A stretch of DNA of 64,000 nucleotides. It comes from Microbulbifer halophilus (lineage in GTDB: Bacteria > Pseudomonadota > Gammaproteobacteria > Pseudomonadales > Cellvibrionaceae). Positions 1 to 64,000 of the stretch are shown piece after piece. The stretch lies in NCBI RefSeq assembly GCF_026183675.1, contig NZ_JAPIVK010000017.1, forward strand, positions 1-64,000, in the 5' to 3' direction. The notes beneath the pieces were generated by a model, which saw only the letters and a program-made list of their open reading frames with translations, ran no database searches and was not told the DNA's origin. The position numbers and the translations under genes were made by a program. Each line of letters begins with the position of its first letter. The first letter of the stretch is position 1.

Positions 1-398
1 ATGCGGCCATTATACCATATCTATATTCGTACCGGGTTAATAATATATAAAACGAGGAGATTCTGGCTACACTGACAACCCCTTCATACTAAAAATAAAC
101 CCTCTATTGATGACAGGAAAATTAGTCAGAACACACAAATTTCGACAAGCGAATACTTGAATAAAATCGAGTTTAATCTCTACTGGGCCACCCACAAGGG
201 TTTAATTTATTAACCAGTTACCCGAAGTTATTTGGGATAACCGGCATTTCCACCTGACCAGCAGTTGCATAAAGTTTTTATATGTGGGATAAGCCTTCCC
301 TAGGCTGGCGCGCCATGCGGGTCAGTTTTGAACAACCGTATTGATCCAGCACTTGTAACCTGCTGGATTTAACGAAAGTGTGCGTAAGGAGTTTTAGC
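1..398. other. AT-rich leader region without a supported gene
   Basis: No gene is supported here. The stretch is clearly richer in A and T than the chromosomal genes further right, and the only open frames are very short. It ends with the Shine-Dalgarno sequence AAGGA (386-390) of the first gene, so it probably contains the promoter of the toxin-antitoxin-like pair, but I could not fix -35 and -10 boxes with confidence. Confidence 0.5.
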
Positions 399-620
399 AT
401 GTCAGAAAAGCGTAACTTTGATGACTTTTCGCCGGGCGAGATAGCTGAAATTGCCTCTGAGGCTGGCTTAAGGGCTCGCAAGGAAAGCCTGGAGGCAGGA
501 CTGGAAGTACTGTCCCAAGATCCGGAAACCGGTGAGTTTTTTTATGAAAAGCTCGACAAAGAAGGCAATATCGTCAAGCGTAAATTAACCAGGGAAGAGG
601 TAGAGGCGCTGAAAAAATGA
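399..620 (+). CDS. small putative antitoxin partner of a zeta-like toxin
   Basis: This encodes a 73-residue, charged, mostly helical-looking protein. The ATG at 399 is chosen because AAGGA sits 8 bases upstream; the frame also opens from a GTG at 378, which would put that ribosome site inside the gene. The residues SPGEIAEIASEAG and the basic/acidic C-terminus (KRKLTREEVEALKK) look like a small regulatory or neutralising partner. Its stop overlaps the next gene's start by four bases (ATGA), the coupling expected for an antitoxin-toxin pair. I do not recognise a named antitoxin family, so the role is inferred from position and size only. Confidence 0.6.
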   Translation: MSEKRNFDDFSPGEIAEIASEAGLRARKESLEAGLEVLSQDPETGEFFYEKLDKEGNIVKRKLTREEVEALKK

Positions 621-1216
621 CTAAACCTCGAGTAATTTTAATCGCCGGACCAAACGGATCCGGGAAAAGCACTCTCACCAATATGTTCATGGAGAAAGGA
701 ATGGACTTCGGTGAGTATATCAATCCGGATGAAATCGCCAAAGAGCTGGGAGAATTGGGCAAAGATTACGATACGGCAGTCCGGGAAGCACAGAGGCTCG
801 CCGAGTCACGTCGTACCGAACTGCTAAACAGCGGCATCTCACACAGTTTCGAAAGTGTTATGTCCCACCCTTCAAAAATAGAATATCTGGTTACCGCCAA
901 AGCCAAGGGGTTCGATGTAATATTGCTGTTTGTCGGCATCAATGACCCTCTGGTGAATGTGCAACGGGTAGCTGACCGGGTAACCAAGGGTGGCCACGAC
1001 GTACCTACGGAAAAAATTGTCGAGCGTTACAGGCGTACCATGGACATGTTACATCAGGCAGCAACCACCGCTGATCGCGCACTGATTTTTGATAACACCG
1101 ACTCATCTTTAGGGTTGACCCAAGCCGCTGAAGTTGAACGCGGCAGATTGATCGATTGGAACCCCTGCTTCCCTTGGATTCGCAAATATCTTGTCAGTAA
1201 GTTTGAGGGCAATTGA
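617..1216 (+). CDS. zeta toxin-like P-loop kinase
   Basis: This 199-residue protein has a Walker A motif (GPNGSGKST, residues 11-19) right after a hydrophobic first strand, followed by NPDEIAKEL and SFESVMSHPSK, the pattern of the zeta-toxin/AAA kinase group. Family knowledge: characterised zeta toxins phosphorylate UDP-N-acetylglucosamine and so block peptidoglycan synthesis, with a small partner occupying the nucleotide site. Many chromosomal proteins of this size are annotated zeta-like without a proven substrate. It is translationally coupled to the preceding small gene. Lone in-cell kinase activity is the main alternative to a toxin role. Confidence 0.75.
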   Translation: MTKPRVILIAGPNGSGKSTLTNMFMEKGMDFGEYINPDEIAKELGELGKDYDTAVREAQRLAESRRTELLNSGISHSFESVMSHPSKIEYLVTAKAKGFDVILLFVGINDPLVNVQRVADRVTKGGHDVPTEKIVERYRRTMDMLHQAATTADRALIFDNTDSSLGLTQAAEVERGRLIDWNPCFPWIRKYLVSKFEGN

Positions 1217-1403
1217 TTGTTGACAGTTATTAGTGGTTATCTCTCGATTGACATCTCGAAACCTTGTCGGACATGTTGTCGGTGACGCTGCGACCCGCCG
1301 GCCCCAAAAAGACCACCCGGTTCCGCTCTATTGTTTCTAGACTCAGGGAATAGAGGCTACAAACGCGAACCAGAGGCACCAACCGGGTGCCGAGGAGCCA
1401 ACC

Positions 1404-1940
1404 GTGTCACTGCCCCGCCAACTGTTGCTGGGCGCCGCCGCCCTGTCGCTGGCCGGCTTCGCCCAGGCCGATATCGCAATCGAAATGCACGCCGTCGACA
1501 AAAGTGGGGTGGGCAAAACCATCGGCAAGGTGGTGGCCAGCCAGAGCCGCTACGGCGTGGTGTTCACTCCCATGCTCAAGGGGCTGTCACCGGGCCTGCA
1601 CGGCTTTCATGTGCACACCAATCCCAGCTGCGAACCGGCCGAGAAGGAGGGCAAAGTGGTGCCGGCCCTGGGGGCGGGCGGCCACTACGACCCCGAGTCC
1701 GCCGGGCGCCACGGCTTTCCCTGGGGCGATGGCCACCTGGGCGACCTGCCGGCGCTGTTCGTCAACGACGGCGGCACCGCCGACAGCCCGGTACTTGCGC
1801 CGCGCCTGAAACTGCCCGACCTGGAGGGGCGCGCACTGATGATCCACGCCGGCGGCGACAACTACTCCGACAACCCCAAGCCCCTGGGTGGTGGCGGCAG
1901 CCGGGTTGCCTGCGGCGTTGTCAAAAGCGCACCCAAGTAG
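1404..1940 (+). CDS. sodC: periplasmic Cu/Zn superoxide dismutase
   Basis: This converts superoxide to oxygen and peroxide in the periplasm. The 178-residue product begins with a signal peptide ([16 protein letters not shown], cleavage near residue 22). It then shows the copper-site histidines in [10 protein letters not shown], the zinc/copper loop with GGHYDP and [16 protein letters not shown], and the C-terminal [12 protein letters not shown] with the cysteine that pairs with the one in NPSC. GTG at 1404 is the start, with GAGGAG at 1392-1397. All metal ligands appear present and length is normal for bacterial SodC. It is followed 9 bases later by a DUF1439-like gene on the same strand. Confidence 0.95.
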
Positions 1941-1949
1941 CGCCACTGT

Positions 1950-2504
1950 ATGAGCCGGTTGATCGCCCTACTGGGTTTCTGCCTCCTTCTGCTGGCTGTC
2001 GCCGGCTATCTGCACTATCGCAGTGAAACCGTTGAGGTCAGGATTCCCGAACAGCAGATCCGGCAGAAGCTGGCGGAAAAACTGCCATTGCAGAAAACCT
2101 ATCTGTACCTTTTCGAGCTGACGCTGGAAAACCCGCGCGTGGACCTGCTCAAGGACAGCGGCCGGATTGCCGCGGGGCTCGATATCCGCGTGCGCATCAA
2201 GGGCGGCGGGGAGGACCGGATTCTGCGCGGCACCGTCGACGCCTCCGGCAGCCTGCGCTATTCGGCGGCCGAGGGGCAGTTCTACCTGGCCGAACCGGAG
2301 ATCGAAAAGCTGTCCGTTTCCGGCCTGCCGGAAAAACGCACCGCGCAGATCCGCTCCGTCATCGAGACGGCGCTGGGCGAGTACTACGCCGAGCATCCGG
2401 TGTATCGGCTCAACACCGACGATATCAAGCAGGCCACGGCAAAAATGGTATTGAAGAATGTCTCCGTCGATGGCGACGACCTGGTCGTCACCATGGGGCT
2501 CTGA
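1950..2504 (+). CDS. DUF1439-like envelope protein
   Basis: This is a 184-residue protein with one N-terminal hydrophobic segment (residues about 4-20, LIALLGFCLLLLAVAGYLHY) and a soluble remainder rich in beta-type sequence. The layout EVRIPEQQIRQKLAEKLP followed by leucine-rich strands and a late repeat (KQATAKMVLKNVSVDGDDLVV) resembles the DUF1439/YceB group of envelope proteins, which have a lipid-binding-like fold. No lipobox is obvious, so it is probably anchored by an uncleaved helix or cleaved after the hydrophobic stretch. The start follows the sodC stop by only 9 bases, so the two may be cotranscribed. Confidence 0.65.
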   Translation: MSRLIALLGFCLLLLAVAGYLHYRSETVEVRIPEQQIRQKLAEKLPLQKTYLYLFELTLENPRVDLLKDSGRIAAGLDIRVRIKGGGEDRILRGTVDASGSLRYSAAEGQFYLAEPEIEKLSVSGLPEKRTAQIRSVIETALGEYYAEHPVYRLNTDDIKQATAKMVLKNVSVDGDDLVVTMGL

Positions 2505-2550
2505 GCGGAGCCTGCCTGCAGGTGAATGGGATCCGGGGCACCGATCAGTG

Positions 2551-2657
2551 CCCTCTCCCAATGGGAGGGGGGAGCTATGTTGCTGGCTTCCGGAGTTAAT
2601 TTTTCCACCGAGCTATCTATTTCCACTGAGCAGGTCCCCTCTCCCTCCGGGAGAGGG
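2551..2657. repeat. two CCCTCTCCC...GGGAGAGGG palindromes
   Basis: Two imperfect copies of the same short palindrome lie between convergent genes. The first is at 2551-2570 (CCCTCTCCCAATGGGAGGGG) and the second at 2637-2657, with CCCTCTCCC and GGGAGAGGG arms around a TCC centre. Related copies occur at 56239-56259 and 57853-57875. Their position between gene ends suggests transcript-end hairpins or a dispersed repeat family; no T-tract follows, so a classical terminator is not shown. Confidence 0.7.
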
Positions 2658-2697
2658 TTAGGGAGAGGGCGCGCCCTTCAGGCCCCCCCAGGGTCAA

Positions 2698-3939
2698 TCA
2701 AAGCCCCATCTTCCGGATCAGCCAGGCGCTGCTGGTTCCCTGCACCAGCAACGAAAACAGCACCACACCGAATACCACCGACTGCACGGTAAACCAGTAG
2801 GGCAGCTCGGAGGGCAGGGACAGCACCAGCGCCACCGCAATCACACCGCGCAGACCGCCCCAGCCCAGCAGCAGTCGCCAGGGCTTGGAAATCGGCGGCC
2901 CGACAAAGCGGGCCAGCGGCGCCATCAGGAAAATCGACAGCGCCCGCGCGCCGATGGCGGCGGCGATGGCAATCAGAATCGCCAGCCACTGCTGGGTGAA
3001 CATATCCAGTGTGATCGTCAGGCCCATGATCACGAAGATCAGCGCGCCGGACAGCAGGCCCAGCCACTCAAACGTGGGGGCCGCGTGGGTCAGGAAAGTT
3101 TCCCGCTGTTCGCGCAGACAGGCCCGCGCCACGATCGCGCAGACCATCACCGCAACAATGCCGGATACATGCACCACATGCTCCGCCAGGTAGAAGGTAC
3201 CGAAGACCGCCAGCACCAGGGTCATCAGCGCGGCACCGGCCGAGCCCAGGAAGAGCACCACGATGGCGGTAACCAGGCCACAGAAGAGGCCCACGGCCGC
3301 GCCGCCGAACAGGGTCACGGCAAAATACAGGGCAATATTGCCAACGCCTGCCAGCGGCTCACCGGCGCTGACCGCCCCTTCCATCACCGTGTGACTGGCC
3401 ACCCCCAACACCAGTGTGAACAACACGATGGCGGCAGCGTCGTTGAACAGGCTCTCCCCCTCCACCAGCGTCAGCAGCTCGTCGTCCGGGGAAACCCGGT
3501 GCAAGCGCGTCACTATCGCCGTGGGATCCGTAGCCGCAAGAATCGCCCCGGTCAGCAGCGCCGCAATCCACGGGAAACCGGTGGGATTATCGATGCCGTA
3601 ATAGGTAATCAGCGCGACAATCAGCACGCAGATCACAACACCAAAGGTGGCGAACAGCAGTATCGGGGCCAGCCAGCGTTTCAGGGCGCGCGGCTCTATC
3701 AGCCAGGCAGCCTGGAAAATCAGGATCGGCAGGATCACGAAAAATACCAGTTGGTGCAGGTTGTCCGCGCGCAGGGCCGTGTCGTAGTCGACGGCCGGCA
3801 ACAGTACCCCGGCCAGCACGCCGGCGATCAGGCAGCCGAGGGTATTGTCCGTGCGCAGTACCCGCGCCAGGACCAACCCCACCACCGCCGCCGATGCCAT
3901 GTAGAGTCCCTGCCCCACCAGTGTGGTTACCGCTTCCAT
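2698..3939 (-). CDS. CPA1-family cation:proton antiporter
   Basis: This 413-residue inner-membrane protein has about twelve hydrophobic helices. It contains the CPA1/NhaP-type signatures ATDPTAIVTR (around residue 135) and EGESLFNDAAAIVLF (around residue 160), whose acidic residues carry the transported cation and protons in this family. It likely exchanges sodium or potassium for protons for pH and salt balance, although the ion cannot be told from sequence. It lacks the long cytoplasmic tail of some CPA1 members. The start ATG lies 17 bases after the end of no other leftward gene except the upstream glutamate-synthase-like gene, whose stop is 20 bases away, so the two may form an operon. 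Confidence 0.9.
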   Translation of the reverse strand: MEAVTTLVGQGLYMASAAVVGLVLARVLRTDNTLGCLIAGVLAGVLLPAVDYDTALRADNLHQLVFFVILPILIFQAAWLIEPRALKRWLAPILLFATFGVVICVLIVALITYYGIDNPTGFPWIAALLTGAILAATDPTAIVTRLHRVSPDDELLTLVEGESLFNDAAAIVLFTLVLGVASHTVMEGAVSAGEPLAGVGNIALYFAVTLFGGAAVGLFCGLVTAIVVLFLGSAGAALMTLVLAVFGTFYLAEHVVHVSGIVAVMVCAIVARACLREQRETFLTHAAPTFEWLGLLSGALIFVIMGLTITLDMFTQQWLAILIAIAAAIGARALSIFLMAPLARFVGPPISKPWRLLLGWGGLRGVIAVALVLSLPSELPYWFTVQSVVFGVVLFSLLVQGTSSAWLIRKMGL

Positions 3940-3958
3940 TACCCGCCTCCCGTATCTG

Positions 3959-5503
3959 CTATTCTGCGCCCCTGTCCGTGGCGATCACCGACTTGGGTTT
4001 CACTTCCGGCACCAGCTCACTGAGCGGCACCGCCATGCCCCGCTCGTTGATCACTTCCACATGGTGGCGGCGCAGCTGTCGGGGTTCGGTCACGCCGCAG
4101 GAATGCGCAATGGTGCCCACCTCGTAGGCCAGGTTGTGCGCGTAGCTGTAGACCCGCTCCGCCTTGTCGACGGGGTCCAGCCCCTGCTGCAGGTCCGGGT
4201 TGTGGGTGGTCACGCCGGTGGGACAGGTATTCCTGTTGCACTGCATCGCCTGGATACAGCCGAGCGCAAACATGAAGCCGCGCCCGCAGTTGACGAAATC
4301 CGCCCCCATCGCCAGCGCCCAGGCCACCATCGACGGCGTCAGCAGTTTGCCGGCGCAGATCACCTTCACCCGCTCGCGCAGGCCGTAATGACTCAGCAGG
4401 TCCACCACCAGCGGCAGGCTGCGGTTGATCGGCAGCCCCATATAGTCCATCAGGCTCTGCGGCGCCGCGCCGCTGCCACCATCGGCGCTGTCGATGGTGA
4501 TAAAGTCCGGCGCGTACTCCAGTCCCCTCGCCTGCACAGTTTCACACAGCTCGTGCAGCCAACCGCTGGAACCGACCACGGTTTTGAAGCCGGTGGGCCT
4601 GCCGGTCACGGTGCGGATATGGTGTAGCATCTCCAGCAGGCCATCCACGGTATTGAACTCGGGATGGCCATTGGGGCTGATGGAATCCTCACCGGCGGGG
4701 ATGCCGCGCACCCGGGCGATCTCGTCGGTGACCTTGATACCGGGCAGTATGCCGCCTTTACCCGGCTTGGCCCCCTGGGAGAGCTTCAGCTCGAACATCT
4801 TCACCGATGGCCGCTCCGCCAGCTGCCGCAACTTGTCGTCGGACAGCCGGCCGTCCGCATCCCGCACCCCGTAGTTGGCGGTACCGATCTGGAAGACGAT
4901 GTCGCAGCCGCCGGACAGGTGGTGGGAGGACAGCCCGCCCTCGCCGGTATTGAGCCAGATGCCGGCCTTCCGGGCGCCGTTTGAGAGTGCCGTTACCGCC
5001 GGTACCGACAGGGCGCCGAAACTCATACCGGAGATATTGAACAGGGAACTGGTGGTATAGGGCTCTCGGGCGTAGCCCTCGCCGATAGTGACTTCCCGCG
5101 GCGGTACCGCGTCCTCGGCCATGGTGGGAAAGGGGTAGTTCAGGAAAACCACGTCGCCGGGCTGGTTCAGCGGCCGGGTGGAGCCGAAGGCGAGGGTGGA
5201 ATCCACGTTCTTGGCCGCCCGGTAGACCCAGCTGCGCTGGGCGCGATTGAACGGCATCTCCTCGCGATCCAGGGCAAAGAAATACTGGCGAAAGAACTCC
5301 CCCAGGTGCTCGAACTGGTAGCGGAAACGCCCCAGCACCGGAAAGTTGCGCCGGATCGCCTGCTTCTTCTGGCTCACGTCCGACAGGTACAGATAGAGCA
5401 CATAGAGCACCAGCAGTACCAGTGCAAAGGCGAACAACAGCGCAAACACCTGCAGGACATGCACCGCAAAATTGCGGATCGCGGCCACTGCCTCCAAATC
5501 CAT
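3959..5503 (-). CDS. FMN-binding glutamate synthase-like protein
   Basis: This 514-residue protein has an N-terminal membrane helix (roughly residues 12-38, VLQVFALLFAFALVLLVLYV) followed by a complete glutamate synthase central FMN barrel. Signatures are the GGLSSHHLSGG loop, the substrate/flavin segment SADGGSGAAPQSL, and the cysteine cluster MQCNRNTCPTGVTTHNP, which in GltB binds an iron-sulfur cluster. It lacks the amidotransferase domain, so it is not a normal GOGAT; physiological substrates of this stand-alone family are not established. ATG at 5503 is preferred because GGAGA sits 8 bases before it; the frame extends further upstream without a ribosome site. It is divergent from the radical SAM gene. 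Confidence 0.88.
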   Translation of the reverse strand: MDLEAVAAIRNFAVHVLQVFALLFAFALVLLVLYVLYLYLSDVSQKKQAIRRNFPVLGRFRYQFEHLGEFFRQYFFALDREEMPFNRAQRSWVYRAAKNVDSTLAFGSTRPLNQPGDVVFLNYPFPTMAEDAVPPREVTIGEGYAREPYTTSSLFNISGMSFGALSVPAVTALSNGARKAGIWLNTGEGGLSSHHLSGGCDIVFQIGTANYGVRDADGRLSDDKLRQLAERPSVKMFELKLSQGAKPGKGGILPGIKVTDEIARVRGIPAGEDSISPNGHPEFNTVDGLLEMLHHIRTVTGRPTGFKTVVGSSGWLHELCETVQARGLEYAPDFITIDSADGGSGAAPQSLMDYMGLPINRSLPLVVDLLSHYGLRERVKVICAGKLLTPSMVAWALAMGADFVNCGRGFMFALGCIQAMQCNRNTCPTGVTTHNPDLQQGLDPVDKAERVYSYAHNLAYEVGTIAHSCGVTEPRQLRRHHVEVINERGMAVPLSELVPEVKPKSVIATDRGAE

Positions 5504-5582
5504 TGTGTGATCTCCGCGTCGATTGACTTTCATTGTATGCACAGGCAAGCGGGCTTGCACAGCTGCCCCTCACAACCTTAAA

Positions 5583-5598
5583 CTGTATGTATATACAG
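5583..5598. promoter_or_regulatory. LexA (SOS) operator
   Basis: The sequence CTGTATGTATATACAG matches the LexA consensus CTG-N10-CAG with an AT-alternating centre, and the half-sites CTGTAT/ATACAG are nearly perfect inverted repeats. It lies 26-41 bases before the radical SAM gene start at 5624, where LexA would block transcription. It is also 80 bases before the divergent FMN-protein start, but the closer gene is the more likely target. I recall the Pseudomonas aeruginosa orthologue PA0069 being reported in the LexA regulon. Confidence 0.85.
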
Positions 5599-5623
5599 CT
5601 ATCAACCACCCGGTGGAGCAACC

Positions 5624-6712
5624 TTGGCCAACGAAGATCCCGCCAGTCCCGCCCGCCTGCACAAGGGCCGCGGCGCCGCCAGCAACCTGGCCGGCCGCTT
5701 CGTGCCGCATGTGAGCACTCGGGAAAGCGACGGCTGGCAGACGGAGGAGGAGCCGCTGGAGCGACTGCTGACCGAGGCCATCGCCGAAAAGGCCAAGACC
5801 ATCATCTCCAGCAACCGCTCGCCGGACCTGCCGTTCAGCCAGTCGATCAATGCCTATCGAGGATGCGAGCATGGGTGCATTTATTGTTTCTCGCGCCCCA
5901 GCCACGCCTACGTGGACCTGTCCCCCGGACTGGATTTCGAGAGCAAGATATTTTTCAAGCCGGACGCCGCGGCGCTGCTGGAAAAGGCGCTGCGCAAACG
6001 CGGCTATCAATGCAGCCCCATCGCCATGGGCACCAACACCGACCCCTACCAGCCACTGGAAAAGGAAAAGCGCATCACCCGAGCGCTGCTGGAGACCATG
6101 CAGCGCTTCAACCAGCCGGTGACCATCGTCACCAAGAGCCAGTTGATACTGCGCGACCTGCCGCTGCTGGCGGAAATGGCACAGGACAACCTGGCACAGG
6201 TGGCCATCAGCGTGACCACGCTGGACAACGACCTGAAGAGGAAACTGGAACCGCGCACCGCCGGGCCGGCGGCGCGGCTGCGGGCGCTGGAGGCACTGAG
6301 CGGTGCCGGGGTGCCCACCGCCGCGCTGGCGGCGCCGATGATTCCGGCCCTGAACGACAGCGAGCTGGAATCCATTCTCGCAGCGGCGAGAGACGCGGGA
6401 GCCAGTCAGGCCAACTATATCCTGCTGCGCCTGCCCCACGAGGTGGCGCCGCTGTTCCGCCAGTGGCTGGCCGAACACTACCCGGAGCGCGCCGCCCACG
6501 TGATGAGCCTGGTGCAGCAGAGCCGCGGCGGGCGCGATTACGACAGCGACTTCTCCCAGCGCCAGAGCGGGACCGGTGTCTTTGCGCAACTGCTGCAGCG
6601 GCGCTTCCGGGTGGCGATAGAAAAACTGGGATTGAACCGGCGCAGGCTGTCGCTGGACTGCAGCCGCTTTCGGCCGCCACCGCAGTCCGGCGACCAGCAG
6701 TCCCTGTTCTAA
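5624..6712 (+). CDS. PA0069-family radical SAM protein
   Basis: This 362-residue protein carries the radical SAM cluster motif CEHGCIYC (C-x3-C-x2-C, residues about 84-91) in a context, YRGCEHGCIYCFSRPSH, typical of the PA0069/SplB-like group. That group is related to spore photoproduct lyase, and the reaction is not established. A TTG at 5624 is the start, with GGAG at 5614-5617 seven bases away. The SOS operator directly upstream implies induction by DNA damage, consistent with a DNA-repair or nucleic-acid-related role, which remains inference. It is followed by a GIY-YIG nuclease-like gene after a repeat-bearing gap. Confidence 0.9.
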   Translation: MANEDPASPARLHKGRGAASNLAGRFVPHVSTRESDGWQTEEEPLERLLTEAIAEKAKTIISSNRSPDLPFSQSINAYRGCEHGCIYCFSRPSHAYVDLSPGLDFESKIFFKPDAAALLEKALRKRGYQCSPIAMGTNTDPYQPLEKEKRITRALLETMQRFNQPVTIVTKSQLILRDLPLLAEMAQDNLAQVAISVTTLDNDLKRKLEPRTAGPAARLRALEALSGAGVPTAALAAPMIPALNDSELESILAAARDAGASQANYILLRLPHEVAPLFRQWLAEHYPERAAHVMSLVQQSRGGRDYDSDFSQRQSGTGVFAQLLQRRFRVAIEKLGLNRRRLSLDCSRFRPPPQSGDQQSLF

Positions 6713-6721
6713 CCTGAAGTG

Positions 6722-6790
6722 GTGCGCACGGCACACCCTACCCGCCCCCTGGCCCGTCATGCCGGACTCGATCCGGCATCCAGTCTGGGG
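6722..6790. repeat. two dispersed intergenic palindromes
   Basis: The spacer holds a copy of the GTGCGCACGGCGCACCCTAC repeat with one change (6722-6741). It is followed by a hairpin built on ATGCCGGACTCGATCCGGCAT (about 6761-6781), a palindrome type that is widespread in proteobacterial intergenic DNA. Other copies of the first repeat are at 12529-12547, 38428-38447 and 63297-63316. Nothing else of note was seen between the two genes. Confidence 0.7.
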
Positions 6791-6873
6791 CACCCGACTT
6801 TCCGCAGCAGCAATAGTTTTCAATGGCCCCCCGTTGGCGGAAAATGGCCCTGCAGCAACAGCGGAAATTGAAT

Positions 6874-7182
6874 GTGAGCGATTGGTTTGTCTACCTGATC
6901 CGCACCGGGCGCGGATCACTCTATACCGGTATCACCCGCGATGTGGAACGCCGCCTGGAAGAACACCGCAGCGGCGGCCGCAAGGCGGCCAAGGCGCTGC
7001 GCGGGCGCGGGCCACTGACACTGGCCTTCCGGCAGGCGGTGGCGGGCAAGTCGCAGGCGCTCAAACTGGAGATGCAAATCAAGAAATGGCCGCGGGATAA
7101 AAAGGAGGCCCTGATTGCCGGCACTTTGGGGGTGGAGCTGACGGCAGACGACTCAGGGCCGCAAGGGGGTAGGACGGATTGA
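6874..7182 (+). CDS. GIY-YIG nuclease superfamily protein (UPF0213/YhbQ-like)
   Basis: This protein of about 102 residues has the GIY-YIG core near its N-terminus: WFVYLIRTGRGSLYTGIT followed by the conserved arginine/glutamate stretch RDVERRLEEHRSGG. Length and layout match the single-domain YhbQ/UPF0213 group, whose members have been linked to DNA processing but are not well defined biochemically. The start is uncertain: GTG at 6874 gives the usual MSDWFVYL-type beginning and has GCGGAA seven bases upstream, while TTG 6868 and ATGs at 6844 and 6823 are also in frame. The C-terminus (TADDSGPQGGRTD) is unconserved-looking. Confidence 0.8.
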   Translation: MSDWFVYLIRTGRGSLYTGITRDVERRLEEHRSGGRKAAKALRGRGPLTLAFRQAVAGKSQALKLEMQIKKWPRDKKEALIAGTLGVELTADDSGPQGGRTD

Positions 7183-7374
7183 AATCCAATGCGCCAAGAA
7201 ATCCCGATTCCTGTGGGAGCCCTCGACACCAACCCATTCTGCATACCGACCGACTCTGCCGGTAGCAGACAACTTCGGAATCCTTGCCCGATACTGCCGG
7301 CAACCGGTCCGCTGATGTTTTTTTAGGGCGACTCGGGCAGAATAGCCGCCCTTCCCACCGCCAGAGCTGTACCA

Positions 7375-8148
7375 ATGGAATTGACCATCTCCCTGCTGTT
7401 GATTTTCCTTGTCGTCGCCATGCTCGCAGGTTGGGTGGATACCCTGGCTGGAGGCGGCGGGCTGGTCACACTGCCGGCACTGCTGCTCGCCGGAGTGCCG
7501 CCGGTCAGTGCCCTGGCCACCAACAAGAGCCAGGGGGTCATCGGCACCATGACCGCCTCGGCCACCCTGTTTGCCAGGGGCCACCTGCGCGGCCGCGCGC
7601 TGATTCTGCCGGTGGTGACCGCCGGCCTGGGTGCAGCGGCGGGAACCTGGCTGGTGCAGCGCGTCGATACCGGCTGGCTCAACTGGGTGATTCCACTATT
7701 GCTGTTGTGCGTGGCGCTCTACGTCTGGCTGACACCGAATATGGGCGCCGCGGAGAGCCGCGCCCGGCAGAGTGAAAAACAGTGGGCACTGACCAGCGTA
7801 CCGGTGGTGGGCTTCTACGACGGCGCTTTCGGCCCGGGCACGGGTACCTTTTTCGCCGCCTCCGGCGTCGCCTTCCGCGGCCAGACACTGCTGGCCGCCA
7901 CCATCCGCGCCAAGCTGCTGAACTTCACCACCAACGTGGTTTCCCTGGCACTGTTCGCCGCCGGCGGCAAGGTGGTCTGGACCCTGGGCGCCACCATGAT
8001 GCTGGGCCAGGTAGTGGGCGCCACCATCGGCAGCCACACCATGCTCACCGGCGGCACCCGCCTGATACGGCCACTGGTGATCGCCATGTGCATACTGATG
8101 TCCCTGGGGCAGTTGGCCCAACACCTGGAGCTGATTCAGCTTCCCTGA
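7375..8148 (+). CDS. TSUP-family (TauE/SafE) membrane transporter
   Basis: This 257-residue integral membrane protein has about eight hydrophobic segments. The N-terminal AGWVDTLAGGGGLVTLPALL, and its internal repeat GFYDGAFGPGTGTFF in the second half, are the hallmark glycine-rich loops of the TauE/SafE (TSUP) family. That family exports sulfite, sulfoacetate and other organic sulfur anions, or takes up related anions; the substrate cannot be assigned here. The 3' end overlaps the convergent LysR-type gene by 13 bases, leaving no room for a separate terminator between them. Confidence 0.9.
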   Translation: MELTISLLLIFLVVAMLAGWVDTLAGGGGLVTLPALLLAGVPPVSALATNKSQGVIGTMTASATLFARGHLRGRALILPVVTAGLGAAAGTWLVQRVDTGWLNWVIPLLLLCVALYVWLTPNMGAAESRARQSEKQWALTSVPVVGFYDGAFGPGTGTFFAASGVAFRGQTLLAATIRAKLLNFTTNVVSLALFAAGGKVVWTLGATMMLGQVVGATIGSHTMLTGGTRLIRPLVIAMCILMSLGQLAQHLELIQLP

Positions 8149-9068
8149 AGCCGCGGCTTCATGATCTCCGCCATCCAGGCCATAAACACCTGCACCCTTT
8201 TCGGCAGGTGGCGCCGGTTGGCGTAGACCAGCGACACCGGCATCGGCGCCGGCGGGTACTCTGGCAGCACTTCCTCCAGTTCCCCGGATTCCAGCAGGTG
8301 GTGCACCGCCGGCTCCGGCACCTGGATGATACCCAGGCCGGCGATACAGGCCTCCAGGTAGGCCCCGGTGTTGTTGACCGTCACCGCCCCCGCCATCGGT
8401 AGCGAGCGCTCCACCCCCGGCTGTCGCGGGTCCAGGTATTCAAAGCCCGGCGGGCGGGCACCGAGATTCAGCACATAGTGCACCAGCCGGTGGCCGGCGA
8501 GATCCTCCAGTGTGCGCGGCGTGCCGTGCTCCGCCAGGTATTCGGTGCTGGCGCAACTGACCGTCCGGTAGTGTCCCAGGGGCCGCGCAATCAGGCTGGA
8601 ATCCTCCAGGGTCCCGACCCTCAGCACACAGTCGAATCCCTCGCGCACCACGTCGACAAAACGGTCGCTGCTGGACAGCTCCACCTCCAGGCCCGGGTGC
8701 AGACGCAGGAATTCCGGCAGCCGCGGGATCACCAGGTCCCGCGCCACAGGCAGCGGCATATCGACGCGCAGGCGGCCCTGTAGCCGGGCATCGTCCTCGC
8801 GGAACAGGTTCTGCAGCTCGTCCAGGTCCGCCAGCAGGTCGCGGCCGCGCTCGTAGAAAACCCGGCCATCCTGGGTCGTGCGCACGCTGCGGGTGGTGCG
8901 GTGCAGCAGGCGGGTGCCGAGCAGTGCCTCGAGTTGCTGTACGGCGCTGGAGGCGCTGGCCCGGGACAGCCCCAGGCTGTCCGCCGCGGCGGTGAAGCTG
9001 CCCAGTTCCGCCACCCGGGCAAAGATTTCCATGGATTCCAGCAGTCGCATGCCCACTCCATTGTTCAT
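8136..9068 (-). CDS. LysR-type transcriptional regulator
   Basis: This 310-residue regulator has an N-terminal winged helix-turn-helix (residues about 8-66, FARVAELGSFTAAADSLGLS with SAVQQLEALLG), then a substrate-binding-like effector domain. It resembles the large subgroup that controls a divergently transcribed dehydrogenase. It faces the SDR gene at 9181 across 112 bases, and an ATTGCGATCAAT palindrome at 9136-9147 in that gap fits a LysR-type T-N11-A half-site, so regulation of the SDR gene is likely. The effector is unknown. A second ATG at residue 7 could be the true start. Confidence 0.92.
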   Translation of the reverse strand: MNNGVGMRLLESMEIFARVAELGSFTAAADSLGLSRASASSAVQQLEALLGTRLLHRTTRSVRTTQDGRVFYERGRDLLADLDELQNLFREDDARLQGRLRVDMPLPVARDLVIPRLPEFLRLHPGLEVELSSSDRFVDVVREGFDCVLRVGTLEDSSLIARPLGHYRTVSCASTEYLAEHGTPRTLEDLAGHRLVHYVLNLGARPPGFEYLDPRQPGVERSLPMAGAVTVNNTGAYLEACIAGLGIIQVPEPAVHHLLESGELEEVLPEYPPAPMPVSLVYANRRHLPKRVQVFMAWMAEIMKPRLQGS

Positions 9069-9180
9069 AATTTCTGAATAGTCTAGTCAGCCAAGGTCGA
9101 TTTATCTATCAGCGACATACCAATAAGCTCTTCCCATTGCGATCAATCCATCGATACCCAGTGAAAGAAAGGAGCCGAAC

Positions 9181-9939
9181 ATGAACCGCAAGATTGCACT
9201 GATCACCGGCGGCAGCCGCGGCCTGGGCCGCGAGACCGCCCAGCGACTCGCCGGGCGGGGCCTGGAGACAATCGTCACCTATCACAGCCGCAGTGACGCC
9301 GCCGATGCCGTGGTGGCGGGAATAGAGGCACAAGGCGGCAGCGCCGCGGCGCTGCAACTGGATACCGGAGACACTACGGGATTCCCGCGCTTCGAGGAGC
9401 GGTTGCGCGAGCTGCTGCAGTCTCGCTGGCAGCGGGACAGCTTCGACTTCCTGGTAAACAACGCCGGCATCGGGATTAACGTGCCTGTCGCGGAAACTAC
9501 CGAGGCGCAGTTCGACCAACTGATAAATATCCACCTGAAGGGCGTTTTCTTCCTGACCCAGACACTGCTGCCGCTGATTGCCGACGGCGGGCGTATCGTC
9601 AACCTGTCCAGCGGGCTGACGCGCTTTACCCTGCCCGGCTACGGCGCCTACGCGGCCATGAAAGGGGCGGTAGAGGTGCTGAGTCGCTACCTGGCGAAGG
9701 AGCTGGGCGCGCGCGGCATCGCCGTCAACACCTTCGCCCCCGGCGCCATCGAGACCGATTTCGGCGGCGGCACCGTGCGCGACAACCGGGAGGTAAACGA
9801 CTTTATCGCCGCGCAGACGGCACTGGGCCGCGTGGGGCTACCGGAGGATATCGGCGGCGCCATCGCCTCGCTGTTGTCGGACGACAACCGCTGGATCAAC
9901 GGCCAGCGTATCGAGGCGTCGGGCGGGATGTTCCTTTAA
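9181..9939 (+). CDS. short-chain dehydrogenase/reductase
   Basis: This 252-residue classical SDR has the cofactor-binding TGGSRGLGRETA (residues 9-20), the NNAGIG strand motif, the catalytic serine in LSSGL, and YGAYAAMKGAVE supplying the Tyr-x3-Lys pair. The C-terminal ASGGMFL is typical of family members. It reduces or oxidises an unidentified carbonyl/alcohol using NAD(P)(H). AAAGGAG lies just before the ATG. The divergent LysR-type gene is probably its regulator. A short hairpin with T-run follows the stop. Confidence 0.92.
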   Translation: MNRKIALITGGSRGLGRETAQRLAGRGLETIVTYHSRSDAADAVVAGIEAQGGSAAALQLDTGDTTGFPRFEERLRELLQSRWQRDSFDFLVNNAGIGINVPVAETTEAQFDQLINIHLKGVFFLTQTLLPLIADGGRIVNLSSGLTRFTLPGYGAYAAMKGAVEVLSRYLAKELGARGIAVNTFAPGAIETDFGGGTVRDNREVNDFIAAQTALGRVGLPEDIGGAIASLLSDDNRWINGQRIEASGGMFL

Positions 9940-9953
9940 AGCGGCCGCTTTTT
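9938..9953 (+). terminator. possible intrinsic terminator
   Basis: AAAGCGGCCGCTTTTT overlaps the SDR stop codon. It can form a short hairpin (AAAGC/GCTTT around GGCC) followed by a few T residues. The stem is short, so the call is tentative. Confidence 0.35.
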
Positions 9954-10005
9954 GGCGGATTGCGGCACGATACGGACCTGGACGGCTTCCCCGACAGGGA
10001 GCCGT

Positions 10006-10701
10006 CTACCAGGGAATCTCGCTGCCGTCGTAGTTGTAGAAGCGACCGCTGCGCTCCAAATCGGTTTCCAGCAGCACTTTTTTAAGCCCGGCGACACTCT
10101 CCTCCGCCGAAATCAACGCATTGGGCCCACCCATCGCGGTCTTGACCCAACCGGGATGCAGCGCTATCACACTGATTCCCCGCTCGCGCAGGTCGACCGA
10201 CAGGCTCTTCACCACCTGGTTGACCGCGGTTTTCGAGGAGCGGTAGATATAACCCCCACCGGAGCTGTTGTCGGCGATGCTGCCCACCTTGCTACTCATC
10301 ACCGCCATCACCCTGTGCCCGCTGTCCGCCACGTTGCGGCTGAAGGTCTCCGCCAGCTTGTAGGGCGCGATGGTGTTGCACTCCAGCACCCGGCGCCACT
10401 CGTCCAGATCCACAGCGCCGAAAGCCACGCCCTTGGGGCCGTAGTAGCCGGCGTTGTTCAGCAGGATATCGATGGGCTGGTCCCACAGCGACCGGGCCAG
10501 CGCCTCCATCTGCGCATAGTCGGTGACATCCAGCTGGAACGGCCGCACCTTGTTGTACTGCTCCCGCAGCACGCGCAACTGATCCGCGCCGGGAATATCG
10601 CGGCAGCAGGCCAGTACCTGCCAGCCCTCCGCGGCGAACTGGCGGGTCATTTCCAGGCCGATACCGCGATTGGCCCCGGTAATCAATATGGTGCCGGGCA
10701 T
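10006..10701 (-). CDS. short-chain dehydrogenase/reductase
   Basis: This is a 231-residue SDR with TGANRGIGLEMTRQFAAEGW at residues 7-26, NNAGYYGPKG, and a catalytic serine followed by YRSSKTAVNQ (Tyr and Lys spaced Y-x3-K). The group resembles carbonyl-reductase or CsgA-type SDRs that act on unknown substrates. GGAGAAACT precedes the ATG at 10701. It sits alone on the minus strand between the preceding SDR gene and a rightward DUF3301 gene, separated from the latter by a dispersed inverted repeat. Confidence 0.9.
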   Translation of the reverse strand: MPGTILITGANRGIGLEMTRQFAAEGWQVLACCRDIPGADQLRVLREQYNKVRPFQLDVTDYAQMEALARSLWDQPIDILLNNAGYYGPKGVAFGAVDLDEWRRVLECNTIAPYKLAETFSRNVADSGHRVMAVMSSKVGSIADNSSGGGYIYRSSKTAVNQVVKSLSVDLRERGISVIALHPGWVKTAMGGPNALISAEESVAGLKKVLLETDLERSGRFYNYDGSEIPW

Positions 10702-10743
10702 AGTTTCTCCTTCGGTGGTATTCTTGCGCGACGGATAAATGGT

Positions 10744-10800
10744 AACTCAAGTTTCGGGGTTCCGGGCCGGAGCGGGCCCCTCCAACTCCGAAACCTGAAG
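10744..10800. repeat. AACTCAAGTTTCGG inverted repeat
   Basis: A left arm, AACTCAAGTTTCGGGGTT (10744-10761), pairs imperfectly with AACTCCGAAACCTGAAG near 10784-10800 around a GC-rich inner palindrome (GGGCCGGAGCGGGCCC). The same element recurs at 60061-60131 and as a half copy at 56322-56340. It lies in the promoter gap between divergent genes, where it would be transcribed as a hairpin. Confidence 0.65.
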
Positions 10801-10810
10801 CAGCAACTGT

Positions 10811-11137
10811 ATGGCAATGTATTACTCTCTGAGCGACCTGCTGTGGATCTTCGCGCTGCTTCTCGGCGGCTGGCACCTGTGGGCCGGTATGGCGGCCAAG
10901 GAGCAGGTGCGGCGCGCAGCGGCCCAACACTGCCGGCAATTGGATGTCCAACTGCTGGACGATACCGTAGTCCTGGTGCGCACCCGCCTGAAGCGCGACA
11001 GCCGCGGCCAGGTGCGGCTACAGCGCAGCTATGAATTCGAATTCACCTCCACCGGCGAACACCGCTATGCGGGTATCGCCGTACTGCACGGGCGGCGCAT
11101 CGCACAGATACAGCTGTCGCCCCACCACCTCGCATAG
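10811..11137 (+). CDS. DUF3301 membrane-anchored protein
   Basis: This 108-residue protein has a single N-terminal transmembrane helix (residues about 8-25, LSDLLWIFALLLGGWHLW) and a basic soluble part. It ends with RRIAQIQLSPHHL. The pattern fits the DUF3301 family, small inner-membrane proteins found in gammaproteobacteria with no assigned function. ATG at 10817, two codons in, is an equally good start. It precedes a DUF1653 gene by 28 bases, so the two are probably cotranscribed. Confidence 0.8.
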   Translation: MAMYYSLSDLLWIFALLLGGWHLWAGMAAKEQVRRAAAQHCRQLDVQLLDDTVVLVRTRLKRDSRGQVRLQRSYEFEFTSTGEHRYAGIAVLHGRRIAQIQLSPHHLA

Positions 11138-11165
11138 CCCGCAGCAGGCAGCAAAGGGAGCAGGC

Positions 11166-11378
11166 ATGAAACGCGGAATCTATCGCCACTATAAGGGCGA
11201 GCTTTACGAAATGATGGAAGTGGCCACTCACAGCGAGACCGGCGAAAAACTGGTCGTCTATCGCGCACTTTACGGCGACTACGGTGTCTGGGTGCGACCG
11301 CTGGAAATGTTTGCCGAAAATGTGGAAAAGGACGGATCCCTGGTCCCGCGCTTCGCTCTGTTACAAACGTTTGACTAG
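11166..11378 (+). CDS. DUF1653 family protein
   Basis: This 70-residue cytoplasmic protein shows the conserved DUF1653 pattern: GIYRHYKGELYEMMEVATH near the start, then LVVYRALYGDYGVWVRPLEM and a C-terminal RFALL. The family is very widespread in bacteria and has no proven function; a small beta-barrel fold is likely. ATG at 11166 is supported by GGGAG just upstream. It follows the DUF3301 gene and precedes a dehydrogenase-like gene on the same strand. Confidence 0.9.
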   Translation: MKRGIYRHYKGELYEMMEVATHSETGEKLVVYRALYGDYGVWVRPLEMFAENVEKDGSLVPRFALLQTFD

Positions 11379-11441
11379 CGCAATAATTCGCGACTAAGGT
11401 TGCGTCACTTTTCCAACCGATCCAGAGAACAAGGTCATTCG

Positions 11442-12509
11442 GTGAACAACAAAAAAATAATGATCTACGGTGCCTACGGTTACACCGGCGAACTGATCGC
11501 CCGGGAGGCCGTGGCCCGGGGCCTGCGCCCGATCCTGGCGGGGCGCAACTCGAAGAAACTGCAACCGCTGGCCGAGGAACTGGGGCTGCCTGCGATGGCC
11601 GTGGAGCTGGGCGCGAGCGAAACCCTCGAGCGCACCCTGCGCGATATGGACGTGGTGATTCACTGCGCCGGCCCCTTCTCCACCACCGCCGAGCCAATGA
11701 TGCGCGCCTGTATCGAGGCCGGTACCCACTACCAGGATATCACCGGCGAGATGGAGGTTTACCGGTCGGCCCATGCGATGCACAAGGAGGCCAGAGACGC
11801 GGGCGTGGTGCTCTGCCCCGGCACCGGTTTCGATGTAATTCCCACCGACTGCCTGGCGGCGGCACTGCACAAGGCCATTCCCACCGCCACGCACCTGACA
11901 CTGGGTTTCGACTCCGATTCCGGCCTCAGCCCCGGCACCGCCAAGACCTCCATCGAGAGCCTGGGCGTCGGCGGCGCTATCCGCCGCCAGGGCAAGATCG
12001 AGATTGTCGGCCACGGCGAACTGACCCGCACCATTGATTTCGGCCGCGGCGACAAGTTTGCCGTCGCCATCCCCTGGGGCGATGTGGCCACCGCCTACTA
12101 CTCCACCGAGATTCCCAATATCGAGGTGTATATCCCCATGAGCCCGCGCCGGGCGAAAAAGATGCAGCGCATGAACCGATTCCGCTGGCTGCTGGGCAAG
12201 CCCTGGGTGCAGAACTGGCTCAAGGGCAAGGTGGACCAGAAGGTGCGCGGCCCGTCCGAAGAGAAACGCTCGGAACAGAAAACCTGGGTCTGGGGCGAGA
12301 TACGCAACGACCGCCGCGGCGAACGCAGGATCGGCCGCGTGGTCACCGCCAACGGCTACGATGTCACCGTGCACGGCTCCCTGGCGGTGGCGGAATTCCT
12401 GCTCGACTACGGCGGCGATGGTGGCTACTTCACACCGTCGAAACTCTGCGGTTACGAGCTGGTGGAGAAACTGCCCGGCTCCGGTAGCATCAAGGTCGGA
12501 ATCGACTGA
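11442..12509 (+). CDS. saccharopine dehydrogenase-like NAD(P)-binding protein
   Basis: This 355-residue protein opens with a Rossmann fold (MIYGAYGYTGELIAREA) and continues with the pattern of the trans-acting enoyl reductase/saccharopine-dehydrogenase-like group, including IHCAGPFSTTAEPMMRACIE and CPGTGFDVIPTDCLAAAL. Members of this group are often oxidoreductases of unknown substrate rather than true lysine-pathway enzymes. GTG at 11442 is chosen with AAGG upstream; a TTG at 11400 would add 14 residues. No membrane segments are evident. Direct catalytic assignment is not possible from sequence alone. Confidence 0.8.
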   Translation: MNNKKIMIYGAYGYTGELIAREAVARGLRPILAGRNSKKLQPLAEELGLPAMAVELGASETLERTLRDMDVVIHCAGPFSTTAEPMMRACIEAGTHYQDITGEMEVYRSAHAMHKEARDAGVVLCPGTGFDVIPTDCLAAALHKAIPTATHLTLGFDSDSGLSPGTAKTSIESLGVGGAIRRQGKIEIVGHGELTRTIDFGRGDKFAVAIPWGDVATAYYSTEIPNIEVYIPMSPRRAKKMQRMNRFRWLLGKPWVQNWLKGKVDQKVRGPSEEKRSEQKTWVWGEIRNDRRGERRIGRVVTANGYDVTVHGSLAVAEFLLDYGGDGGYFTPSKLCGYELVEKLPGSGSIKVGID

Positions 12510-12528
12510 GAGGACTGGGGACTCTCGA

Positions 12529-12748
12529 TAGGGTGCGCCGTGCGCACCGGCCGGTCAAAGTCAAAGAAGAATATCCAGGCCGGACGTGAAGGCCCTGTTG
12601 CCGGGGGCTGTTTGGGAAACGATTGCCGATGAGGCTGTTGAGCAAACAGCTCCCGGCAGCAGGGCCGCCCCGAAGTCCGCTTACGGACCATGCTCCAGCA
12701 ACCGCCACCGGCCCGGTCAATGGTGCGAGACCGCCAAGGACGGCGGTC
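12529..12748. repeat. intergenic repeat cluster with palindromic element copy
   Basis: The 389-base gap 12510-12898 has no supported gene. It carries a GTGCGCACGGCGCACC-type repeat in reverse (12529-12547). Next is an inverted-repeat element with 24-base arms at 12591-12614 and 12643-12666, of which two positions differ (GGCCCTGTTGCCGGGGGCTG and its complement). A further hairpin, GACCGCC/GGCGGTC, lies at 12729-12748. The element shares its arm sequence with the copy at 57689-57800, which has a longer centre. Confidence 0.75.
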
Positions 12749-12898
12749 ATGCGAAGAACGCATGGAGCAGTTGTCTGCCACGGCGCACCCCTACAACTGT
12801 ATGAGCCTGTCGCTAGAAATATCGCGCAACCGTCAGATTTCACACTTCTGACATAATTCGGTCAATTCCGCGCAATATAAGCTTCGTAACTTGTCGGC

Positions 12899-13429
12899 AT
12901 GCGAAGCTTACCTGTCACTCTCAAAAGCGTCGATGTGTCCCTGGTACTGCATATGGCGGAGCGGGCCACCCGACCCGCATCGCGCCAGCGCTACCTGTGG
13001 CTGTCGAAATCCGCCGACGGCTGGGTCTACCTGATCTCGCCGCTGCTCATCGCACTGGCCGGTACCACTGCCGCGGCGATGCAGTTCTTCACCGTCTGCG
13101 GCGCCGCCTTTGCGGTGGAGCGCTCGCTCTACTGGACCATCAAGAACACCACCAAACGGCTGCGGCCGCCCCAGGCGATTCCCGGCCTGCGCTCGATCGT
13201 GGTCGCCAACGACCGCTTCAGCCTGCCGTCCGGACACACCTCCGGCGCCTTCCTGTTCGTCACCGTTCTCTCCCAGTCCCTGGGCCCCGCCTGCCTGCTA
13301 GGCTATTTCTGGGCCGCCGGCGTGGGCACCTCCCGCGTGGGCCTGGGCGTGCATTTTCCCACCGATGTCTGCGCCGGCGCCGCACTCGGCACCAGCGTGG
13401 GAATCCTGATCAGCGGAGCCTTTTTGTGA
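12899..13429 (+). CDS. PAP2-family membrane phosphatase
   Basis: This 176-residue membrane protein carries all three PAP2 signatures: KNTTKRLRPP, SLPSGHTSGAF and SRVGLGVHFPTDV, giving the catalytic histidine pair and arginine/lysine residues. There are about four or five hydrophobic segments. The family removes phosphate from lipid pyrophosphates or phosphatidic acid at the membrane surface. Its stop overlaps the next gene's start by four bases (GTGA), tying it to the glycosyltransferase-like gene, so lipid-linked sugar metabolism is a reasonable guess. The start has no strong ribosome site. Confidence 0.88.
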   Translation: MRSLPVTLKSVDVSLVLHMAERATRPASRQRYLWLSKSADGWVYLISPLLIALAGTTAAAMQFFTVCGAAFAVERSLYWTIKNTTKRLRPPQAIPGLRSIVVANDRFSLPSGHTSGAFLFVTVLSQSLGPACLLGYFWAAGVGTSRVGLGVHFPTDVCAGAALGTSVGILISGAFL

Positions 13430-14499
13430 AAATACTCTACGGGGTACAGGGGACCGGCAACGGCCATATTTCCCGCGCCCGCGCCATAGCCGCGGCACTA
13501 CAGCACTACCCGGAACTGGAAGTCCAGTGGCTGTTCTCCGGCCGCAGCCCGGAAAAGCTCTTCAGCATGGAGGCCTTCGGCAACTACTGGTGGCGCGAGG
13601 GCCTGACCTTCGTGCACCGGGAAGGCAAGCTCAGCCCCCGCGAGACCACGCGCCAGCTCAACCTGCGTGGACTGCTCCGGGATATCCGCGAACTGCCGGT
13701 CAACGACTTCGACCTGGTGATCAGCGATTTCGAGCCGGTGACCGCCTGGGCGGCGAAGCGCCGCGGGAAACCCAGCCTGGGCCTGGGCCACCAGTACGCC
13801 TTCAACTTCCCCATCCCCGCGCCGCGCTTCAACTGGACGGCGCGCACCATCCTGCGCAGCTTCGCACCAGCGAAAAGCAGCCTCGGCATGCACTGGTATC
13901 ACTTCGGCCACCCGATTCTGCCGCCCATTGCGCAACCCCATGTGCACAGTCGGGCCGGCGACGGCGACCATATTCTCGTCTACCTGCCGTTCGAACACCA
14001 CGAGCCACTGCTGCGGGAGCTGGCGAAACTGCCGCACAGGATCATCCTCTACGGCGCGCCGGTGGACCTCCCGGCGGCGGACAATATCGAACTGAAAGAG
14101 CCGTCCATCGAAGGCTTCCAGAGCGATCTCGCCAGCGCCCGCGCGGTGATCTGCAACAGCGGTTTCGAGCTGATTGCGGAGACCCTGACCCTGGGCAAAC
14201 CGATACTGACGCGGCCACTGGCCGGCCAGTTCGAACAGGTGGCCAACGCCCGGGCCCTGCGCGAACTGCAACTGGCGCGGGTGGTGGAGCGAGTGGATGC
14301 GGATACCATCGGCAAATGGCTGGACGAGGAGCCGACCGGCGTGCGTATCGAATGGCCCGACGTGGCCGGCCATATCGTGCGCTGGATCGCCGACGGCCGC
14401 CGCCAGTCCCCCACCGAGCTGGCCGACAGCCTGTGGGAACAGGTTGTGCCCGGCCGCGCCGAGAACAAGGGCGAAACCGCAGCCAGCACGGCGGACTGA
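13426..14499 (+). CDS. glycosyltransferase, MJ1255/VC2487-type
   Basis: This 357-residue protein begins VKILYGVQGTGNGHISRARA, matching the GT-B fold glycosyltransferase family first seen in MJ1255 and VC2487. A central acceptor-side segment (DLVISDFEPVTAWAAKRRGK) and a C-terminal nucleotide-sugar segment with NSGFELIAETLTLGKPIL and PLAGQFEQVANA complete the layout. GTG at 13426 is the start, overlapping the PAP2 stop; GGAG lies at 13415-13418. The pair suggests a sugar transferred to a lipid whose phosphate is later trimmed; substrates are not determined. Confidence 0.85.
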   Translation: MKILYGVQGTGNGHISRARAIAAALQHYPELEVQWLFSGRSPEKLFSMEAFGNYWWREGLTFVHREGKLSPRETTRQLNLRGLLRDIRELPVNDFDLVISDFEPVTAWAAKRRGKPSLGLGHQYAFNFPIPAPRFNWTARTILRSFAPAKSSLGMHWYHFGHPILPPIAQPHVHSRAGDGDHILVYLPFEHHEPLLRELAKLPHRIILYGAPVDLPAADNIELKEPSIEGFQSDLASARAVICNSGFELIAETLTLGKPILTRPLAGQFEQVANARALRELQLARVVERVDADTIGKWLDEEPTGVRIEWPDVAGHIVRWIADGRRQSPTELADSLWEQVVPGRAENKGETAASTAD

Positions 14500-14627
14500 C
14501 CACAACTCCGGCCCCGCCGCCGGCGGGAGCCGCAATTACCTGGCAGGTCATTGACCCCGCCCCGCCCCCACCGTTTACTTGGCCACTCCCGAACGCGGGC
14601 TGGTAAACGGTAAAACGAGGGGTGGTC

Positions 14628-16430
<1,803 letters not shown>

Positions 16431-16463
16431 CGGAAATGGCACTAAGTTACGCCACCCCTTTTA

Positions 16464-16611
16464 GTAGGATGGGCAAAGGAACGAAGCGACGTGCCCATCT
16501 TCCGCCATTTTGATGGGCACGCTGCGCTTTGCCCATCCTACGAAACTGAGGGGATCTTTGTCGGCCCGCCGCGGGCGCGTTGGAGTTCGCTGCGCTCACT
16601 CCAGCCTACGG
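16464..16611. repeat. GTAGGATGGGCAAAG inverted repeat and a related palindrome
   Basis: GTAGGATGGGCAAAG (from 16464) through GTGCCCATC is answered by GATGGGCAC through CTTTGCCCATCCTAC (to 16541). Next to it, at about 16578-16611, is another short palindrome with GAGTTCGCTGCGCTCACTC. Both kinds resemble dispersed intergenic repeats found in many proteobacteria and would fold into hairpins between convergent genes. Confidence 0.75.
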
Positions 16612-16619
16612 CACAGGAA

Positions 16620-17492
16620 TCAGAGACTGCGCAGATACTGCCCCGGCGTCACGCCAAAACGACGCTTGAAATGCGCTGCGAAATGGCTCTGGTGGGCAAA
16701 ACCACAGAGACCCGCCACATCCGCCTGCGCCACTCCGCGCTCGAGCATTTCCCGCCCGCGCTCCACCCGCACCTTGTTGACATACTGGTGCGGCGTGAGG
16801 CCGGTACTGACCTTGAACATGCGCGCAAAATGGTAGCGGCTGAGCCCCGCGACCTGCGCCAGGGTATCGAGATTCAGTGCATTGCCGAACTGCGCCTGCA
16901 CCAACTCCCGCACGGTGTTGAACTGCCGGCGGCTGAGTCCGCCTTTCAGCGGCCCGCCCGCGCACCTGGGCAGTACGTAGCTGCGGATCAGCTCCCCCAT
17001 CAGTTCGTAGGCGCCCTGCTGTAGTTGCAGCCGGTCGGTACCGTCGGTCCAGGAAAGCTGCAGCATGGAGCGGCAGGTCGAGTTGATCTGGCGGTGCTCG
17101 AAAAAGGTCAGGTCCGGCAATTCCACCCGGCGCGGATCGCAGTCGAAAGATTCCAGTGCAAAATGCCGCAGGCCCGCATCGGAAACATACAGGTGGACAA
17201 ATTCCTGATACTGCCCCACTTCCCAGGACGAATCGCCGCTGGCGGGCATCAGGCAGAGCTTGTCCGGCGCCCCGAACCCCCAGTCGCGCGGCGCATCGAG
17301 CCGCCGTGTGCGGTAGCCACCGCGCAGGTACAGGCTCAGGGTGTGATGTGCCACCTGATGGTACTCCACCCGCACATCCCGGTTGCCCCACAGCGCCAGG
17401 GACAGGTCCCGGTTCAACACACAATGGTTCAGGCGACGGGCCCCAGCGCCGTCGAGCGCCTGTTGTACCGTGGCCTCTGCTGCCTTCGCCAT
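16620..17492 (-). CDS. AraC-family transcriptional regulator
   Basis: This 290-residue regulator has a C-terminal pair of helix-turn-helix motifs (residues about 190-288): LDTLAQVAGLSRYHFARMFK and VAQADVAGLCGFAHQSHF, then FKRRFGVTPGQYLRSL. The N-terminal part is the ligand-sensing cupin-like region. ATG at 17492 is preferred because GAGGGG lies just before it; the frame extends upstream without a ribosome site. It is divergent from the EamA transporter at 17659 across 166 bases and likely regulates it. Confidence 0.9.
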   Translation of the reverse strand: MAKAAEATVQQALDGAGARRLNHCVLNRDLSLALWGNRDVRVEYHQVAHHTLSLYLRGGYRTRRLDAPRDWGFGAPDKLCLMPASGDSSWEVGQYQEFVHLYVSDAGLRHFALESFDCDPRRVELPDLTFFEHRQINSTCRSMLQLSWTDGTDRLQLQQGAYELMGELIRSYVLPRCAGGPLKGGLSRRQFNTVRELVQAQFGNALNLDTLAQVAGLSRYHFARMFKVSTGLTPHQYVNKVRVERGREMLERGVAQADVAGLCGFAHQSHFAAHFKRRFGVTPGQYLRSL

Positions 17493-17658
17493 AGCCCCTC
17501 CGGCAATCCAACCAGGGTCATAAATTAATCCCAAAGTCGTAGCGGGACAATCATCCAGCCATAAAAAGCGCAAGAATCTGCTAAGTCGCGCAATATCCTG
17601 CGCGATTCCACACAGGCACATCGCTAACCTGCCTCCTCAACGCATTGCGGAGGTAACC

Positions 17659-18564
17659 ATGAACCTGTTTCTCTACGCCGGCACGGTACTGCTCTGGGGC
17701 ACCACCTGGATCGCCATTCACTTCCAGCTGGGTGAGGTACCGGTGCTGGTATCGGCCTTTTACCGATTCGCCCTCGCCGGCGCCCTGTTTCTGCCGATAC
17801 TGGCCCTGTTTGGTCGGGTGCAGGCTACCGGCTGGCGCGATCACGGCTTTTTCCTGCTGCAGGGCTGCTGCCTCTTCTCGTTCAATTTCGTCTGCTTCTA
17901 TACCGCCAGCCAGTATGTGGTCAGCGGCCTTATTTCAGTCGTGTTCTCCGCCGCCACCCTGTTCAACGCGCTGAACAGCCGCCTGCTCTGGGGCGAGCGC
18001 CCCGAGCCCGGTGTCTACCCGTCCGCAGCGCTGGGTATCGCCGGGCTGGTGATGCTGTTCTGGGAAAGTATCGCCAGCGGCAGCTTCGATGGCGACGCCG
18101 CCCTGGGGCTGGGCCTGTCGGTGCTGGGAACCTATTTCTTCTCCCTCGGCAATATGGTGTCGGTGCGCCACTCCCGCCGGGGCATCCGCCCCTGGACCAG
18201 CAACGCCTACGCGATGATCTACGGTGCGCTGGTGCTACTCGTCTGTGTCGTCGTCACCGGCGCCGAGTGGAAACTGGAGACCGGCCCGGTCTATCTGGGC
18301 AGCCTGGTGTACCTGGCAATTCCCGGCTCCATTCTCGGCTTTACCGCCTACCTGAGCCTGGTGGGCCGTATCGGCGCCAATCGCGCCGCCTACGCCACGG
18401 TACTGTTTCCGATCGTGGCACTGGGCTTCTCGGCCTGGTTCGAGGGCTATCGCTGGACGGCGCTGAGTTTTAGCGGGCTGCTGCTGGTACTGGTCGGCAA
18501 CCTGATTGCGTTGGGAGGATTCCGGGTGATCGGGCGCTGGCGAGAGGAAACGGCTTCGCAGTGA
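17659..18564 (+). CDS. EamA-family (DMT) transporter
   Basis: This 301-residue protein has ten hydrophobic segments in two internally similar halves, the EamA pattern of drug/metabolite transporters (RhaT/YdcZ-like). The first half includes WGTTWIAIHFQLGEVPVLVS and the second ends in a basic RWREETASQ tail. GGAGG sits 5 bases before the ATG. Substrate is unknown; metabolite or amino-acid export is common for the family. The divergent AraC-type gene probably responds to that substrate. It marks the last ordinary gene before the accessory island. Confidence 0.92.
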   Translation: MNLFLYAGTVLLWGTTWIAIHFQLGEVPVLVSAFYRFALAGALFLPILALFGRVQATGWRDHGFFLLQGCCLFSFNFVCFYTASQYVVSGLISVVFSAATLFNALNSRLLWGERPEPGVYPSAALGIAGLVMLFWESIASGSFDGDAALGLGLSVLGTYFFSLGNMVSVRHSRRGIRPWTSNAYAMIYGALVLLVCVVVTGAEWKLETGPVYLGSLVYLAIPGSILGFTAYLSLVGRIGANRAAYATVLFPIVALGFSAWFEGYRWTALSFSGLLLVLVGNLIALGGFRVIGRWREETASQ

Positions 18565-18953
18565 GGCGCCACGCAAGTGAGCTTAGCCGGATACCATCAT
18601 ATCGACGAAGCCCGGTATCCGGTCCCGCACTGACTCTTCATTCGGGATCAGGGTGGGTAGAGTGACACCTGAATTTCTCTGCCTCTTTCCGGTCTATTTA
18701 TCTCCGCCTTTTACTTCCTGACTCTTCCTCCTAAGAGCACCATCGCAGGCTGGCTGCGAGGGGTTGCTGTCGCTCAAAATCCTGGCTTGGCTCCTTAACA
18801 CACAATTCGCGTGTATAGGCTGTCCAGCCATCAAATTCACAACGCAATCGAGCTGGGTCCCAGTAACTTACATCCTGTCCTTTAACTGTGGGGGTCATAT
18901 TCTCTCGTGAAAAGCCTCATAGAGAAATAGTATAAGATCCTGAAGTGTTAGGC
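18565..18953. other. AT-richer spacer at island end
   Basis: This 389-base interval has no large gene. On the minus strand it holds one short frame (18731-18898, listed separately). The rest shows no recognisable RNA gene or strong terminator. Base composition shifts toward A and T compared with the transporter to its left, marking the boundary of the RHS island. Confidence 0.5.
18731..18898 (-). CDS. short open frame after the immunity gene, possibly vestigial
   Basis: A 55-codon frame starts ATG at 18898 with GAGAG just upstream and ends TAG at 18731. It reads MTPTVKGQDVSYWDPARLRC and continues with further cysteines, ending in LRWCS. It lies 55 bases past the end of the immunity-like gene in the same direction. 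It is not recognised. It may be a real small protein, a remnant of an older toxin/immunity cassette, or chance; the cysteine-rich content is the only notable trait. Confidence 0.3.
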   Translation of the reverse strand: MTPTVKGQDVSYWDPARLRCEFDGWTAYTRELCVKEPSQDFERQQPLAASLRWCS

Positions 18954-19340
18954 TTATATTTCCTTCAAAACTTTTATATCACCAAACACAAAGTCGCATA
19001 CTATATCCCCATCAATTTCCAGGTGATATGCATGCCCCTCAAAATGCACAGGACTATTGTCTCCTCTCCTAATTCCATACCCTAACCCATCCAAAACATT
19101 CAAACCACCGTCCCTACATTTTGTCAACCTCAAGTCACCAATCAAAAAACAACCCTCTTCATCTTCTGCTGTTTTAGAAATCCTATAAAAGGAAACCCTA
19201 TACAATTCAAGAGAAAAATTCTGAACTGATTGCCCACCCGAAAAATTCAGTCTTACCTCGCTTAAGAAGGGGGATACATTTACATCTGACAAATTATAAT
19301 TACTTGCTTCACTCAATAATTCTTGAACTTCATCAATCAT
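18954..19340 (-). CDS. probable immunity protein for the RHS toxin
   Basis: This 128-residue acidic protein has no signal peptide, so it should act in the cytoplasm. It is not a family I recognise. Its ATG at 19340 overlaps the toxin gene's stop by eight bases, and it is the next gene in the transcript, the arrangement expected for an immunity protein translated with its toxin. The sequence (for example FSGGQSVQNFSLELYRVSF and DGDIVCDFVFGDIKVL) looks like a mixed alpha/beta fold. Its DNA is markedly AT-rich, a common trait of exchangeable toxin-immunity cassettes. Cognate binding is an inference from position. Confidence 0.65.
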   Translation of the reverse strand: MIDEVQELLSEASNYNLSDVNVSPFLSEVRLNFSGGQSVQNFSLELYRVSFYRISKTAEDEEGCFLIGDLRLTKCRDGGLNVLDGLGYGIRRGDNSPVHFEGHAYHLEIDGDIVCDFVFGDIKVLKEI

Positions 19341-20238
19341 TCAACTTTTCCCCCGTACTATGTTTATCAGTCCTTTTTCCATTCTTATCATATCTTGGAC
19401 GATACTTTCTGCCACCACCCTTGGGCGCTTCTTTTGGACCAGTTCTTACAATTTCACCATCAGGGCGAATTTGTACACGGCTTCCATCAGGATGATACCA
19501 CTTATCATATCCACCTTCTGTTTCCCCTTTATGCTCAAACCCTGATTCCTCAAGCGTTTTACCCCCTTCTTCTCTACCTTTTCCCGTTAAGTCAGGCAAG
19601 CTTTCAACTGCCGAGGAATCAGAGTTGCCGTCTGTCCTCGCGTCCCTACCCGAAGCCTTTTCACTATCGTCTGCACTTTCGCTATGGAGAAGGCTACCGG
19701 TTCCATCAATTAGTCTGTCACCCAAACCACGAACGGCGTTACACCATGGATTCGATGAGCCACCACAAGCTCCGTAAGCAATTATAGCTCCACCAAAGAA
19801 AACCCCTGCTCCTGCTGCAACAGACGTTCTCCCATCCGGGTCCACATATTTATATGGATTATTATTTGCATGAGCATACCGATTAAACATCATCGGGTTG
19901 CTGTCAGCGTGATCCAACACCGTAGCAGGATCCATCTGAAGAAATCGCTGCAGGTCAGGATCGTAGGAACGGGCCTTCATATAAATAAGGCCCGTATCAT
20001 CGTCGTGCGTATGCCCAGTGTACCCTACCGCCCTGTTTTCAGGTTGCCCATCCTGGCGCTTGCCGCCATAGGGCAGGTAGCTTTTACGCCAGACCAAATC
20101 GCCACTTTCATCCGAGGCGGCTACCACCGATCCGGCGGCATCGCTATGCAAGTAGGTAACGGTGACTTCTGCCTGGGAGACTGCTGAAATCACAAGCAGA
20201 AGGACTATGAAAACGATGTTTCTTATTAGGCTGCTCAT
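19333..20238 (-). CDS. secreted RHS-core tip with C-terminal toxin domain
   Basis: This 301-residue protein begins with a signal peptide (IVFIVLLLVISAVSQA, cleavage near residue 23). It goes straight into the tail of an RHS core: TYLHSDAAGSVVAASDESG, GYTGHTHDDDTGLIYMKARS, YDPDLQRFLQMDP, NRYAHANNNPYKYVDPDGR (ending near residue 137). After a small hydrophobic stretch and a polar linker comes a toxin-like C-terminus (about 215-301) with WYHPDGSRVQIRPDGEIVRT and RKYRPRYDKNGKR...HSTGE, which resembles polymorphic toxin type 17 domains from memory, probably an RNase. It is truncated compared with complete RHS proteins and appears to complement the giant gene at 23293-32892. AAGGAA precedes the ATG. 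Confidence 0.85.
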   Translation of the reverse strand: MSSLIRNIVFIVLLLVISAVSQAEVTVTYLHSDAAGSVVAASDESGDLVWRKSYLPYGGKRQDGQPENRAVGYTGHTHDDDTGLIYMKARSYDPDLQRFLQMDPATVLDHADSNPMMFNRYAHANNNPYKYVDPDGRTSVAAGAGVFFGGAIIAYGACGGSSNPWCNAVRGLGDRLIDGTGSLLHSESADDSEKASGRDARTDGNSDSSAVESLPDLTGKGREEGGKTLEESGFEHKGETEGGYDKWYHPDGSRVQIRPDGEIVRTGPKEAPKGGGRKYRPRYDKNGKRTDKHSTGEKLND

Positions 20239-20272
20239 TGTCTTTTTATTCCTTGCTCTTTTCGCTTTCCTT

Positions 20273-21169
20273 TTAGCGAATCGCAGAGATTTCGGTTGTC
20301 AATGAGATCTGGTTTCCATTGATGTCATAGTATTTGCTGCCCTGATAGTGCTTTTGCCAGTAATCGGTTTGTGCATTGGCTTGGGGTAGCTCCGAGATCA
20401 GGGCAATATCCAGTTCCTGTAGTTGTTCCTGGGCCAATCCTTCTATTGCAGTCAGGTATACCCGCACTTCGGTGCTGCCGGAGTCAGCTGTGGTCTGTTG
20501 AGTGTTGAAGTCGATATGCTCGAGTCCAGGTATCTTTTTTATCACTGCCGCCTGTTGGGGTTGGCCGATAGTCGCATCTACATTGCTTGTATGTGGAATC
20601 ACAAAGCGGTGCTCCACTGCCGCCAGTTTGTGATCTGCCAGGTTGCCGGTTACGGATGCCAGTGCCTGGGGTGCCGGTTCGATGGTGTCCGGATCGAGAT
20701 TGAGGTCGCTGAGTTCCTTGGGAGATCCCAACCCGGGCACCACTTCGAGGCTGACCGTTTTGTCGCTGGCGAAGTAATCCGGCGCGGTCAGGGTCAGGGA
20801 GGCGGTGCCGCTGGCCAGGGCCGGCGCGGCGGAGGAAAGTGGGTCTACCAGGTCAATCGCCGCCAGCCACAGGGCATTGGGGTTTTCCTGTCGCACCTTG
20901 CTGGTGGGGTCCGCGTAGATTTTGAATACCTGCCGCAACTGGACGTCGTATTGCTCACCGGTGCTGTCGGTGATTTGGGCGCCTATCTGGTGCCGGCGGA
21001 GGATGGCGGTATTGGCCGATCCGGCGTCTTCGCCGAGGTCGTCGGCGGAGAGGGAGACGATGACGGTGTCGCCACTGCGCACGGTGGCGGTCAGGGCTTC
21101 TTCCTTGCAGCCGCTCAACAGGGTGACAAAGGCCGTCAGGATCAAGGCTTTCGCAAAGAGAGTTTTCAT
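20273..21169 (-). CDS. lipoprotein of the RHS operon, unknown function
   Basis: This 298-residue protein starts MKTLFAKALILTAFVTLLSG followed by Cys, a clear lipoprotein signal with the lipobox LLSGC, so it should be anchored in a membrane after export. The mature part contains long stretches of polar and beta-prone residues, including a segment on bacterial Ig-like or secreted-protein style (ATVRSGDTVIVSLSADDLG). No known domain is recognised. ATG 21169 follows AAGGAA; an upstream in-frame start would add 12 residues. It lies 4 bases after the dockerin/cohesin-like gene in transcript order and 34 bases before the tip gene. Confidence 0.75.
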   Translation of the reverse strand: MKTLFAKALILTAFVTLLSGCKEEALTATVRSGDTVIVSLSADDLGEDAGSANTAILRRHQIGAQITDSTGEQYDVQLRQVFKIYADPTSKVRQENPNALWLAAIDLVDPLSSAAPALASGTASLTLTAPDYFASDKTVSLEVVPGLGSPKELSDLNLDPDTIEPAPQALASVTGNLADHKLAAVEHRFVIPHTSNVDATIGQPQQAAVIKKIPGLEHIDFNTQQTTADSGSTEVRVYLTAIEGLAQEQLQELDIALISELPQANAQTDYWQKHYQGSKYYDINGNQISLTTEISAIR

Positions 21170-21173
21170 TTCC

Positions 21174-22163
21174 TTATTCCCCACTCGGTTGTTCGTCTTG
21201 GTCAAGGCCCATTGCCCGGCGCTGGATGGCTACGACGTCGCCCAGGTCTATGTGGCCGTTGGTATTGGTATCACCGTGCCCGGGCTCCAGTTGTGTTTCG
21301 GTGGCCTCTTCCAGGCCCACGGCGATGCGTTTGGCCAGGAGGACGTCTGCCAGGTCGACGATACCATCGTTGTTGATGTCGCCGTGCCGGTAGTTGGGGT
21401 CGGTGCCCCGGCTGGATTCCTCGAGGTTAGTGAGGCCGTCTCCATCGCGGTCCTGGTGGGCGTCGGCGGCATTGTAGGGGTCCAGTCCGAATGCCCGTTC
21501 GTAGGTGTCCGGCATGCCGTCGGCGTCGCTGTCTTCGGCGGCCCTGGCCAGTTGCTGCGTCGTTGCGGGCTGGGTCGGGGCGGTAACGGTGATTATGCCG
21601 TCTGTGACGGTATGGGGGATGCTTTCGCCACCGATAATGCCGTCCGGCAGGGCCGCCAGGGGACTCAGGAGATCGAGGGTCTCGACGTCCAGGGTGATGT
21701 CGCCGGAGGCGGCCAGGAGTTGGAAGGGCACGGCGGCCACGTCGACCAGGCCCGTGGGCGAGGCCTCGGCGGTTTGGCTGGCAGTCAGGACCAGTTTCTC
21801 CTGCCCTGTGCCCGTGGCTTCGACGTGGGCCGTCTGATCGTCGGCGAATTCGGCGGTGCTGCCGCCCGGCGTGCTATTGGCCTCGAGTACCGGCGCTACC
21901 TGGGCCGGGTCGTAGGTGATTGCCAGGCGCAGGGCACCGAGGGCGGCATCGATTGCGTTCCCGTCCTTGTCCTGGTAACTGACCCCGGACAGGTCGACCC
22001 GGACCGGCACGGATAGCACCGATTGCGGTTCGCCCTCCAGGCCGGTGCCGAGGTGGACCGCGGCGGTGCCGGTAATGGGGGACTGCTGGGCCAGTGCCGC
22101 GACGCTGAACGGCAGTCCCAGGCAGAGTCCCAGAATAAGCGGTTTCCTTGCGATGAGGCTCAT
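21174..22163 (-). CDS. secreted protein with cohesin-like and dockerin-like modules
   Basis: This 329-residue protein has a signal peptide (LILGLCLGLPFSVAALA, cleavage after residue 25). An N-terminal segment of about residues 30-195 (VPVRVDLSGV, LRLAITYDPAQVAPV) has the look of a cohesin beta-sandwich. Residues about 211-260 carry calcium-binding TSP3/EF-like acidic repeats (DSDADGMPDT, DRDGDGLTN). Two canonical dockerin-type repeats follow (GDINNDGIVDLADVLL and GDTNTNGHIDLGDVVAIQR, about 261-320). Such modules bind partner proteins in calcium-dependent, high-affinity fashion. Its start overlaps the preceding gene's stop by four bases (ATGA), so it is tightly coupled. Confidence 0.75.
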   Translation of the reverse strand: MSLIARKPLILGLCLGLPFSVAALAQQSPITGTAAVHLGTGLEGEPQSVLSVPVRVDLSGVSYQDKDGNAIDAALGALRLAITYDPAQVAPVLEANSTPGGSTAEFADDQTAHVEATGTGQEKLVLTASQTAEASPTGLVDVAAVPFQLLAASGDITLDVETLDLLSPLAALPDGIIGGESIPHTVTDGIITVTAPTQPATTQQLARAAEDSDADGMPDTYERAFGLDPYNAADAHQDRDGDGLTNLEESSRGTDPNYRHGDINNDGIVDLADVLLAKRIAVGLEEATETQLEPGHGDTNTNGHIDLGDVVAIQRRAMGLDQDEQPSGE

Positions 22164-23293
22164 GGGGTGGGCTCCTCCGGCAGGTCCTCTGCGCTGATGC
22201 TGCCGACCAATAGGGCCTTCAGCCTGTTGAGGTCTTCCTGGTCGATCTCCGGCGACATGGACAGGCTGTTCAGGCCTTCCTCCTTGAACAAATCACATAG
22301 CACCGGGTGGAAGGCGATCTGTTGCTGGAAGTCCGGTTGCGGGGCCTGGTCGACCACCCAGTGCAACAGGAGCTGGTCGTAGCCGCCCACGGTGCCGCTC
22401 AGGTTGCAATCCCCCAGAGAGGCCTCGTTGAGCGCGATCACTTCCCCGGTGCCGCTGGCGGCCGCCACGCCCTTATAGGCGGTGGTGCTGCCCGAACTGC
22501 CGCGGTAGAGGCGCACCAACGCGGCTTCGCCAAAGTCCCCTCTTTCCGCTACCAGCGACGAGCCATGCACCCGCAGCAGGCCGCCTGCAGATTCGGCGTA
22601 GAGGTTGTTCAGGTCGACCATGGCGCTGGGCGCCTGGATACCATCCCCGACGAAGGCACTGACCGGGTACCGGGCGCCCTCCAGGGCGACGATCACAAGA
22701 TCCCCCGCGCTACCGGCTTCTGTATCAATCACCAGTTGGTCGTTGAGGTACATTCGTGTGTTGCCGCTGCCGCTATCCAGTGCCGTGTGCATGGCGCTGG
22801 CACTGGTTGTAACAGTAAGCGCGGCGGCATCAAGGTCATCGCAAAAGCCAGCCCCCGAGCCAGGGCAGATAGTTGTCTCTTCGGAGGCCTCCGAAGTCGC
22901 GGATGGTCGCAGGTAGTATGTGGTCTCAGGATCCAACCCTCTAGCCTCCAGTTTCACGATCAAGCGCCCCCTGGCGGAGCTGGCTATGCCCTCCTTGGAA
23001 TGCTTGCGAAACTGTCCACTTATGGTCGGATCTCCCGTATGAACCGGGTAGGCCTCTACCTCTACACTGGGGACCAGACTACTAGCCTCCTCATCCATAT
23101 AGACCTTGAGATCAGGAATCGCAGGTTCCGATATCGTAAATATCACCGCAAGCGACCTATCGGTAACATCCGACACAATCAGATCCGATATCTCAGTAGT
23201 CGCCGCTTGGCCTAAGACAGGGAGCGCCAAACAGGCTGTGAACAGATACAGAACCTGCTTCAGTCCCTTGTGTCTTCGATAAATCCTGTTCAT
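22160..23293 (-). CDS. secreted protein with Fn3-like and degenerate dockerin-like parts
   Basis: This 377-residue protein has a signal peptide (VLYLFTACLALPVLGQA, residues about 14-30). Its first half looks like a fibronectin-III-type or similar beta domain (ISDLIVSDVTDRSLAVIFTI, LEARGLDPETTYYLRPSA). Near the C-terminus, GDCNLSGTVGGYDQLLLHW resembles one dockerin repeat. A second, degenerate one may follow (residues about 330-365, IDQEDLNRLKALLVG). Its start overlaps the giant gene's stop codon by one base, and it is overlapped by the next gene too, so the three are a translationally coupled set. The function is inferred as a secreted adaptor or scaffold. Confidence 0.65.
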   Translation of the reverse strand: MNRIYRRHKGLKQVLYLFTACLALPVLGQAATTEISDLIVSDVTDRSLAVIFTISEPAIPDLKVYMDEEASSLVPSVEVEAYPVHTGDPTISGQFRKHSKEGIASSARGRLIVKLEARGLDPETTYYLRPSATSEASEETTICPGSGAGFCDDLDAAALTVTTSASAMHTALDSGSGNTRMYLNDQLVIDTEAGSAGDLVIVALEGARYPVSAFVGDGIQAPSAMVDLNNLYAESAGGLLRVHGSSLVAERGDFGEAALVRLYRGSSGSTTAYKGVAAASGTGEVIALNEASLGDCNLSGTVGGYDQLLLHWVVDQAPQPDFQQQIAFHPVLCDLFKEEGLNSLSMSPEIDQEDLNRLKALLVGSISAEDLPEEPTP

Positions 23294-26200
23294 TACTCTG
23301 TCACCTCCACGCTGAGCTCTCTGGTCTCTTCAACCACCATAGCCTGGTTTGAATCATTAAAGGTGTACGTTATCGAAAGATCGTAGACACCGGGGCTGGC
23401 CGCCGAATTGACTGAGACATCGTATTCCAATATCCAGGTAAGTTCGCTGGCCACTGGCGTCAGACTCAGGCTCGAGAGAGTAAGGTTGTTGATTGCGTCC
23501 GCACTACCCGAATAATTCAGGTCCAAGCCGGCAACCGCGTAGAAGTCACTCTCGCTCATCGGGAAGGATTCCGAGGTCCTTGTAGTCTCTCCTACCGGAA
23601 TAACCAGGTCACCACCCGAGGATTGCGAACTGAGGTTCACGGTGACTTGGTCCGTGGAAGTCAGCTGTCCTTCTCCTGTCGCAACTACCGTGACAAGATT
23701 GGAGCCTTCCTCCAGCGTTATATCGGCACTAAAGGTACCCTCATTGCCGGTAGCCGGGGTGACAACTGCAGCCTGCCCATTCACGGTCACCATCGCATTC
23801 GCATCCGCAACCGATCCAGATATCGTCACTATAGGTGTGGTTACAGTTTCTCCATTGTTGTGAGAGTTCACTTGTACCGTGGGAGGCCCAGCTTCGGGAA
23901 GCACAACCTCTACATTGATATTCCGCACCTCGGTGTGTATTACCGTAGAGTCCGAATCGAGGAAGTTGTAGGAAACCGGTACGGTATAATTCCCGGGTGT
24001 CACATCCGTATCTGCTGAAATCTCGAATTGGATATTCCAGAGATCCTCGTTCCAGTCTTGGCTTGACCGGTAATATTGGATTCCGATCCCATCTGGCAAG
24101 GCATCCGGAACCAATTGAACCGATGATGCTGCGTCAAACACGGTAGGCTCCAAGGCAATGCTTTCGCTTCTCAGGATTGCGGATCCGGGAATTAGCCGGT
24201 TTTCATCAGTAACCGTGAGATCAACCATCACTATTTCACGGAATCTTAAGTTGGAATCTGCATCCATGAATTTCATGATTACAGGGAAGTTATAGATACC
24301 AGGATCAGCGTCATCGCTGATATTCAACTCCAAGGTTGCGACTATTCGATTATCGGGTAACTTTTCAATCGATGACCAGTACGAATACTGCTCATCCGGC
24401 CTCCCTTCTCCAAAGGAATAAAACACTTGCCAGGCGCTATTGAATAAATCCGTCGTAGTGGTGAATTCATGCCGGAAGTATGTTTTTCCAGAGCTTGCCA
24501 CCAGGACCTCCCTCGGCAGCTCGCTGCTCTGGTAAAAGAGATTCAGGGTCCGGGTAGTGGTTTCGGCATGGGCTCCTGGCCCCTTCGCCGTGATCTCGAT
24601 CACGTTATCGCCTTCGAACAGGTCCAGATGCTCCATTGTGAATCCTGAACCCTCCAGAGGCATTTCAATACCGTCGATCGTCAGGCTCTCCACCGGGTTG
24701 ACCACGGTGCCCGTCAACACGATCGGGCTCTGGGTGACCACCTCTCCCTCGGTGTGCGAGGTTACCGTAATGACAGGCGCCGGCGGCGGCGTCAAGACGA
24801 CGGTGCGGGTTGCTATGGGATCCAGGTATCCCGGCGCGTAGAACTCCAGGAGGTTGTCCCCCTCCTGCAGCAAGGTCGACTCCCAAGTGTAAACAGTACC
24901 CTCCCCGACCGGCGAAGGTTGAGCCTCACCGTTCAGGTACATCGTCAGTCCCGGAGTTTCCGAGCCGGATTCCGCAACAATATCCACTGGATCGACGCTG
25001 ATCACTTCCTGCTCGTCATGAGAGGTGACATCCAGCGTGGGTACCGGCTGGGAAACCACGTTCAAGGTGTAGGTTTCACTGGCCGTCAGCCCATTCAGGC
25101 TCTCCACTTCCACATGGATGTCATTGGGGCCTTCGTTCAGCTCGAGAACCGCCGTATAGGTATGGTCCGTGTACGGCAGGTTGCGAATCTCCTCCATCTG
25201 CGCCTGGACGCCGTTGATGACGACCTGCGCGGAGGAGTCGTTGCTGACGCGAACGGCAACACCAGTGGTTGTGCTGGGCACCGTCTCCCCATCCGTATGC
25301 GAATAGAGCTGGATATCCGGCGGGTCCCGACTCTCCACAACGGTGAGTCTGACCGGGATTTCCATGTAGGGATCGAATCCACCCATGATCTCAGGGGCCC
25401 AGTCCACCGTGAAATCGTATATACCGGAGACTATAGGATTGCCCTGGGCGGCCTGCAGCTCGATGCCAAATTGGTGGCCCATGGTCTTGTAGGGTGAAGT
25501 TTCCCCGACCTCCAGATCGACACTGGCATTGTGCCGCTGCACAAATGCCGGTGCTCCCTGGAATACGATGTCGCTGGCGGTCAGGTAACTGATGACTCGG
25601 CTGGCCGGGAAGTTTTCCGTATGAATCGGCTCATTCGTGAAAACCTCTCCGGGAGCCAGCATCACGTCGTAGGCGTGCGTATTGAAATTGACGGATTTTA
25701 CCCTTGTTAAACTGGGGTTTTCGCCAATCGCTTCGACCTGAAGAGTGCCGGGGGTGAGGTCGACGGGGTGGGAGTAGATTCCGCCCTCGAAGTGTTCGGG
25801 AACCTCGCCATTGACCCTGATCTCATCGACGGACGCCGAGTAATGGCCGGACACCAGGCCCGTGGAATAGTAGATATCCGCATTTTCCACCGGGGAGTCA
25901 ACGGTAAACTCCGGCGGCACCGTGGAAACCGGCACATCGTAGCTGACGAGGAAGTCCGCGGAGTACAGCGCCGCGTCGTCGCCGTCGCGGAAAACCAGTT
26001 CGACGGTCGCGTCGTAGGCGCCAGACATGCCGTTGAGCACCTCAACGTCGATGGACGTCTGCAGCCTGTTTCCAGCGACACCGGGCGAGGGATCGCTGGC
26101 CGTGGCCTGGATCTCCAACTGGTGGCCGAAGGTACCTCTATTCCCGGCTTCGTATACTGCCACGTCCCCGATCCTGGATTGCGGAAAGGCAACGTCATCC

Positions 26201-29200
26201 AGGGCCTCGGAGACCAACCCGGGGTTCGCGGTGGCTATCGCCAGTCGGCGCACTTCCAGGTCGATTTCTCTGGAGTCCAGCAATTCTCCATCCCTGAAGG
26301 CTTCCACCGTCAGGACATGCTGCCCCTCATCGAGTTCCAGCCTGTCATCGTAGCTCGCATAGTCGCAGTGTGGACTGGACTCCTGGCCAGTATTCTCGCA
26401 CAGATAACCAAACCTGAAGCTTCCGCTCTCCAGTACCGCAGGCCTGCCGTTTACGCGGATCTGGTCAATGCTCTCGTGCACAGCCCCGAACACCATGGGG
26501 TTACTTTGATAGGTGATCTGCCCGTCGACGTGCGATTCAACCTCGAGTGTCCAAGGCTGCTCCACATCCAGTGTGATGGTGGATCGAGTCACCAGATTAT
26601 CGAGGTTGGTCACCGCTACTTCTACGCTACGAGTACCACCTTCGAGAGGCAGGTCGATGGTAAAGGTGCCGTCGCTCACATTGGCCGGCTCTCCGTTCAC
26701 TTCCACACTCACAGTATCCGTCCCCACGGTACCGCTAATGGTCACGAGTGCCAGAAATTCCCCATCAACGTTCACGGGAAACCCCTCGACTGCCTGGCCA
26801 CCGGTATGGGAATCAATCGAGAGGTCCGTGTGCTCCGCGGGGGAGGCGATCGAGGCCGCTGTCTGTGCGTGAACGATATACGCTTCGTTGTTGTTCACCG
26901 GGAAGTCCACACCAACCGGGGCGCCATCCATCCAGGTGGCCGATTCGTACCGGCCCGTCCCCCTGTTGTAGCGTTGTACGCTGCTGACGACGCTCTCGCC
27001 GCCCAGGTGCGACAGCAGATCGAAGGCACTGAATTCACCGGAGATACAGGAGAAACCGATGAGGTTGATGCCCTGTTCGAGGTTTGCAGTGGGACATACG
27101 ACCTCGCCCTCGAAAGCATACTGCAACGACTGCTGGGCATGCACAACATAGCCCTCGCCCGACTGGATGGTGAAATCCTGCCCTTCGGCTACACCGTCAA
27201 CGTATTCGGCAGAGACGAAACTATTGGAGGAAGAGTCGTACTTCTCTATCTTCGATATCACGCCGTCCCCACCCAGATTATCGAGAAGCTGGAAGGCGGT
27301 GAGCCCATCGGGGATTGCAAAAGGATAGTGAAACAGATTTATGCCGGTGGCCAGGAAGGCCTCGCTCTGATAGGGATCAGTTCCCGCGATAACTTCCATG
27401 GCGTTGCTGACGCCGTCGAAGTCGTAGTCTTCGTCTCCGTCGAGGATACCATCACCATCGGAGTCCGGAAGCTTGGCATTGGAAGCAAAGAGCGCTTCGT
27501 TATTGTCGTTGATTCCATCTCCATCCGTGTCGGCCTCGGTCAGCGAGGTACCGGCGATATATTCGTCCAGGTTGGAAATGGTATCGCCATCGGTGTCCAA
27601 AACAGCATCCGCGCCATCGTTGGGGTCCAACCCGAATACATATTCCGAGCAATCCGGTATTCCGTCGGAATCGCTGTCTACCTGCGGGTTGTAGACGCTA
27701 TTTGCGCTTCGGCAGAGGTTGCCCGAGCCGAAACCGTCCCGGGCAAACTTAGGCCAGGGAGTAGACGCCAGGCCGCCGTTGTCGTTCACGAAGGCCTGGA
27801 CCCTACCGTTCCTGTCCCCGATGTAGACAGTTCCGTCTATATCGATGGCCGGAGGACTCAATAGCAAATAAGCGTCTGTATATTCCCACTTCAGGTTTCC
27901 ATCCGGGTTCAACGCATACAGGAAGCCGTTTGCTGTCCCAAAATAGACGGTGCCATCTTCCGCTATCACGGGCGTAAATGGCGTTCCCAAGGGATCGTAT
28001 TCCCACAGCAACTGTCCGGCCCGGTCAAGAGCAATCAGTTCGCCGTGGGCGGTACCGGCATAGACTGTATCGTTCTGGCCAACCACCGGGGACCACCAGT
28101 TCGAGGAACTTGTCTCGGATCCCGTGTCGTACTTCCACTTCAGCTCGCCGTCTTTTGTCAGGGCATACAGGAAGCCATCGTCCGCATAAAAATAGATATC
28201 CCCGTTCCGTCCGATCGCGGGCGACGAATCCACCGGGCCATCGGTGCCATATTGCCACTTGAGGTCGCCGTCGGGAGTGAATGCCATCATAAATGGAGCG
28301 GGTAGATCCAGGATGACCCTCCAGCCTCCGACATAAATCGTGCCATCTGCGCCGACGGCGGGAGAGGATAGAAACCCGGCACCAACGTAGTTCTGCGGAT
28401 GGGTGCTGTAATTCCAACGCAGAGTTCCATCTTCGTTGATCGCGTACAGCTCCCCATCGTAGGAGGCGACGTAAATGGTACCGTCAGTACCGATACTCGG
28501 TGATGTCTGAATATTTCCATAAGTCTGGAAATTCCATTTCTCGGTACCATCCGGGTTGACTGCGTACAGCTTGCCGTCATCGGAACCTACATAAATGGTA
28601 CCGTCCAGGCCGATGACCGGGGTCGACAGCACTTCATCGCCGGTCTGGAATCTCCACTTCTCGCTGCCGTCGGGATGGAAGGCATGGAGATAGCCATTCC
28701 GGGCGCCGACATACAGGTTTCCGTCGGCATCCAGGCTCAGCGCCTTGTCGATAGCCCCACCCGTGTTCGCATACCAGGCCAGAGAGCCATCCGAGGGGAA
28801 ACCGGACACGCTGCTCAGGTCGGAGCTGGTGAGGCTTTCCTGCCGGTTGCTATAGCCATCTTCATCCAGGTCCAACCTGCCGTCATCGGGATCCAGTGCA
28901 TTGAGGCCGAATGCCTGCTCGTCGCCATCATTAACGCCATCGTGATCCGAGTCGTACAGGAGCAGATTCGAGCCGGCTGCCGTTTCGTCGCTGTCGTTGA
29001 TCCCGTCATCATCGGTATCCGCCAGCAGGGGATCGGTTTCCTGAAGGGCGACTTCGTCTCCGTCGGAAACACCGTCTCCATCCGTGTCCACTGAAAACAG
29101 AAGGGTTCCCTGTGCCACCTCCTCGAGGTTGGTCAAGCCATCGCCATCACTGTCCAATGTAGCGTCCTGGGGATCGTTGGGGGCCAGGCCAAGTCTGGTT

Positions 29201-32200
29201 TCCAGGCAATCGGAAATACTATCCGCATCGGTATCCAGTTCTGAATCCATTTCCTGATCCACTGACTGGGCAACCAGCAGGTCTCCCAGACGGATGTAAC
29301 TTTTAGTCGAACACTCGGCGAACTCTTCCTCGAAAAGCAGTGTCCCAGTCTGGGTATAGACACTGAAGCTGTTCTGGTAGCTGCCCTTGATACGTTCAAG
29401 GTAACGGTGACCGTTGCCGTCATAGAAATAATTTTTTGTCGAACCTCCTGTGATCGCCGCCACCAGCCTGGAGGCGTGGTCATAACGATATGACTTCGTG
29501 TCATGCTCCGACACATACCCACTGGAATTCAGGTCGTATTGTGACTTCCTGGTGACGTTTCCCAGGGGGTCGAAATCCATGAACTTGAGCTCGGCATTGT
29601 TCCGTAGTTGCTTCAGCTTGGCGTTTCTGTAGAAGTAGTTCGAGCTGGTTCCGTCCAGGCTCCGGGTCTGAATATCACCGAAGGTATTGTAGCTGTAGTC
29701 GAGAGTACCCCACGGTCCGGATACCTGCCTTAGCCTGTTGATGCCGTCGTAACTACCGGCCTGATCCATCAAGACGTTCTGTGAGGAATTTATGGCGTCG
29801 ATGATCGATGTGACGTTTCCGGTATCATCGTAGCTATAGGTAAGATCCACTAGGCCATCCACCGATACCGTCTCGGGGAAAAGGCGCTGATTCAGCGTAA
29901 ACTGAGCGACCTTTCCATTACCGTAAGTAAAGGACTCTATCTGCCCGGACGGATAGTAGCTGACGTTTTCCGCATAGCTTCCGACCTTTGTGGGACGTCC
30001 CAGGTTATTGGGCGCATAGTCGATATAGAGCGAGTTCGGGTAGGTAATGCCTGCCAGAAAATCCAGGGTATTATAGTCGTAGTGAAAGGCATAGCTACGC
30101 GAAATGTCCGAGTTTATGGTGAGGATTTCATCGGTAAGGTTGTTGTTATTATCATACTGGTAACTCCAGGAGGACTCTCCCGCAATTAAACCAGTCAGAT
30201 TTCCGTTGTCGTCATAGGAAAAGTCTGTATCGAGGGTGCTTCCCGGATAATCGACGAAAGTCAGCCTGTCCAGATCGTCATATTCATAGGTTGTCGTCCT
30301 GAATTCCTCGACTTGGCTAGATTTAAGGTTGCCGACAAGATCATAGGTATAGTGGTTTGTGCCTATTTCCGGATCACTCTTCGACTCAAGAAAGTACTTT
30401 TCATTATACTTGTATTCTCTCCGAATCCGCCCCGAATCGCCATACTGCCATATTTCATAGGGCTGGTTGAGAAGATTCCTCTTAAATTTAGTCGTAACCG
30501 ATTCCGGTTGATCTACTCTCAAAAGCGATGAATCGTCTAGGCCAATATTACGGTTACGATAGGTCGTAACGTTTCCGCGCTCATCAACAACTTCTGTGAT
30601 TTCATCGTCATAGGATTTCGATACGTAGGTCCCATCCGAGTTCGATTTCTTTACCACCCTTCCCAGGGCATCGTAGTCGTAACTTATCCCTCCCGACTCG
30701 ACCTCACCATAGGGGTCGGATTCATAGACTTTCCTGCCCAATGCATCCAGTTCAGTGCGCTGGGATATAGCCTCTCCGGTTTGCGTATCACTCCGCGTTG
30801 TCTTGATCAACCTTCCGAGGCTATCGAACTCATCAACTTGCTTGAAGCCACCCCGGGTCAAGGTTCTATAAAAACTGGAGTAAGAGATTGAAACGTCGTC
30901 ATATATCGGAAAATCGATTCCCGTCAAGCGGTTAAGGTCATCATAGGAGAAACTGGTGGTAATCCCTCTCCCGTCAGTTATCGAAGAAACTGTGCCTGTA
31001 TCATTGATGTGCCTGCCAATAGAAACATTCTCTGGTCGGTTTTCCTGTTGCGCTATGCCACGCTTGTAATCGGAAAAGTAAGTGGTATTACCATTGGCAT
31101 CTGTTACATTTTGCACATCCCCGGCGCTAGTATACTCATAGCCAGTGTCAACACCGTTTGTTGTCTCCTGCTTCAGTTGTCCAAGCTCATCGAAGACCCT
31201 TGTAGTCAGTGATGTGTCACCATCCATGGTCGACTCTTCACTGGTAACCTTTCCCAATATCCATTTGGCCGTGTCATTGCTGTACTCGTAGGTCGTAGTT
31301 CTGTATTCGTCGTCTCTTGAGTAATTATTAAATTCCCGTACTACTGTCGGATTCCCGAAGTCATCATGGCCCGAGTATTTCGTGATCCTAGAAACGGTAA
31401 CTGTTCCATCTCCATTAGCCCCAAATTCGCGTTCGGCTTCGCTATCGTAACCATGTCCTTCGGACACGAGGAATGGAGCAAAGGTGGCAAACTCTGTCCA
31501 CCAAGTCCGATAGGGACTACCATGTATCATACTCTCATTTGAAATTTTCCTGGTATCCCAATTCAGAAACTTACTAAATAGCAGGTTTCCCCGCTTGTCA
31601 TGAGTAAGCTCTTTAGCCAGCAGACCGACCCAGGACGGCTTGATAAAATGGTATTGATCCACCGATACCCACCGGTAATCCTTGCCATAATGATAATATT
31701 CCGTGACATCATCAGGAGATGTAATAGTGGTTTTATCGTATCTAAGGGTTTCCCCCTCCATTGGGACACTATGAGGTTCGAAAACATAGGTCCAGTCTCC
31801 GCTGGCTATATCCCTTCCGGAGACATGCTTGGTTTCAATGGCAGTGGTTCTCAAACTGCTGCCATGATCAAACCTCACAAACTGATAGATGTAGTCTATT
31901 TCCGCACCATCCGGATACTTGACCTTCTGAAGCGAATGGCTGCCGACGCCGTCTTCCGGAAGCTCGTCGTCAGGGTCCGGATCGGGCGCTACACCGAAGT
32001 ATGTATACTCCCAATACTTGTTATCTGGCCGGGTTACACGCACAAGATGATGGGCGGGGAACATGTATCCGGGAATTTCTTCATACTCGTAAGTCCAAAC
32101 CTGGCCATTCGCCGTAATGGTATCCAGCAAGCGAAGACCATCTTCCGTTACTTGATACTCATAAGTAACTACCGGCTCGCTTCCCCCTTCCTCACTACGA

Positions 32201-32892
32201 TAGATATTTTTTATGTAGCTGGCGCCATTGTCTGCACTTTCGTATTCAATGCTTATCCAGTTTCCATTAACATCCTCGATTCGGGTTGTAAACCAGCTCG
32301 GCTCACCTTCGAAAAAGTCGAAATGGTCCATTGTATACTTGGTGCCGTCTGGTGAGGAAACCACCATACCTGGCTCGCCTGCGGTACAATCTGCTCTCCA
32401 GTTGCTTCTTGTAATCAGGCTGCCATCCCCCAAAACGCTATTCAGAACCAGCAACTCCCGCGCTCCGTCTGGATGTTCCAGAGAGGGGTTGTCGGCTGTG
32501 TTAACCTGGTAGGTATCCTGGTTACAAATCTTTTGCTGGTCATCTTTCGGCGCCACTATGCGGCCGAAGTGCATAACCCAACCTACCCCGTAGGAGGTAC
32601 GCTTCGGGTATTCGTTGGTCTGCAGGCTGGTATAGACCCTATTGATATTGATATCCATGCCACCGTTCCCGGGGACATGAATATCGGTATACTTAAGCTG
32701 CAGCGTTCCGGAAAACGGGTCTATGTGTTCGTTAAAGTTCTGGTTGATTGTTTCCTTGAACGGGTTCAGGCCTGGCTCGGCATAATAATCCCTGATTTCC
32801 TCTGCAAATGAAAACGTCGAAGCAGCCATAAACCCTACTGCCAACCAGATCCTCCGGCTTGTAATCCCATTTTCCGCCCTTAAGAAATACAA
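23293..32892 (-). CDS. giant secreted RHS/YD-repeat protein with PQQ-propeller and Ig-like regions
   Basis: This 3199-residue protein has an export signal (RRIWLAVGFMAASTFSFA). Residues about 30-1205 are RHS/YD repeats, such as YDDLNRLTGIDFP, YDALGRVVKKSNSDG and YDGNGHRYLER, ending in SYIRLGDLLVAQS. Residues about 1215-1370 have acidic calcium-binding TSP3-like repeats (DSDGDGLTNLEEV). About 1370-1720 is a PQQ-type beta-propeller region (GTIYVGSDDGKLYAVNPDG). About 1735-1840 is a second TSP3-like region. About 1845-2015 has two GINLF/GINLIGF-type repeats. From about 2015 to the end are Ig-like repeats (VNSHNNGETVTTPIVTISG). It lacks the RHS core tip and toxin, present in the gene at 19333-20238. 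The start is a TTG without an obvious ribosome site; a TTG at residue 17 after CGGAGG is an alternative. Confidence 0.88.
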   Translation of the reverse strand: MYFLRAENGITSRRIWLAVGFMAASTFSFAEEIRDYYAEPGLNPFKETINQNFNEHIDPFSGTLQLKYTDIHVPGNGGMDININRVYTSLQTNEYPKRTSYGVGWVMHFGRIVAPKDDQQKICNQDTYQVNTADNPSLEHPDGARELLVLNSVLGDGSLITRSNWRADCTAGEPGMVVSSPDGTKYTMDHFDFFEGEPSWFTTRIEDVNGNWISIEYESADNGASYIKNIYRSEEGGSEPVVTYEYQVTEDGLRLLDTITANGQVWTYEYEEIPGYMFPAHHLVRVTRPDNKYWEYTYFGVAPDPDPDDELPEDGVGSHSLQKVKYPDGAEIDYIYQFVRFDHGSSLRTTAIETKHVSGRDIASGDWTYVFEPHSVPMEGETLRYDKTTITSPDDVTEYYHYGKDYRWVSVDQYHFIKPSWVGLLAKELTHDKRGNLLFSKFLNWDTRKISNESMIHGSPYRTWWTEFATFAPFLVSEGHGYDSEAEREFGANGDGTVTVSRITKYSGHDDFGNPTVVREFNNYSRDDEYRTTTYEYSNDTAKWILGKVTSEESTMDGDTSLTTRVFDELGQLKQETTNGVDTGYEYTSAGDVQNVTDANGNTTYFSDYKRGIAQQENRPENVSIGRHINDTGTVSSITDGRGITTSFSYDDLNRLTGIDFPIYDDVSISYSSFYRTLTRGGFKQVDEFDSLGRLIKTTRSDTQTGEAISQRTELDALGRKVYESDPYGEVESGGISYDYDALGRVVKKSNSDGTYVSKSYDDEITEVVDERGNVTTYRNRNIGLDDSSLLRVDQPESVTTKFKRNLLNQPYEIWQYGDSGRIRREYKYNEKYFLESKSDPEIGTNHYTYDLVGNLKSSQVEEFRTTTYEYDDLDRLTFVDYPGSTLDTDFSYDDNGNLTGLIAGESSWSYQYDNNNNLTDEILTINSDISRSYAFHYDYNTLDFLAGITYPNSLYIDYAPNNLGRPTKVGSYAENVSYYPSGQIESFTYGNGKVAQFTLNQRLFPETVSVDGLVDLTYSYDDTGNVTSIIDAINSSQNVLMDQAGSYDGINRLRQVSGPWGTLDYSYNTFGDIQTRSLDGTSSNYFYRNAKLKQLRNNAELKFMDFDPLGNVTRKSQYDLNSSGYVSEHDTKSYRYDHASRLVAAITGGSTKNYFYDGNGHRYLERIKGSYQNSFSVYTQTGTLLFEEEFAECSTKSYIRLGDLLVAQSVDQEMDSELDTDADSISDCLETRLGLAPNDPQDATLDSDGDGLTNLEEVAQGTLLFSVDTDGDGVSDGDEVALQETDPLLADTDDDGINDSDETAAGSNLLLYDSDHDGVNDGDEQAFGLNALDPDDGRLDLDEDGYSNRQESLTSSDLSSVSGFPSDGSLAWYANTGGAIDKALSLDADGNLYVGARNGYLHAFHPDGSEKWRFQTGDEVLSTPVIGLDGTIYVGSDDGKLYAVNPDGTEKWNFQTYGNIQTSPSIGTDGTIYVASYDGELYAINEDGTLRWNYSTHPQNYVGAGFLSSPAVGADGTIYVGGWRVILDLPAPFMMAFTPDGDLKWQYGTDGPVDSSPAIGRNGDIYFYADDGFLYALTKDGELKWKYDTGSETSSSNWWSPVVGQNDTVYAGTAHGELIALDRAGQLLWEYDPLGTPFTPVIAEDGTVYFGTANGFLYALNPDGNLKWEYTDAYLLLSPPAIDIDGTVYIGDRNGRVQAFVNDNGGLASTPWPKFARDGFGSGNLCRSANSVYNPQVDSDSDGIPDCSEYVFGLDPNDGADAVLDTDGDTISNLDEYIAGTSLTEADTDGDGINDNNEALFASNAKLPDSDGDGILDGDEDYDFDGVSNAMEVIAGTDPYQSEAFLATGINLFHYPFAIPDGLTAFQLLDNLGGDGVISKIEKYDSSSNSFVSAEYVDGVAEGQDFTIQSGEGYVVHAQQSLQYAFEGEVVCPTANLEQGINLIGFSCISGEFSAFDLLSHLGGESVVSSVQRYNRGTGRYESATWMDGAPVGVDFPVNNNEAYIVHAQTAASIASPAEHTDLSIDSHTGGQAVEGFPVNVDGEFLALVTISGTVGTDTVSVEVNGEPANVSDGTFTIDLPLEGGTRSVEVAVTNLDNLVTRSTITLDVEQPWTLEVESHVDGQITYQSNPMVFGAVHESIDQIRVNGRPAVLESGSFRFGYLCENTGQESSPHCDYASYDDRLELDEGQHVLTVEAFRDGELLDSREIDLEVRRLAIATANPGLVSEALDDVAFPQSRIGDVAVYEAGNRGTFGHQLEIQATASDPSPGVAGNRLQTSIDVEVLNGMSGAYDATVELVFRDGDDAALYSADFLVSYDVPVSTVPPEFTVDSPVENADIYYSTGLVSGHYSASVDEIRVNGEVPEHFEGGIYSHPVDLTPGTLQVEAIGENPSLTRVKSVNFNTHAYDVMLAPGEVFTNEPIHTENFPASRVISYLTASDIVFQGAPAFVQRHNASVDLEVGETSPYKTMGHQFGIELQAAQGNPIVSGIYDFTVDWAPEIMGGFDPYMEIPVRLTVVESRDPPDIQLYSHTDGETVPSTTTGVAVRVSNDSSAQVVINGVQAQMEEIRNLPYTDHTYTAVLELNEGPNDIHVEVESLNGLTASETYTLNVVSQPVPTLDVTSHDEQEVISVDPVDIVAESGSETPGLTMYLNGEAQPSPVGEGTVYTWESTLLQEGDNLLEFYAPGYLDPIATRTVVLTPPPAPVITVTSHTEGEVVTQSPIVLTGTVVNPVESLTIDGIEMPLEGSGFTMEHLDLFEGDNVIEITAKGPGAHAETTTRTLNLFYQSSELPREVLVASSGKTYFRHEFTTTTDLFNSAWQVFYSFGEGRPDEQYSYWSSIEKLPDNRIVATLELNISDDADPGIYNFPVIMKFMDADSNLRFREIVMVDLTVTDENRLIPGSAILRSESIALEPTVFDAASSVQLVPDALPDGIGIQYYRSSQDWNEDLWNIQFEISADTDVTPGNYTVPVSYNFLDSDSTVIHTEVRNINVEVVLPEAGPPTVQVNSHNNGETVTTPIVTISGSVADANAMVTVNGQAAVVTPATGNEGTFSADITLEEGSNLVTVVATGEGQLTSTDQVTVNLSSQSSGGDLVIPVGETTRTSESFPMSESDFYAVAGLDLNYSGSADAINNLTLSSLSLTPVASELTWILEYDVSVNSAASPGVYDLSITYTFNDSNQAMVVEETRELSVEVTE

Positions 32893-32926
32893 AAACTCAC
32901 TTGATTAAAGGAAATTATCAGTCTTT

Positions 32927-33325
32927 CTAATCCTGATCAGACTCAGCCGGAACTGTGTAGCTTCCCGTTGCGTTAGATTCCATTTTCATTGTTGCAGTCC
33001 TTACGATGCTCGAATCCCTATCAGAAATTGCCTGGTCGACACTGGAAATTTCCTTTCCATCCACGATCGTCTGCTTTTTAATTTTCAGTGTTTCCGCATT
33101 CACAGCTTCGCTCTTCTCCCTAAGCTCTTCCAACTCCGAAAATTCATCACTATTTTCAACAAAATAGCTATCTTTGTACCTGGATTTCTTTTCGGGGGAA
33201 ACAACTTCAGAGACAGCGCTGCCTTCACTCTCCCTTTCATGCTTTAAACCATAAACAACAAAGACGGCAGCAAACACACCTGCAATCAATATTGAAGAAA
33301 CTGTTAGCAGATTATTTTTAATCAT
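32927..33325 (-). CDS. small single-pass membrane protein heading the RHS operon
   Basis: This 132-residue protein has an N-terminal membrane helix (LLTVSSILIAGVFAAVFVVY, about residues 5-24) followed by a charged, helical-looking tail with several acidic/lysine stretches (SEVVSPEKKSRYKDSYFVEN). It is not recognised. ATG 33325 is used, with GAGAGGGG two to seven bases upstream; an upstream TTG would add four residues. It ends 34 bases before the giant RHS gene and is the first gene of the leftward train, so it may be a periplasm-facing anchor or chaperone, which is inference only. Confidence 0.6.
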   Translation of the reverse strand: MIKNNLLTVSSILIAGVFAAVFVVYGLKHERESEGSAVSEVVSPEKKSRYKDSYFVENSDEFSELEELREKSEAVNAETLKIKKQTIVDGKEISSVDQAISDRDSSIVRTATMKMESNATGSYTVPAESDQD

Positions 33326-33640
33326 TACCCCTCTCAAAGTCAGGTGCTCTATTAAATAATTACACGTGAATTTTACGAAAATATTTCAAAGAAAATAAAC
33401 TTATTGACGCAGCTTCCTCATTTGACACCACAAGCGAAATCATTGATACAACAAAACCGTGAACCAATTATCATTTCAGTTGTTTCGCATCTAAAATTTT
33501 TCCACGATCACTATCTTCTTTTATTCGTTTTTAGATAAAAAACCTTTAATACTTCAACAACATGGAACTTATGTCAATTACAGGCTATTACACGACCTTG
33601 CACTTCAAGTCTCTGGATTAAGGTATGCACTCTTGGCCAT

Positions 33641-33793
33641 ATGGCCCAAAGCGGTTATGAATTCAGAAGCATGGTCTGGTGGTGGGGGGGGGGGGGGGGC
33701 AACCACTACATGATCAGCAATTCAGAAACGGCATGGAGGCGGAGGGAACAGGCCAATCAAGATCTTAAGATAGCACTGCCGAAAAGCGAGTGA
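33641..33793 (+). CDS. short frame containing a poly-G tract (doubtful gene)
   Basis: A 50-codon frame from ATG 33641 to TGA 33793 reads MAQSGYEFRSMVWWW, then five glycines encoded mostly by the G run, then NHYMISNSETAWRRRE to the end. The frame is actually open without stop from 33539. I do not recognise it. A change of one or two bases in the G run would shift it, so the run could act as a switch, but the small size and absence of a ribosome site make the gene doubtful. Confidence 0.25.
   Translation: MAQSGYEFRSMVWWWGGGGGNHYMISNSETAWRRREQANQDLKIALPKSE
33684..33699. repeat. 16-base G homopolymer
   Basis: Sixteen consecutive G residues lie just after GGT and before CAACC. Runs of this length are unstable by slipped-strand mispairing and are typical of contingency loci in some bacteria. 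Its exact length in the sample depends on sequencing accuracy. Confidence 0.9.
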
Positions 33794-33813
33794 ACACTCC
33801 CGGAATGGACAGC

Positions 33814-35157
33814 TTACAGAACGACACAGATCTTTGAACCGCTTCCAGACCGCGGCGTTACAGAGATTTCGCCCTCGTAACTCTCGACAATATCCGTGAC
33901 AACGGCCAGGCCGATGCCCTGCCCCGACTGCTGTTCATCCGCGCGCACGCCGCGATGAATCACCTGCTGCCACTTTTCCTCGTCGATACCGGGGCCGTTG
34001 TCGGCGACGGCAATCAACAGCTTGTAGTGATCGTCGTTGCCAATTTCAACTGAAATTTTCCCGTCGCCATACTTGTAGGCGTTGTCCAGCAGGTTGCCGA
34101 GCAGCTCCATCAGGTCACCCTCGTCGCCGTAAAACAGCGTGTCCTCGCTGCATTCCCACTGCACTTCCGCGGGTTTGTCCCGGTAGACCTTTTCCAGCGC
34201 ATCGAGGATTTTCTGCAGCAGCGGTGCCACCGGCACGCCGCGCAGGATGGATTTGGGCGAGCTGGTGACGGCGCGCTGCAATTGGTAGCTGATGATGCTG
34301 TCCATGCGCTGCACCTGCTCGATCAGGTTGCGGTAGGCGGTTTTCGGGTCGCTGGAAAAATTCAGCCCTTTCAGGACCGCCAGCGGCGTCTTCAGGCTGT
34401 GGGCGAGATCCGCCAGGGTATTGCGGGTCTTTTCCCGTTGGCGGCGTTCGTTCTCGATCAGCAGGTTGAGGTTGTCGGTGAGGGGCTGCAGCTCCCGGGG
34501 GAAATCCCCCTGCAGCTTGTCACTGCCGCCACTCTGCATCTCTTTCAGGGCACGGGCCACCGAGCGCAGCGGCGCCAGGCCCCAGCCCATCACCAGCCAC
34601 TGGGTCAGTACCAGTAGAAATGCCCCCAGGCCCAGCCAGCGCCACAGCGTGGATCGAAACTCCCGCAGTTGCGCCGCCATCGGCGCCGCGTCCTCGAGCA
34701 CCACGAAGGTGAACTGCTGCTCGTTGTCCAGCCCCCAGGCGATGCCCTGGCGGAAACTGCTGTAGCGCCCTTCCTGCCCCGGCAGCGACACTTCGGAGAA
34801 GACCTCGCGCCCCTGGGGCAGCGGGTGGCTGGGGAGCTGTGGCACCGCGAGGGCGGACTCGGAGCGCCAGATCACCCGGCCGCGCGCATCGGTGACGGCG
34901 CCGATCAGGCCGGAATCCGGCTGGTTGAAGCGCTGCTCCGGCAGCACCGGCGGAAACCGCAGGCTGTCGCCATCGGCTTCCGCCATCGCCAGCAGGGTGT
35001 AGATGTGCAGTTGCAGTTCGCGTTGCTTGGCGGCGTGCAGCGAGCTGCGGAAAGCGTGTTCCAGCACGCCGGAAATCAGCAGCAGAAACACCACCAGCAC
35101 CAGGCTGGTGACGATGGACAGTCGCCCCTTGAGGGACTTGAGTCGGGAAGTCAGCAC
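33814..35157 (-). CDS. phoQ: PhoQ-like sensor histidine kinase
   Basis: This 447-residue membrane kinase has an N-terminal helix, a periplasmic sensor region of roughly 140 residues, a second helix (LWRWLGLGAFLLVLTQWLVM) and a HAMP-type linker. The phosphorylated histidine sits in ADLAHSLKTPLAVLKGL, and the ATPase has N, G1 and G2 boxes (LLDNAYKYG, DNGPGIDEEKW, GQGIGLAVV). It follows the response-regulator gene by 12 bases. PhoQ senses divalent cations and cationic peptides in enterobacteria; the periplasmic acidic patch is not examined here, so the exact signal is unknown. Confidence 0.85.
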   Translation of the reverse strand: MLTSRLKSLKGRLSIVTSLVLVVFLLLISGVLEHAFRSSLHAAKQRELQLHIYTLLAMAEADGDSLRFPPVLPEQRFNQPDSGLIGAVTDARGRVIWRSESALAVPQLPSHPLPQGREVFSEVSLPGQEGRYSSFRQGIAWGLDNEQQFTFVVLEDAAPMAAQLREFRSTLWRWLGLGAFLLVLTQWLVMGWGLAPLRSVARALKEMQSGGSDKLQGDFPRELQPLTDNLNLLIENERRQREKTRNTLADLAHSLKTPLAVLKGLNFSSDPKTAYRNLIEQVQRMDSIISYQLQRAVTSSPKSILRGVPVAPLLQKILDALEKVYRDKPAEVQWECSEDTLFYGDEGDLMELLGNLLDNAYKYGDGKISVEIGNDDHYKLLIAVADNGPGIDEEKWQQVIHRGVRADEQQSGQGIGLAVVTDIVESYEGEISVTPRSGSGSKICVVL

Positions 35158-35169
35158 GGTAGCGGGCTG

Positions 35170-35844
35170 CTACTGCGGCGCGACAAAACGATAGCCGCGG
35201 CCGCGCAGTGTCTCGATGGGTTTCAGCTGCCCGGCCGCATCTATTTTCTTGCGCAGGCGGCCGATAAACACCTCGATCACATTGCTGTCGCGGTCGCAGT
35301 CCTGCTCGTAGATATGCTCGGTCAGTGTCGTCTTCGAGACCACCTCGTCCGGATGCAGCATCAGGTATTCCAGTACCTTGTACTCGAACGAAGTCAGGTC
35401 CAGTTCACTGTCGGAAACACTGACGCGTTGGGAACTGGTATCCAGCACGATGGGGCCGGCCTCGATGGTGGGCGAGGAAAAACCCGCGGAGCGGCGCACC
35501 AGCGCGTTCAGGCGCGCCAGCAGTTCCTCGGTGTGGAAGGGTTTTACCAGGTAGTCGTCGCCGCCGGCCTCCAGGCCGTTGACCCGCTCCTGCCAGTGAC
35601 CGCGGGCGGTCAGGATCAGGATGGGAAAGTGTTTGCCCTCCCGGCGCAGGGTGCGGATCACGTCGATGCCGTCCATCTTTGGCAGGCCCAGGTCCAGCAC
35701 CGCCACGTCGTAGGGGAACTCGCGACCGAAGTAGAGTGCCTCCTCGCCGTCCGGGGCCTCGTCCACGGTATAGCCGGCATCCCGCAGCGAAATCGCCAGT
35801 TGCTGCCGCAACAGTTCCTCGTCTTCTACCAACAGTGCGCGCAT
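35170..35844 (-). CDS. phoP: PhoP-like response regulator
   Basis: This 224-residue OmpR-family regulator has a receiver domain (MRALLVEDEELLRQQLA with acidic pocket, phospho-Asp in VAVLDLGLPKMDG, Lys in LVKPFHTEELLAR) and a C-terminal winged helix (VVSKTTLTEHIYEQDCDRD, VIEVFIGRLRKKI, RGRGYRFVAPQ). Sequence pattern and gene order (regulator, then kinase) fit PhoP. It is flanked upstream by a PepSY-domain gene, a common partner of this pair, which probably is cotranscribed. Confidence 0.88.
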   Translation of the reverse strand: MRALLVEDEELLRQQLAISLRDAGYTVDEAPDGEEALYFGREFPYDVAVLDLGLPKMDGIDVIRTLRREGKHFPILILTARGHWQERVNGLEAGGDDYLVKPFHTEELLARLNALVRRSAGFSSPTIEAGPIVLDTSSQRVSVSDSELDLTSFEYKVLEYLMLHPDEVVSKTTLTEHIYEQDCDRDSNVIEVFIGRLRKKIDAAGQLKPIETLRGRGYRFVAPQ

Positions 35845-35886
35845 ACCTTTCCCCCCACTTGAAATTCTATCGCCGTCCCGCCATTT

Positions 35887-36204
35887 CTAACGCGAGATGC
35901 GCCCGGTGCGCTTGTCCACATAGACCACGTAAACCTGGCTTTTATCCGACAATCCCTTGATCCGGTACATACTGCGGCCGTTTCGCTGCACTTCGGAAAT
36001 CGCCAGTATCTTGCCGCCGAAGCGCCGTTTCACCTTCGCCGCCGCCTGGTCGCGGGAGACCCCGCCCTGCTGCACCCGCAGGAACTCCGAGTGCCACAGG
36101 CCCGGCTGCTGCGCGACGCCGGCCTGCGACGGCAGGGCCGCGGTGCAGAGCAACAGAGAGAGAGCGAAAGAAAAGAGCCGGTGTGTGGCGCGGCGTGTGT
36201 TCAA
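35887..36204 (-). CDS. secreted PepSY-domain protein
   Basis: This 105-residue protein has a signal peptide (LFSFALSLLLCTAALPSQA) and a short PepSY-like domain: SRDQAAAKVKRRFGGKILAI, then YRIKGLSDKSQVYVVYVDKRTGRI. PepSY domains occur as small periplasmic proteins that can inhibit proteases or associate with two-component pairs. TTG at 36204 is chosen because AGGAG lies seven bases upstream; a longer frame starting at 36258 would place the signal peptide internally. It lies upstream of phoP in the same direction, 42 bases away. Confidence 0.75.
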   Translation of the reverse strand: MNTRRATHRLFSFALSLLLCTAALPSQAGVAQQPGLWHSEFLRVQQGGVSRDQAAAKVKRRFGGKILAISEVQRNGRSMYRIKGLSDKSQVYVVYVDKRTGRISR

Positions 36205-36254
36205 GGTGGAACTCCTGTGACTACCCGAATGGCGATCCTGCAGAGCCGGCGGTC

Positions 36255-36797
36255 TCACCAGGCGGGCGAGACATCGACACGGACCCTGATTCTATCGCCC
36301 GGGTGCCGATCTGTGCGAGTCATGTATTCACGGCCATTATAGCGGTAGCGGACGTCGTAGCCGACCAGGTCGCGGCGGGTGCGGTATTCGTCCACCATCT
36401 GGCAGCGCTGCTGTGTACCGTAGCGGGTGGGCGCATTGGCCCGGCTGACCTCGTTGCCCACCAGCGCACCCACTGCGGCCCCGGCCACAGTGGCGGCCCC
36501 GCGATTGCCGCGATGGTGGTAGCGCCGCCCGTGGTGGTGGCCGTGCCGGCCGGCCTTGTTGCCGATGGCGGCGCCGATCAGACCACCGATCACCGCGCCG
36601 GCGGCCGATCGGGGCCGCTTGTAGGCAATCTGCTCATCCCAGCACTCGGTGCGCGGCCGGCGCACCTGCACCTCCTCGTAGACCGGGATCACCTCGGTGA
36701 CGGCGGCATAGTCATAGCCGTCGGCGCTGGCCCAGGCACTGAAGCCCACCAGGCCGGCCACCAGCGCCCCCAGCAGAAGCTGTTTCCAGATACTCAC
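36255..36797 (-). CDS. glycine-zipper 2TM-type envelope protein
   Basis: This 180-residue protein has an N-terminal hydrophobic segment (QLLLGALVAGLVGFSAWASA) and two glycine-zipper stretches, AAGAVIGGLIGAAIGNKAG and VAGAAVGALVGNEV, around residues 65-120, linked by a histidine-rich GRHGHHHGRRYHHRG loop. The pattern is that of Rickettsia 17-kDa-antigen-like/glycine-zipper outer-membrane-associated proteins. The C-terminus includes DVRYRYNGREYMTRTDRHPG. GTG at 36797 follows GGGAG; the longer frame has no support. It is near the phoPQ set and shares direction, so it may be regulated with it. Confidence 0.78.
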   Translation of the reverse strand: MSIWKQLLLGALVAGLVGFSAWASADGYDYAAVTEVIPVYEEVQVRRPRTECWDEQIAYKRPRSAAGAVIGGLIGAAIGNKAGRHGHHHGRRYHHRGNRGAATVAGAAVGALVGNEVSRANAPTRYGTQQRCQMVDEYRTRRDLVGYDVRYRYNGREYMTRTDRHPGDRIRVRVDVSPAW

Positions 36798-36870
36798 AAT
36801 CGATCTCCCGTTGATTGTCGACGGGAGCAGTCTAGGGAAGGATGACTGAATCGAAGCTGAATCCCCGGCG

Positions 36871-38235
36871 TCACACTTCATCGGGCTGAGGCCCGGGCAC
36901 TTCCCCACCCAGCCAGCGCTGGGTCAGGGTCCCCGCCGTCATGGCACCGTTGACGTTCAGTGCCGTGCGCGCCATATCGATCAGCGGCTCCACCGAAATC
37001 AGCAGCGCGGCAATGGTCACCGGCAGGCCCATGGCCGGCAGCACGACCAGCGCGGCGAAGGTGGCACCGCCGCCGACACCGGCGATACCGAAGGAGCTGA
37101 TCACCACCACCGCCACCAGGGTCGCCAGCCACACGGGATCCATCACGTCGATGCCCATTGGCACCGCTACCATCACCGCCAACATGGCCGGGTAGATGCC
37201 GGCGCAACCGTTCTGGCCGATGGTGGCACCGAAGGAGGCGGAGAAGTTGGCGATGGCCGGCGAATTGCGCAGTTCGTCGATCTGTGTCTCGATATTCAGT
37301 GGAATGGTGGCCGCGCTGGATCGGGAGCTGAAGGCAAACACCAGCACCGGCCACACTTTGGCGAAATAGTGCAGCGGGCTGACACCGTTGACCAGCAACA
37401 GCAGACCGTGCACCAGGAACATCAGCCCGATGGCGGCGAAGGAAGCCACCACAAAACTGAACAGGTTGAGGATATCCCCCCAACTGGAACTGGCAATCAG
37501 TGCCGCCACCAACGCCATGACACCGTAGGGGGTAAACGCCATGATCAGCCGCACCAGTTTCATTACCCACACCTGGGCGACATGGACGAAGTCGACGATT
37601 TTCTGGCCCTCTTCCGGGTGTTCCCGGCGCACACCCAGGGCCGCGAGGCCCAGCAGCACCGCAAACACCACCACTGCAATCACGGAAGTATCGCGACTGC
37701 CGGCCAGGTCGGAGAAGATATTTTCCGGGATAAAGGAAACCAGGATTTCGGGGATGCCGAGGCCAGTCACCTCCCCCATGCGCCGGTCCAGTTCCTGCAC
37801 CCGCGCCGACTCGCGGGCGCCTTCCACCAGGCCCGCCGCCGAAAGGTCGAACAACTGGGCCATCATCACACCCACCAGCGCCGCCACCGCGGTGGTGCCG
37901 AGCAGCACCGCCAGCACCGATACGCTGATCTTGCCCAGGGACTGGGTATTGCTGACCTTGACCACGGCACCCAGGATCGACACCAGTACCAGCGGCATCA
38001 CCAGCAGGTGCAGCAGGTTGACGTAGCCGTCGCCCAGCACGTCTATCCAGGGCAGCACTTCCGCCGGATCGGCCCCCCAGCCCCGCGCCAGCTGCAGCAA
38101 TCCACCAAAGACCAGCCCCAGCAACAGGCCGGCGAAGACCGCCGGCGCCAGGGAATTCCCCGAACGGTGCCAGCGGTACAGGGGCCAGAGCAGGAATACG
38201 AACAGGGTCAGCAGCAAGAGGGAACTGAATTGCAT
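36871..38235 (-). CDS. dicarboxylate/cystine-type sodium symporter
   Basis: This 454-residue membrane protein belongs to the dicarboxylate/amino-acid:cation symporter family (GltP/DctA/TcyP). Features include FSSRSSAATIPLNI, where family members have the serine-rich hairpin, then ASFGATIGQNGCAGIYPAML and GIAGVGGGATFAALV in the substrate/cation-binding re-entrant loops and final helices. The serine-rich motif SSRSSAATIP and IGQNGCAGI resemble the cystine transporter TcyP/YdjN subgroup, which is my best guess for substrate. About eight to ten helices are visible. It does not overlap the glycine-zipper gene downstream. Confidence 0.85.
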   Translation of the reverse strand: MQFSSLLLLTLFVFLLWPLYRWHRSGNSLAPAVFAGLLLGLVFGGLLQLARGWGADPAEVLPWIDVLGDGYVNLLHLLVMPLVLVSILGAVVKVSNTQSLGKISVSVLAVLLGTTAVAALVGVMMAQLFDLSAAGLVEGARESARVQELDRRMGEVTGLGIPEILVSFIPENIFSDLAGSRDTSVIAVVVFAVLLGLAALGVRREHPEEGQKIVDFVHVAQVWVMKLVRLIMAFTPYGVMALVAALIASSSWGDILNLFSFVVASFAAIGLMFLVHGLLLLVNGVSPLHYFAKVWPVLVFAFSSRSSAATIPLNIETQIDELRNSPAIANFSASFGATIGQNGCAGIYPAMLAVMVAVPMGIDVMDPVWLATLVAVVVISSFGIAGVGGGATFAALVVLPAMGLPVTIAALLISVEPLIDMARTALNVNGAMTAGTLTQRWLGGEVPGPQPDEV

Positions 38236-38427
38236 CTCGAGGGTTTTCCGATCCGGGGGTGGTGAAAATATGGCGGGGCATGCTAACAGCGCCGCCGCCC
38301 GCCCCTATAGACAGTTTAGCTATCGCTTTATACCCAATGATTGCCGACAGGCTGTTTACCAGATGGCCACCGGCATCGGGGCCGCCACCGGATTGGGCTG
38401 GAGGGATTGCCGGTTCCAGGGCAATCG

Positions 38428-38447
38428 GTGCGCACGGCGCACCCTAC
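38428..38447. repeat. GTGCGCACGGCGCACCCTAC dispersed repeat
   Basis: This is an exact copy of a 20-base palindrome-plus-tail sequence (GTGCGC/GCGCAC arms). Other copies are at 6722-6741, 12529-12547 and 63297-63316. It lies between the symporter and the TlpA-like gene, in a 226-base gap that shows nothing else of note. Confidence 0.75.
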
Positions 38448-38461
38448 CCTACCTGGCGCGG

Positions 38462-38947
38462 CTATTTTTTTGCGCTTTTTCCACTACCCTCTGGCAACAC
38501 CTCCCGCAGGCTCTCGACGGTCTGCGGCCCCACCAGCGTCTCCACCAGGCGCCCGTCCCCACCGACGATAAAAGTCGTGGGCAATACCTGCGGGCGCTCC
38601 CAGCCCCAGCGGGCGGCGGGATCGGCGGCGAGTACCGGAAAGCGGATGCCCATTTTTTCCGCCTGCTCGGCGATGGTCGCCGCCGGCAGGCGGTCGTAGT
38701 TGACTCCCACCACCTGCAGCGCCTCGCTCTCGCGCGCCAGCCGGTTCAGCTCGGGAATTTCCTCGCGGCAGGGCTTGCACCACTCGGCCCAGTAGTTGAC
38801 CAGCAACACCTTGCCAGCGGGATCCACCGGCGGGCCGGCGACGGTTTCCAGACGCTCTCTGCCGGCCTCACAACCGCTTGTTATTGTTACGGCGGCCAAC
38901 CACAGAAAGACTGCCCACCGAATCGCTTTCGGACTTCTTCTTGTCAC
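38462..38947 (-). CDS. TlpA-like thiol-disulfide protein, lipoprotein
   Basis: This protein of about 161 residues has a signal ending in a lipobox (VTITSGC) after a basic N-terminus (VTRRSPKAIRW), so it is predicted to be a periplasm-facing lipoprotein. The thioredoxin-fold domain carries WAEWCKPCREE, the redox-active Cys-x2-Cys, with cis-proline PTTF later. It probably reduces or isomerises disulfides of exported proteins. GTG 38947 gives the best signal peptide (38959 is also possible), and either overlaps the 3' end of the upstream YihY-like gene by about 80 bases in another frame, an unusually long overlap. Confidence 0.82.
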   Translation of the reverse strand: MTRRSPKAIRWAVFLWLAAVTITSGCEAGRERLETVAGPPVDPAGKVLLVNYWAEWCKPCREEIPELNRLARESEALQVVGVNYDRLPAATIAEQAEKMGIRFPVLAADPAARWGWERPQVLPTTFIVGGDGRLVETLVGPQTVESLREVLPEGSGKSAKK

Positions 38948-40280
38948 TGCCGGATTCACCTTTGCCACCACCTCGTCTGGATCTGCTTTTGTTCTTTGTA
39001 TCAGTCGTTTTCCCGGATGCGGAGCCATCCCCTGCCCCGCTTTCCGCCTCCGTTGCCTCTTCCCGCTTCAGGGCACTGCGGAAGAGTTCGGCCAGGTTGA
39101 TCGCCAGCCTGTCACCGGCAAACTCCCGGGTTTCCACAAAGCGCTCCTCTATATCCTTATACCAGGGCAGCCCCCGCAGGTCGCTGTCGCTGCGACGGGA
39201 AATGGGGGCCGGGTTCATCCACTCCACCAGGTCTGCCAGCGAAACAGCATTCAGGTCCCGCAGCAGCACATAGTCGTTGCGCTCCGTCTGGGTGATGACT
39301 TTTTGCTCCTGCAATACCCTGCGGACGCGCCGCCACTGGGCCGGCTTGATTCCCGCGTGAGAAATATCCTGGTCGCGCACCGGCTGGCCGTGCCGGTACC
39401 GACGGTAAAACTCCCACAACAACACCAGCGCCGCCATCACATCGGAATACTTCCGTCCCCGGGTCGCCGCGTGGTAGGCAGACAGGGTTCGAACCAGAAC
39501 GCAACCCGCCAGCACGATCATCCACATCAGGTAGATCCACATCAGGAACAGCGGCACAAAGGCGAAGGCCCCGTAGATGGCCTGCACCGAACTGCGCGCC
39601 ACCATCACCCCGAACAGGTACTTGGCCGCTTCAAACGCAAAGGCGGTGATGACACCGCCCGCCAGACCGTGTCGCAGCGGTACGCGACAGTTGGGTACGG
39701 CGATAAACAACAGCGTGAAGGCCATGGCGGTAAAGATCCACGGCAACACCCGCAACACGATCGGCAACAGACCCAGGGTGTCCCCTTCCGAAAGGAACAT
39801 CTTTTGCGAGAAGAGATAGGTGGTAGTCGCCAGACCGGCGCCGAGCAATATCGGCCCCAGGCTCAGGATGGCCCAATAGAGCAGAAAACTGGAAACACCC
39901 CGGCGACCGCGGGGAATATCCCAGATCGAGTTGAAAGTCACCTCGATATTGCGCAGCATCAGCCCGGCGGTCACCAGCAGTATGCCGATACCCACACCGG
40001 TTAGCCGCTGCGCCTGACTGGAAAAATTGCTGATATATTCCTGCACCTCGCGCCCGCTCTCGGGCACGAAGTGGGAAAAGATCTGATGCTGCAGCTTGCT
40101 CTCCAGCCCGGCGAAATCGGGAAACAGCGACAACATCGCGTAACTGACCGTCACCAGCGGCACTATCGCAAACAGCGTCATATAAGTAAGCGCCGCCGCA
40201 CTCTGGCGACAGTTCTTTTCTCCGAATAGCGTCCACAGGGAGACAACAAAGCGACGCCAGCGATGCACCATTTCCGTCAT
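38868..40280 (-). CDS. YihY/UPF0761-family inner membrane protein
   Basis: This 470-residue protein has six hydrophobic segments typical of the YihY/BrkB family (AAALTYMTLFAIVPLVTVSYAM near the start, then GVGIGILLVTAGLMLRNIEVT). A cytoplasmic region follows with a winged-helix-like portion, KVITQTERNDYVLLRDLNAV. The last 60 residues are low-complexity and charged (GKTTDTKNKSRSRRGGGKG). Earlier annotations as RNase BN are not supported by this family. It was recalled as PA0951-like in Pseudomonas, next to arsC and wrbA. ATG at 40280 is preferred over a longer frame that would run through a palindromic repeat. Confidence 0.85.
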   Translation of the reverse strand: MTEMVHRWRRFVVSLWTLFGEKNCRQSAAALTYMTLFAIVPLVTVSYAMLSLFPDFAGLESKLQHQIFSHFVPESGREVQEYISNFSSQAQRLTGVGIGILLVTAGLMLRNIEVTFNSIWDIPRGRRGVSSFLLYWAILSLGPILLGAGLATTTYLFSQKMFLSEGDTLGLLPIVLRVLPWIFTAMAFTLLFIAVPNCRVPLRHGLAGGVITAFAFEAAKYLFGVMVARSSVQAIYGAFAFVPLFLMWIYLMWMIVLAGCVLVRTLSAYHAATRGRKYSDVMAALVLLWEFYRRYRHGQPVRDQDISHAGIKPAQWRRVRRVLQEQKVITQTERNDYVLLRDLNAVSLADLVEWMNPAPISRRSDSDLRGLPWYKDIEERFVETREFAGDRLAINLAELFRSALKREEATEAESGAGDGSASGKTTDTKNKSRSRRGGGKGESGSDKKKSESDSVGSLSVVGRRNNNKRL

Positions 40281-40346
40281 GGATTGTTTCCGTATTTTTT
40301 GAGGAAGTTCATCAGAGCCCGCTTGGAATCTTGCACAATCTCCGCA

Positions 40347-40456
40347 GGGCCGGGTGGGGTACCGCTTTCCGGGACACGCCGTATATACGTCCCTGTAGGC
40401 TTGTCTGCGAGGTCCCTCTCGCAGACAGTTCCGGAAAGCGGTACCCCACCCGGCCC
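40347..40456. repeat. palindromic element with perfect 26-base arms
   Basis: GGGCCGGGTGGGGTACCGCT (start 40347) through CCGG at 40372 is repeated exactly in reverse complement at 40431-40456. The 58-base centre holds a second hairpin (GTCTGCGAG/CTCGCAGAC) and a segment reading, on the other strand, CTACAGGGACGTATATACGG. A similar centre, TACAGGGATGTATTCACCGC, occurs in the element at 57689-57800, so these are related, with different arms. It lies between the divergent YihY and arsC-like genes, in a 279-base gap. Confidence 0.85.
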
Positions 40457-40559
40457 GCACCGAAAACCGAATCCTCGAAAATCCCGAGTGGCGGAGCTCT
40501 TAGAACTCACAAACATTAATCGGTTAGAATACGCCAAACATTAACAGGATACTGCCGCA

Positions 40560-41907
<1,348 letters not shown>

Positions 41908-41977
41908 CCGGAAACTACAGAAACAGATAATACGCACCGACAGGCACAAGCCGAGCGGTGCTAAGGAGTGTTGAGGT

Positions 41978-43843
41978 TTGACTGACGCAACCCACAGAAA
42001 GGGATTCATCCGCCGCATTTTCGACGGCATCGGCGCCGCCATCACCTGGTTGCGGCGCATCGTTACCAACCTGCTGTTCCTGCTGCTGTTGCTGTTCGTG
42101 GGCACACTGATTTTCGGCAAGGACGAGCGCCTCACCATCCCCCAGGGCGCAGCGCTCAAGGTGGCCCCCACCGGCGTACTGGTCGACGAGCTGTCCCCGC
42201 CCAGCGGACTACCTGGTTTTATCGGCGGCCCCTCCGGCCCGGTGGAAACCCGCGTAAAGGACCTGGTGGACGCCATCGACAACGCCGCCAGGGACCAGCG
42301 CATCTCCTCGCTGGTACTGGAGCTGGACCAGATGGTGGGCGCCAACCTGAGCAAGCTCGAGGAAATCGGCGCGGCGGTGCAGCGTTTCAAGGCCACCGAC
42401 AAGCCTGTCTACGCCGTGGGAGACAACTACACCCAGGCCCAGTACTTCCTCGCCAGCCACGCCGATACCGTCTACCTGAACCCCATGGGCTCGGTATTAC
42501 TGACCGGTTTCGGCGCCTATCGCAATTACTTCAAGAGCGCGCTGGACAAGCTCAAGGTGAACTTCCACGTGTTCCGCGTGGGCGACTACAAGGACTTTAT
42601 CGAGCCCTACACCCGCGACGACATGTCCCCCGCCTCGCGGGAAAACAATCAGCGCTGGCTGCACCAGCTGTGGGGCGAATACACGGAACAGGTTACCGGC
42701 CTGCGCAACCTGCCGCCCGGGGCAATCGATGCGTTTATCGCCGATCTGCCACAGAGGCTGGCGGCTCACGACGGCAGCTGGGCCGAGACCGCGCAGGCCA
42801 ACGAGCTGGTGGACAAGCTCGCCAGCCGCCGGGTTGCCGTCAGCGAACTGCAGGAGAAAATCGGTGCCGCCGACGACGAGCGGGACTACAAATCCATCGA
42901 CGCCCTCGACTACCTGCGCAACCAGAAGCTGACACAGATCCCCAGCCCGGGAGAGGAGACCCCGAAAATCGGCCTGATCTCTGCCAGTGGCGCCATCGTC
43001 GACGGCGAGGCGCCGGCGGGCCAGATCGGCAGCGAGACCCTCGGCGAGCTGATCGTCGATGCGCGGGAGAAAGAGGTCGACGCGCTGGTACTGCGCATCG
43101 ACAGCGGCGGAGGCTCCGCCTTCGCCTCCGAGGCCATCCGCCAGGAGCTGCTCGCCACCCGCGAAGCGGGTATCCCGGTGGTGATCTCCATGGGCAGCGT
43201 GGCCGCCTCCGGCGGCTACTGGATTGCCACGGGTGGCGACCGCATCTGGGCCTCGCCCTCGACGATTACCGGTTCCATCGGCGTCTTCGGCGCCTTCCCC
43301 ACCTTCGAGGATTCCCTCGAACATATCGGTATCTACAACGACGGTGTCGGCACCACCGAACTGGCCGGCTCCATGCGCCTCGACCGCCCCCTGCCCGAGG
43401 CGGCCGCGAATATCCTGCAACAGGGTGTCGAGCACACCTACGCACGCTTCCTGCGTATCGTTGCCGAGGCCCGCGGCAGTACGCCGGACGAAGTGCACAA
43501 GATCGCCCAGGGCCAGGTCTGGACCGGTCGCGCGGCGCAGAAGCTGGGCCTGGTGGACGAACTGGGCAACCTCGACGACGCCGTCGCCGGCGCCGCCCGG
43601 CTGGCAGAGCTGGAAGATTACGAACTTATGGAAATCCAGCGCGAACTGACACCGGGGGAAAAGTTCCTGCGCGCCCTGGCGGACAATGTCGACGCGCAGG
43701 TCGCGGCGAGTATCGAGGCCAACCTGCCACTGGGCGCCTGGCTGAGCAGCCTCGAGCCGGCGCTGGAGCCCGTCACCGCGCTGCAGAGTTACCGCGATCC
43801 ACGCGCGCTCTACGTGCGCTGCCTGGTCTGCCGTGCCCCCTGA
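41978..43843 (+). CDS. sppA: signal peptide peptidase SppA, 67-kDa type
   Basis: This 621-residue membrane-anchored serine protease degrades leftover signal peptides. It has one N-terminal helix (LLFLLLLLFVGTLIFG) and the duplicated SppA fold. The catalytic lysine is in VGDYKDFIEPYTRDDMSPAS (K at about residue 205) and the nucleophilic serine in MGSVAASGGYWIATGG (S at about residue 411), both matching the E. coli enzyme layout. TTG at 41978 is the start with AAGGAG nine bases before it. The following membrane-protein gene begins 11 bases before its stop, so the two are coupled. Confidence 0.93.
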   Translation: MTDATHRKGFIRRIFDGIGAAITWLRRIVTNLLFLLLLLFVGTLIFGKDERLTIPQGAALKVAPTGVLVDELSPPSGLPGFIGGPSGPVETRVKDLVDAIDNAARDQRISSLVLELDQMVGANLSKLEEIGAAVQRFKATDKPVYAVGDNYTQAQYFLASHADTVYLNPMGSVLLTGFGAYRNYFKSALDKLKVNFHVFRVGDYKDFIEPYTRDDMSPASRENNQRWLHQLWGEYTEQVTGLRNLPPGAIDAFIADLPQRLAAHDGSWAETAQANELVDKLASRRVAVSELQEKIGAADDERDYKSIDALDYLRNQKLTQIPSPGEETPKIGLISASGAIVDGEAPAGQIGSETLGELIVDAREKEVDALVLRIDSGGGSAFASEAIRQELLATREAGIPVVISMGSVAASGGYWIATGGDRIWASPSTITGSIGVFGAFPTFEDSLEHIGIYNDGVGTTELAGSMRLDRPLPEAAANILQQGVEHTYARFLRIVAEARGSTPDEVHKIAQGQVWTGRAAQKLGLVDELGNLDDAVAGAARLAELEDYELMEIQRELTPGEKFLRALADNVDAQVAASIEANLPLGAWLSSLEPALEPVTALQSYRDPRALYVRCLVCRAP

Positions 43844-44426
43844 ATCGCCAGCCCGGGTCGACGATCGGGATGGCGCCGGGATGGAGCGGGCCTACCGCGA
43901 GTACGCCCGCCTCAGCGCCACCTGCAACGACTATATCCGGCGGGCCCTGGGCGATATCCGCCTGTTCGGCGCCATCGCCGCACTGCTGGCCTGGGATCCG
44001 CTATCCCGCCTGCTGGAGCTGGATGCCCGGCTGCAGCAGCCGGTCACGCCGGTGGGCTTCCTGGTCCTGTTGCTGGTGATGGCGCTGGTGATGTTCTTCG
44101 ACCTGTTCAAGCAGTCGATCTTTTTCTTTCACCTGCAGCGCATGCGCGAACTGGAACGGATGCTGAACCGCACCGCCGAAGGGGACACGCCGCTGTTCCA
44201 CCTCGCCGGCGGCTGGCCGGCCTGGTTCCACCACCACCACGCCCCGATCGCCCGTATTTTCTGGGGTATCTTCTACCTGCTGGTGGTGGCCTTTCCCTCC
44301 GCCATCCTCTATCTGCAGGACTATGCCGGCTGGCTGCCGGCCTACCTGGGCACCGCCTGCCTGGTGCTGTTCCTGCACGCGCGTTGCGCGCTCAAGCTGC
44401 TGCACTCTCTCGACGAGCAGCTGTAG
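43833..44426 (+). CDS. unrecognised membrane protein coupled to sppA
   Basis: This 197-residue protein has several hydrophobic helices (FLVLLLVMALVMFFDLF, IFWGIFYLLVVAFPSAILYL, YLGTACLVLFLHARC) with a polar segment bearing HLAGGWPAWFHHHHAPIAR in between. It is not a family I can name. Its GTG start overlaps the sppA stop by 11 bases. Membrane topology suggests three or four spans. Its job in relation to SppA is not known, and I would not infer more from position. Confidence 0.7.
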   Translation: MPPESPARVDDRDGAGMERAYREYARLSATCNDYIRRALGDIRLFGAIAALLAWDPLSRLLELDARLQQPVTPVGFLVLLLVMALVMFFDLFKQSIFFFHLQRMRELERMLNRTAEGDTPLFHLAGGWPAWFHHHHAPIARIFWGIFYLLVVAFPSAILYLQDYAGWLPAYLGTACLVLFLHARCALKLLHSLDEQL

Positions 44427-44461
44427 CGGGGCAAGATTCCGTCGGCGCCGGCGCACCCGGG

Positions 44462-44497
44462 CCGGCTGTTGGGCTTCGCGGAGCTCACCCAACCTAC
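44462..44497. repeat. GTTGGGCTTCGCGGAGCTCACCCAAC dispersed palindrome
   Basis: GTTGGGCTTCGC is followed within a few bases by GAGCTCACCCAACCTAC, forming an imperfect hairpin in the spacer. Such GTTGGG...CCCAAC repeats are widespread in proteobacterial intergenic DNA; this copy stands alone in the window. Confidence 0.55.
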
Positions 44498-44672
44498 ACC
44501 GATCACTGCCCTCCCCGACTTCTCAGCACTGGATTCAGCATCCGTTCAGCGGTCGGGGGTGAAACTGGCTCCGGACTGTGACCCATCCACCTGAAGCTTT
44601 CGAACAGACTGGTAGCATCGCCGCCAGTTCGGATTCCGGTGGAATCCCGGCACGCAAAGGAGAGAAGTCAAC

Positions 44673-45395
44673 ATGAAAAAGCCGACAGCCATCGCCGCCA
44701 TTGCCATCGCCGGCAGCCTCGCGGCCGCCGCCACTGCCGAGCCGCCGGAGGGTCGGGGCTGGAAGAAGCACCACAGACACGACCGCTACGAGCGAAAAGA
44801 GGAATTCTGGGACGGCAACTGCAAAGTCGAGCGCAAATGGTCGCGCAACGGCGACTACAAGGAAGAGCGCAAATGCGAGGGCGGCCGCGGCCGCGAGTAC
44901 GCCCACCGGGAACCGGCGGGCCGGGTGGTGGTAGAGCTGCCACCCTGGTTCGACCGTGGCGCGCGGCAACCCGAATACGAGCCCGAGTGGCGCCCGGCAC
45001 CGAGCCCCTCCTCCACCCGCTGCAATAGCAAAGAGGTGGGCAGAGTACTCGGCGGGCTGATCGGCGGCGTGCTCGGCCACCAGGTCGGCGATGGCCGCGG
45101 CCAGACAGCGGCCACCATCGGTGGCGCCATTGCCGGCGTACTGATCGGCGGCAAGATCGGCGACCGGATGGACGCCCGCAACCAGGCCTGCGTGGCCCAG
45201 GCGCTGGAATTCGCCCCGGAGGGACAGCGGATCAGCTGGCAGGATGGTGGCCGACAGTATGCAGTGACCCCGGGCGCCATCGAACAGCGGGGAGGCAGTT
45301 ACTGTCGCAGCTTTACCGCGGAACTGGGCGGCGACCAGCGCACCCGCGGCACTGCCTGCCGCCGCGCGGACGGCACCTGGGTAAAATCCCGGTAA
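44673..45395 (+). CDS. glycine-zipper envelope protein, RcnB/17-kDa-like
   Basis: This 240-residue protein has a signal peptide (AIAAIAIAGSLAAAATA, residues 6-22), then a charged His/Lys/Arg/Glu-rich region (WKKHHRHDRYERKEEFWDGN). It continues with the glycine zipper GRVLGGLIGGVLGHQVG and GGAIAGVLIGGKIGDRMDA (residues about 125-170), typical of 17-kDa surface-antigen-like lipoprotein folds but without a lipobox. The tail contains GGDQRTRGTACRRADGTW. It probably sits in the outer membrane or periplasm. It is convergent with a DUF3175 gene. Confidence 0.8.
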   Translation: MKKPTAIAAIAIAGSLAAAATAEPPEGRGWKKHHRHDRYERKEEFWDGNCKVERKWSRNGDYKEERKCEGGRGREYAHREPAGRVVVELPPWFDRGARQPEYEPEWRPAPSPSSTRCNSKEVGRVLGGLIGGVLGHQVGDGRGQTAATIGGAIAGVLIGGKIGDRMDARNQACVAQALEFAPEGQRISWQDGGRQYAVTPGAIEQRGGSYCRSFTAELGGDQRTRGTACRRADGTWVKSR

Positions 45396-45400
45396 GGTGC

Positions 45401-45434
45401 CGGCGGACACCGTCAATGCCGCGGCGGTGTCCGC
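45401..45434. terminator. hairpin between convergent genes
   Basis: GGCGGACACCG (45401-45411) pairs perfectly with CGGTGTCCGCC (45424-45434). The 11-bp stem spans the end of the minus-strand DUF3175 gene (its stop is at 45413) and follows the plus-strand gene's stop by 6 bases, so it could stop transcripts in both directions, although no T-tract follows on either strand. Confidence 0.45.
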
Positions 45435-45733
45435 CCAAACAGTTCCCGCAGTTCGTCTTTCGCCTTCTCCAATCGCGCCCGCTCGGCTTTCGACAGGTTG
45501 CCGCCAGCGCGATTGATATAAAAGGTCAGCATCGACATGGCGGAGCGATAGGGATCGGCCCTGCGGCGCTCACTGCGCTCGGCGGAGCGCATCAGGGATT
45601 CGGCAATGGCCCGCGGATCCCCGAGGGTGAAGACGCCGGGCTCCAGGTCCAGCACATCGCTCTTCTCCGTCACCTTCCGCGACCAATTGGCGACGCCCTG
45701 TTTCCGCCCTGACTGTCCCGATGTGCGCGCCAT
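45413..45733 (-). CDS. DUF3175 domain protein
   Basis: This 106-residue small basic protein starts MARTSGQSGRKQGVANWSRK and continues with VLDLEPGVFTLGDPRAIAES and SMLTFYINRAGGNLSKAERA, which matches DUF3175. It has no signal peptide or membrane helix. The family's role is unknown; the basic, helical character could suit nucleic-acid binding, but nothing direct shows it. Its end lies in the hairpin shared with the convergent glycine-zipper gene. Confidence 0.85.
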   Translation of the reverse strand: MARTSGQSGRKQGVANWSRKVTEKSDVLDLEPGVFTLGDPRAIAESLMRSAERSERRRADPYRSAMSMLTFYINRAGGNLSKAERARLEKAKDELRELFGRTPPRH

Positions 45734-45974
45734 AGAGCCTCCGATCGCGGGGTTCGCTCCCCAATCTTATATCCCCCCACCCTGCAGCACCAACATGGGG
45801 CAGCTTTCGGAAACCCCATTTCCCGGCCGCTCCACACCGATGCAGCCATTCCCGTTAGTTGACGCTTTAGCCGCCGGATTGACGCAATCGCGCACCGCTG
45901 AGGCCCACAGTCCGGGCATGGCACTATTTTTGGATTGTCTACCTTCAAACAGCGGAAAATAATTCAGCGCAATA

Positions 45975-46838
45975 ATGACGCAAAACGATTTCTCCCATGG
46001 CCACTGGCTGATCGTCAGCGATCTGGACGGCACCCTGCTGGATCACTGCGACTACTCGCACGGGCCGGTGGATCGGCTGCTGGAGCAGCTCGACCGGCAC
46101 GGTGTACCGGTGCTACTGAACAGCAGCAAGACCCGCGCGGAGATGCTCGACCTACGCCGCGAGCTCAGCAACCGCCACCCGTTTATCGTCGAGAACGGCT
46201 CGGCGATTTTCATTCCCGCAGACTACTTCCCGGAGAAACCCGCGGCGGCGCGGAATCGCGGGGACTTCTGGATCATCGAACCGGGCGCGCCGCACAAAGA
46301 GCTGCTGGCCTACCTGCAGGGCGACGCACGGGAACACGGGGCACCCTACCTGCACTTTTCCGCCGCCTCGGCCGATGAACTCGCCGTGGCCACCGGCCTC
46401 CAGCCGGACCAGGCGGCCGCCGCGCAGCGCCGCGAATACTCCGAGCCGCTGCTGTGGCGCGGCAGCGAAGCGGAAAAGCGGGCGTTTCGGCGCCGCGCCG
46501 CGTCGGCCGGCTTCCGCACCCTCGAGGGCGGCCGCTTCCTGCACCTGCTCGGTCCCACCGACAAGGGCGCAGCCACGCTGCAACTGCTCGACTGCTATCG
46601 CCATTGCCGCCCGGGCGACTACCGGCTGATTGCCGCCGGCGACAGCCCCAACGACCTGGACATGCTCGCCGCCGCCGACGTCGCCGTGATCGTCCGCCCG
46701 CAGCACGGCGCCGCGCCGGTCCTGGAAGACGACAGCACCCGCCGCGTGATCCACAGCCGACACCGCGGCCCCGCCGGCTGGCGGGAGTGTATCGAACCGC
46801 TGTTTGCCCCCCTTTTCAGCGACCTGAAACCCCAGTGA
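45975..46838 (+). CDS. MpgP-like HAD phosphatase, glucosylglycerate-type
   Basis: This 287-residue HAD-IIB-type phosphatase has motif I VSDLDGTLLD (residues about 14-23), a SSKT segment for motif II, and LIAAGDSPNDLDMLAAADVA for motif IV. It resembles mannosyl-3-phosphoglycerate phosphatase (MpgP/YedP). The next gene is a glycosyl-3-phosphoglycerate synthase-like enzyme, so the most likely step is removal of phosphate from glucosyl- or mannosyl-3-phosphoglycerate to give the compatible solute. It is the first gene of a three-gene operon; the synthase gene starts 27 bases after its stop. Confidence 0.82.
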   Translation: MTQNDFSHGHWLIVSDLDGTLLDHCDYSHGPVDRLLEQLDRHGVPVLLNSSKTRAEMLDLRRELSNRHPFIVENGSAIFIPADYFPEKPAAARNRGDFWIIEPGAPHKELLAYLQGDAREHGAPYLHFSAASADELAVATGLQPDQAAAAQRREYSEPLLWRGSEAEKRAFRRRAASAGFRTLEGGRFLHLLGPTDKGAATLQLLDCYRHCRPGDYRLIAAGDSPNDLDMLAAADVAVIVRPQHGAAPVLEDDSTRRVIHSRHRGPAGWRECIEPLFAPLFSDLKPQ

Positions 46839-46865
46839 GAACCCGGTTCCCGACAGGAGTTGCCC

Positions 46866-48101
46866 GTGACTGACTTTTTCCAGAACGGCTCGATCACTAC
46901 CCTGCACAACCTCTGCAACCGTTCCCTGGAGGAGATGGAAAACGAATTACTCGGGTTTTCCAGGCAGAGACCCATGTCGCTGCTGCTGCCATCCCTCTAC
47001 TCGGAGCTGGAGGGGGAAGCACTGCCGAAAATTCTCGGCGAGCTCTCTAAAGTGCCCTATCTGTCGGAAATCGTGATCGGACTGGACCGCGCCGACGAAT
47101 CCCAGTACCGGGATGCGCTGGCCCGTTTCAATCGGCTGCCGCAGCATGTGCGCGTACTCTGGAACGACGGCCCGCGGCTGCGGGAACTGGATGCAAAACT
47201 GCAGGGGCGCGGCCTGGCGCCACAGGAGCCGGGCAAGGGGCGCAACGTCTGGTACTGTCTCGGTTACATCCTGGCCTCCGGCCACGGCGAGGCCGTGGCG
47301 CTGCACGACTGCGACATCGTCACCTACGACCGCCGGCTGCTGGCGCGCCTCTTCTACCCGGTGGCCAACCCGGCATTCAGTTATGAATTCTGCAAGGGTT
47401 TCTACTCGCGGGTGGCCTCGGGAAAAATCAATGGCCGGGTCTGCCGGCTGCTGGTGACCCCGCTGATCCGCACCCTGAAAAAGGTCTACGGCCACACCGA
47501 TTACCTGACCTACATGGACAGCTTCCGCTACGCGCTGGCCGGCGAGTTCTCCTTCCGCCGCGACGTCATCAACGACCTGCATATACCCAGCGACTGGGGC
47601 CTCGAGATCGGCGTACTATCGGAGATGTACCGCAACTATTCCACCAACCGCCTCTGCCAGGTGGATATCGCCCACTGCTACGACCACAAGCACCAGCCGG
47701 TCTCCTTCAGCGACGCTGAAGCCGGCCTGTCGAAAATGTCCATCGATATCGCCAAGTCGCTGTTTCGCAAACTGGCCACCCAGGGCACGGTTTTTTCCAC
47801 GGAAATCTTCCGCAGTATCAAGGCCACCTACTTCCGTATCGCCCTGGACTTCGTCGAGACCTATCGCAACGATGCAATCATCAACGGCCTGGACTTCGAT
47901 ATCCACCGCGAGGAAGAGACGGTGGAACTCTTCGCCCGCAACCTGATGAAAGCCGGCCAGGCCTTCCTCGACAACCCCATGGAAACCCCGTTCATACCCA
48001 GTTGGAGCCGCATCAGCAGCGCCGCGCCGGAGTTTCTCCCCGAACTCAAATCCGCCGTAGAAGCGGACTATCGCGAATACAGCTGGAAAGGCACCCCATG
48101 A
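46866..48101 (+). CDS. glucosyl-3-phosphoglycerate synthase-like glycosyltransferase
   Basis: This 411-residue GT-A-type enzyme has [39 protein letters not shown] and a metal-binding [12 protein letters not shown], and looks like the GT81 group that makes glucosyl- or mannosyl-3-phosphoglycerate from nucleotide sugar and 3-phosphoglycerate. The [19 protein letters not shown] stretch near residue 245 is typical too. GTG at 46866 is used because ACAGGAG lies six bases upstream; an in-frame TTG two codons earlier is an alternative. It overlaps the following phosphorylase gene by four bases (ATGA). Sugar donor (GDP-/ADP-/UDP-glucose or mannose) cannot be determined. Confidence 0.82.
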
Positions 48102-49849
48102 CCCAGACATCCGGCGAACTGCCCATTGAAGAAATCGTCCGGCGGAAAGTCTGCGGCCACCTGGCCGCCATCTACCCGGACCGCGACCGGGAAGAAATAG
48201 CCCGGGAACTGCTGCGGGCCATGCGCCTGGACGAAGACTGCCAGACCCCGCAGTCTCACAGAAACCTGTGGGACCAGACGGACATGGTGGTCATCACCTA
48301 TGCCGACACCATCCTAAGCGGCGACAGGCGGCCCCTGCAGGCACTGCACCATTTCCTCAAAGAACACTTCACCATGCTGATCAACAGCGTGCATATACTG
48401 CCGTTCTTCCCCTACTCCAGCGACGACGGTTTCGCGGTAATCGATTACAAACAGGTGGACCCGGCGCTCGGGGACTGGAACGATATACTGCGTATCAGCA
48501 CCGACTTCCACCTGATGGCGGACCTGGTGATCAACCACTGCTCCTCACAGCACCGCTGGTTTGTCAATTTTCAGGAGGGGAAAGACCCGGGCCGGGATTA
48601 TTTCCTGGCCGTGGACCCGAGCGAAAACCTGAGCGGCGTGGTGCGCCCGCGCACCACGCCGCTGCTGCGCGCGGTTTCCGACGGCGATGAGACCAGGTTC
48701 GTCTGGTGCACCTTCGGCCACGACCAGGTGGACCTGGATTTTCGCAATCCGCAGGTGCTGCTGGAAATGGTGGATATCGTGCGCCTCTACCTGGATATGG
48801 GCGTGCGTATTTTCCGCCTGGATGCCGTGGCCTTTCTCTGGAAGAAAATCGGCAGCAGGTGTATCAACCTGGAAGAAACCCACGAGATCGTACGGCTGCT
48901 GCGCACGCTGATCGAACACGCGGACCCGAATGCAATCATCATTACCGAGACCAATATTCCCAACCGGGAAAACCTCTCCTACTTCGGCAACGCCAACGAG
49001 GCACACTGCATCTACAATTTCTCCCTGCCGCCACTGCTGGTCAACAGCCTGGTGAGCGGCAACTGTCGCCACTTGAAGAACTGGCTGATGAGCATGCCGC
49101 CGGCGCAGAACGGCACCACCTATTTCAACTTTATCGCCTCCCACGACGGGATCGGCCTGCGCCCGGTGGAGGGACTGCTGAGCGATGACGAGCAGGAAGC
49201 ACTGATCCAGACCATGGAAAACTTCGGCGGCCAGATAAGCTGGCGCGCACTGGACGACGGCAACAGGAAGCCCTACGAAATCAATATCTCCCTGTTCGAC
49301 GCGCTCAAGGGCACCACCGCCGGCGAGGACCAGTGGCAACTGCAGCGCTTCACCTGTGCCCACGCCGTCATGCTGGCGCTGGAGGGCATCCCCGGCTTCT
49401 ACCTGCACAGCCTGGTGGCCGGCACCAACGACTGCCGGCGCATGGCCGAGCACGGCCACAACCGCGCCATCAACCGGCGCCAGTGGCAGGAAGGGGACCT
49501 GAACCGCAAACTGGCCGACCCCGACAGCCACCACGGCAAGGTGTTCCGCCAGCTGCGCCACCTGATCCGCGTGCGCCGAAACCAGCCGGCTTTCCACCCC
49601 AACGCCACCCAGTTTACGCTGCACCTGGGCGAACAGATCTTCGCATTCTGGCGACAGAGCATGGACCGGCGCCAGAGCATCTTCTGCCTCAACAATATTT
49701 CCGATACACCGCAGACGGTGCTGCTGTCCAGTATCAACCTGATCGGCACGGACAAATGGAAGGACCTGATCAGCGGCCGGCATTTCGAGGATATGCTGGG
49801 CTCGGTGACACTGGCGCCCTACCAGACGCTTTGGATCACCAACCAATAA
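48098..49849 (+). CDS. GH13_18 sugar phosphorylase, probably glucosylglycerate phosphorylase
   Basis: This 583-residue enzyme is a sucrose phosphorylase-like GH13 member. The nucleophile aspartate is in [17 protein letters not shown] and the acid/base glutamate in [12 protein letters not shown], with [17 protein letters not shown] for the third conserved site. Early residues include [20 protein letters not shown]. Family knowledge: subfamily 18 includes sucrose, glucosylglycerol and glucosylglycerate phosphorylases. The preceding synthase and phosphatase genes point to glucosylglycerate as substrate here. Phosphorolysis would yield glucose 1-phosphate and glycerate, allowing the cell to recycle the solute. 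Confidence 0.88.
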
Positions 49850-49947
49850 TGGAGCCCGGGGCTAGTGGGCCGTGCGCAAAGTTCTGTAACACTATCTCTT
49901 CGCCACAGGCCCCAGTGCTGCGTTGAAAAAGAAGGGAGCACAGCCCA

Positions 49948-50910
49948 CTAGACCTTGACCCAGTGGCCGTTTCGGGGCTCCACCTCGAAACGCGCCCAGC
50001 TGCGGAGCTCGCCGCGCGAACAGAGCCCCGTATCGTTGGCGCCGGCGCCCGCCACGGTCTTGTAGATCACCAGGTCCCGGCCCACATCCTCTTCACTGGA
50101 ATCGTCGAGTACCTGGCAAACACTCCAGAGCTTGCCCAGCTTGCCGTTGCTGTAGAATTTCCCGGCGACAATTTTCTCCGGGTGAACGGTATTCTTTTCA
50201 GCGTGGCGCTTGGCCAGTTCCAGCAGGTCCGCCAGCCCCTCCGCCGTGACATCGACGTAGGAATCGAGCTCCTGCATGGCCGCGGCAAAATCTTCGTGGG
50301 TGAGTTCGTGCTCCCTGTCGACCGCATCGGTAACCTCCGGTGTCGCCCTGCGATGCGCCAGGTGTGCGGGATAGCGCCGCCAGTGGAACAGGTTGTTGAA
50401 CAGCAGCGCCACAAACAGGATCGACAGGAGATTGACGAGAATCGGCACCAGCAGAAACTGATAACCGAGCGCTTCCGCATCGGCACCGATAACCGAGGTC
50501 AGCGCCGTGGCGCCGCCGGGCGGATGGATACAGCGGAGATAGTACATCGCGCCAACTGCCAGCCCCACGGCCAGGCCGGCCACCGCGAACCCGCCGGGCA
50601 ACCAATGCTGGCAGGCAATACCTATCGCCGCGGAGACAGTGTGCCCCCCGATCAGGGCCCACGGTTGGGAAAGAGCCCCGTGGGGTACGGCAAACAGGAG
50701 TACCGCGCTGGCTCCCATGGAAGCGACGACAAAATAACTGGTCTGGATATCGATGAATCGAAATGCAACCGCGAAGTAGGTCGCCCAGGCCACACAGGTG
50801 ATCGCGATGGCGGCCCCGAGTGCGGAAAGCAGTTTCTCGCGATGGCTGGTGGTGTTGCGTTCGAGACCGATGAGGCGGGCAAATTCGTCGAGGGGATACT
50901 TCAGGTTCAT
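49948..50910 (-). CDS. HPP-family membrane protein with extra C-terminal domain
   Basis: This 320-residue protein has an N-terminal HPP domain of four to five helices (residues about 25-175) with VVASMGASAVLLFAVPHGAL and RCIHPPGGATALTSVIG, the motifs that give the family its name. Members include nitrite transport proteins of plants, while bacterial roles are mostly unknown. A cytoplasmic C-terminal domain (about 200-320, ending GELRSWARFEVEPRNGHW) is longer than in single-domain HPP proteins and is unrecognised. The gene is convergent with the glucosylglycerate operon; no partner is evident. Confidence 0.8.
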   Translation of the reverse strand: MNLKYPLDEFARLIGLERNTTSHREKLLSALGAAIAITCVAWATYFAVAFRFIDIQTSYFVVASMGASAVLLFAVPHGALSQPWALIGGHTVSAAIGIACQHWLPGGFAVAGLAVGLAVGAMYYLRCIHPPGGATALTSVIGADAEALGYQFLLVPILVNLLSILFVALLFNNLFHWRRYPAHLAHRRATPEVTDAVDREHELTHEDFAAAMQELDSYVDVTAEGLADLLELAKRHAEKNTVHPEKIVAGKFYSNGKLGKLWSVCQVLDDSSEEDVGRDLVIYKTVAGAGANDTGLCSRGELRSWARFEVEPRNGHWVKV

Positions 50911-51017
50911 TGCGGGGCAGTCGGGAAAAATCGGCCGGCGATAGTATTGAGTATTTCCCCCGAGTTCAATCGCCCGTCAGGCCCGGGCCACTGCCGGCGT
51001 GCGGAAACGCGCGGGTG

Positions 51018-52238
51018 TTACCGATCGCGCTCGCCGAGCGCCAGATGCCGCAGCGGTCCGGAGAAGGCGAGCAGCGCAAAGCTCACCAGGCTCGCGATCC
51101 CCGCCCACAACAGCGTGGCCAGCGGCGCTGCGTACTCGCTGATGGCGCCGGCGGCCAGGGCCCCCAGGGCGGCAGAGCCGAACAGTGCCAACTGGTAGAT
51201 GGAGATCAGGCGGCTGCGGTATTCGTCCGGTGCCAACAGTTGCACCACCGCCCGCCCCAGCGCCGCCGAGGCCGCCGCCACGGCGCCCCAGCAGACGCAG
51301 AGCAGGATCAGGCCGAACGGGGTGGGGCCGAAGCTGATGGCGATCAGCAGCGCAGCGCTGTAGAGCAGGCACATCAGGATACCGCGTCCCGGCCTGTCCC
51401 CCTGGCCGCGGTGCAGCATCACCGCCGTGGCCGCCACGGTACCGCCGACAAACCCCAACTGCAGTGTCGCGTAGTAGCCGGCGCCGCGACCGTATTGTTC
51501 CGCCAGCAACGGCAGTACCACCAGGAAAACACCGATATGCACAAAGCCGTTGAAAGCCATCAGCGCCACCAGTTCGCGCAGTGCCGGGCGGCGCCAGGCT
51601 TCCGCCAGCCCCTCGCGGATCAGTGCCAGCGGCAATTTCCGCTCCCTGGCGTGATGGATGCCCGGCTGCCGCAGCGAATAGAAAAATCCCGCGGCCATCG
51701 CCAGCGCCGCCATCTGTATCAGCAGCAGCGACCTCAACCCCCAGTGGTCGAAGCGGCTCGCCAGCAGCATGCCCAACGCCTGGCCTCCGTACTGCGCCAT
51801 CATCATCCAGGTCACTGTCCTCTGCACACCGCTTTCGGTGGTGCGGCCGCCGTCGCGGCGCGCGCTGCGCTGTACCAGGTTGTCCCGTGCCGGCTGCAGA
51901 AAGGCGGTGCAGACACCGAGGCTGACGCCGTAGAACATCAGCAGGGGGAGATCCGGAATACGATAGGAAAAATACAGCAGCAAGCCACCGTGGCAAGCCA
52001 ACAGCCCCAGGCTGGCCAGCGCCGCCACCGCCGCGGCGTCCCGCCGGTCCGCCAGGGCGCCGCCGAACAGCAGGAACAGCAGGTTCGGCAACAGCACCGA
52101 TGCCTGTACCCACCCCAGCTGCAGCGCCGGCAGGTCCACCACACTCACCGCAATCCACGGCAACAGGATCACCTGCAGGCCGGTGGCAAGGCTGGTACCG
52201 CTGTAGCCGGAGAGGAATTTTCTGAGTCTCGATGGCAT
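51018..52238 (-). CDS. MFS transporter
   Basis: This 406-residue protein has twelve hydrophobic segments in the pattern of the major facilitator superfamily, with the loop-2/3 signature LFGGALADRRDAAAVAAL near residue 55. Sequence resembles Bcr/enterobactin-export-like efflux proteins but the substrate cannot be assigned. ATG at 52238 is used; a much longer frame upstream (to 52553) is not supported. It ends 109 bases past the start of the HPP gene's neighbourhood and is followed in the same direction by that gene. Confidence 0.85.
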   Translation of the reverse strand: MPSRLRKFLSGYSGTSLATGLQVILLPWIAVSVVDLPALQLGWVQASVLLPNLLFLLFGGALADRRDAAAVAALASLGLLACHGGLLLYFSYRIPDLPLLMFYGVSLGVCTAFLQPARDNLVQRSARRDGGRTTESGVQRTVTWMMMAQYGGQALGMLLASRFDHWGLRSLLLIQMAALAMAAGFFYSLRQPGIHHARERKLPLALIREGLAEAWRRPALRELVALMAFNGFVHIGVFLVVLPLLAEQYGRGAGYYATLQLGFVGGTVAATAVMLHRGQGDRPGRGILMCLLYSAALLIAISFGPTPFGLILLCVCWGAVAAASAALGRAVVQLLAPDEYRSRLISIYQLALFGSAALGALAAGAISEYAAPLATLLWAGIASLVSFALLAFSGPLRHLALGERDR

Positions 52239-52279
52239 GGCGAATCGTCGGTGATCAGTGATGGTCGGCAGGTGGTTTG

Positions 52280-54271
52280 TCATTGGCGACCGCGGACCAC
52301 CGACCAGCGGCGCAGCAACCTGCGCAGCTGCTTTTCCGCCGCCGGGTCGCCGGCATAGGCGGCCTTCTCGAAGGCGGCGGTGATGCGTTCCGCCATGGGC
52401 GCCAGTTCCGGCCTCTGTTCGCCCACGCGGCAGGCGAAGTCCCGCGGCGCTTCGCCCGGGTGGCGCTCGAGGCCGGCGCGCGCCAGGCGGCGACAGAATT
52501 TGCGGTAGAGGCGGCTGGAAAGCGGGGCGCGGGTACCGCGGCCATTCCACCATATCCAGGCCAGTACACCGAGCAGCACCGCGGCCACCGGCAGCAACAG
52601 GAAGATCGCCAGCCGCAGCGGCGAAATCTCTCCCAGCAGTCGCTGCAGCGTGCTCTCCTGCTGCTCACGATCGAAACTGACCACCGCCCGATACCAGCGG
52701 TAGTTGATCATGTCCCATTGCAGCCGAAGGCGATTGAGGACAGAGATCCGGTGCAGCGGTAGCAGCGAATCCCCCATGAATTCCTCTTCGGCGGCGCTCT
52801 GCAGACCGTCGCGAATACGCTCCGGCGATACCGCCGCGGTGGGGTCGACCCGTTGCCAGCCGCGCGCCGGTGTCCAGATCTCGGCCCAGGCGTGGGCGTC
52901 GTACTGGCGCACCAGCAGGTACTGCTCCTGCTCCACCCACTCACCGCCCTGGTAGCCGGCCACCACCCGCGCCGGCACACCGGCGGCGCGCATGGCGAAC
53001 ACATAGCTGCCGGCGAAGTGCTCGCAGAAACCCTGCCGGCTGCCGAACAGGAATTCGTCGACGGAGTCCTCGCCCAGCGCCGGCGGCTTCAGCGTATAGA
53101 CAAAGCTGCGGTTGTAGAACTGCAGGATGCGCGCGGAAATCTCTTCGGCATCCAGCCCCGAGTCGCGAAACTCGCCCGCCCAGGCGCGGGTGCGCGGGTT
53201 GCCATCGGCGGGCAACTGCAGGTTGCGGCGGCGCTCGAAGTCACCGAGCGGCATCGGCTCGCCGAGCGTCTCCCGCGGCCAGGAGCGCACCTCGTAGGCA
53301 AAGCGGCTGTAGACCGGCTTGCGCTTCAGCAACCGGCCGTCGGCGGTCTCGCCCACGCCCTCGGTGGGGGAATCCGGGCGCACCATGGCGAAGAGCCACT
53401 GGCTGTTCGTGGCCTCCTGGATCACGCGGTAGCGGTAGCGCGGACCCACTTCCGGCAGCGGCCGTTCCGACTCCTTCCAGTGCACCCGGCCGCCCTCGCG
53501 GTGATCCACGCCAAAACCCTGGCTCCAGCGGCGGCCGTCGAAATCGGAGTAGACCAGGCCGCGCCAGTAGCGCTGCTCCGGCGGCGGCACCGGGCCCTCG
53601 AAGGACATCCGCAGCGCCGGCTCGTCGGATTGCGACAGTTCGGAGAAATCGCCGGGTGTCATGGAATCGCTGATGCCGGTGCTGGCGGCGTCGCTGTTCT
53701 GCGGCACTGCCCACAGGGGCCCCAGGCGCGGCATGGCGATAAACAGCACCACCATCAGCGGCACCGCCTGCGCCAGCAGCCGCAGCGACAGCCCCAGGGC
53801 GCGTCGCGGCCGCGCGCCGGCACTGCCCGTCTGCGCGGCCAGCGCGGCGGTGATCACCAGCACGCAGATAACGCCGTAGACGGCGTAGGGAATCGTCTGC
53901 TCGAACACGAACAGGGTGGCGGCAACGAAATAGGACAGCAGCAGGCTCAGGAAGGCGTCGCGGAGGCTGACCAGCTCCAGGTTCTTCAGCGTAAAGGAGA
54001 CCGCCAGCAACGCCACCATGGGTTCCAGTGCGAACCACTGGCGATAGGACAGCGCCAGTCCGCCCACCGCCACGACCACCGCGAGCAGCTTGACGGTGCG
54101 ACCGGGCAAGTCGCGGCGGCCGCGGAATACCTCCAGGCGCCAGTAGACGGCGAAGCCCCAGGCGCCCACGATCCACAGCGGCAGCATCGCGAACTGCGGC
54201 AGCAGCGCGGCGAACTGGGCGGCGAAGATCCACAACAGGCTCTCGCGGGGCAGGCGCTCGGAGGATTCCAT
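52280..54271 (-). CDS. TgpA-like transglutaminase with DUF3488 membrane region
   Basis: This 663-residue inner-membrane protein has about six N-terminal helices (DUF3488), then a periplasmic transglutaminase-like domain with the catalytic Cys in QGFCEHFAGSYVFAM, His in DAHAWAEIW, and Asp in RVDPTAAVS, and a C-terminal helix followed by a cytoplasmic tail with a DUF4129-like WRRAR-type stretch. The P. aeruginosa TgpA protein is an essential membrane transglutaminase, so a role in envelope maintenance is likely. ATG of this gene directly abuts the DUF58 stop, and with MoxR forms a three-gene operon. Confidence 0.9.
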   Translation of the reverse strand: MESSERLPRESLLWIFAAQFAALLPQFAMLPLWIVGAWGFAVYWRLEVFRGRRDLPGRTVKLLAVVVAVGGLALSYRQWFALEPMVALLAVSFTLKNLELVSLRDAFLSLLLSYFVAATLFVFEQTIPYAVYGVICVLVITAALAAQTGSAGARPRRALGLSLRLLAQAVPLMVVLFIAMPRLGPLWAVPQNSDAASTGISDSMTPGDFSELSQSDEPALRMSFEGPVPPPEQRYWRGLVYSDFDGRRWSQGFGVDHREGGRVHWKESERPLPEVGPRYRYRVIQEATNSQWLFAMVRPDSPTEGVGETADGRLLKRKPVYSRFAYEVRSWPRETLGEPMPLGDFERRRNLQLPADGNPRTRAWAGEFRDSGLDAEEISARILQFYNRSFVYTLKPPALGEDSVDEFLFGSRQGFCEHFAGSYVFAMRAAGVPARVVAGYQGGEWVEQEQYLLVRQYDAHAWAEIWTPARGWQRVDPTAAVSPERIRDGLQSAAEEEFMGDSLLPLHRISVLNRLRLQWDMINYRWYRAVVSFDREQQESTLQRLLGEISPLRLAIFLLLPVAAVLLGVLAWIWWNGRGTRAPLSSRLYRKFCRRLARAGLERHPGEAPRDFACRVGEQRPELAPMAERITAAFEKAAYAGDPAAEKQLRRLLRRWSVVRGRQ

Positions 54272-55267
54272 TCAGCCCCCCTGCACCGGAAACAGCGCCA
54301 GCGCCGTCAGCACCCGCTTCTGGTGCGCCGGACCCAGCGACGGCTCGATGGTCGTACCGGGCAGCCGCAGGCCGTAGGCGCACTGCTCGCGCTCCGCCTG
54401 CAGCGCCCAGTGGCAGAGATTGCCGAGGCGCGTCTCCACATCGCGCCCGGCGAGCAGGTCCCAGTCGAGCCACAGGCGCGCGTCGGCGCCGCTGTCGTAG
54501 CTCTTGCTGTAGAGATCGCGACCGCCGGCGTACTGTTTCCAGGCCACATGGCGCAGGGAATCGCCGGGGCGGTAGGGTTTGAGGGTGTCGAAATCGTCGC
54601 CGCCGCGAATCCGCTGCTCCGATTCCCCATCGCCGGTGACGGCGCCGATCGGCAGGGAGCCGGCGGATTTCGGTTGCGGGTAGACGAGGAATTCGATATC
54701 CAGGTCCACCAGGCTCCAGCAGTAGAAGAGCCCCATCGGGAAGCGGCTCTCCACCCGCAGGCGCGGTGCGCGCACGCGGCCGCGGCGCAGCACCGGCAGC
54801 GACACGCACAGGTCGGCGCTGTGCCGCTCGATCAGGTCCAGCTCCGCGCCCTGCTCGCCGTCGCCGCCCGCCTCCTGCGGCCAGAATACCCGCAGCCGTT
54901 CCCTCGCCCGGCCGTCGCCGCGCCCGACGCTGAGCTGGGCCTCGGCGTAGTCACCGGCGAATGCCGGGCGCGTCTCCAGCAGTTGCAACTGCAGGCGGGA
55001 GAGGTTGGCGAAGGTGTGTACCGGCAGCAGCGCGAACAGGCTGATCAGCAGGAAAGCCAGGGCGAAGACCAGGTTGTTCTCGTAGTTGGTGCCCAGCAGC
55101 CACAGCAGCAGGACCACCAGCAGGAAGGTGAGGCCCGCGCGGGTGGGCAACACGAACAGTTTACCGTGGTTCAGGGTGACACGGCGCGCCGCCGGGGCGC
55201 GGCGATCCAGCCAGCGCCGGGTCAGGTGGCGCCAGCGATCGGGAAGAGATCGGATAGAAGACGCCAT
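54272..55267 (-). CDS. DUF58 domain protein
   Basis: This 331-residue protein has two hydrophobic N-terminal helices (LTFLLVVLLLWLLGTNYENN, LVFALAFLLISLFALLPVHT) and a DUF58 domain with KPYRPGDSLRHVAWKQYAGG and DLYSKSYDSGADARLWLDWD, the conserved aspartate-rich pattern of this von Willebrand A-like family. It is encoded between a MoxR ATPase gene and the transglutaminase gene, the usual set. It probably serves as the membrane-attached adaptor of the MoxR ATPase complex, but the cargo is unknown. Confidence 0.9.
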   Translation of the reverse strand: MASSIRSLPDRWRHLTRRWLDRRAPAARRVTLNHGKLFVLPTRAGLTFLLVVLLLWLLGTNYENNLVFALAFLLISLFALLPVHTFANLSRLQLQLLETRPAFAGDYAEAQLSVGRGDGRARERLRVFWPQEAGGDGEQGAELDLIERHSADLCVSLPVLRRGRVRAPRLRVESRFPMGLFYCWSLVDLDIEFLVYPQPKSAGSLPIGAVTGDGESEQRIRGGDDFDTLKPYRPGDSLRHVAWKQYAGGRDLYSKSYDSGADARLWLDWDLLAGRDVETRLGNLCHWALQAEREQCAYGLRLPGTTIEPSLGPAHQKRVLTALALFPVQGG

Positions 55268-55270
55268 GGA

Positions 55271-56173
55271 TCAGGCCGCGATAACGTCGACCTGGTGCAT
55301 CAGGCGCTCCACCAGCTGGCTGCCGTCGCCGCCGTCACTCTGCAGGCGATGGCCCGCCACCGACGGCAGCACCGCCTGGATATCCTCCGGCAGCAGGTGA
55401 CCGCGACCGTGAATCAGCGCCCAGGCGCGGGCCGCGTGCAACAACGCCAGGGCGCCGCGCGGGGACAGGCCTATGGCGCACTCGGGGCTCTGGCGGGTAT
55501 GCAACACCAGCCGCTCGAGGTAGTCCAGCAGGCTGTCCGAGGCCTTTACCTGCCCCACCAGCGCCTGCAGTTTCTGCAGCGTGGCCGTGTCCACGCGCGG
55601 TTTGAGCTGTTGCAGCTGGGCGCGGGGATCCACCCCCTGGAACAGCGCCCGCTCCGCCTCGCGGGTCGGGTAGCCGAGACTGATGCGCATCAGGAAACGG
55701 TCCAGCTGCGATTCCGGCAGCGCGAAGGTGCCGGACTGGTACAGCGGGTTCTGGGTGGCGATCACGAAGAATGGCTCCGGCAACCGACGGGTCTCGCCGT
55801 CGACACTCACCTGGCGCTCCTCCATCGCCTCCAGCAGCGCGCTCTGGGTCTTGGGGGAGGAGCGGTTGATCTCGTCCGCCAGCAGCAGCTGGCTGAATAC
55901 CGGCCCCTCGTGAAAGCGGAACTCGCCGGAATCCCGCTCGAAGATGGATACCCCGACAATATCCGCCGGCAGCATATCGCTGGTGAACTGCACCCGCTTG
56001 TAGGACAGCCCCAGCACCTGCGCCAGCGCGTGGGCCAGGGTGGTCTTGCCCATGCCGGGCAGGTCCTCGATCAGCAGGTGCCCGCGGGACAGCAGGCAGG
56101 CGAGCGCCAGTTTGACCTGGTGCTCCTTGCCCAGGAGCACCCTGCCGATATCGGCGACGATGGCGGAAATCAT
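55271..56173 (-). CDS. MoxR-family AAA+ ATPase
   Basis: This ATPase of about 300 residues has Walker A GMGKTT (within LIEDLPGMGKTTLAHALAQ), Walker B LLLADEINRSS and a sensor region TQNPLYQSGTFALPESQLDR, typical of MoxR. MoxR ATPases act as chaperones that mature partner proteins, often with DUF58 and transglutaminase-like neighbours, as here. ATG 56173 is used; the frame continues upstream through a repeat but lacks a ribosome site, and GTG 56182 is possible. The ATG of the DUF58 gene follows four bases after its stop. Confidence 0.9.
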   Translation of the reverse strand: MISAIVADIGRVLLGKEHQVKLALACLLSRGHLLIEDLPGMGKTTLAHALAQVLGLSYKRVQFTSDMLPADIVGVSIFERDSGEFRFHEGPVFSQLLLADEINRSSPKTQSALLEAMEERQVSVDGETRRLPEPFFVIATQNPLYQSGTFALPESQLDRFLMRISLGYPTREAERALFQGVDPRAQLQQLKPRVDTATLQKLQALVGQVKASDSLLDYLERLVLHTRQSPECAIGLSPRGALALLHAARAWALIHGRGHLLPEDIQAVLPSVAGHRLQSDGGDGSQLVERLMHQVDVIAA

Positions 56174-56238
56174 TTTTTGCACGGCAAATCCATTACTGCT
56201 CGGTTTTTCTTGCGGCCCGGTGCCGGGCACTCTCCGCC

Positions 56239-56340
56239 CCTCTCCCGGAGGGAGAGAGGCGCGAAAAAAGCCAATCGTTAACGGGGCTCCGCTCCGGCTT
56301 GTGCCATCAACTGGCAGCTGCAACTCCGAAACGTGAGTTA
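56239..56340. repeat. CCTCTCCC palindrome and half of the AACTCAAG element
   Basis: The spacer upstream of the MoxR gene holds CCTCTCCCGGAGGGAGAGAG (56239-56258), related to the copies at 2551-2657 and 57853-57875. It also holds AACTCCGAAACGTGAGTTA (56322-56340), a one-arm relative of the inverted repeats at 10744-10800 and 60061-60131. No gene is supported in the repeats themselves. Confidence 0.6.
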
Positions 56341-56393
56341 ATGATAGGCGTTTGACACCGGCGCTCTGTCCCCGGCGTCACAAACTGCGCCAG

Positions 56394-57575
56394 TTACAGG
56401 CGATCCAGGCCGCGGGCCAGGTCGCTCTGCAGATCGTCGGCATTCTCCAGCCCCACCGATACGCGAATCAGGTTCTCGGTGATACCGGCGCGCGCCTTGT
56501 CCTCTTCGCTCAGGCGGCCGTGGGTAGTGGTGGCCGGGTGCACGATGGTGCTCTTGGCATCGCCGAGGTTGGCGGTGACCGAAAAGATCCTGCAGGCGTC
56601 GATCACCTTCCAGGCCGCCTCGCGACCGCCGCGCACACTGAAGCTGAACACGCCGCCGAACATATGCTGCTGTTCGGCCGCCAGCAGGTGACCGGGGTGT
56701 TTGGGCAGGCCGGCGTAATTCACCTTCTCCACCGCATCCTGCTCATCCAGCCACCAGGCCAGCGCCAGCGCGTTGCGGCAGTGGGTCTCCATGCGCAGGC
56801 GCAGCGTCTCAAGCCCTTTCAGGAACACCCAGGCGTTGAAAGGGCTCATGCTGGGACCGGCGGTGCGCAGGAAAATCACCAGCTCGTCCATGATCTCTTT
56901 CCTGCCCACAGCGACACCGCCGACACAGCGGCCCTGGCCGTCCAGGTACTTGGTCGCCGAATGCACCACGATATCCGCGCCCAGGGCCAGCGGGCGCTGC
57001 AGGGCCGGCGTGCAGAAGCAGTTGTCCACCACCAGCTGTGCACCGGCGCTGTGGGCCAGGTCCGCCAGTGCGCGGATATCCGCCACTTCACACAACGGGT
57101 TGGACGGCGTCTCCATAAACAGCAGTTTTGTGTCGCCGTCGAGGGCGTCCTGCCACTGCTGCATGTCGGTCAGGTCGACGAAAGTTACGCGCACGCCGAA
57201 CTTTTCCATATAGCGGGTAAACAGCGCCGTGGTGGTACCGAAGACACTGCGCGAACAGATCACCCTGTCGCCGCTTTTCAGCAGCGCCATGCACAGGCTG
57301 AGGATCGCGGCCATACCGCTGGACGTGGCCACCGCCGCCTCGCCGCCCTCCATCGCCGCAATGCGCTCCTCGAACATGCGCACCGTGGGATTGGTGTAGC
57401 GGGAGTAGACATTGCCCGGGCTTTCACCGGAAAAGCGCGCCGCGGCCTCGGCGGCGGAGGGGAATACGTAGCTGGACGTGAGAAACATCGCCTCGGAGTG
57501 CTCCCCCTCTTCCGAGCGTGTCTGCCCGGCGCGCACGGCCAGGGTTTCCAGGGAATAGCCTTCGTCTTCGAACAT
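56394..57575 (-). CDS. metZ: O-succinylhomoserine sulfhydrylase
   Basis: This 393-residue PLP enzyme makes homocysteine from O-succinylhomoserine and sulfide. It belongs to the Cys/Met metabolism PLP family, with the cofactor lysine in VHSATKYLDGQGRCVGG (K at about residue 209). It begins YSLETLAVRAGQ with SSYVFPSAAEAAARF, and ends ENLIRVSVGLENADDL; the N-terminal substitutions match MetZ rather than MetB or MetC. Gene order downstream of purF is as in Pseudomonas. ATG at 57575 is the likely start; a frame extending upstream has proline-rich, unconvincing residues. No ribosome site is strong. Confidence 0.92.
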   Translation of the reverse strand: MFEDEGYSLETLAVRAGQTRSEEGEHSEAMFLTSSYVFPSAAEAAARFSGESPGNVYSRYTNPTVRMFEERIAAMEGGEAAVATSSGMAAILSLCMALLKSGDRVICSRSVFGTTTALFTRYMEKFGVRVTFVDLTDMQQWQDALDGDTKLLFMETPSNPLCEVADIRALADLAHSAGAQLVVDNCFCTPALQRPLALGADIVVHSATKYLDGQGRCVGGVAVGRKEIMDELVIFLRTAGPSMSPFNAWVFLKGLETLRLRMETHCRNALALAWWLDEQDAVEKVNYAGLPKHPGHLLAAEQQHMFGGVFSFSVRGGREAAWKVIDACRIFSVTANLGDAKSTIVHPATTTHGRLSEEDKARAGITENLIRVSVGLENADDLQSDLARGLDRL

Positions 57576-57688
57576 AAGCGGAATGCGGAATGATGAATTC
57601 GGAGTGGGAATGATGAAGGATGGGGGGGAATTAATAAAGCGTCGGTGGGGAAGTGATGGTCGGAACGGAGACACAATGTCGATGAGAA

Positions 57689-57875
57689 GGCCCTGCTGCC
57701 GGTGGCTGTTTGCGGGACCGTATGAGACAGGGATGTCGATTACGAGCGTACAGGGATGTATTCACCGCGTGTCCCGCAAACAGCCACCGGCAGCAGGGCC
57801 GGCCCGGGGTCGGCTAAAGGCATGGGGCTCCGGTCGGCGCCCTCTCCCCCGGCCCCTCTCCCGATGGGAGAGGGG
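57689..57875. repeat. palindromic element with perfect 29-base arms plus CTCTCCC hairpin
   Basis: The 327-base gap 57576-57902 between metZ and purF has no gene. It contains arms at 57689-57717 and 57772-57800, starting GGCCCTGCTGCCGGTGGCTG, perfect inverted repeats over 29 bases. The 54-base centre includes TACAGGGATGTATTCACCGC, shared with the element at 40347-40456, while the arms match those at 12591-12666. Next is CCCCTCTCCCGATGGGAGAG at 57853-57872, a hairpin of the palindrome family seen at 2551-2657. These fit mobile non-coding repeats between operon members. Confidence 0.85.
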
Positions 57876-57902
57876 CGCTGTTCTTTCGAGTTTCGGGGCA
57901 CA

Positions 57903-59384
57903 CTAGCCCTGGCTGGTCTTTTTGCTCTTGGCCACGTCGTTGCGCTGGGCGTGCAGGTTTTCCAGGTAGGCTTCGTCGACGTCGCCGGTGACGTAGTTGC
58001 CGTCGAACACGGAACAGTCGAAGCGCTCGATCTTGTCGTTGCCCTCGGCGGAACACTCCACCAGATCCTCCAGGTCCTGGTAGATCAGCCAGTCGGCGCC
58101 GATCTCGCTGCAGACCTCCTCGGTGGTGCGGTCATGGGCCACCAGTTCCTCCGCCGACGGCATATCGATACCGTAGACATTCGGGTATTTCACCGCCGGC
58201 GCGGCGGAGGCGAAATAGACCTTGGCCGCACCCGCTTCGCGGGCCATCTGGATAATCTGCTTGCAGGTGGTGCCGCGCACGATGGAATCGTCCACCAGCA
58301 ACACATTCTTGCCGCGGAACTCCAGTTCAATGGCGTTCAGTTTCTGGCGCACGGATTTCTTGCGCTGCTTCTGGCCCGGCATGATGAAAGTGCGGCCGAT
58401 ATAGCGGTTCTTTACCATTCCCTCGCGAAATTTGACCCCCAACCGGTGGGCCACCGTCTGCCCCGAGACGCGTGCGGAATCGGGAATCGGAATCACCACA
58501 TCGATATCGTGGTCCGGACGTTCGCGCAGGATTTTCTCCGCCAGGTGCTCGCCCTGGCGCAGGCGCGACTTGTGCACCGACACGCCGTCCATGATGGAAT
58601 CCGGACGGGCAAAATACACATGCTCGAAAATGCACGGATTCAGCGACGGCTTCTCCGCACACTGCTCCGCGTGCACCGTGCCGTCCCGCTCGATATAGAT
58701 CGCCTCTCCCGGCGCCACGTCGCGCACCAGGGTATAACCGGCCACATTCAGCGCCACGGATTCCGAGGCCACCATATACTCCGTGCCCTGCTCCGTTTCC
58801 CGCTTGCCGTAGACCAGCGGGCGGATGCCGTTGGGATCGCGGAAAGCGACGATACCGTAGCCGACAATCAGCGCCACACAGGCGTAGCCGCCGCGCACCC
58901 GCTTGTGCACGGCGCGCATCGCGGTAAAGATATCCTCCGCCTTCGGCTGCAGCTTGCGCTGCTCCAGCAGCTCGTGGGCGAACACATTCAGCAGCACCTC
59001 GGAATCCGAATCGGTGCTGATGTGGCGCAGGTCCTGTTGGTAGATTTCCTCCATCACCTGGTCTTTGTTGGTGAGGTTGCCATTGTGGGCCATGGCGATG
59101 CCGTAGGGGGAGTTGACGTAGAAGGGCTGGGCCAGTGCCGGGCCGGAACCGCCGGCGGTGGGATAGCGTACATGGCCGATACCGAAATTGCCCTTCAGGC
59201 GCTCCATGTGTCGCGCGCGGAAGACGTCGCGCACCAGGCCGGTGGCCTTCTGCTGGTTCAGGCGGTCCCTGTCGCAGGTGACGATGCCGGCGGCGTCCTG
59301 TCCCCGGTGCTGCAACAGGGTGAGCGCGTCGTACAACTGCAGGTTGACGTCACTCCTACCAACGATACCGACAATACCACACAT
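57903..59384 (-). CDS. purF: amidophosphoribosyltransferase
   Basis: This 493-residue enzyme performs the first committed step of purine synthesis, making phosphoribosylamine from PRPP and glutamine. The N-terminal nucleophile is exposed after removal of Met, MCGIVGIVG (Cys2), followed by the glutaminase domain. The phosphoribosyltransferase domain includes [20 protein letters not shown], the PRPP-binding loop. ATG at 59384 is required by the Cys2 position; longer frames are not credible. It lies between cvpA upstream and metZ downstream. The C-terminus ([15 protein letters not shown]) is polar. Confidence 0.95.
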
Positions 59385-59465
59385 AGTCTTGGCCCTACTG
59401 GTCGAGAGGGAGCAGCATACCCGCTCCGCTAAAACAATTTTTCCGGGCGGCAACGACGCCGCACC

Positions 59466-59969
59466 TCACTCCGAAGCGGTTCCCTGCACAAACAGATCCT
59501 TGATCGATTCCGCCAGCTGCCGCGCACTGTCCTCGAAGCTGAGGAAATGGGGGATCAACGCCGACTCGCGCCACCAGCTATCCTCCTCCACCGGCACCAG
59601 CGCCGGCGCCAGGATCAGCAGCGCCAGCACCACGATGCAGCCCCGCAACAGGCCGAACACCATGCCCAGCACCCGGTCGGTACCCGACAGGCCGGTGGCC
59701 TCGACAAACGCGGACAGGGTCATGTTCAGGCCGGCTCCGGCCAGCAACGTGAAGATAAACAGGATGGCGAAAGCGGCGATGGTCTGCAGCGACGGGGTGT
59801 CCACGAGCCGGGACAACAGTGGCGCCAGTTCGTCCCGGAACATCATCGCGATAACAAAGGCGGCGATCCAGGTGAGGAGGGACAGGGTTTCGCGCACAAA
59901 ACCGCGGCTGAGACCGATCAGCGTGGAAATGGCCACGATTGCCAGAATGGTCCAGTCAGCCCAGTTCAT
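59466..59969 (-). CDS. cvpA: CvpA family membrane protein
   Basis: This 167-residue protein has four hydrophobic helices (WTILAIVAISTLIGLSRG, LLTWIAAFVIAMMF, TIAAFAILFIFTLLAGAGL, FGLLRGCIVVLALLILAP), the pattern of CvpA proteins. The family was named for colicin V production and is commonly immediately upstream of purF; it supports envelope function in other bacteria. Here it precedes purF by 81 bases on the same strand, suggesting cotranscription. Confidence 0.92.
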   Translation of the reverse strand: MNWADWTILAIVAISTLIGLSRGFVRETLSLLTWIAAFVIAMMFRDELAPLLSRLVDTPSLQTIAAFAILFIFTLLAGAGLNMTLSAFVEATGLSGTDRVLGMVFGLLRGCIVVLALLILAPALVPVEEDSWWRESALIPHFLSFEDSARQLAESIKDLFVQGTASE

Positions 59970-60060
59970 TCGATCCTACCTGCCGGGCGGCGGCTGCCGC
60001 GGAGAGCGCGCATTCTACTCAGAGAAATGGCCAGTGGCCAGCGATTGCCGATCACTCAAC

Positions 60061-60131
60061 TAACTCAAGTTTCGGAGTTCGGGAGCTTGATAGTTGCACA
60101 GCTCCGATATGCCCCCCGAAACTTGAGTCAA
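60061..60131. repeat. AACTCAAGTTTCGG inverted repeat
   Basis: TAACTCAAGTTTCGG (60061-60075) is answered by CCGAAACTTGAGTCA (60117-60131), a near-perfect inverted repeat with a 41-base centre that itself contains a partial copy (GCTCCGATAT). It sits between cvpA and the SPOR gene. Related elements are at 10744-10800 and 56322-56340, and no other coding potential is seen. Confidence 0.75.
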
Positions 60132-60788
60132 CTAACCACTGCGAAAGCGCAACACCAGTGTCTGCGCGCCCAGCAGTTGGTCCAGCTCCTGTTTGACTGC
60201 CCGGGCATCCGCCTCGCTGACCTTGGGGCCGACAAAGACGCGCACGAAATCGCCCTTGTTGGTGCTCACGGCGCGGGTATAGGCCTTGTAGCCCTCGTCC
60301 ATCAGTCGGTTGCGCAGCTTCCCGGCCCGGGACTCGTCGCTGTAGGCGGCCACCTGCACCACCCAGGCGACCGGCAGCCCCTCTTCATCGAGAACGGGCG
60401 AGGAATCCTGTTGCTCATCTCGCGGTTCCGCCAGTTTTTCCGCCTCCGCGGTATCCGCTTCGGCGGCCGGCTGCGACGCCTCCGACTCCGGCGGGGAATC
60501 CTGTTCCACTACCGGCGGCTGGAAGGCGCTGTCGGGATCCGGCGCCGGTTCGGTGTCGGCCACCGGCTCGGGTTCGACAATCTCGATCGGCTGGATATCC
60601 GGCTGCGGGGGAATCTGGCTGGTCACATCGATATAGCGCGCGCCCTCGCGGTCGAAGAGCGTGGGCAGGAAAATCACGGCGAGCGCGGCCAGCACCAGGG
60701 CGCCGATAATGCGCTGCCTGAAGCCATCGTTCAGTCGACCACGTTGGGCGGCGCCCCGCTGGACAGCCTCCCGGTCACGGCTCGCCAT
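60132..60788 (-). CDS. SPOR-domain cell division protein (DedD-like)
   Basis: This 218-residue protein has a cytoplasmic start, one membrane helix (IIGALVLAALAVIFLPTLF, residues about 27-45), a long periplasmic proline/acidic linker and a C-terminal SPOR domain: AWVVQVAAYSDESRAGKLRN, then FVRVFVGPKVSEADARAV and TLVLRFRSG. SPOR domains bind denuded glycan strands at the division site. Its ATG at 60788 overlaps the folC stop by 14 bases. Position between folC and cvpA matches the standard Pseudomonas-type cluster, where this gene is DedD-like. Confidence 0.9.
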   Translation of the reverse strand: MASRDREAVQRGAAQRGRLNDGFRQRIIGALVLAALAVIFLPTLFDREGARYIDVTSQIPPQPDIQPIEIVEPEPVADTEPAPDPDSAFQPPVVEQDSPPESEASQPAAEADTAEAEKLAEPRDEQQDSSPVLDEEGLPVAWVVQVAAYSDESRAGKLRNRLMDEGYKAYTRAVSTNKGDFVRVFVGPKVSEADARAVKQELDQLLGAQTLVLRFRSG

Positions 60789-62124
60789 TACTGTGTTCTC
60801 GTATCTGCTGTAAAACTTCCGCAACAGTAAAGAAGGATCCGAAGACAAGCAACCTGTCTTGCGCCCCGATGCCCGAAAGCAGCCGCTCCAGCCCGTCGAC
60901 CACCGTCGGGCAGTCGCCGTCTGTCGCACCCTCGACCGCAGCCTCGCCGATACCGGCCTCGCGCAATCCGCCAATCAGCGCGGCACAATCCGCCGCACGG
61001 CTATTGCCGGGCAACAGCGCCGGATACCAGCGATCCACACGCCCCCGCAGCGGCGCGAACAGCCCGGGCAGATCCTTGTCCGCCATGGCCGCCACCAGCG
61101 CGTGGGTGCGCCCGGGAACCGGGTGGTCGGCCAGCCAGCGGGCCAGGTACTCCGCCGCCGCGGGGTTGTGCCCCACATCCAGCAGCAGCGAGCGGCCCCG
61201 CCATTCAAGCGGCTGGCAGCGCCCCGCCAACTCGATACCCGCCAGTGTGCGCTCGATCCCCCGTTGCGGCAGCACACCCAATACCGACAGCGCCGTGATC
61301 GCCGCCGCCAGGCTCGGGGGCGGCAGGCTGACCGGCGGCAACTGAACCTCGAGCTCCCCGAAATGGTAGCGATCCCCCACCACGGAGGAGCCTTCAGCCC
61401 CCGAAGAAGAGCCTTCAGCGTCCGAAGAGGAGCCATCAGCGCTGGAATAAGCGCCATCAGCGCCCAAGAAAAAGTCCCGACCGATAAAGTAGGTTGCGGC
61501 CCCGGTTTTCGCGGCGGCCGCAACCACCGACGCCGGCGGCTGCGGATCGGCGCAGACACAGGGGCTGCCGGGGCGCAGGATACCGGCCTTCTCGCGGCCG
61601 ATGATCTCCCGATCCCCACCCAGCCAGGCCTCGTGGTCCACGGCAACGCCGGTGATCACCGCCAGGTCCGCATCCACCAGGTTGACCGCATCCAGGCGAC
61701 CGCCGAGCCCCACTTCCAGCAGCGCACAGTCGACACGGGCGCGCCGGAACAGCCACAGCGCGGCGAGGGTGGCAAATTCGAAGTAGGTCAGGCCGGTGTC
61801 GCCGCGGGCGGCCTCCACCGCCTCGAAGGCACGCACCAGCTCCGCATCGTTGACCTCGACACCATCGATGCGCACCCGCTCGTTGAAGCGCAGCAGGTGC
61901 GGCGAACTGTAGGCCCCCACCGAGTGGCCGCCGGCGCGCAGCAGCGCCTCCATGGCGGCGACGCAGGAACCCTTGCCGTTGGTACCGGCGACGCTGATCA
62001 CCGTCGGCGCCGGCTTTTCCACGTCCAGCGCCTTTGCGACACGGGCAACGCGCTCCAGGCCCAGTTCGATCTCGGCGGGGTGGAGCTGTTCGAGGCGGGT
62101 GAGCCAGTTTTGGAGTGAGCGCAT
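60775..62124 (-). CDS. folC: bifunctional folylpolyglutamate/dihydrofolate synthase
   Basis: This 449-residue Mur-ligase-like enzyme adds glutamate to dihydrofolate/folate. It has the P-loop VAGTNGKGSCVAAMEALLR and the folate-domain signature AYSSPHLLRFNERVRIDG, then GLGGRLDAVNLVDADLAVIT. Residues about 219-246 are an insertion built from four 7-residue repeats of the ADGSSSD type, arising from a 21-bp tandem repeat that is unusual in this family and probably forms a flexible loop. Length otherwise is normal. Stop overlaps the SPOR gene by 14 bases. Confidence 0.93.
   Translation of the reverse strand: MRSLQNWLTRLEQLHPAEIELGLERVARVAKALDVEKPAPTVISVAGTNGKGSCVAAMEALLRAGGHSVGAYSSPHLLRFNERVRIDGVEVNDAELVRAFEAVEAARGDTGLTYFEFATLAALWLFRRARVDCALLEVGLGGRLDAVNLVDADLAVITGVAVDHEAWLGGDREIIGREKAGILRPGSPCVCADPQPPASVVAAAAKTGAATYFIGRDFFLGADGAYSSADGSSSDAEGSSSGAEGSSVVGDRYHFGELEVQLPPVSLPPPSLAAAITALSVLGVLPQRGIERTLAGIELAGRCQPLEWRGRSLLLDVGHNPAAAEYLARWLADHPVPGRTHALVAAMADKDLPGLFAPLRGRVDRWYPALLPGNSRAADCAALIGGLREAGIGEAAVEGATDGDCPTVVDGLERLLSGIGAQDRLLVFGSFFTVAEVLQQIREHSNGEP
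61386..61469 (-). repeat. 21-bp tandem repeat inside folC
   Basis: GCC(T/A)TCAGC occurs at 61390, 61411, 61432 and 61453, exactly 21 bases apart, giving four in-frame units (7 residues each). A single extra copy of the unit, GGAGCCTTCAGCCCC, sits at 62170-62184 in the folC-accD gap. The spacing of seven codons leaves folC in frame, so repeat number can change without a frameshift. Confidence 0.85.
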
Positions 62125-62241
62125 AGGTCAGGTAACTACCGGGCGGGCCCGCGGCCCACCAGCCAAGTTGGAGCCTTCAGCCCCTGTAAAACAGGCGCGG
62201 CGTTCCCGGGGCGGGAGCCGCCGCTGCGACAGCGGGGAGCG

Positions 62242-63108
62242 TTACTCCCCGACTCCCGCATCCGCCAATTTGCCCATCAGGCGGCCGACGGTCTCGCGCA
62301 TGTCCCCGCGCGGGATGATCATATCGATGGCGCCGTGATCCAGCAGGAATTCGCTGCGCTGGAAGCCCTTGGGCAGCTTCTGGCGGATGGTCTGCTCGAT
62401 GATATTGGGGCCGGCAAAACCGGCGCGGGCACCCGGCTCGGCGGCGTTGATATCACCCAGCAGTGCCAGGGAAGCAGACACGCCGCCGTAGACCGGATCG
62501 GTCATCACCGAGATATAGGGCACGCCGGCCATCTTCATTTTTTCCAGCACCGCGGAGGTCTTGGCCATCTGCATCAGCGAGACCAGCGCCTCCTGCATGC
62601 GCGCACCGCCGGTGGCGGAAAAGCAGACCAGCGGAATGCGCTCCTCCAGCGCCAGTTGCGCCGCGCGGGTAAAGCGCTCGCCCACCACGTAGCCCATGGA
62701 GCCGCCGTGAAAAGCGAACTCGAAGGCCACTGCCACCAGCGGTTTGCCCTCGAGCGTGCCGCGCATCGCGATCAACGCATCTTTTTCACCGGTTTTTTTC
62801 TGCGCCTGGGTCAGGCGGTCCTTGTATTTTTTGACGTCCTTGAATTTGAGGCGGTCCACCGGCTCCACGTCGGTGGCCAGTTCCTCGCGCCCCTCCTCGT
62901 CGAGGAAGATATCCAGGCGGCGGCGCGCGCCGATGCGCATATGGTGATCGCACTTGGGGCACACATCCAGGTTCCGCTCCAGCTCCGGGCGGTACAGCAT
63001 GGCGTCGCACTTGACGCATTTTTTCCATACCCCTTCCGGTACCTTGCTGCCGCCACTGCGGCGCTCGGTGCGAATGACGGCGGGAACAATTTTTTCTAAC
63101 CAGCTCAT
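62242..63108 (-). CDS. accD: acetyl-CoA carboxylase carboxyltransferase beta subunit
   Basis: This 288-residue subunit transfers carboxyl groups from biotin to acetyl-CoA to make malonyl-CoA with AccA. The N-terminal zinc ribbon has Cys-x2-Cys and Cys-x2-Cys ([11 protein letters not shown] and [11 protein letters not shown]), and the carboxyltransferase core includes [23 protein letters not shown] 63108 begins [14 protein letters not shown]. Length and order before folC are as usual. The upstream gap of 220 bases before trpA holds a dispersed repeat. Confidence 0.95.
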
Positions 63109-63296
63109 TTTGTTTCCAAATCCCGATGCGTTGCCTGAAGGATCGGTATTCTACCGACCGGTGAGTTTCAGACTGAGAATTAAAACACTTGGCGAAACAA
63201 CCGACGCGGCCAGATCAGCCGCTGCTTTAGGCTTTCTGGCCACCCTGCCGGCAGGGGGCACCGCGCGCACCAAAACGACGCCGACCGCGGCAAGTG

Positions 63297-63316
63297 GTGC
63301 GCACGGCGCACCCTAC
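63297..63316. repeat. GTGCGCACGGCGCACCCTAC dispersed repeat
   Basis: This copy is identical to the one at 38428-38447 and lies 12 bases past the trpA stop, in the gap between trpA and accD. Being transcribed with the gene, it would form a hairpin (GTGCGC/GCGCAC) just after the coding end. Confidence 0.75.
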
Positions 63317-63328
63317 TTATCTATACAG

Positions 63329-64000
63329 TCACGCATCCAGTGCGGTGCGGATTTCGCCGACAATCGCGGCGACACTGTCCCGCGCTGCCCCGGCGGACGC
63401 CGCTTCGCCGATGGCCGATACCAGGACACTGCCGACCACCGCGCCGTCGCCGTGTTCGCTGACGGCCCTGGCCGATTCTCCATCCTTGATGCCGAAACCG
63501 ACACACAGCGGCAGGTCGGTATGGCGGCGGATGCGGGTGAGATTGTCGCGCACGGAATCCGGGTCCAGGTGACCGGCACCGGTAACCCCTTTCAGGGATA
63601 CATAGTAGACAAAGCCGCTGGCCAGGCCGGCAATCTGCTGCAGGCGCTCATCGCCGGTGGTGGGGGTCAGCAGGAAGATATTGCGCAGCTCGCGCTCGCT
63701 CAGCAGCCTGTTCAGCGGCCCCGCCTCTTCCGCCGGCAGATCCACGGTCAGGGCGCCGTCGACACCCGCATCGCGGGCCGCCTCGGCAAAATTTTCCGCG
63801 CCCATCTTCTCGATCGGGTTGGCGTAGCCCATCAGGATCACCGGCGTATCCGCGTCTTGGCGGCGGAATTCCGCCACCATCTGCAGGCATTTGCGAAGCG
63901 AGGTTTTGTGCTCCAGCGCGCGCTCGTGGCCCTTCTGGATCACCGGCCCCTCGGCCATGGGATCGGAGAAAGGCACACCCAGTTCGATCAGGTCGGTACC
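63329..64000 (-). CDS. trpA: tryptophan synthase alpha subunit, 5' end beyond window
   Basis: This is the C-terminal 223 codons of the enzyme that splits indole-glycerol phosphate to indole. Visible are LGVPFSDPMAEGPVIQKGHE, whose aspartate is catalytic, then ILMGYANPIEKMG, DGALTVDLPAEEAGP, and the phosphate-binding GFGIKDGESARAV and DGAVVGSVLVSAIG. The reading frame continues unbroken to position 64000, so the start is outside the window. Length is otherwise as expected. It runs in the same direction as accD. Confidence 0.95.
   Translation of the reverse strand, partial: GTDLIELGVPFSDPMAEGPVIQKGHERALEHKTSLRKCLQMVAEFRRQDADTPVILMGYANPIEKMGAENFAEAARDAGVDGALTVDLPAEEAGPLNRLLSERELRNIFLLTPTTGDERLQQIAGLASGFVYYVSLKGVTGAGHLDPDSVRDNLTRIRRHTDLPLCVGFGIKDGESARAVSEHGDGAVVGSVLVSAIGEAASAGAARDSVAAIVGEIRTALDA

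What the first reader, a model, noticed from the sequence alone, without database searches (positions are those of the whole stretch)
20273..23293. Cohesin/dockerin-like secreted proteins inside an RHS operon
Two consecutive, overlapping genes encode exported proteins with dockerin-type repeats (GDINNDGIVDLADVLL in one, GDCNLSGTVGGYDQLLL in the other), and one also has a cohesin-like N-terminus plus TSP3-like calcium repeats. Such modules mediate high-affinity calcium-dependent assembly in cellulosomes. Here they lie between the two halves of a split RHS toxin and next to a lipoprotein, which fits a surface scaffold that holds the pieces. I know of no described RHS system of this kind.
Basis: partly seen in the sequence, partly recalled or inferred. 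Interest (0 to 1): 0.75.

Follow-up and report, generated by a model that had tools for sequence, protein, structure and literature searches.

The report
Two-piece RHS toxin with separate tip
A marine bacterium encodes a protein-cage toxin as two separately exported pieces, a cage and a swappable toxic tip, a layout found in a number of related bacteria; the cohesin/dockerin-like genes noticed between them are a rare add-on of a few species and are probably not what holds the pieces together.

Summary
P329 (21174-22163) has a real tandem dockerin with intact calcium loops, TSP3 repeats, and an N-terminus resembling a cohesin by fold (weakly) but not by sequence. P377 (22160-23293) has one dockerin-like loop and no dockerin domain. 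The split RHS is real and is the main result: the 3199-aa gene is an RHS shell that stops at the strand before the Rhs core; the core plus a variable C-terminus is a separate 301-aa gene with its own signal-peptide-like leader, followed by a putative immunity gene.

Of 37 chosen loci with such short tips, 29 show a core-less shell upstream, 23 with no ORF between. A named Alteromonas plasmid has the same pair. P377-P329-P310 lie between shell and tip in only three loci, all Microbulbifer, so they are a lineage-specific accessory. Tips occur in arrays with shared cores and differing C-termini.

Best reading: a trans-split, Sec-exported RHS polymorphic toxin with a self-standing tip cartridge, working like TcB/TcC but cut closer to the toxin, decorated in Microbulbifer with surface modules and a lipoprotein. 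New variant of a known kind. Shell-tip binding, export and toxicity are inferred, not shown.

The parts
23293..32892 (-). Core-less RHS shell protein, 3199 aa, signal-peptide-like N-terminus; RHS/YD shell aa 26-1195, then TSP3, BamB/PQQ-type beta-propeller, TSP3, Glucodextran_B/Ig-like repeats
29308..32817 (-). RHS/YD shell part of the giant (aa 26-1195), ending at the strand SYIRLGDLLVAQ before which a one-chain RHS protein would go on to the core
   Evidence: match of shell profile to solved Rhs and teneurin-like chains
22160..23293 (-). P377: exported-looking protein, 377 aa; one dockerin-like loop (GDCNLSGTVGGYD) but no dockerin domain; four Cys (143, 151, 296, 333) invariant in 3 homologues
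21174..22163 (-). P329: exported-looking protein, 329 aa; cohesin-like N-terminal domain, TSP3 repeats, tandem dockerin
21651..22091 (-). Cohesin-like domain of P329 (aa 25-171)
   Evidence: fold, low-confidence model; not by sequence
21393..21533 (-). TSP3 calcium repeats of P329 (aa 211-257)
21207..21389 (-). Tandem type-I-like dockerin of P329 (aa 259-319), both Ca loops intact in 4 homologues
20273..21169 (-). P310: lipoprotein (lipobox LLSGC, +2 Lys); start moved to the conserved MKTL (the listed ORF starts at 21205)
19333..20238 (-). Separate RHS tip gene, 301 aa: own signal-peptide-like leader, Rhs-associated core, variable C-terminus (putative toxin)
19828..20169 (-). Rhs-associated core (plug) of the tip, aa 24-137
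19336..19827 (-). Variable C-terminus of the tip (aa 138-301), putative toxin, no family match above cut-off
18954..19340 (-). Putative immunity gene, 128 aa, overlaps the tip gene by 8 bases; no family match

Best explanation
This is a trans-split RHS polymorphic toxin. One gene encodes an exported RHS shell that lacks the Rhs core. A second gene, with its own Sec-type leader, encodes the core (plug) joined to a variable toxin, followed by its immunity gene. The two chains are exported separately and should join outside the cytoplasm, the tip closing the shell and placing the toxin inside it, as TcC does with TcB. The toxin is then freed by the Rhs core (DPxG motifs present) or, in a relative, by a HINT domain. 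Each tip is a complete cartridge (start codon, leader, core, toxin, immunity), so cartridges can be swapped or accumulate beside one shell. In Microbulbifer the shell gained a TSP3/propeller/Ig tail and three genes (P377, P329, P310 lipoprotein) that most likely tether the complex at the outer membrane or bind a surface or target cell with calcium-stiffened modules. Shown by sequence: gene order, missing core in the shell, leader-bearing tips, differing C-termini, arrays, the dockerin in P329. Inferred: shell-tip binding, encapsulation, export route, toxicity, immunity, the anchoring role.
For: The last shell strand (YxYLG..LVA-like) is visible in 26 of 28 shell ORFs printed (not printed for L155, and in L161 it lies in the next ORF); in L139, L149, L151 and L153 the protein stops just after it. 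Tips start with a leader and then the next strand (VTYLHTDALGS): 41 of 49 core-bearing ORFs in 39 chosen loci fit, against 1 doubtful case of 58 in 44 other Microbulbifer RHS loci (some control loci overlap). Of 37 loci with a short tip, 29 show a core-less shell upstream; in 23, from 11 families of the order, no ORF lies between (L039). In solved one-chain proteins the shell and core profiles match neighbouring segments: 8uy4 934-1243 and 1297-1407, 9ifo 1690-2007 and 2036-2143. Tip cores of different Microbulbifer genomes are 68-96% identical, their C-termini 18-29%. L161 has five tandem tips, cores 86-97%, C-termini 19-36% where comparable. The L077 tip has PT-HINT 1.4e-22. L039 and L041 share 96.8% over 1893 nt up to the end of the core. 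The pair is annotated as two genes on Alteromonas mediterranea pAMEDUM8_300.
Against: No binding, secretion or toxicity data. Loci were picked from the best matches of a profile that includes the leader columns, which favours this class. In 8 of 37 loci no shell was seen (contig ends or truly lone tips), and beyond the order shells were recognised in only 3 of 10 regions read. The two tips of L041 differ less (C-termini 66% alike). The window's tip C-terminus and its putative immunity protein match no family. No outer-membrane exporter was looked for. The leader test is a crude hydrophobicity rule. The AlphaFold models of P329 and P377 are poor, and no shell-tip model was made.
Confidence: 0.66

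Rival explanations
1. One reading: P329 and P377 bridge shell, tip and lipoprotein through calcium-dependent cohesin-dockerin binding.
For: P329 has a true dockerin with intact Ca loops and a cohesin-like fold at low confidence. The order P377-P329-P310 is kept in the 3 Microbulbifer loci seen with a shell. The best fold matches are cohesin modules of C. perfringens glycoside hydrolases (titles).
Against: 26 of 29 shell+tip loci lack these genes. P377 has no dockerin domain. L096 keeps the cohesin-like domain without a dockerin. No cohesin over the cut-off with PF00963 in 4 genomes.
Confidence: 0.15
2. Orphan tip: the small RHS gene is a displaced, silent cassette, the usual RHS orphan, and the giant gene is an RHS-derived adhesin that no longer delivers toxin.
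For: Cassettes with P310 3' fragments lie in L041 and a lone P310 fragment in L039; classical leaderless orphans are common in the genus.
Against: Tips begin with a leader at a fixed point just before the core and directly follow a core-less shell at 23 loci in 11 families. In the control loci 18 of 19 ORFs with a core near the start have no leader. L186 shows both kinds side by side.
Confidence: 0.12
3. TSP3 and dockerin repeats are plain EF-hand-like decoration that stiffens surface proteins; P377-P329-P310 are adhesion modules unrelated to toxin assembly. (This concerns the accessory genes only and can hold together with the best explanation.)
For: Matches to P329's TSP3 stretch are common: 55 of 244 genomes of the order, own included, match P329. 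P377-like N-termini are fused to TSP3-rich giants in G249 and G297. L096 has P377-P329-Ig modules with no RHS seen on its 3.5-kb contig.
Against: Both dockerin halves keep the Ca ligands and the tandem spacing, more than decoration needs; parts of P329 and P310 accompany tips in the L041 array.
Confidence: 0.35

Closest known systems
TcB/TcC (BC component) of ABC/Tc toxins
   Same: RHS shell made of two polypeptides; the second brings the Rhs core and a hypervariable toxin; several C proteins, including one from an orphan locus, can arm one B shell (PMC11067744 passages; Tc chains among the PDB matches of the tip profile)
   Different: The Yen C proteins share about 680 N-terminal residues (PMC11067744), the tip here only about 115 after the leader; both chains here have signal-peptide-like N-termini; no SpvB match in the giant; TcA was not looked for
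One-chain RHS polymorphic toxins (WapA type, T6SS PAAR-Rhs)
   Same: YD shell, Rhs core, variable C-terminus, small gene downstream
   Different: Shell and core are on separate genes; no PAAR match; leaders consistent with Sec export
Bacterial teneurin-like proteins (TLP)
   Same: YD-shell relative, polymorphic C-terminus, adjacent immunity gene, extra adhesion domains (PMC13018210 passages)
   Different: The passages seen describe shell and toxin as one protein; the tip matches TEN_YD-shell only weakly (0.0011)
Non-cellulosomal cohesin/dockerin modules (A. fulgidus 2xdh; C. perfringens 2vo8, 2w1n)
   Same: Cohesin-like fold, one true dockerin in P329
   Different: Cohesin not supported by sequence; no partner known; here in an RHS toxin operon

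Membership tests
Type I dockerin (PF00404) | Profile match in P329 | tested here: met
   20.4 bits, slightly below the 22.9 cut-off in hmmscan; 32.5 bits, over the cut-off, with neighbours in the frame; 18 of 23 PDB matches are cellulosomal or named dockerins
Type I dockerin (PF00404) | Two F-hand Ca loops with ligands at 1,3,5,12 in P329 | tested here: met
   invariant in 4 homologues
Type I dockerin (PF00404) | Profile match in P377 | tested here: not met
   no Pfam dockerin at E<=10; dockerin HMM at most 1.1 bits, hhalign Prob 1.3
Type I dockerin (PF00404) | Binds a cohesin with Ca | not testable with these tools
   needs protein
Cohesin (PF00963) | Sequence profile match in P329 | tested here: not met
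Cohesin (PF00963) | Cohesin fold | tested here: inconclusive
   best VIA-align rows are cohesins, Z at most 7.9, model pLDDT 42
Cellulosome | Multi-cohesin scaffoldin with dockerin enzymes | tested here: not met
   own genome: 4 Dockerin_1 matches at E<=10, two of them in P329, one marked over cut-off; no cohesin over cut-off
RHS polymorphic toxin | RHS shell | tested here: met
   RHS_repeat 2.3e-24
RHS polymorphic toxin | Rhs-associated core | tested here: met
   TIGR03696 75.4 bits in the separate tip
RHS polymorphic toxin | Hypervariable C-terminus | tested here: met
RHS polymorphic toxin | Toxic C-terminus and cognate immunity | not tested
   a small ORF follows the tip; function untested
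RHS polymorphic toxin | Shell and core in one chain | tested here: not met
Tc toxin (TcB/TcC) | SpvB domain in the B protein | tested here: not met
   giant has no SpvB match at E<=10
Tc toxin (TcB/TcC) | TcA injector | not tested
   not searched
T6SS PAAR-Rhs effector | PAAR domain | tested here: not met
   no PAAR match in giant or tip

The most novel reading that the evidence does not exclude
A widespread, so far unnamed class of Sec-exported RHS toxins whose payload is loaded in trans: one shell gene is served by several complete tip cartridges, each with its own leader and immunity gene, so a cell could carry a mixed arsenal at once and change it by expression alone, without the recombination that classical RHS orphans need. 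In Microbulbifer the loaded shell is further built into a lipoprotein-anchored, calcium-dependent surface complex through P329.
Probability: 0.4. Interest if true: 0.8.

Novelty: new variant of a known kind. Interest (0 to 1): 0.6.

Why it matters
As far as I know, RHS shells wrap their toxin as one chain except in Tc toxins. A common envelope-exported version with a separate tip would mean that shells can be armed after export, that toxin switching need not involve gene rearrangement, and that a natural, minimal split point exists in the RHS fold. It would also explain RHS genes without a core and short RHS-core genes that are now annotated apart. The dockerin-bearing Microbulbifer version would be an unusual case of a cellulosome-type module in a toxin operon.

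Tried and rejected
Structure prediction of P329 and P377 gave poor models (mean pLDDT 42 and 39) from only 3 and 2 sequences of permitted sources. The Foldseek list for P377 shows mostly antibody and MHC-like Ig folds and no dockerin in its 50 rows; it is not used further. The query with whole P329 was dominated by TSP3 and was replaced by its N-terminal domain; a partial match of G006 over residues 61-251 was not followed up. The single genome-contig scan gave two named loci. The lipoprotein matched no PDB chain. Plasmid hits L184 and L185 are ordinary one-chain RHS genes and do not support the split. In the 10 regions from other families (L187-L196) a shell was recognised beside tips in 3 (L188, L192, L194), and L195's tip has no leader. 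Idea rejected: assembly or frameshift artefact; the same break recurs at 23 pairs with different shells, though single shells do look broken (L142, L161). Idea rejected: P310 is the immunity protein; it lies before, not after, each of the five Microbulbifer tips.

Caveats on counts: 34 regions were fetched from the matches listed (105 of 390 genomes at E<=1e-15; the list was cut short). I chose mainly strong, short-ORF matches. With window, L038, L039, L041 and L077 this makes 39 loci. L145 and L154 hold one-chain relatives and were left out of the 37. The 8 of 37 without a visible shell are L041, L140, L150, L156, L157, L159, L164, L165. In L161 the ORF between shell and tips carries the missing last strand and TSP3, so it is probably the end of the shell in another frame. 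The leader test is a crude hydrophobic-stretch rule, not SignalP.
Full report
Observation. The minus-strand operon reads: giant RHS 23293-32892 (3199 aa), P377 22160-23293, P329 21174-22163, P310 (listed ORF 20273-21205), RHS tip 19333-20238, small ORF 18954-19340. Neighbours overlap or are at most 34 bases apart. The conserved start of P310 is the internal MKTL, giving 20273-21169.

Domains. P329 has TSP3_bac (7.4e-5) and Dockerin_1 (6.1e-4, two stretches). Over the frame the dockerin reaches 32.5 bits. A profile of four homologues finds 23 PDB sequences at E<=10, of which 18 are cellulosomal proteins or named dockerins (best 2ccl_B 0.0016). Its Ca ligands are invariant in four homologues. 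The N-terminus is not a cohesin by sequence. A poor model matches cohesins best: Foldseek rank 1, E 0.026, VIA-align ranks 1-5, Z 7.9 to 7.4, 28 of 50 rows by my count. The tool's own note says that Z under 8 may mean a common arrangement, so I call it inconclusive but suggestive. P377 has only one dockerin-like loop. P310 has an invariant CKEEAL after its lipobox; Lys at +2 would fit the outer membrane by the E. coli Lol rule (recalled).

Relatives. Of 144 genomes of the family, own included, P310 occurs in 4 and P377 over its length in 3 (two more match remotely), the 4 and the 3 all of the same genus, which two named contigs identify as Microbulbifer. The five-gene order is the same in L038 and L039 (the L039 shell runs on into L040). 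L041 has P329 (3' part)-P310-tip and a second P310 (3' part)-tip. Outside the genus, one of 390 genomes of the order has a strong match to the cohesin-like domain (G418; one more is marginal, E 0.008). There a P377 homologue (35%), a P329 homologue (31%, no dockerin) and a gene like giant 1841-2362 lie in a row on a 3.5-kb contig. A P377 profile matched 1 other of 224 genomes.

The split. The tip has a signal-peptide-like leader, then the Rhs core (75.4 bits), then a variable end. The giant has no core. A profile of five tips matched 105 of 390 genomes of the order at E<=1e-15; of 29 matches better than 1e-30, 27 lie in ORFs of 154-489 aa and two in long ones. I fetched 34 regions. With the window, L038, L039, L041 and L077 these 39 loci hold 49 core-bearing ORFs: 41 have a hydrophobic leader shortly before the core, 8 do not. 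Among 58 core-bearing ORFs of 44 other Microbulbifer RHS loci, 1 met the rule and is doubtful (some loci overlap, so a few ORFs count twice). Of 37 loci with a short tip, 21 have a YD-rich core-less ORF within 60 bases upstream, 5 have it 0.4-3 kb away, and 3 more are seen otherwise (L039; L158 and L162): 29 in all. In 23 no ORF lies between (21 plus L158 and L162, the latter with 114 bases); these come from 11 families by the labels. In 3 one ORF intervenes (L141, L160, L161; in L161 it looks like the shell's own end). In 3 the P377-P329-P310 genes intervene. In 8 no shell was seen.

Where the cut falls. A last strand like YIYLG..LVA is visible in 26 of 28 shell ORFs printed; then TSP3 or other tails follow, or the protein stops (L139, L149, L151, L153). 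Tips resume with VTYLHTDALGS-like strands. In solved one-chain proteins the two profiles match neighbouring segments 53 and 28 residues apart (8uy4, 9ifo). G370 (L145) is a one-chain relative. The shells closest to the window's outside the genus, L148 (6e-198) and L151 (4e-190), have their tip directly adjacent and no accessory genes, so the accessory block was probably gained in Microbulbifer.

Polymorphism. Between Microbulbifer genomes tip cores are 68-96% identical and C-termini 18-29%; the two tips of L041 are alike at 100 and 66%. L039 and L041 share 96.8% over 1893 nt to the end of the core and then differ. L161 has five tandem tips, one of them cut short within the core; L041, L132, L143, L150 and L159 have two. 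One tip has a pretoxin HINT domain (1.4e-22); one has HNH-like matches (Pfam HNH 0.074; IscB model 3.7e-5). The window's own tip C-terminus has no family match above cut-off.

Named example. Alteromonas mediterranea pAMEDUM8_300, typed as conjugative, carries an 'RHS repeat protein' overlapping an 'RHS repeat-associated core' protein of 249 aa that begins with a leader and the core, and nearby a leaderless orphan beside Imm27. In the phylum sample, 21 of 398 genomes (own and G384 included) match at E<=1e-24; of 10 regions read from six of these genomes, 3 show a shell beside the tip.

Mechanism. Most likely the tip closes the shell after export and carries the toxin inside. This is by analogy to YenB/YenC3, where a C protein from an orphan locus joins the shared shell and its C-terminal part is cleaved but stays with the complex (PMC11067744 passages). 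Binding, export route and toxicity are not shown. The Microbulbifer accessory genes most likely anchor or extend the complex.

Literature. Searches for dockerin/cohesin with Rhs and polymorphic toxin, split Rhs terms, Microbulbifer and TSP3 listed no paper on such a system among the titles and abstract starts shown (lists were capped at 8-20 rows of up to 283 papers). Passages were seen of PMC13018210, PMC11067744 and PMC3482391; the rest are listings. The library lacks most subscription papers and preprints. That C. perfringens glycosidases assemble by cohesin-dockerin binding is recalled; only PDB titles were seen.

Noticed in passing
L161 (G068:C1:1605500-1625400), 195-8365: Five tandem leader-bearing tips with nearly the same leader and core and differing C-termini (one cut short within the core), downstream of one core-less shell that looks broken into two ORFs.
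   Followed up: partly
L077, L133, L134, L138, L144 shell C-termini: Several TSP3-tailed shells end in a short hydrophobic stretch right at the stop (such as FNLGAFIAIISTTLH), perhaps a membrane or assembly signal.
   Followed up: no
L186 (Alteromonas mediterranea pAMEDUM8_300) 4955-12354: A split RHS pair on a plasmid typed as conjugative, with a second leaderless orphan tip (polymorphic toxin type 10) and Imm27.
   Followed up: partly
L096 3-3512 and L100, L101: Modules of P377, P329 and the giant's tail occur in other gene splits and fusions (P377-like N-termini on 3548- and 5168-aa TSP3-rich proteins).
   Followed up: partly
L039 13878-15095: The P377 homologue of G343 has an internal duplication around its cysteine loop (405 aa against 377).
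   Followed up: no
window 32927-33337 and 33814-35844: A 136-aa ORF without Pfam match and a histidine kinase/response regulator pair lie upstream of the shell on the same strand; possible regulators.
   Followed up: no
G000, 8 matches of TIGR03696: The own genome carries further RHS-core genes, and 41 of 48 Microbulbifer genomes searched have at least one.
   Followed up: no
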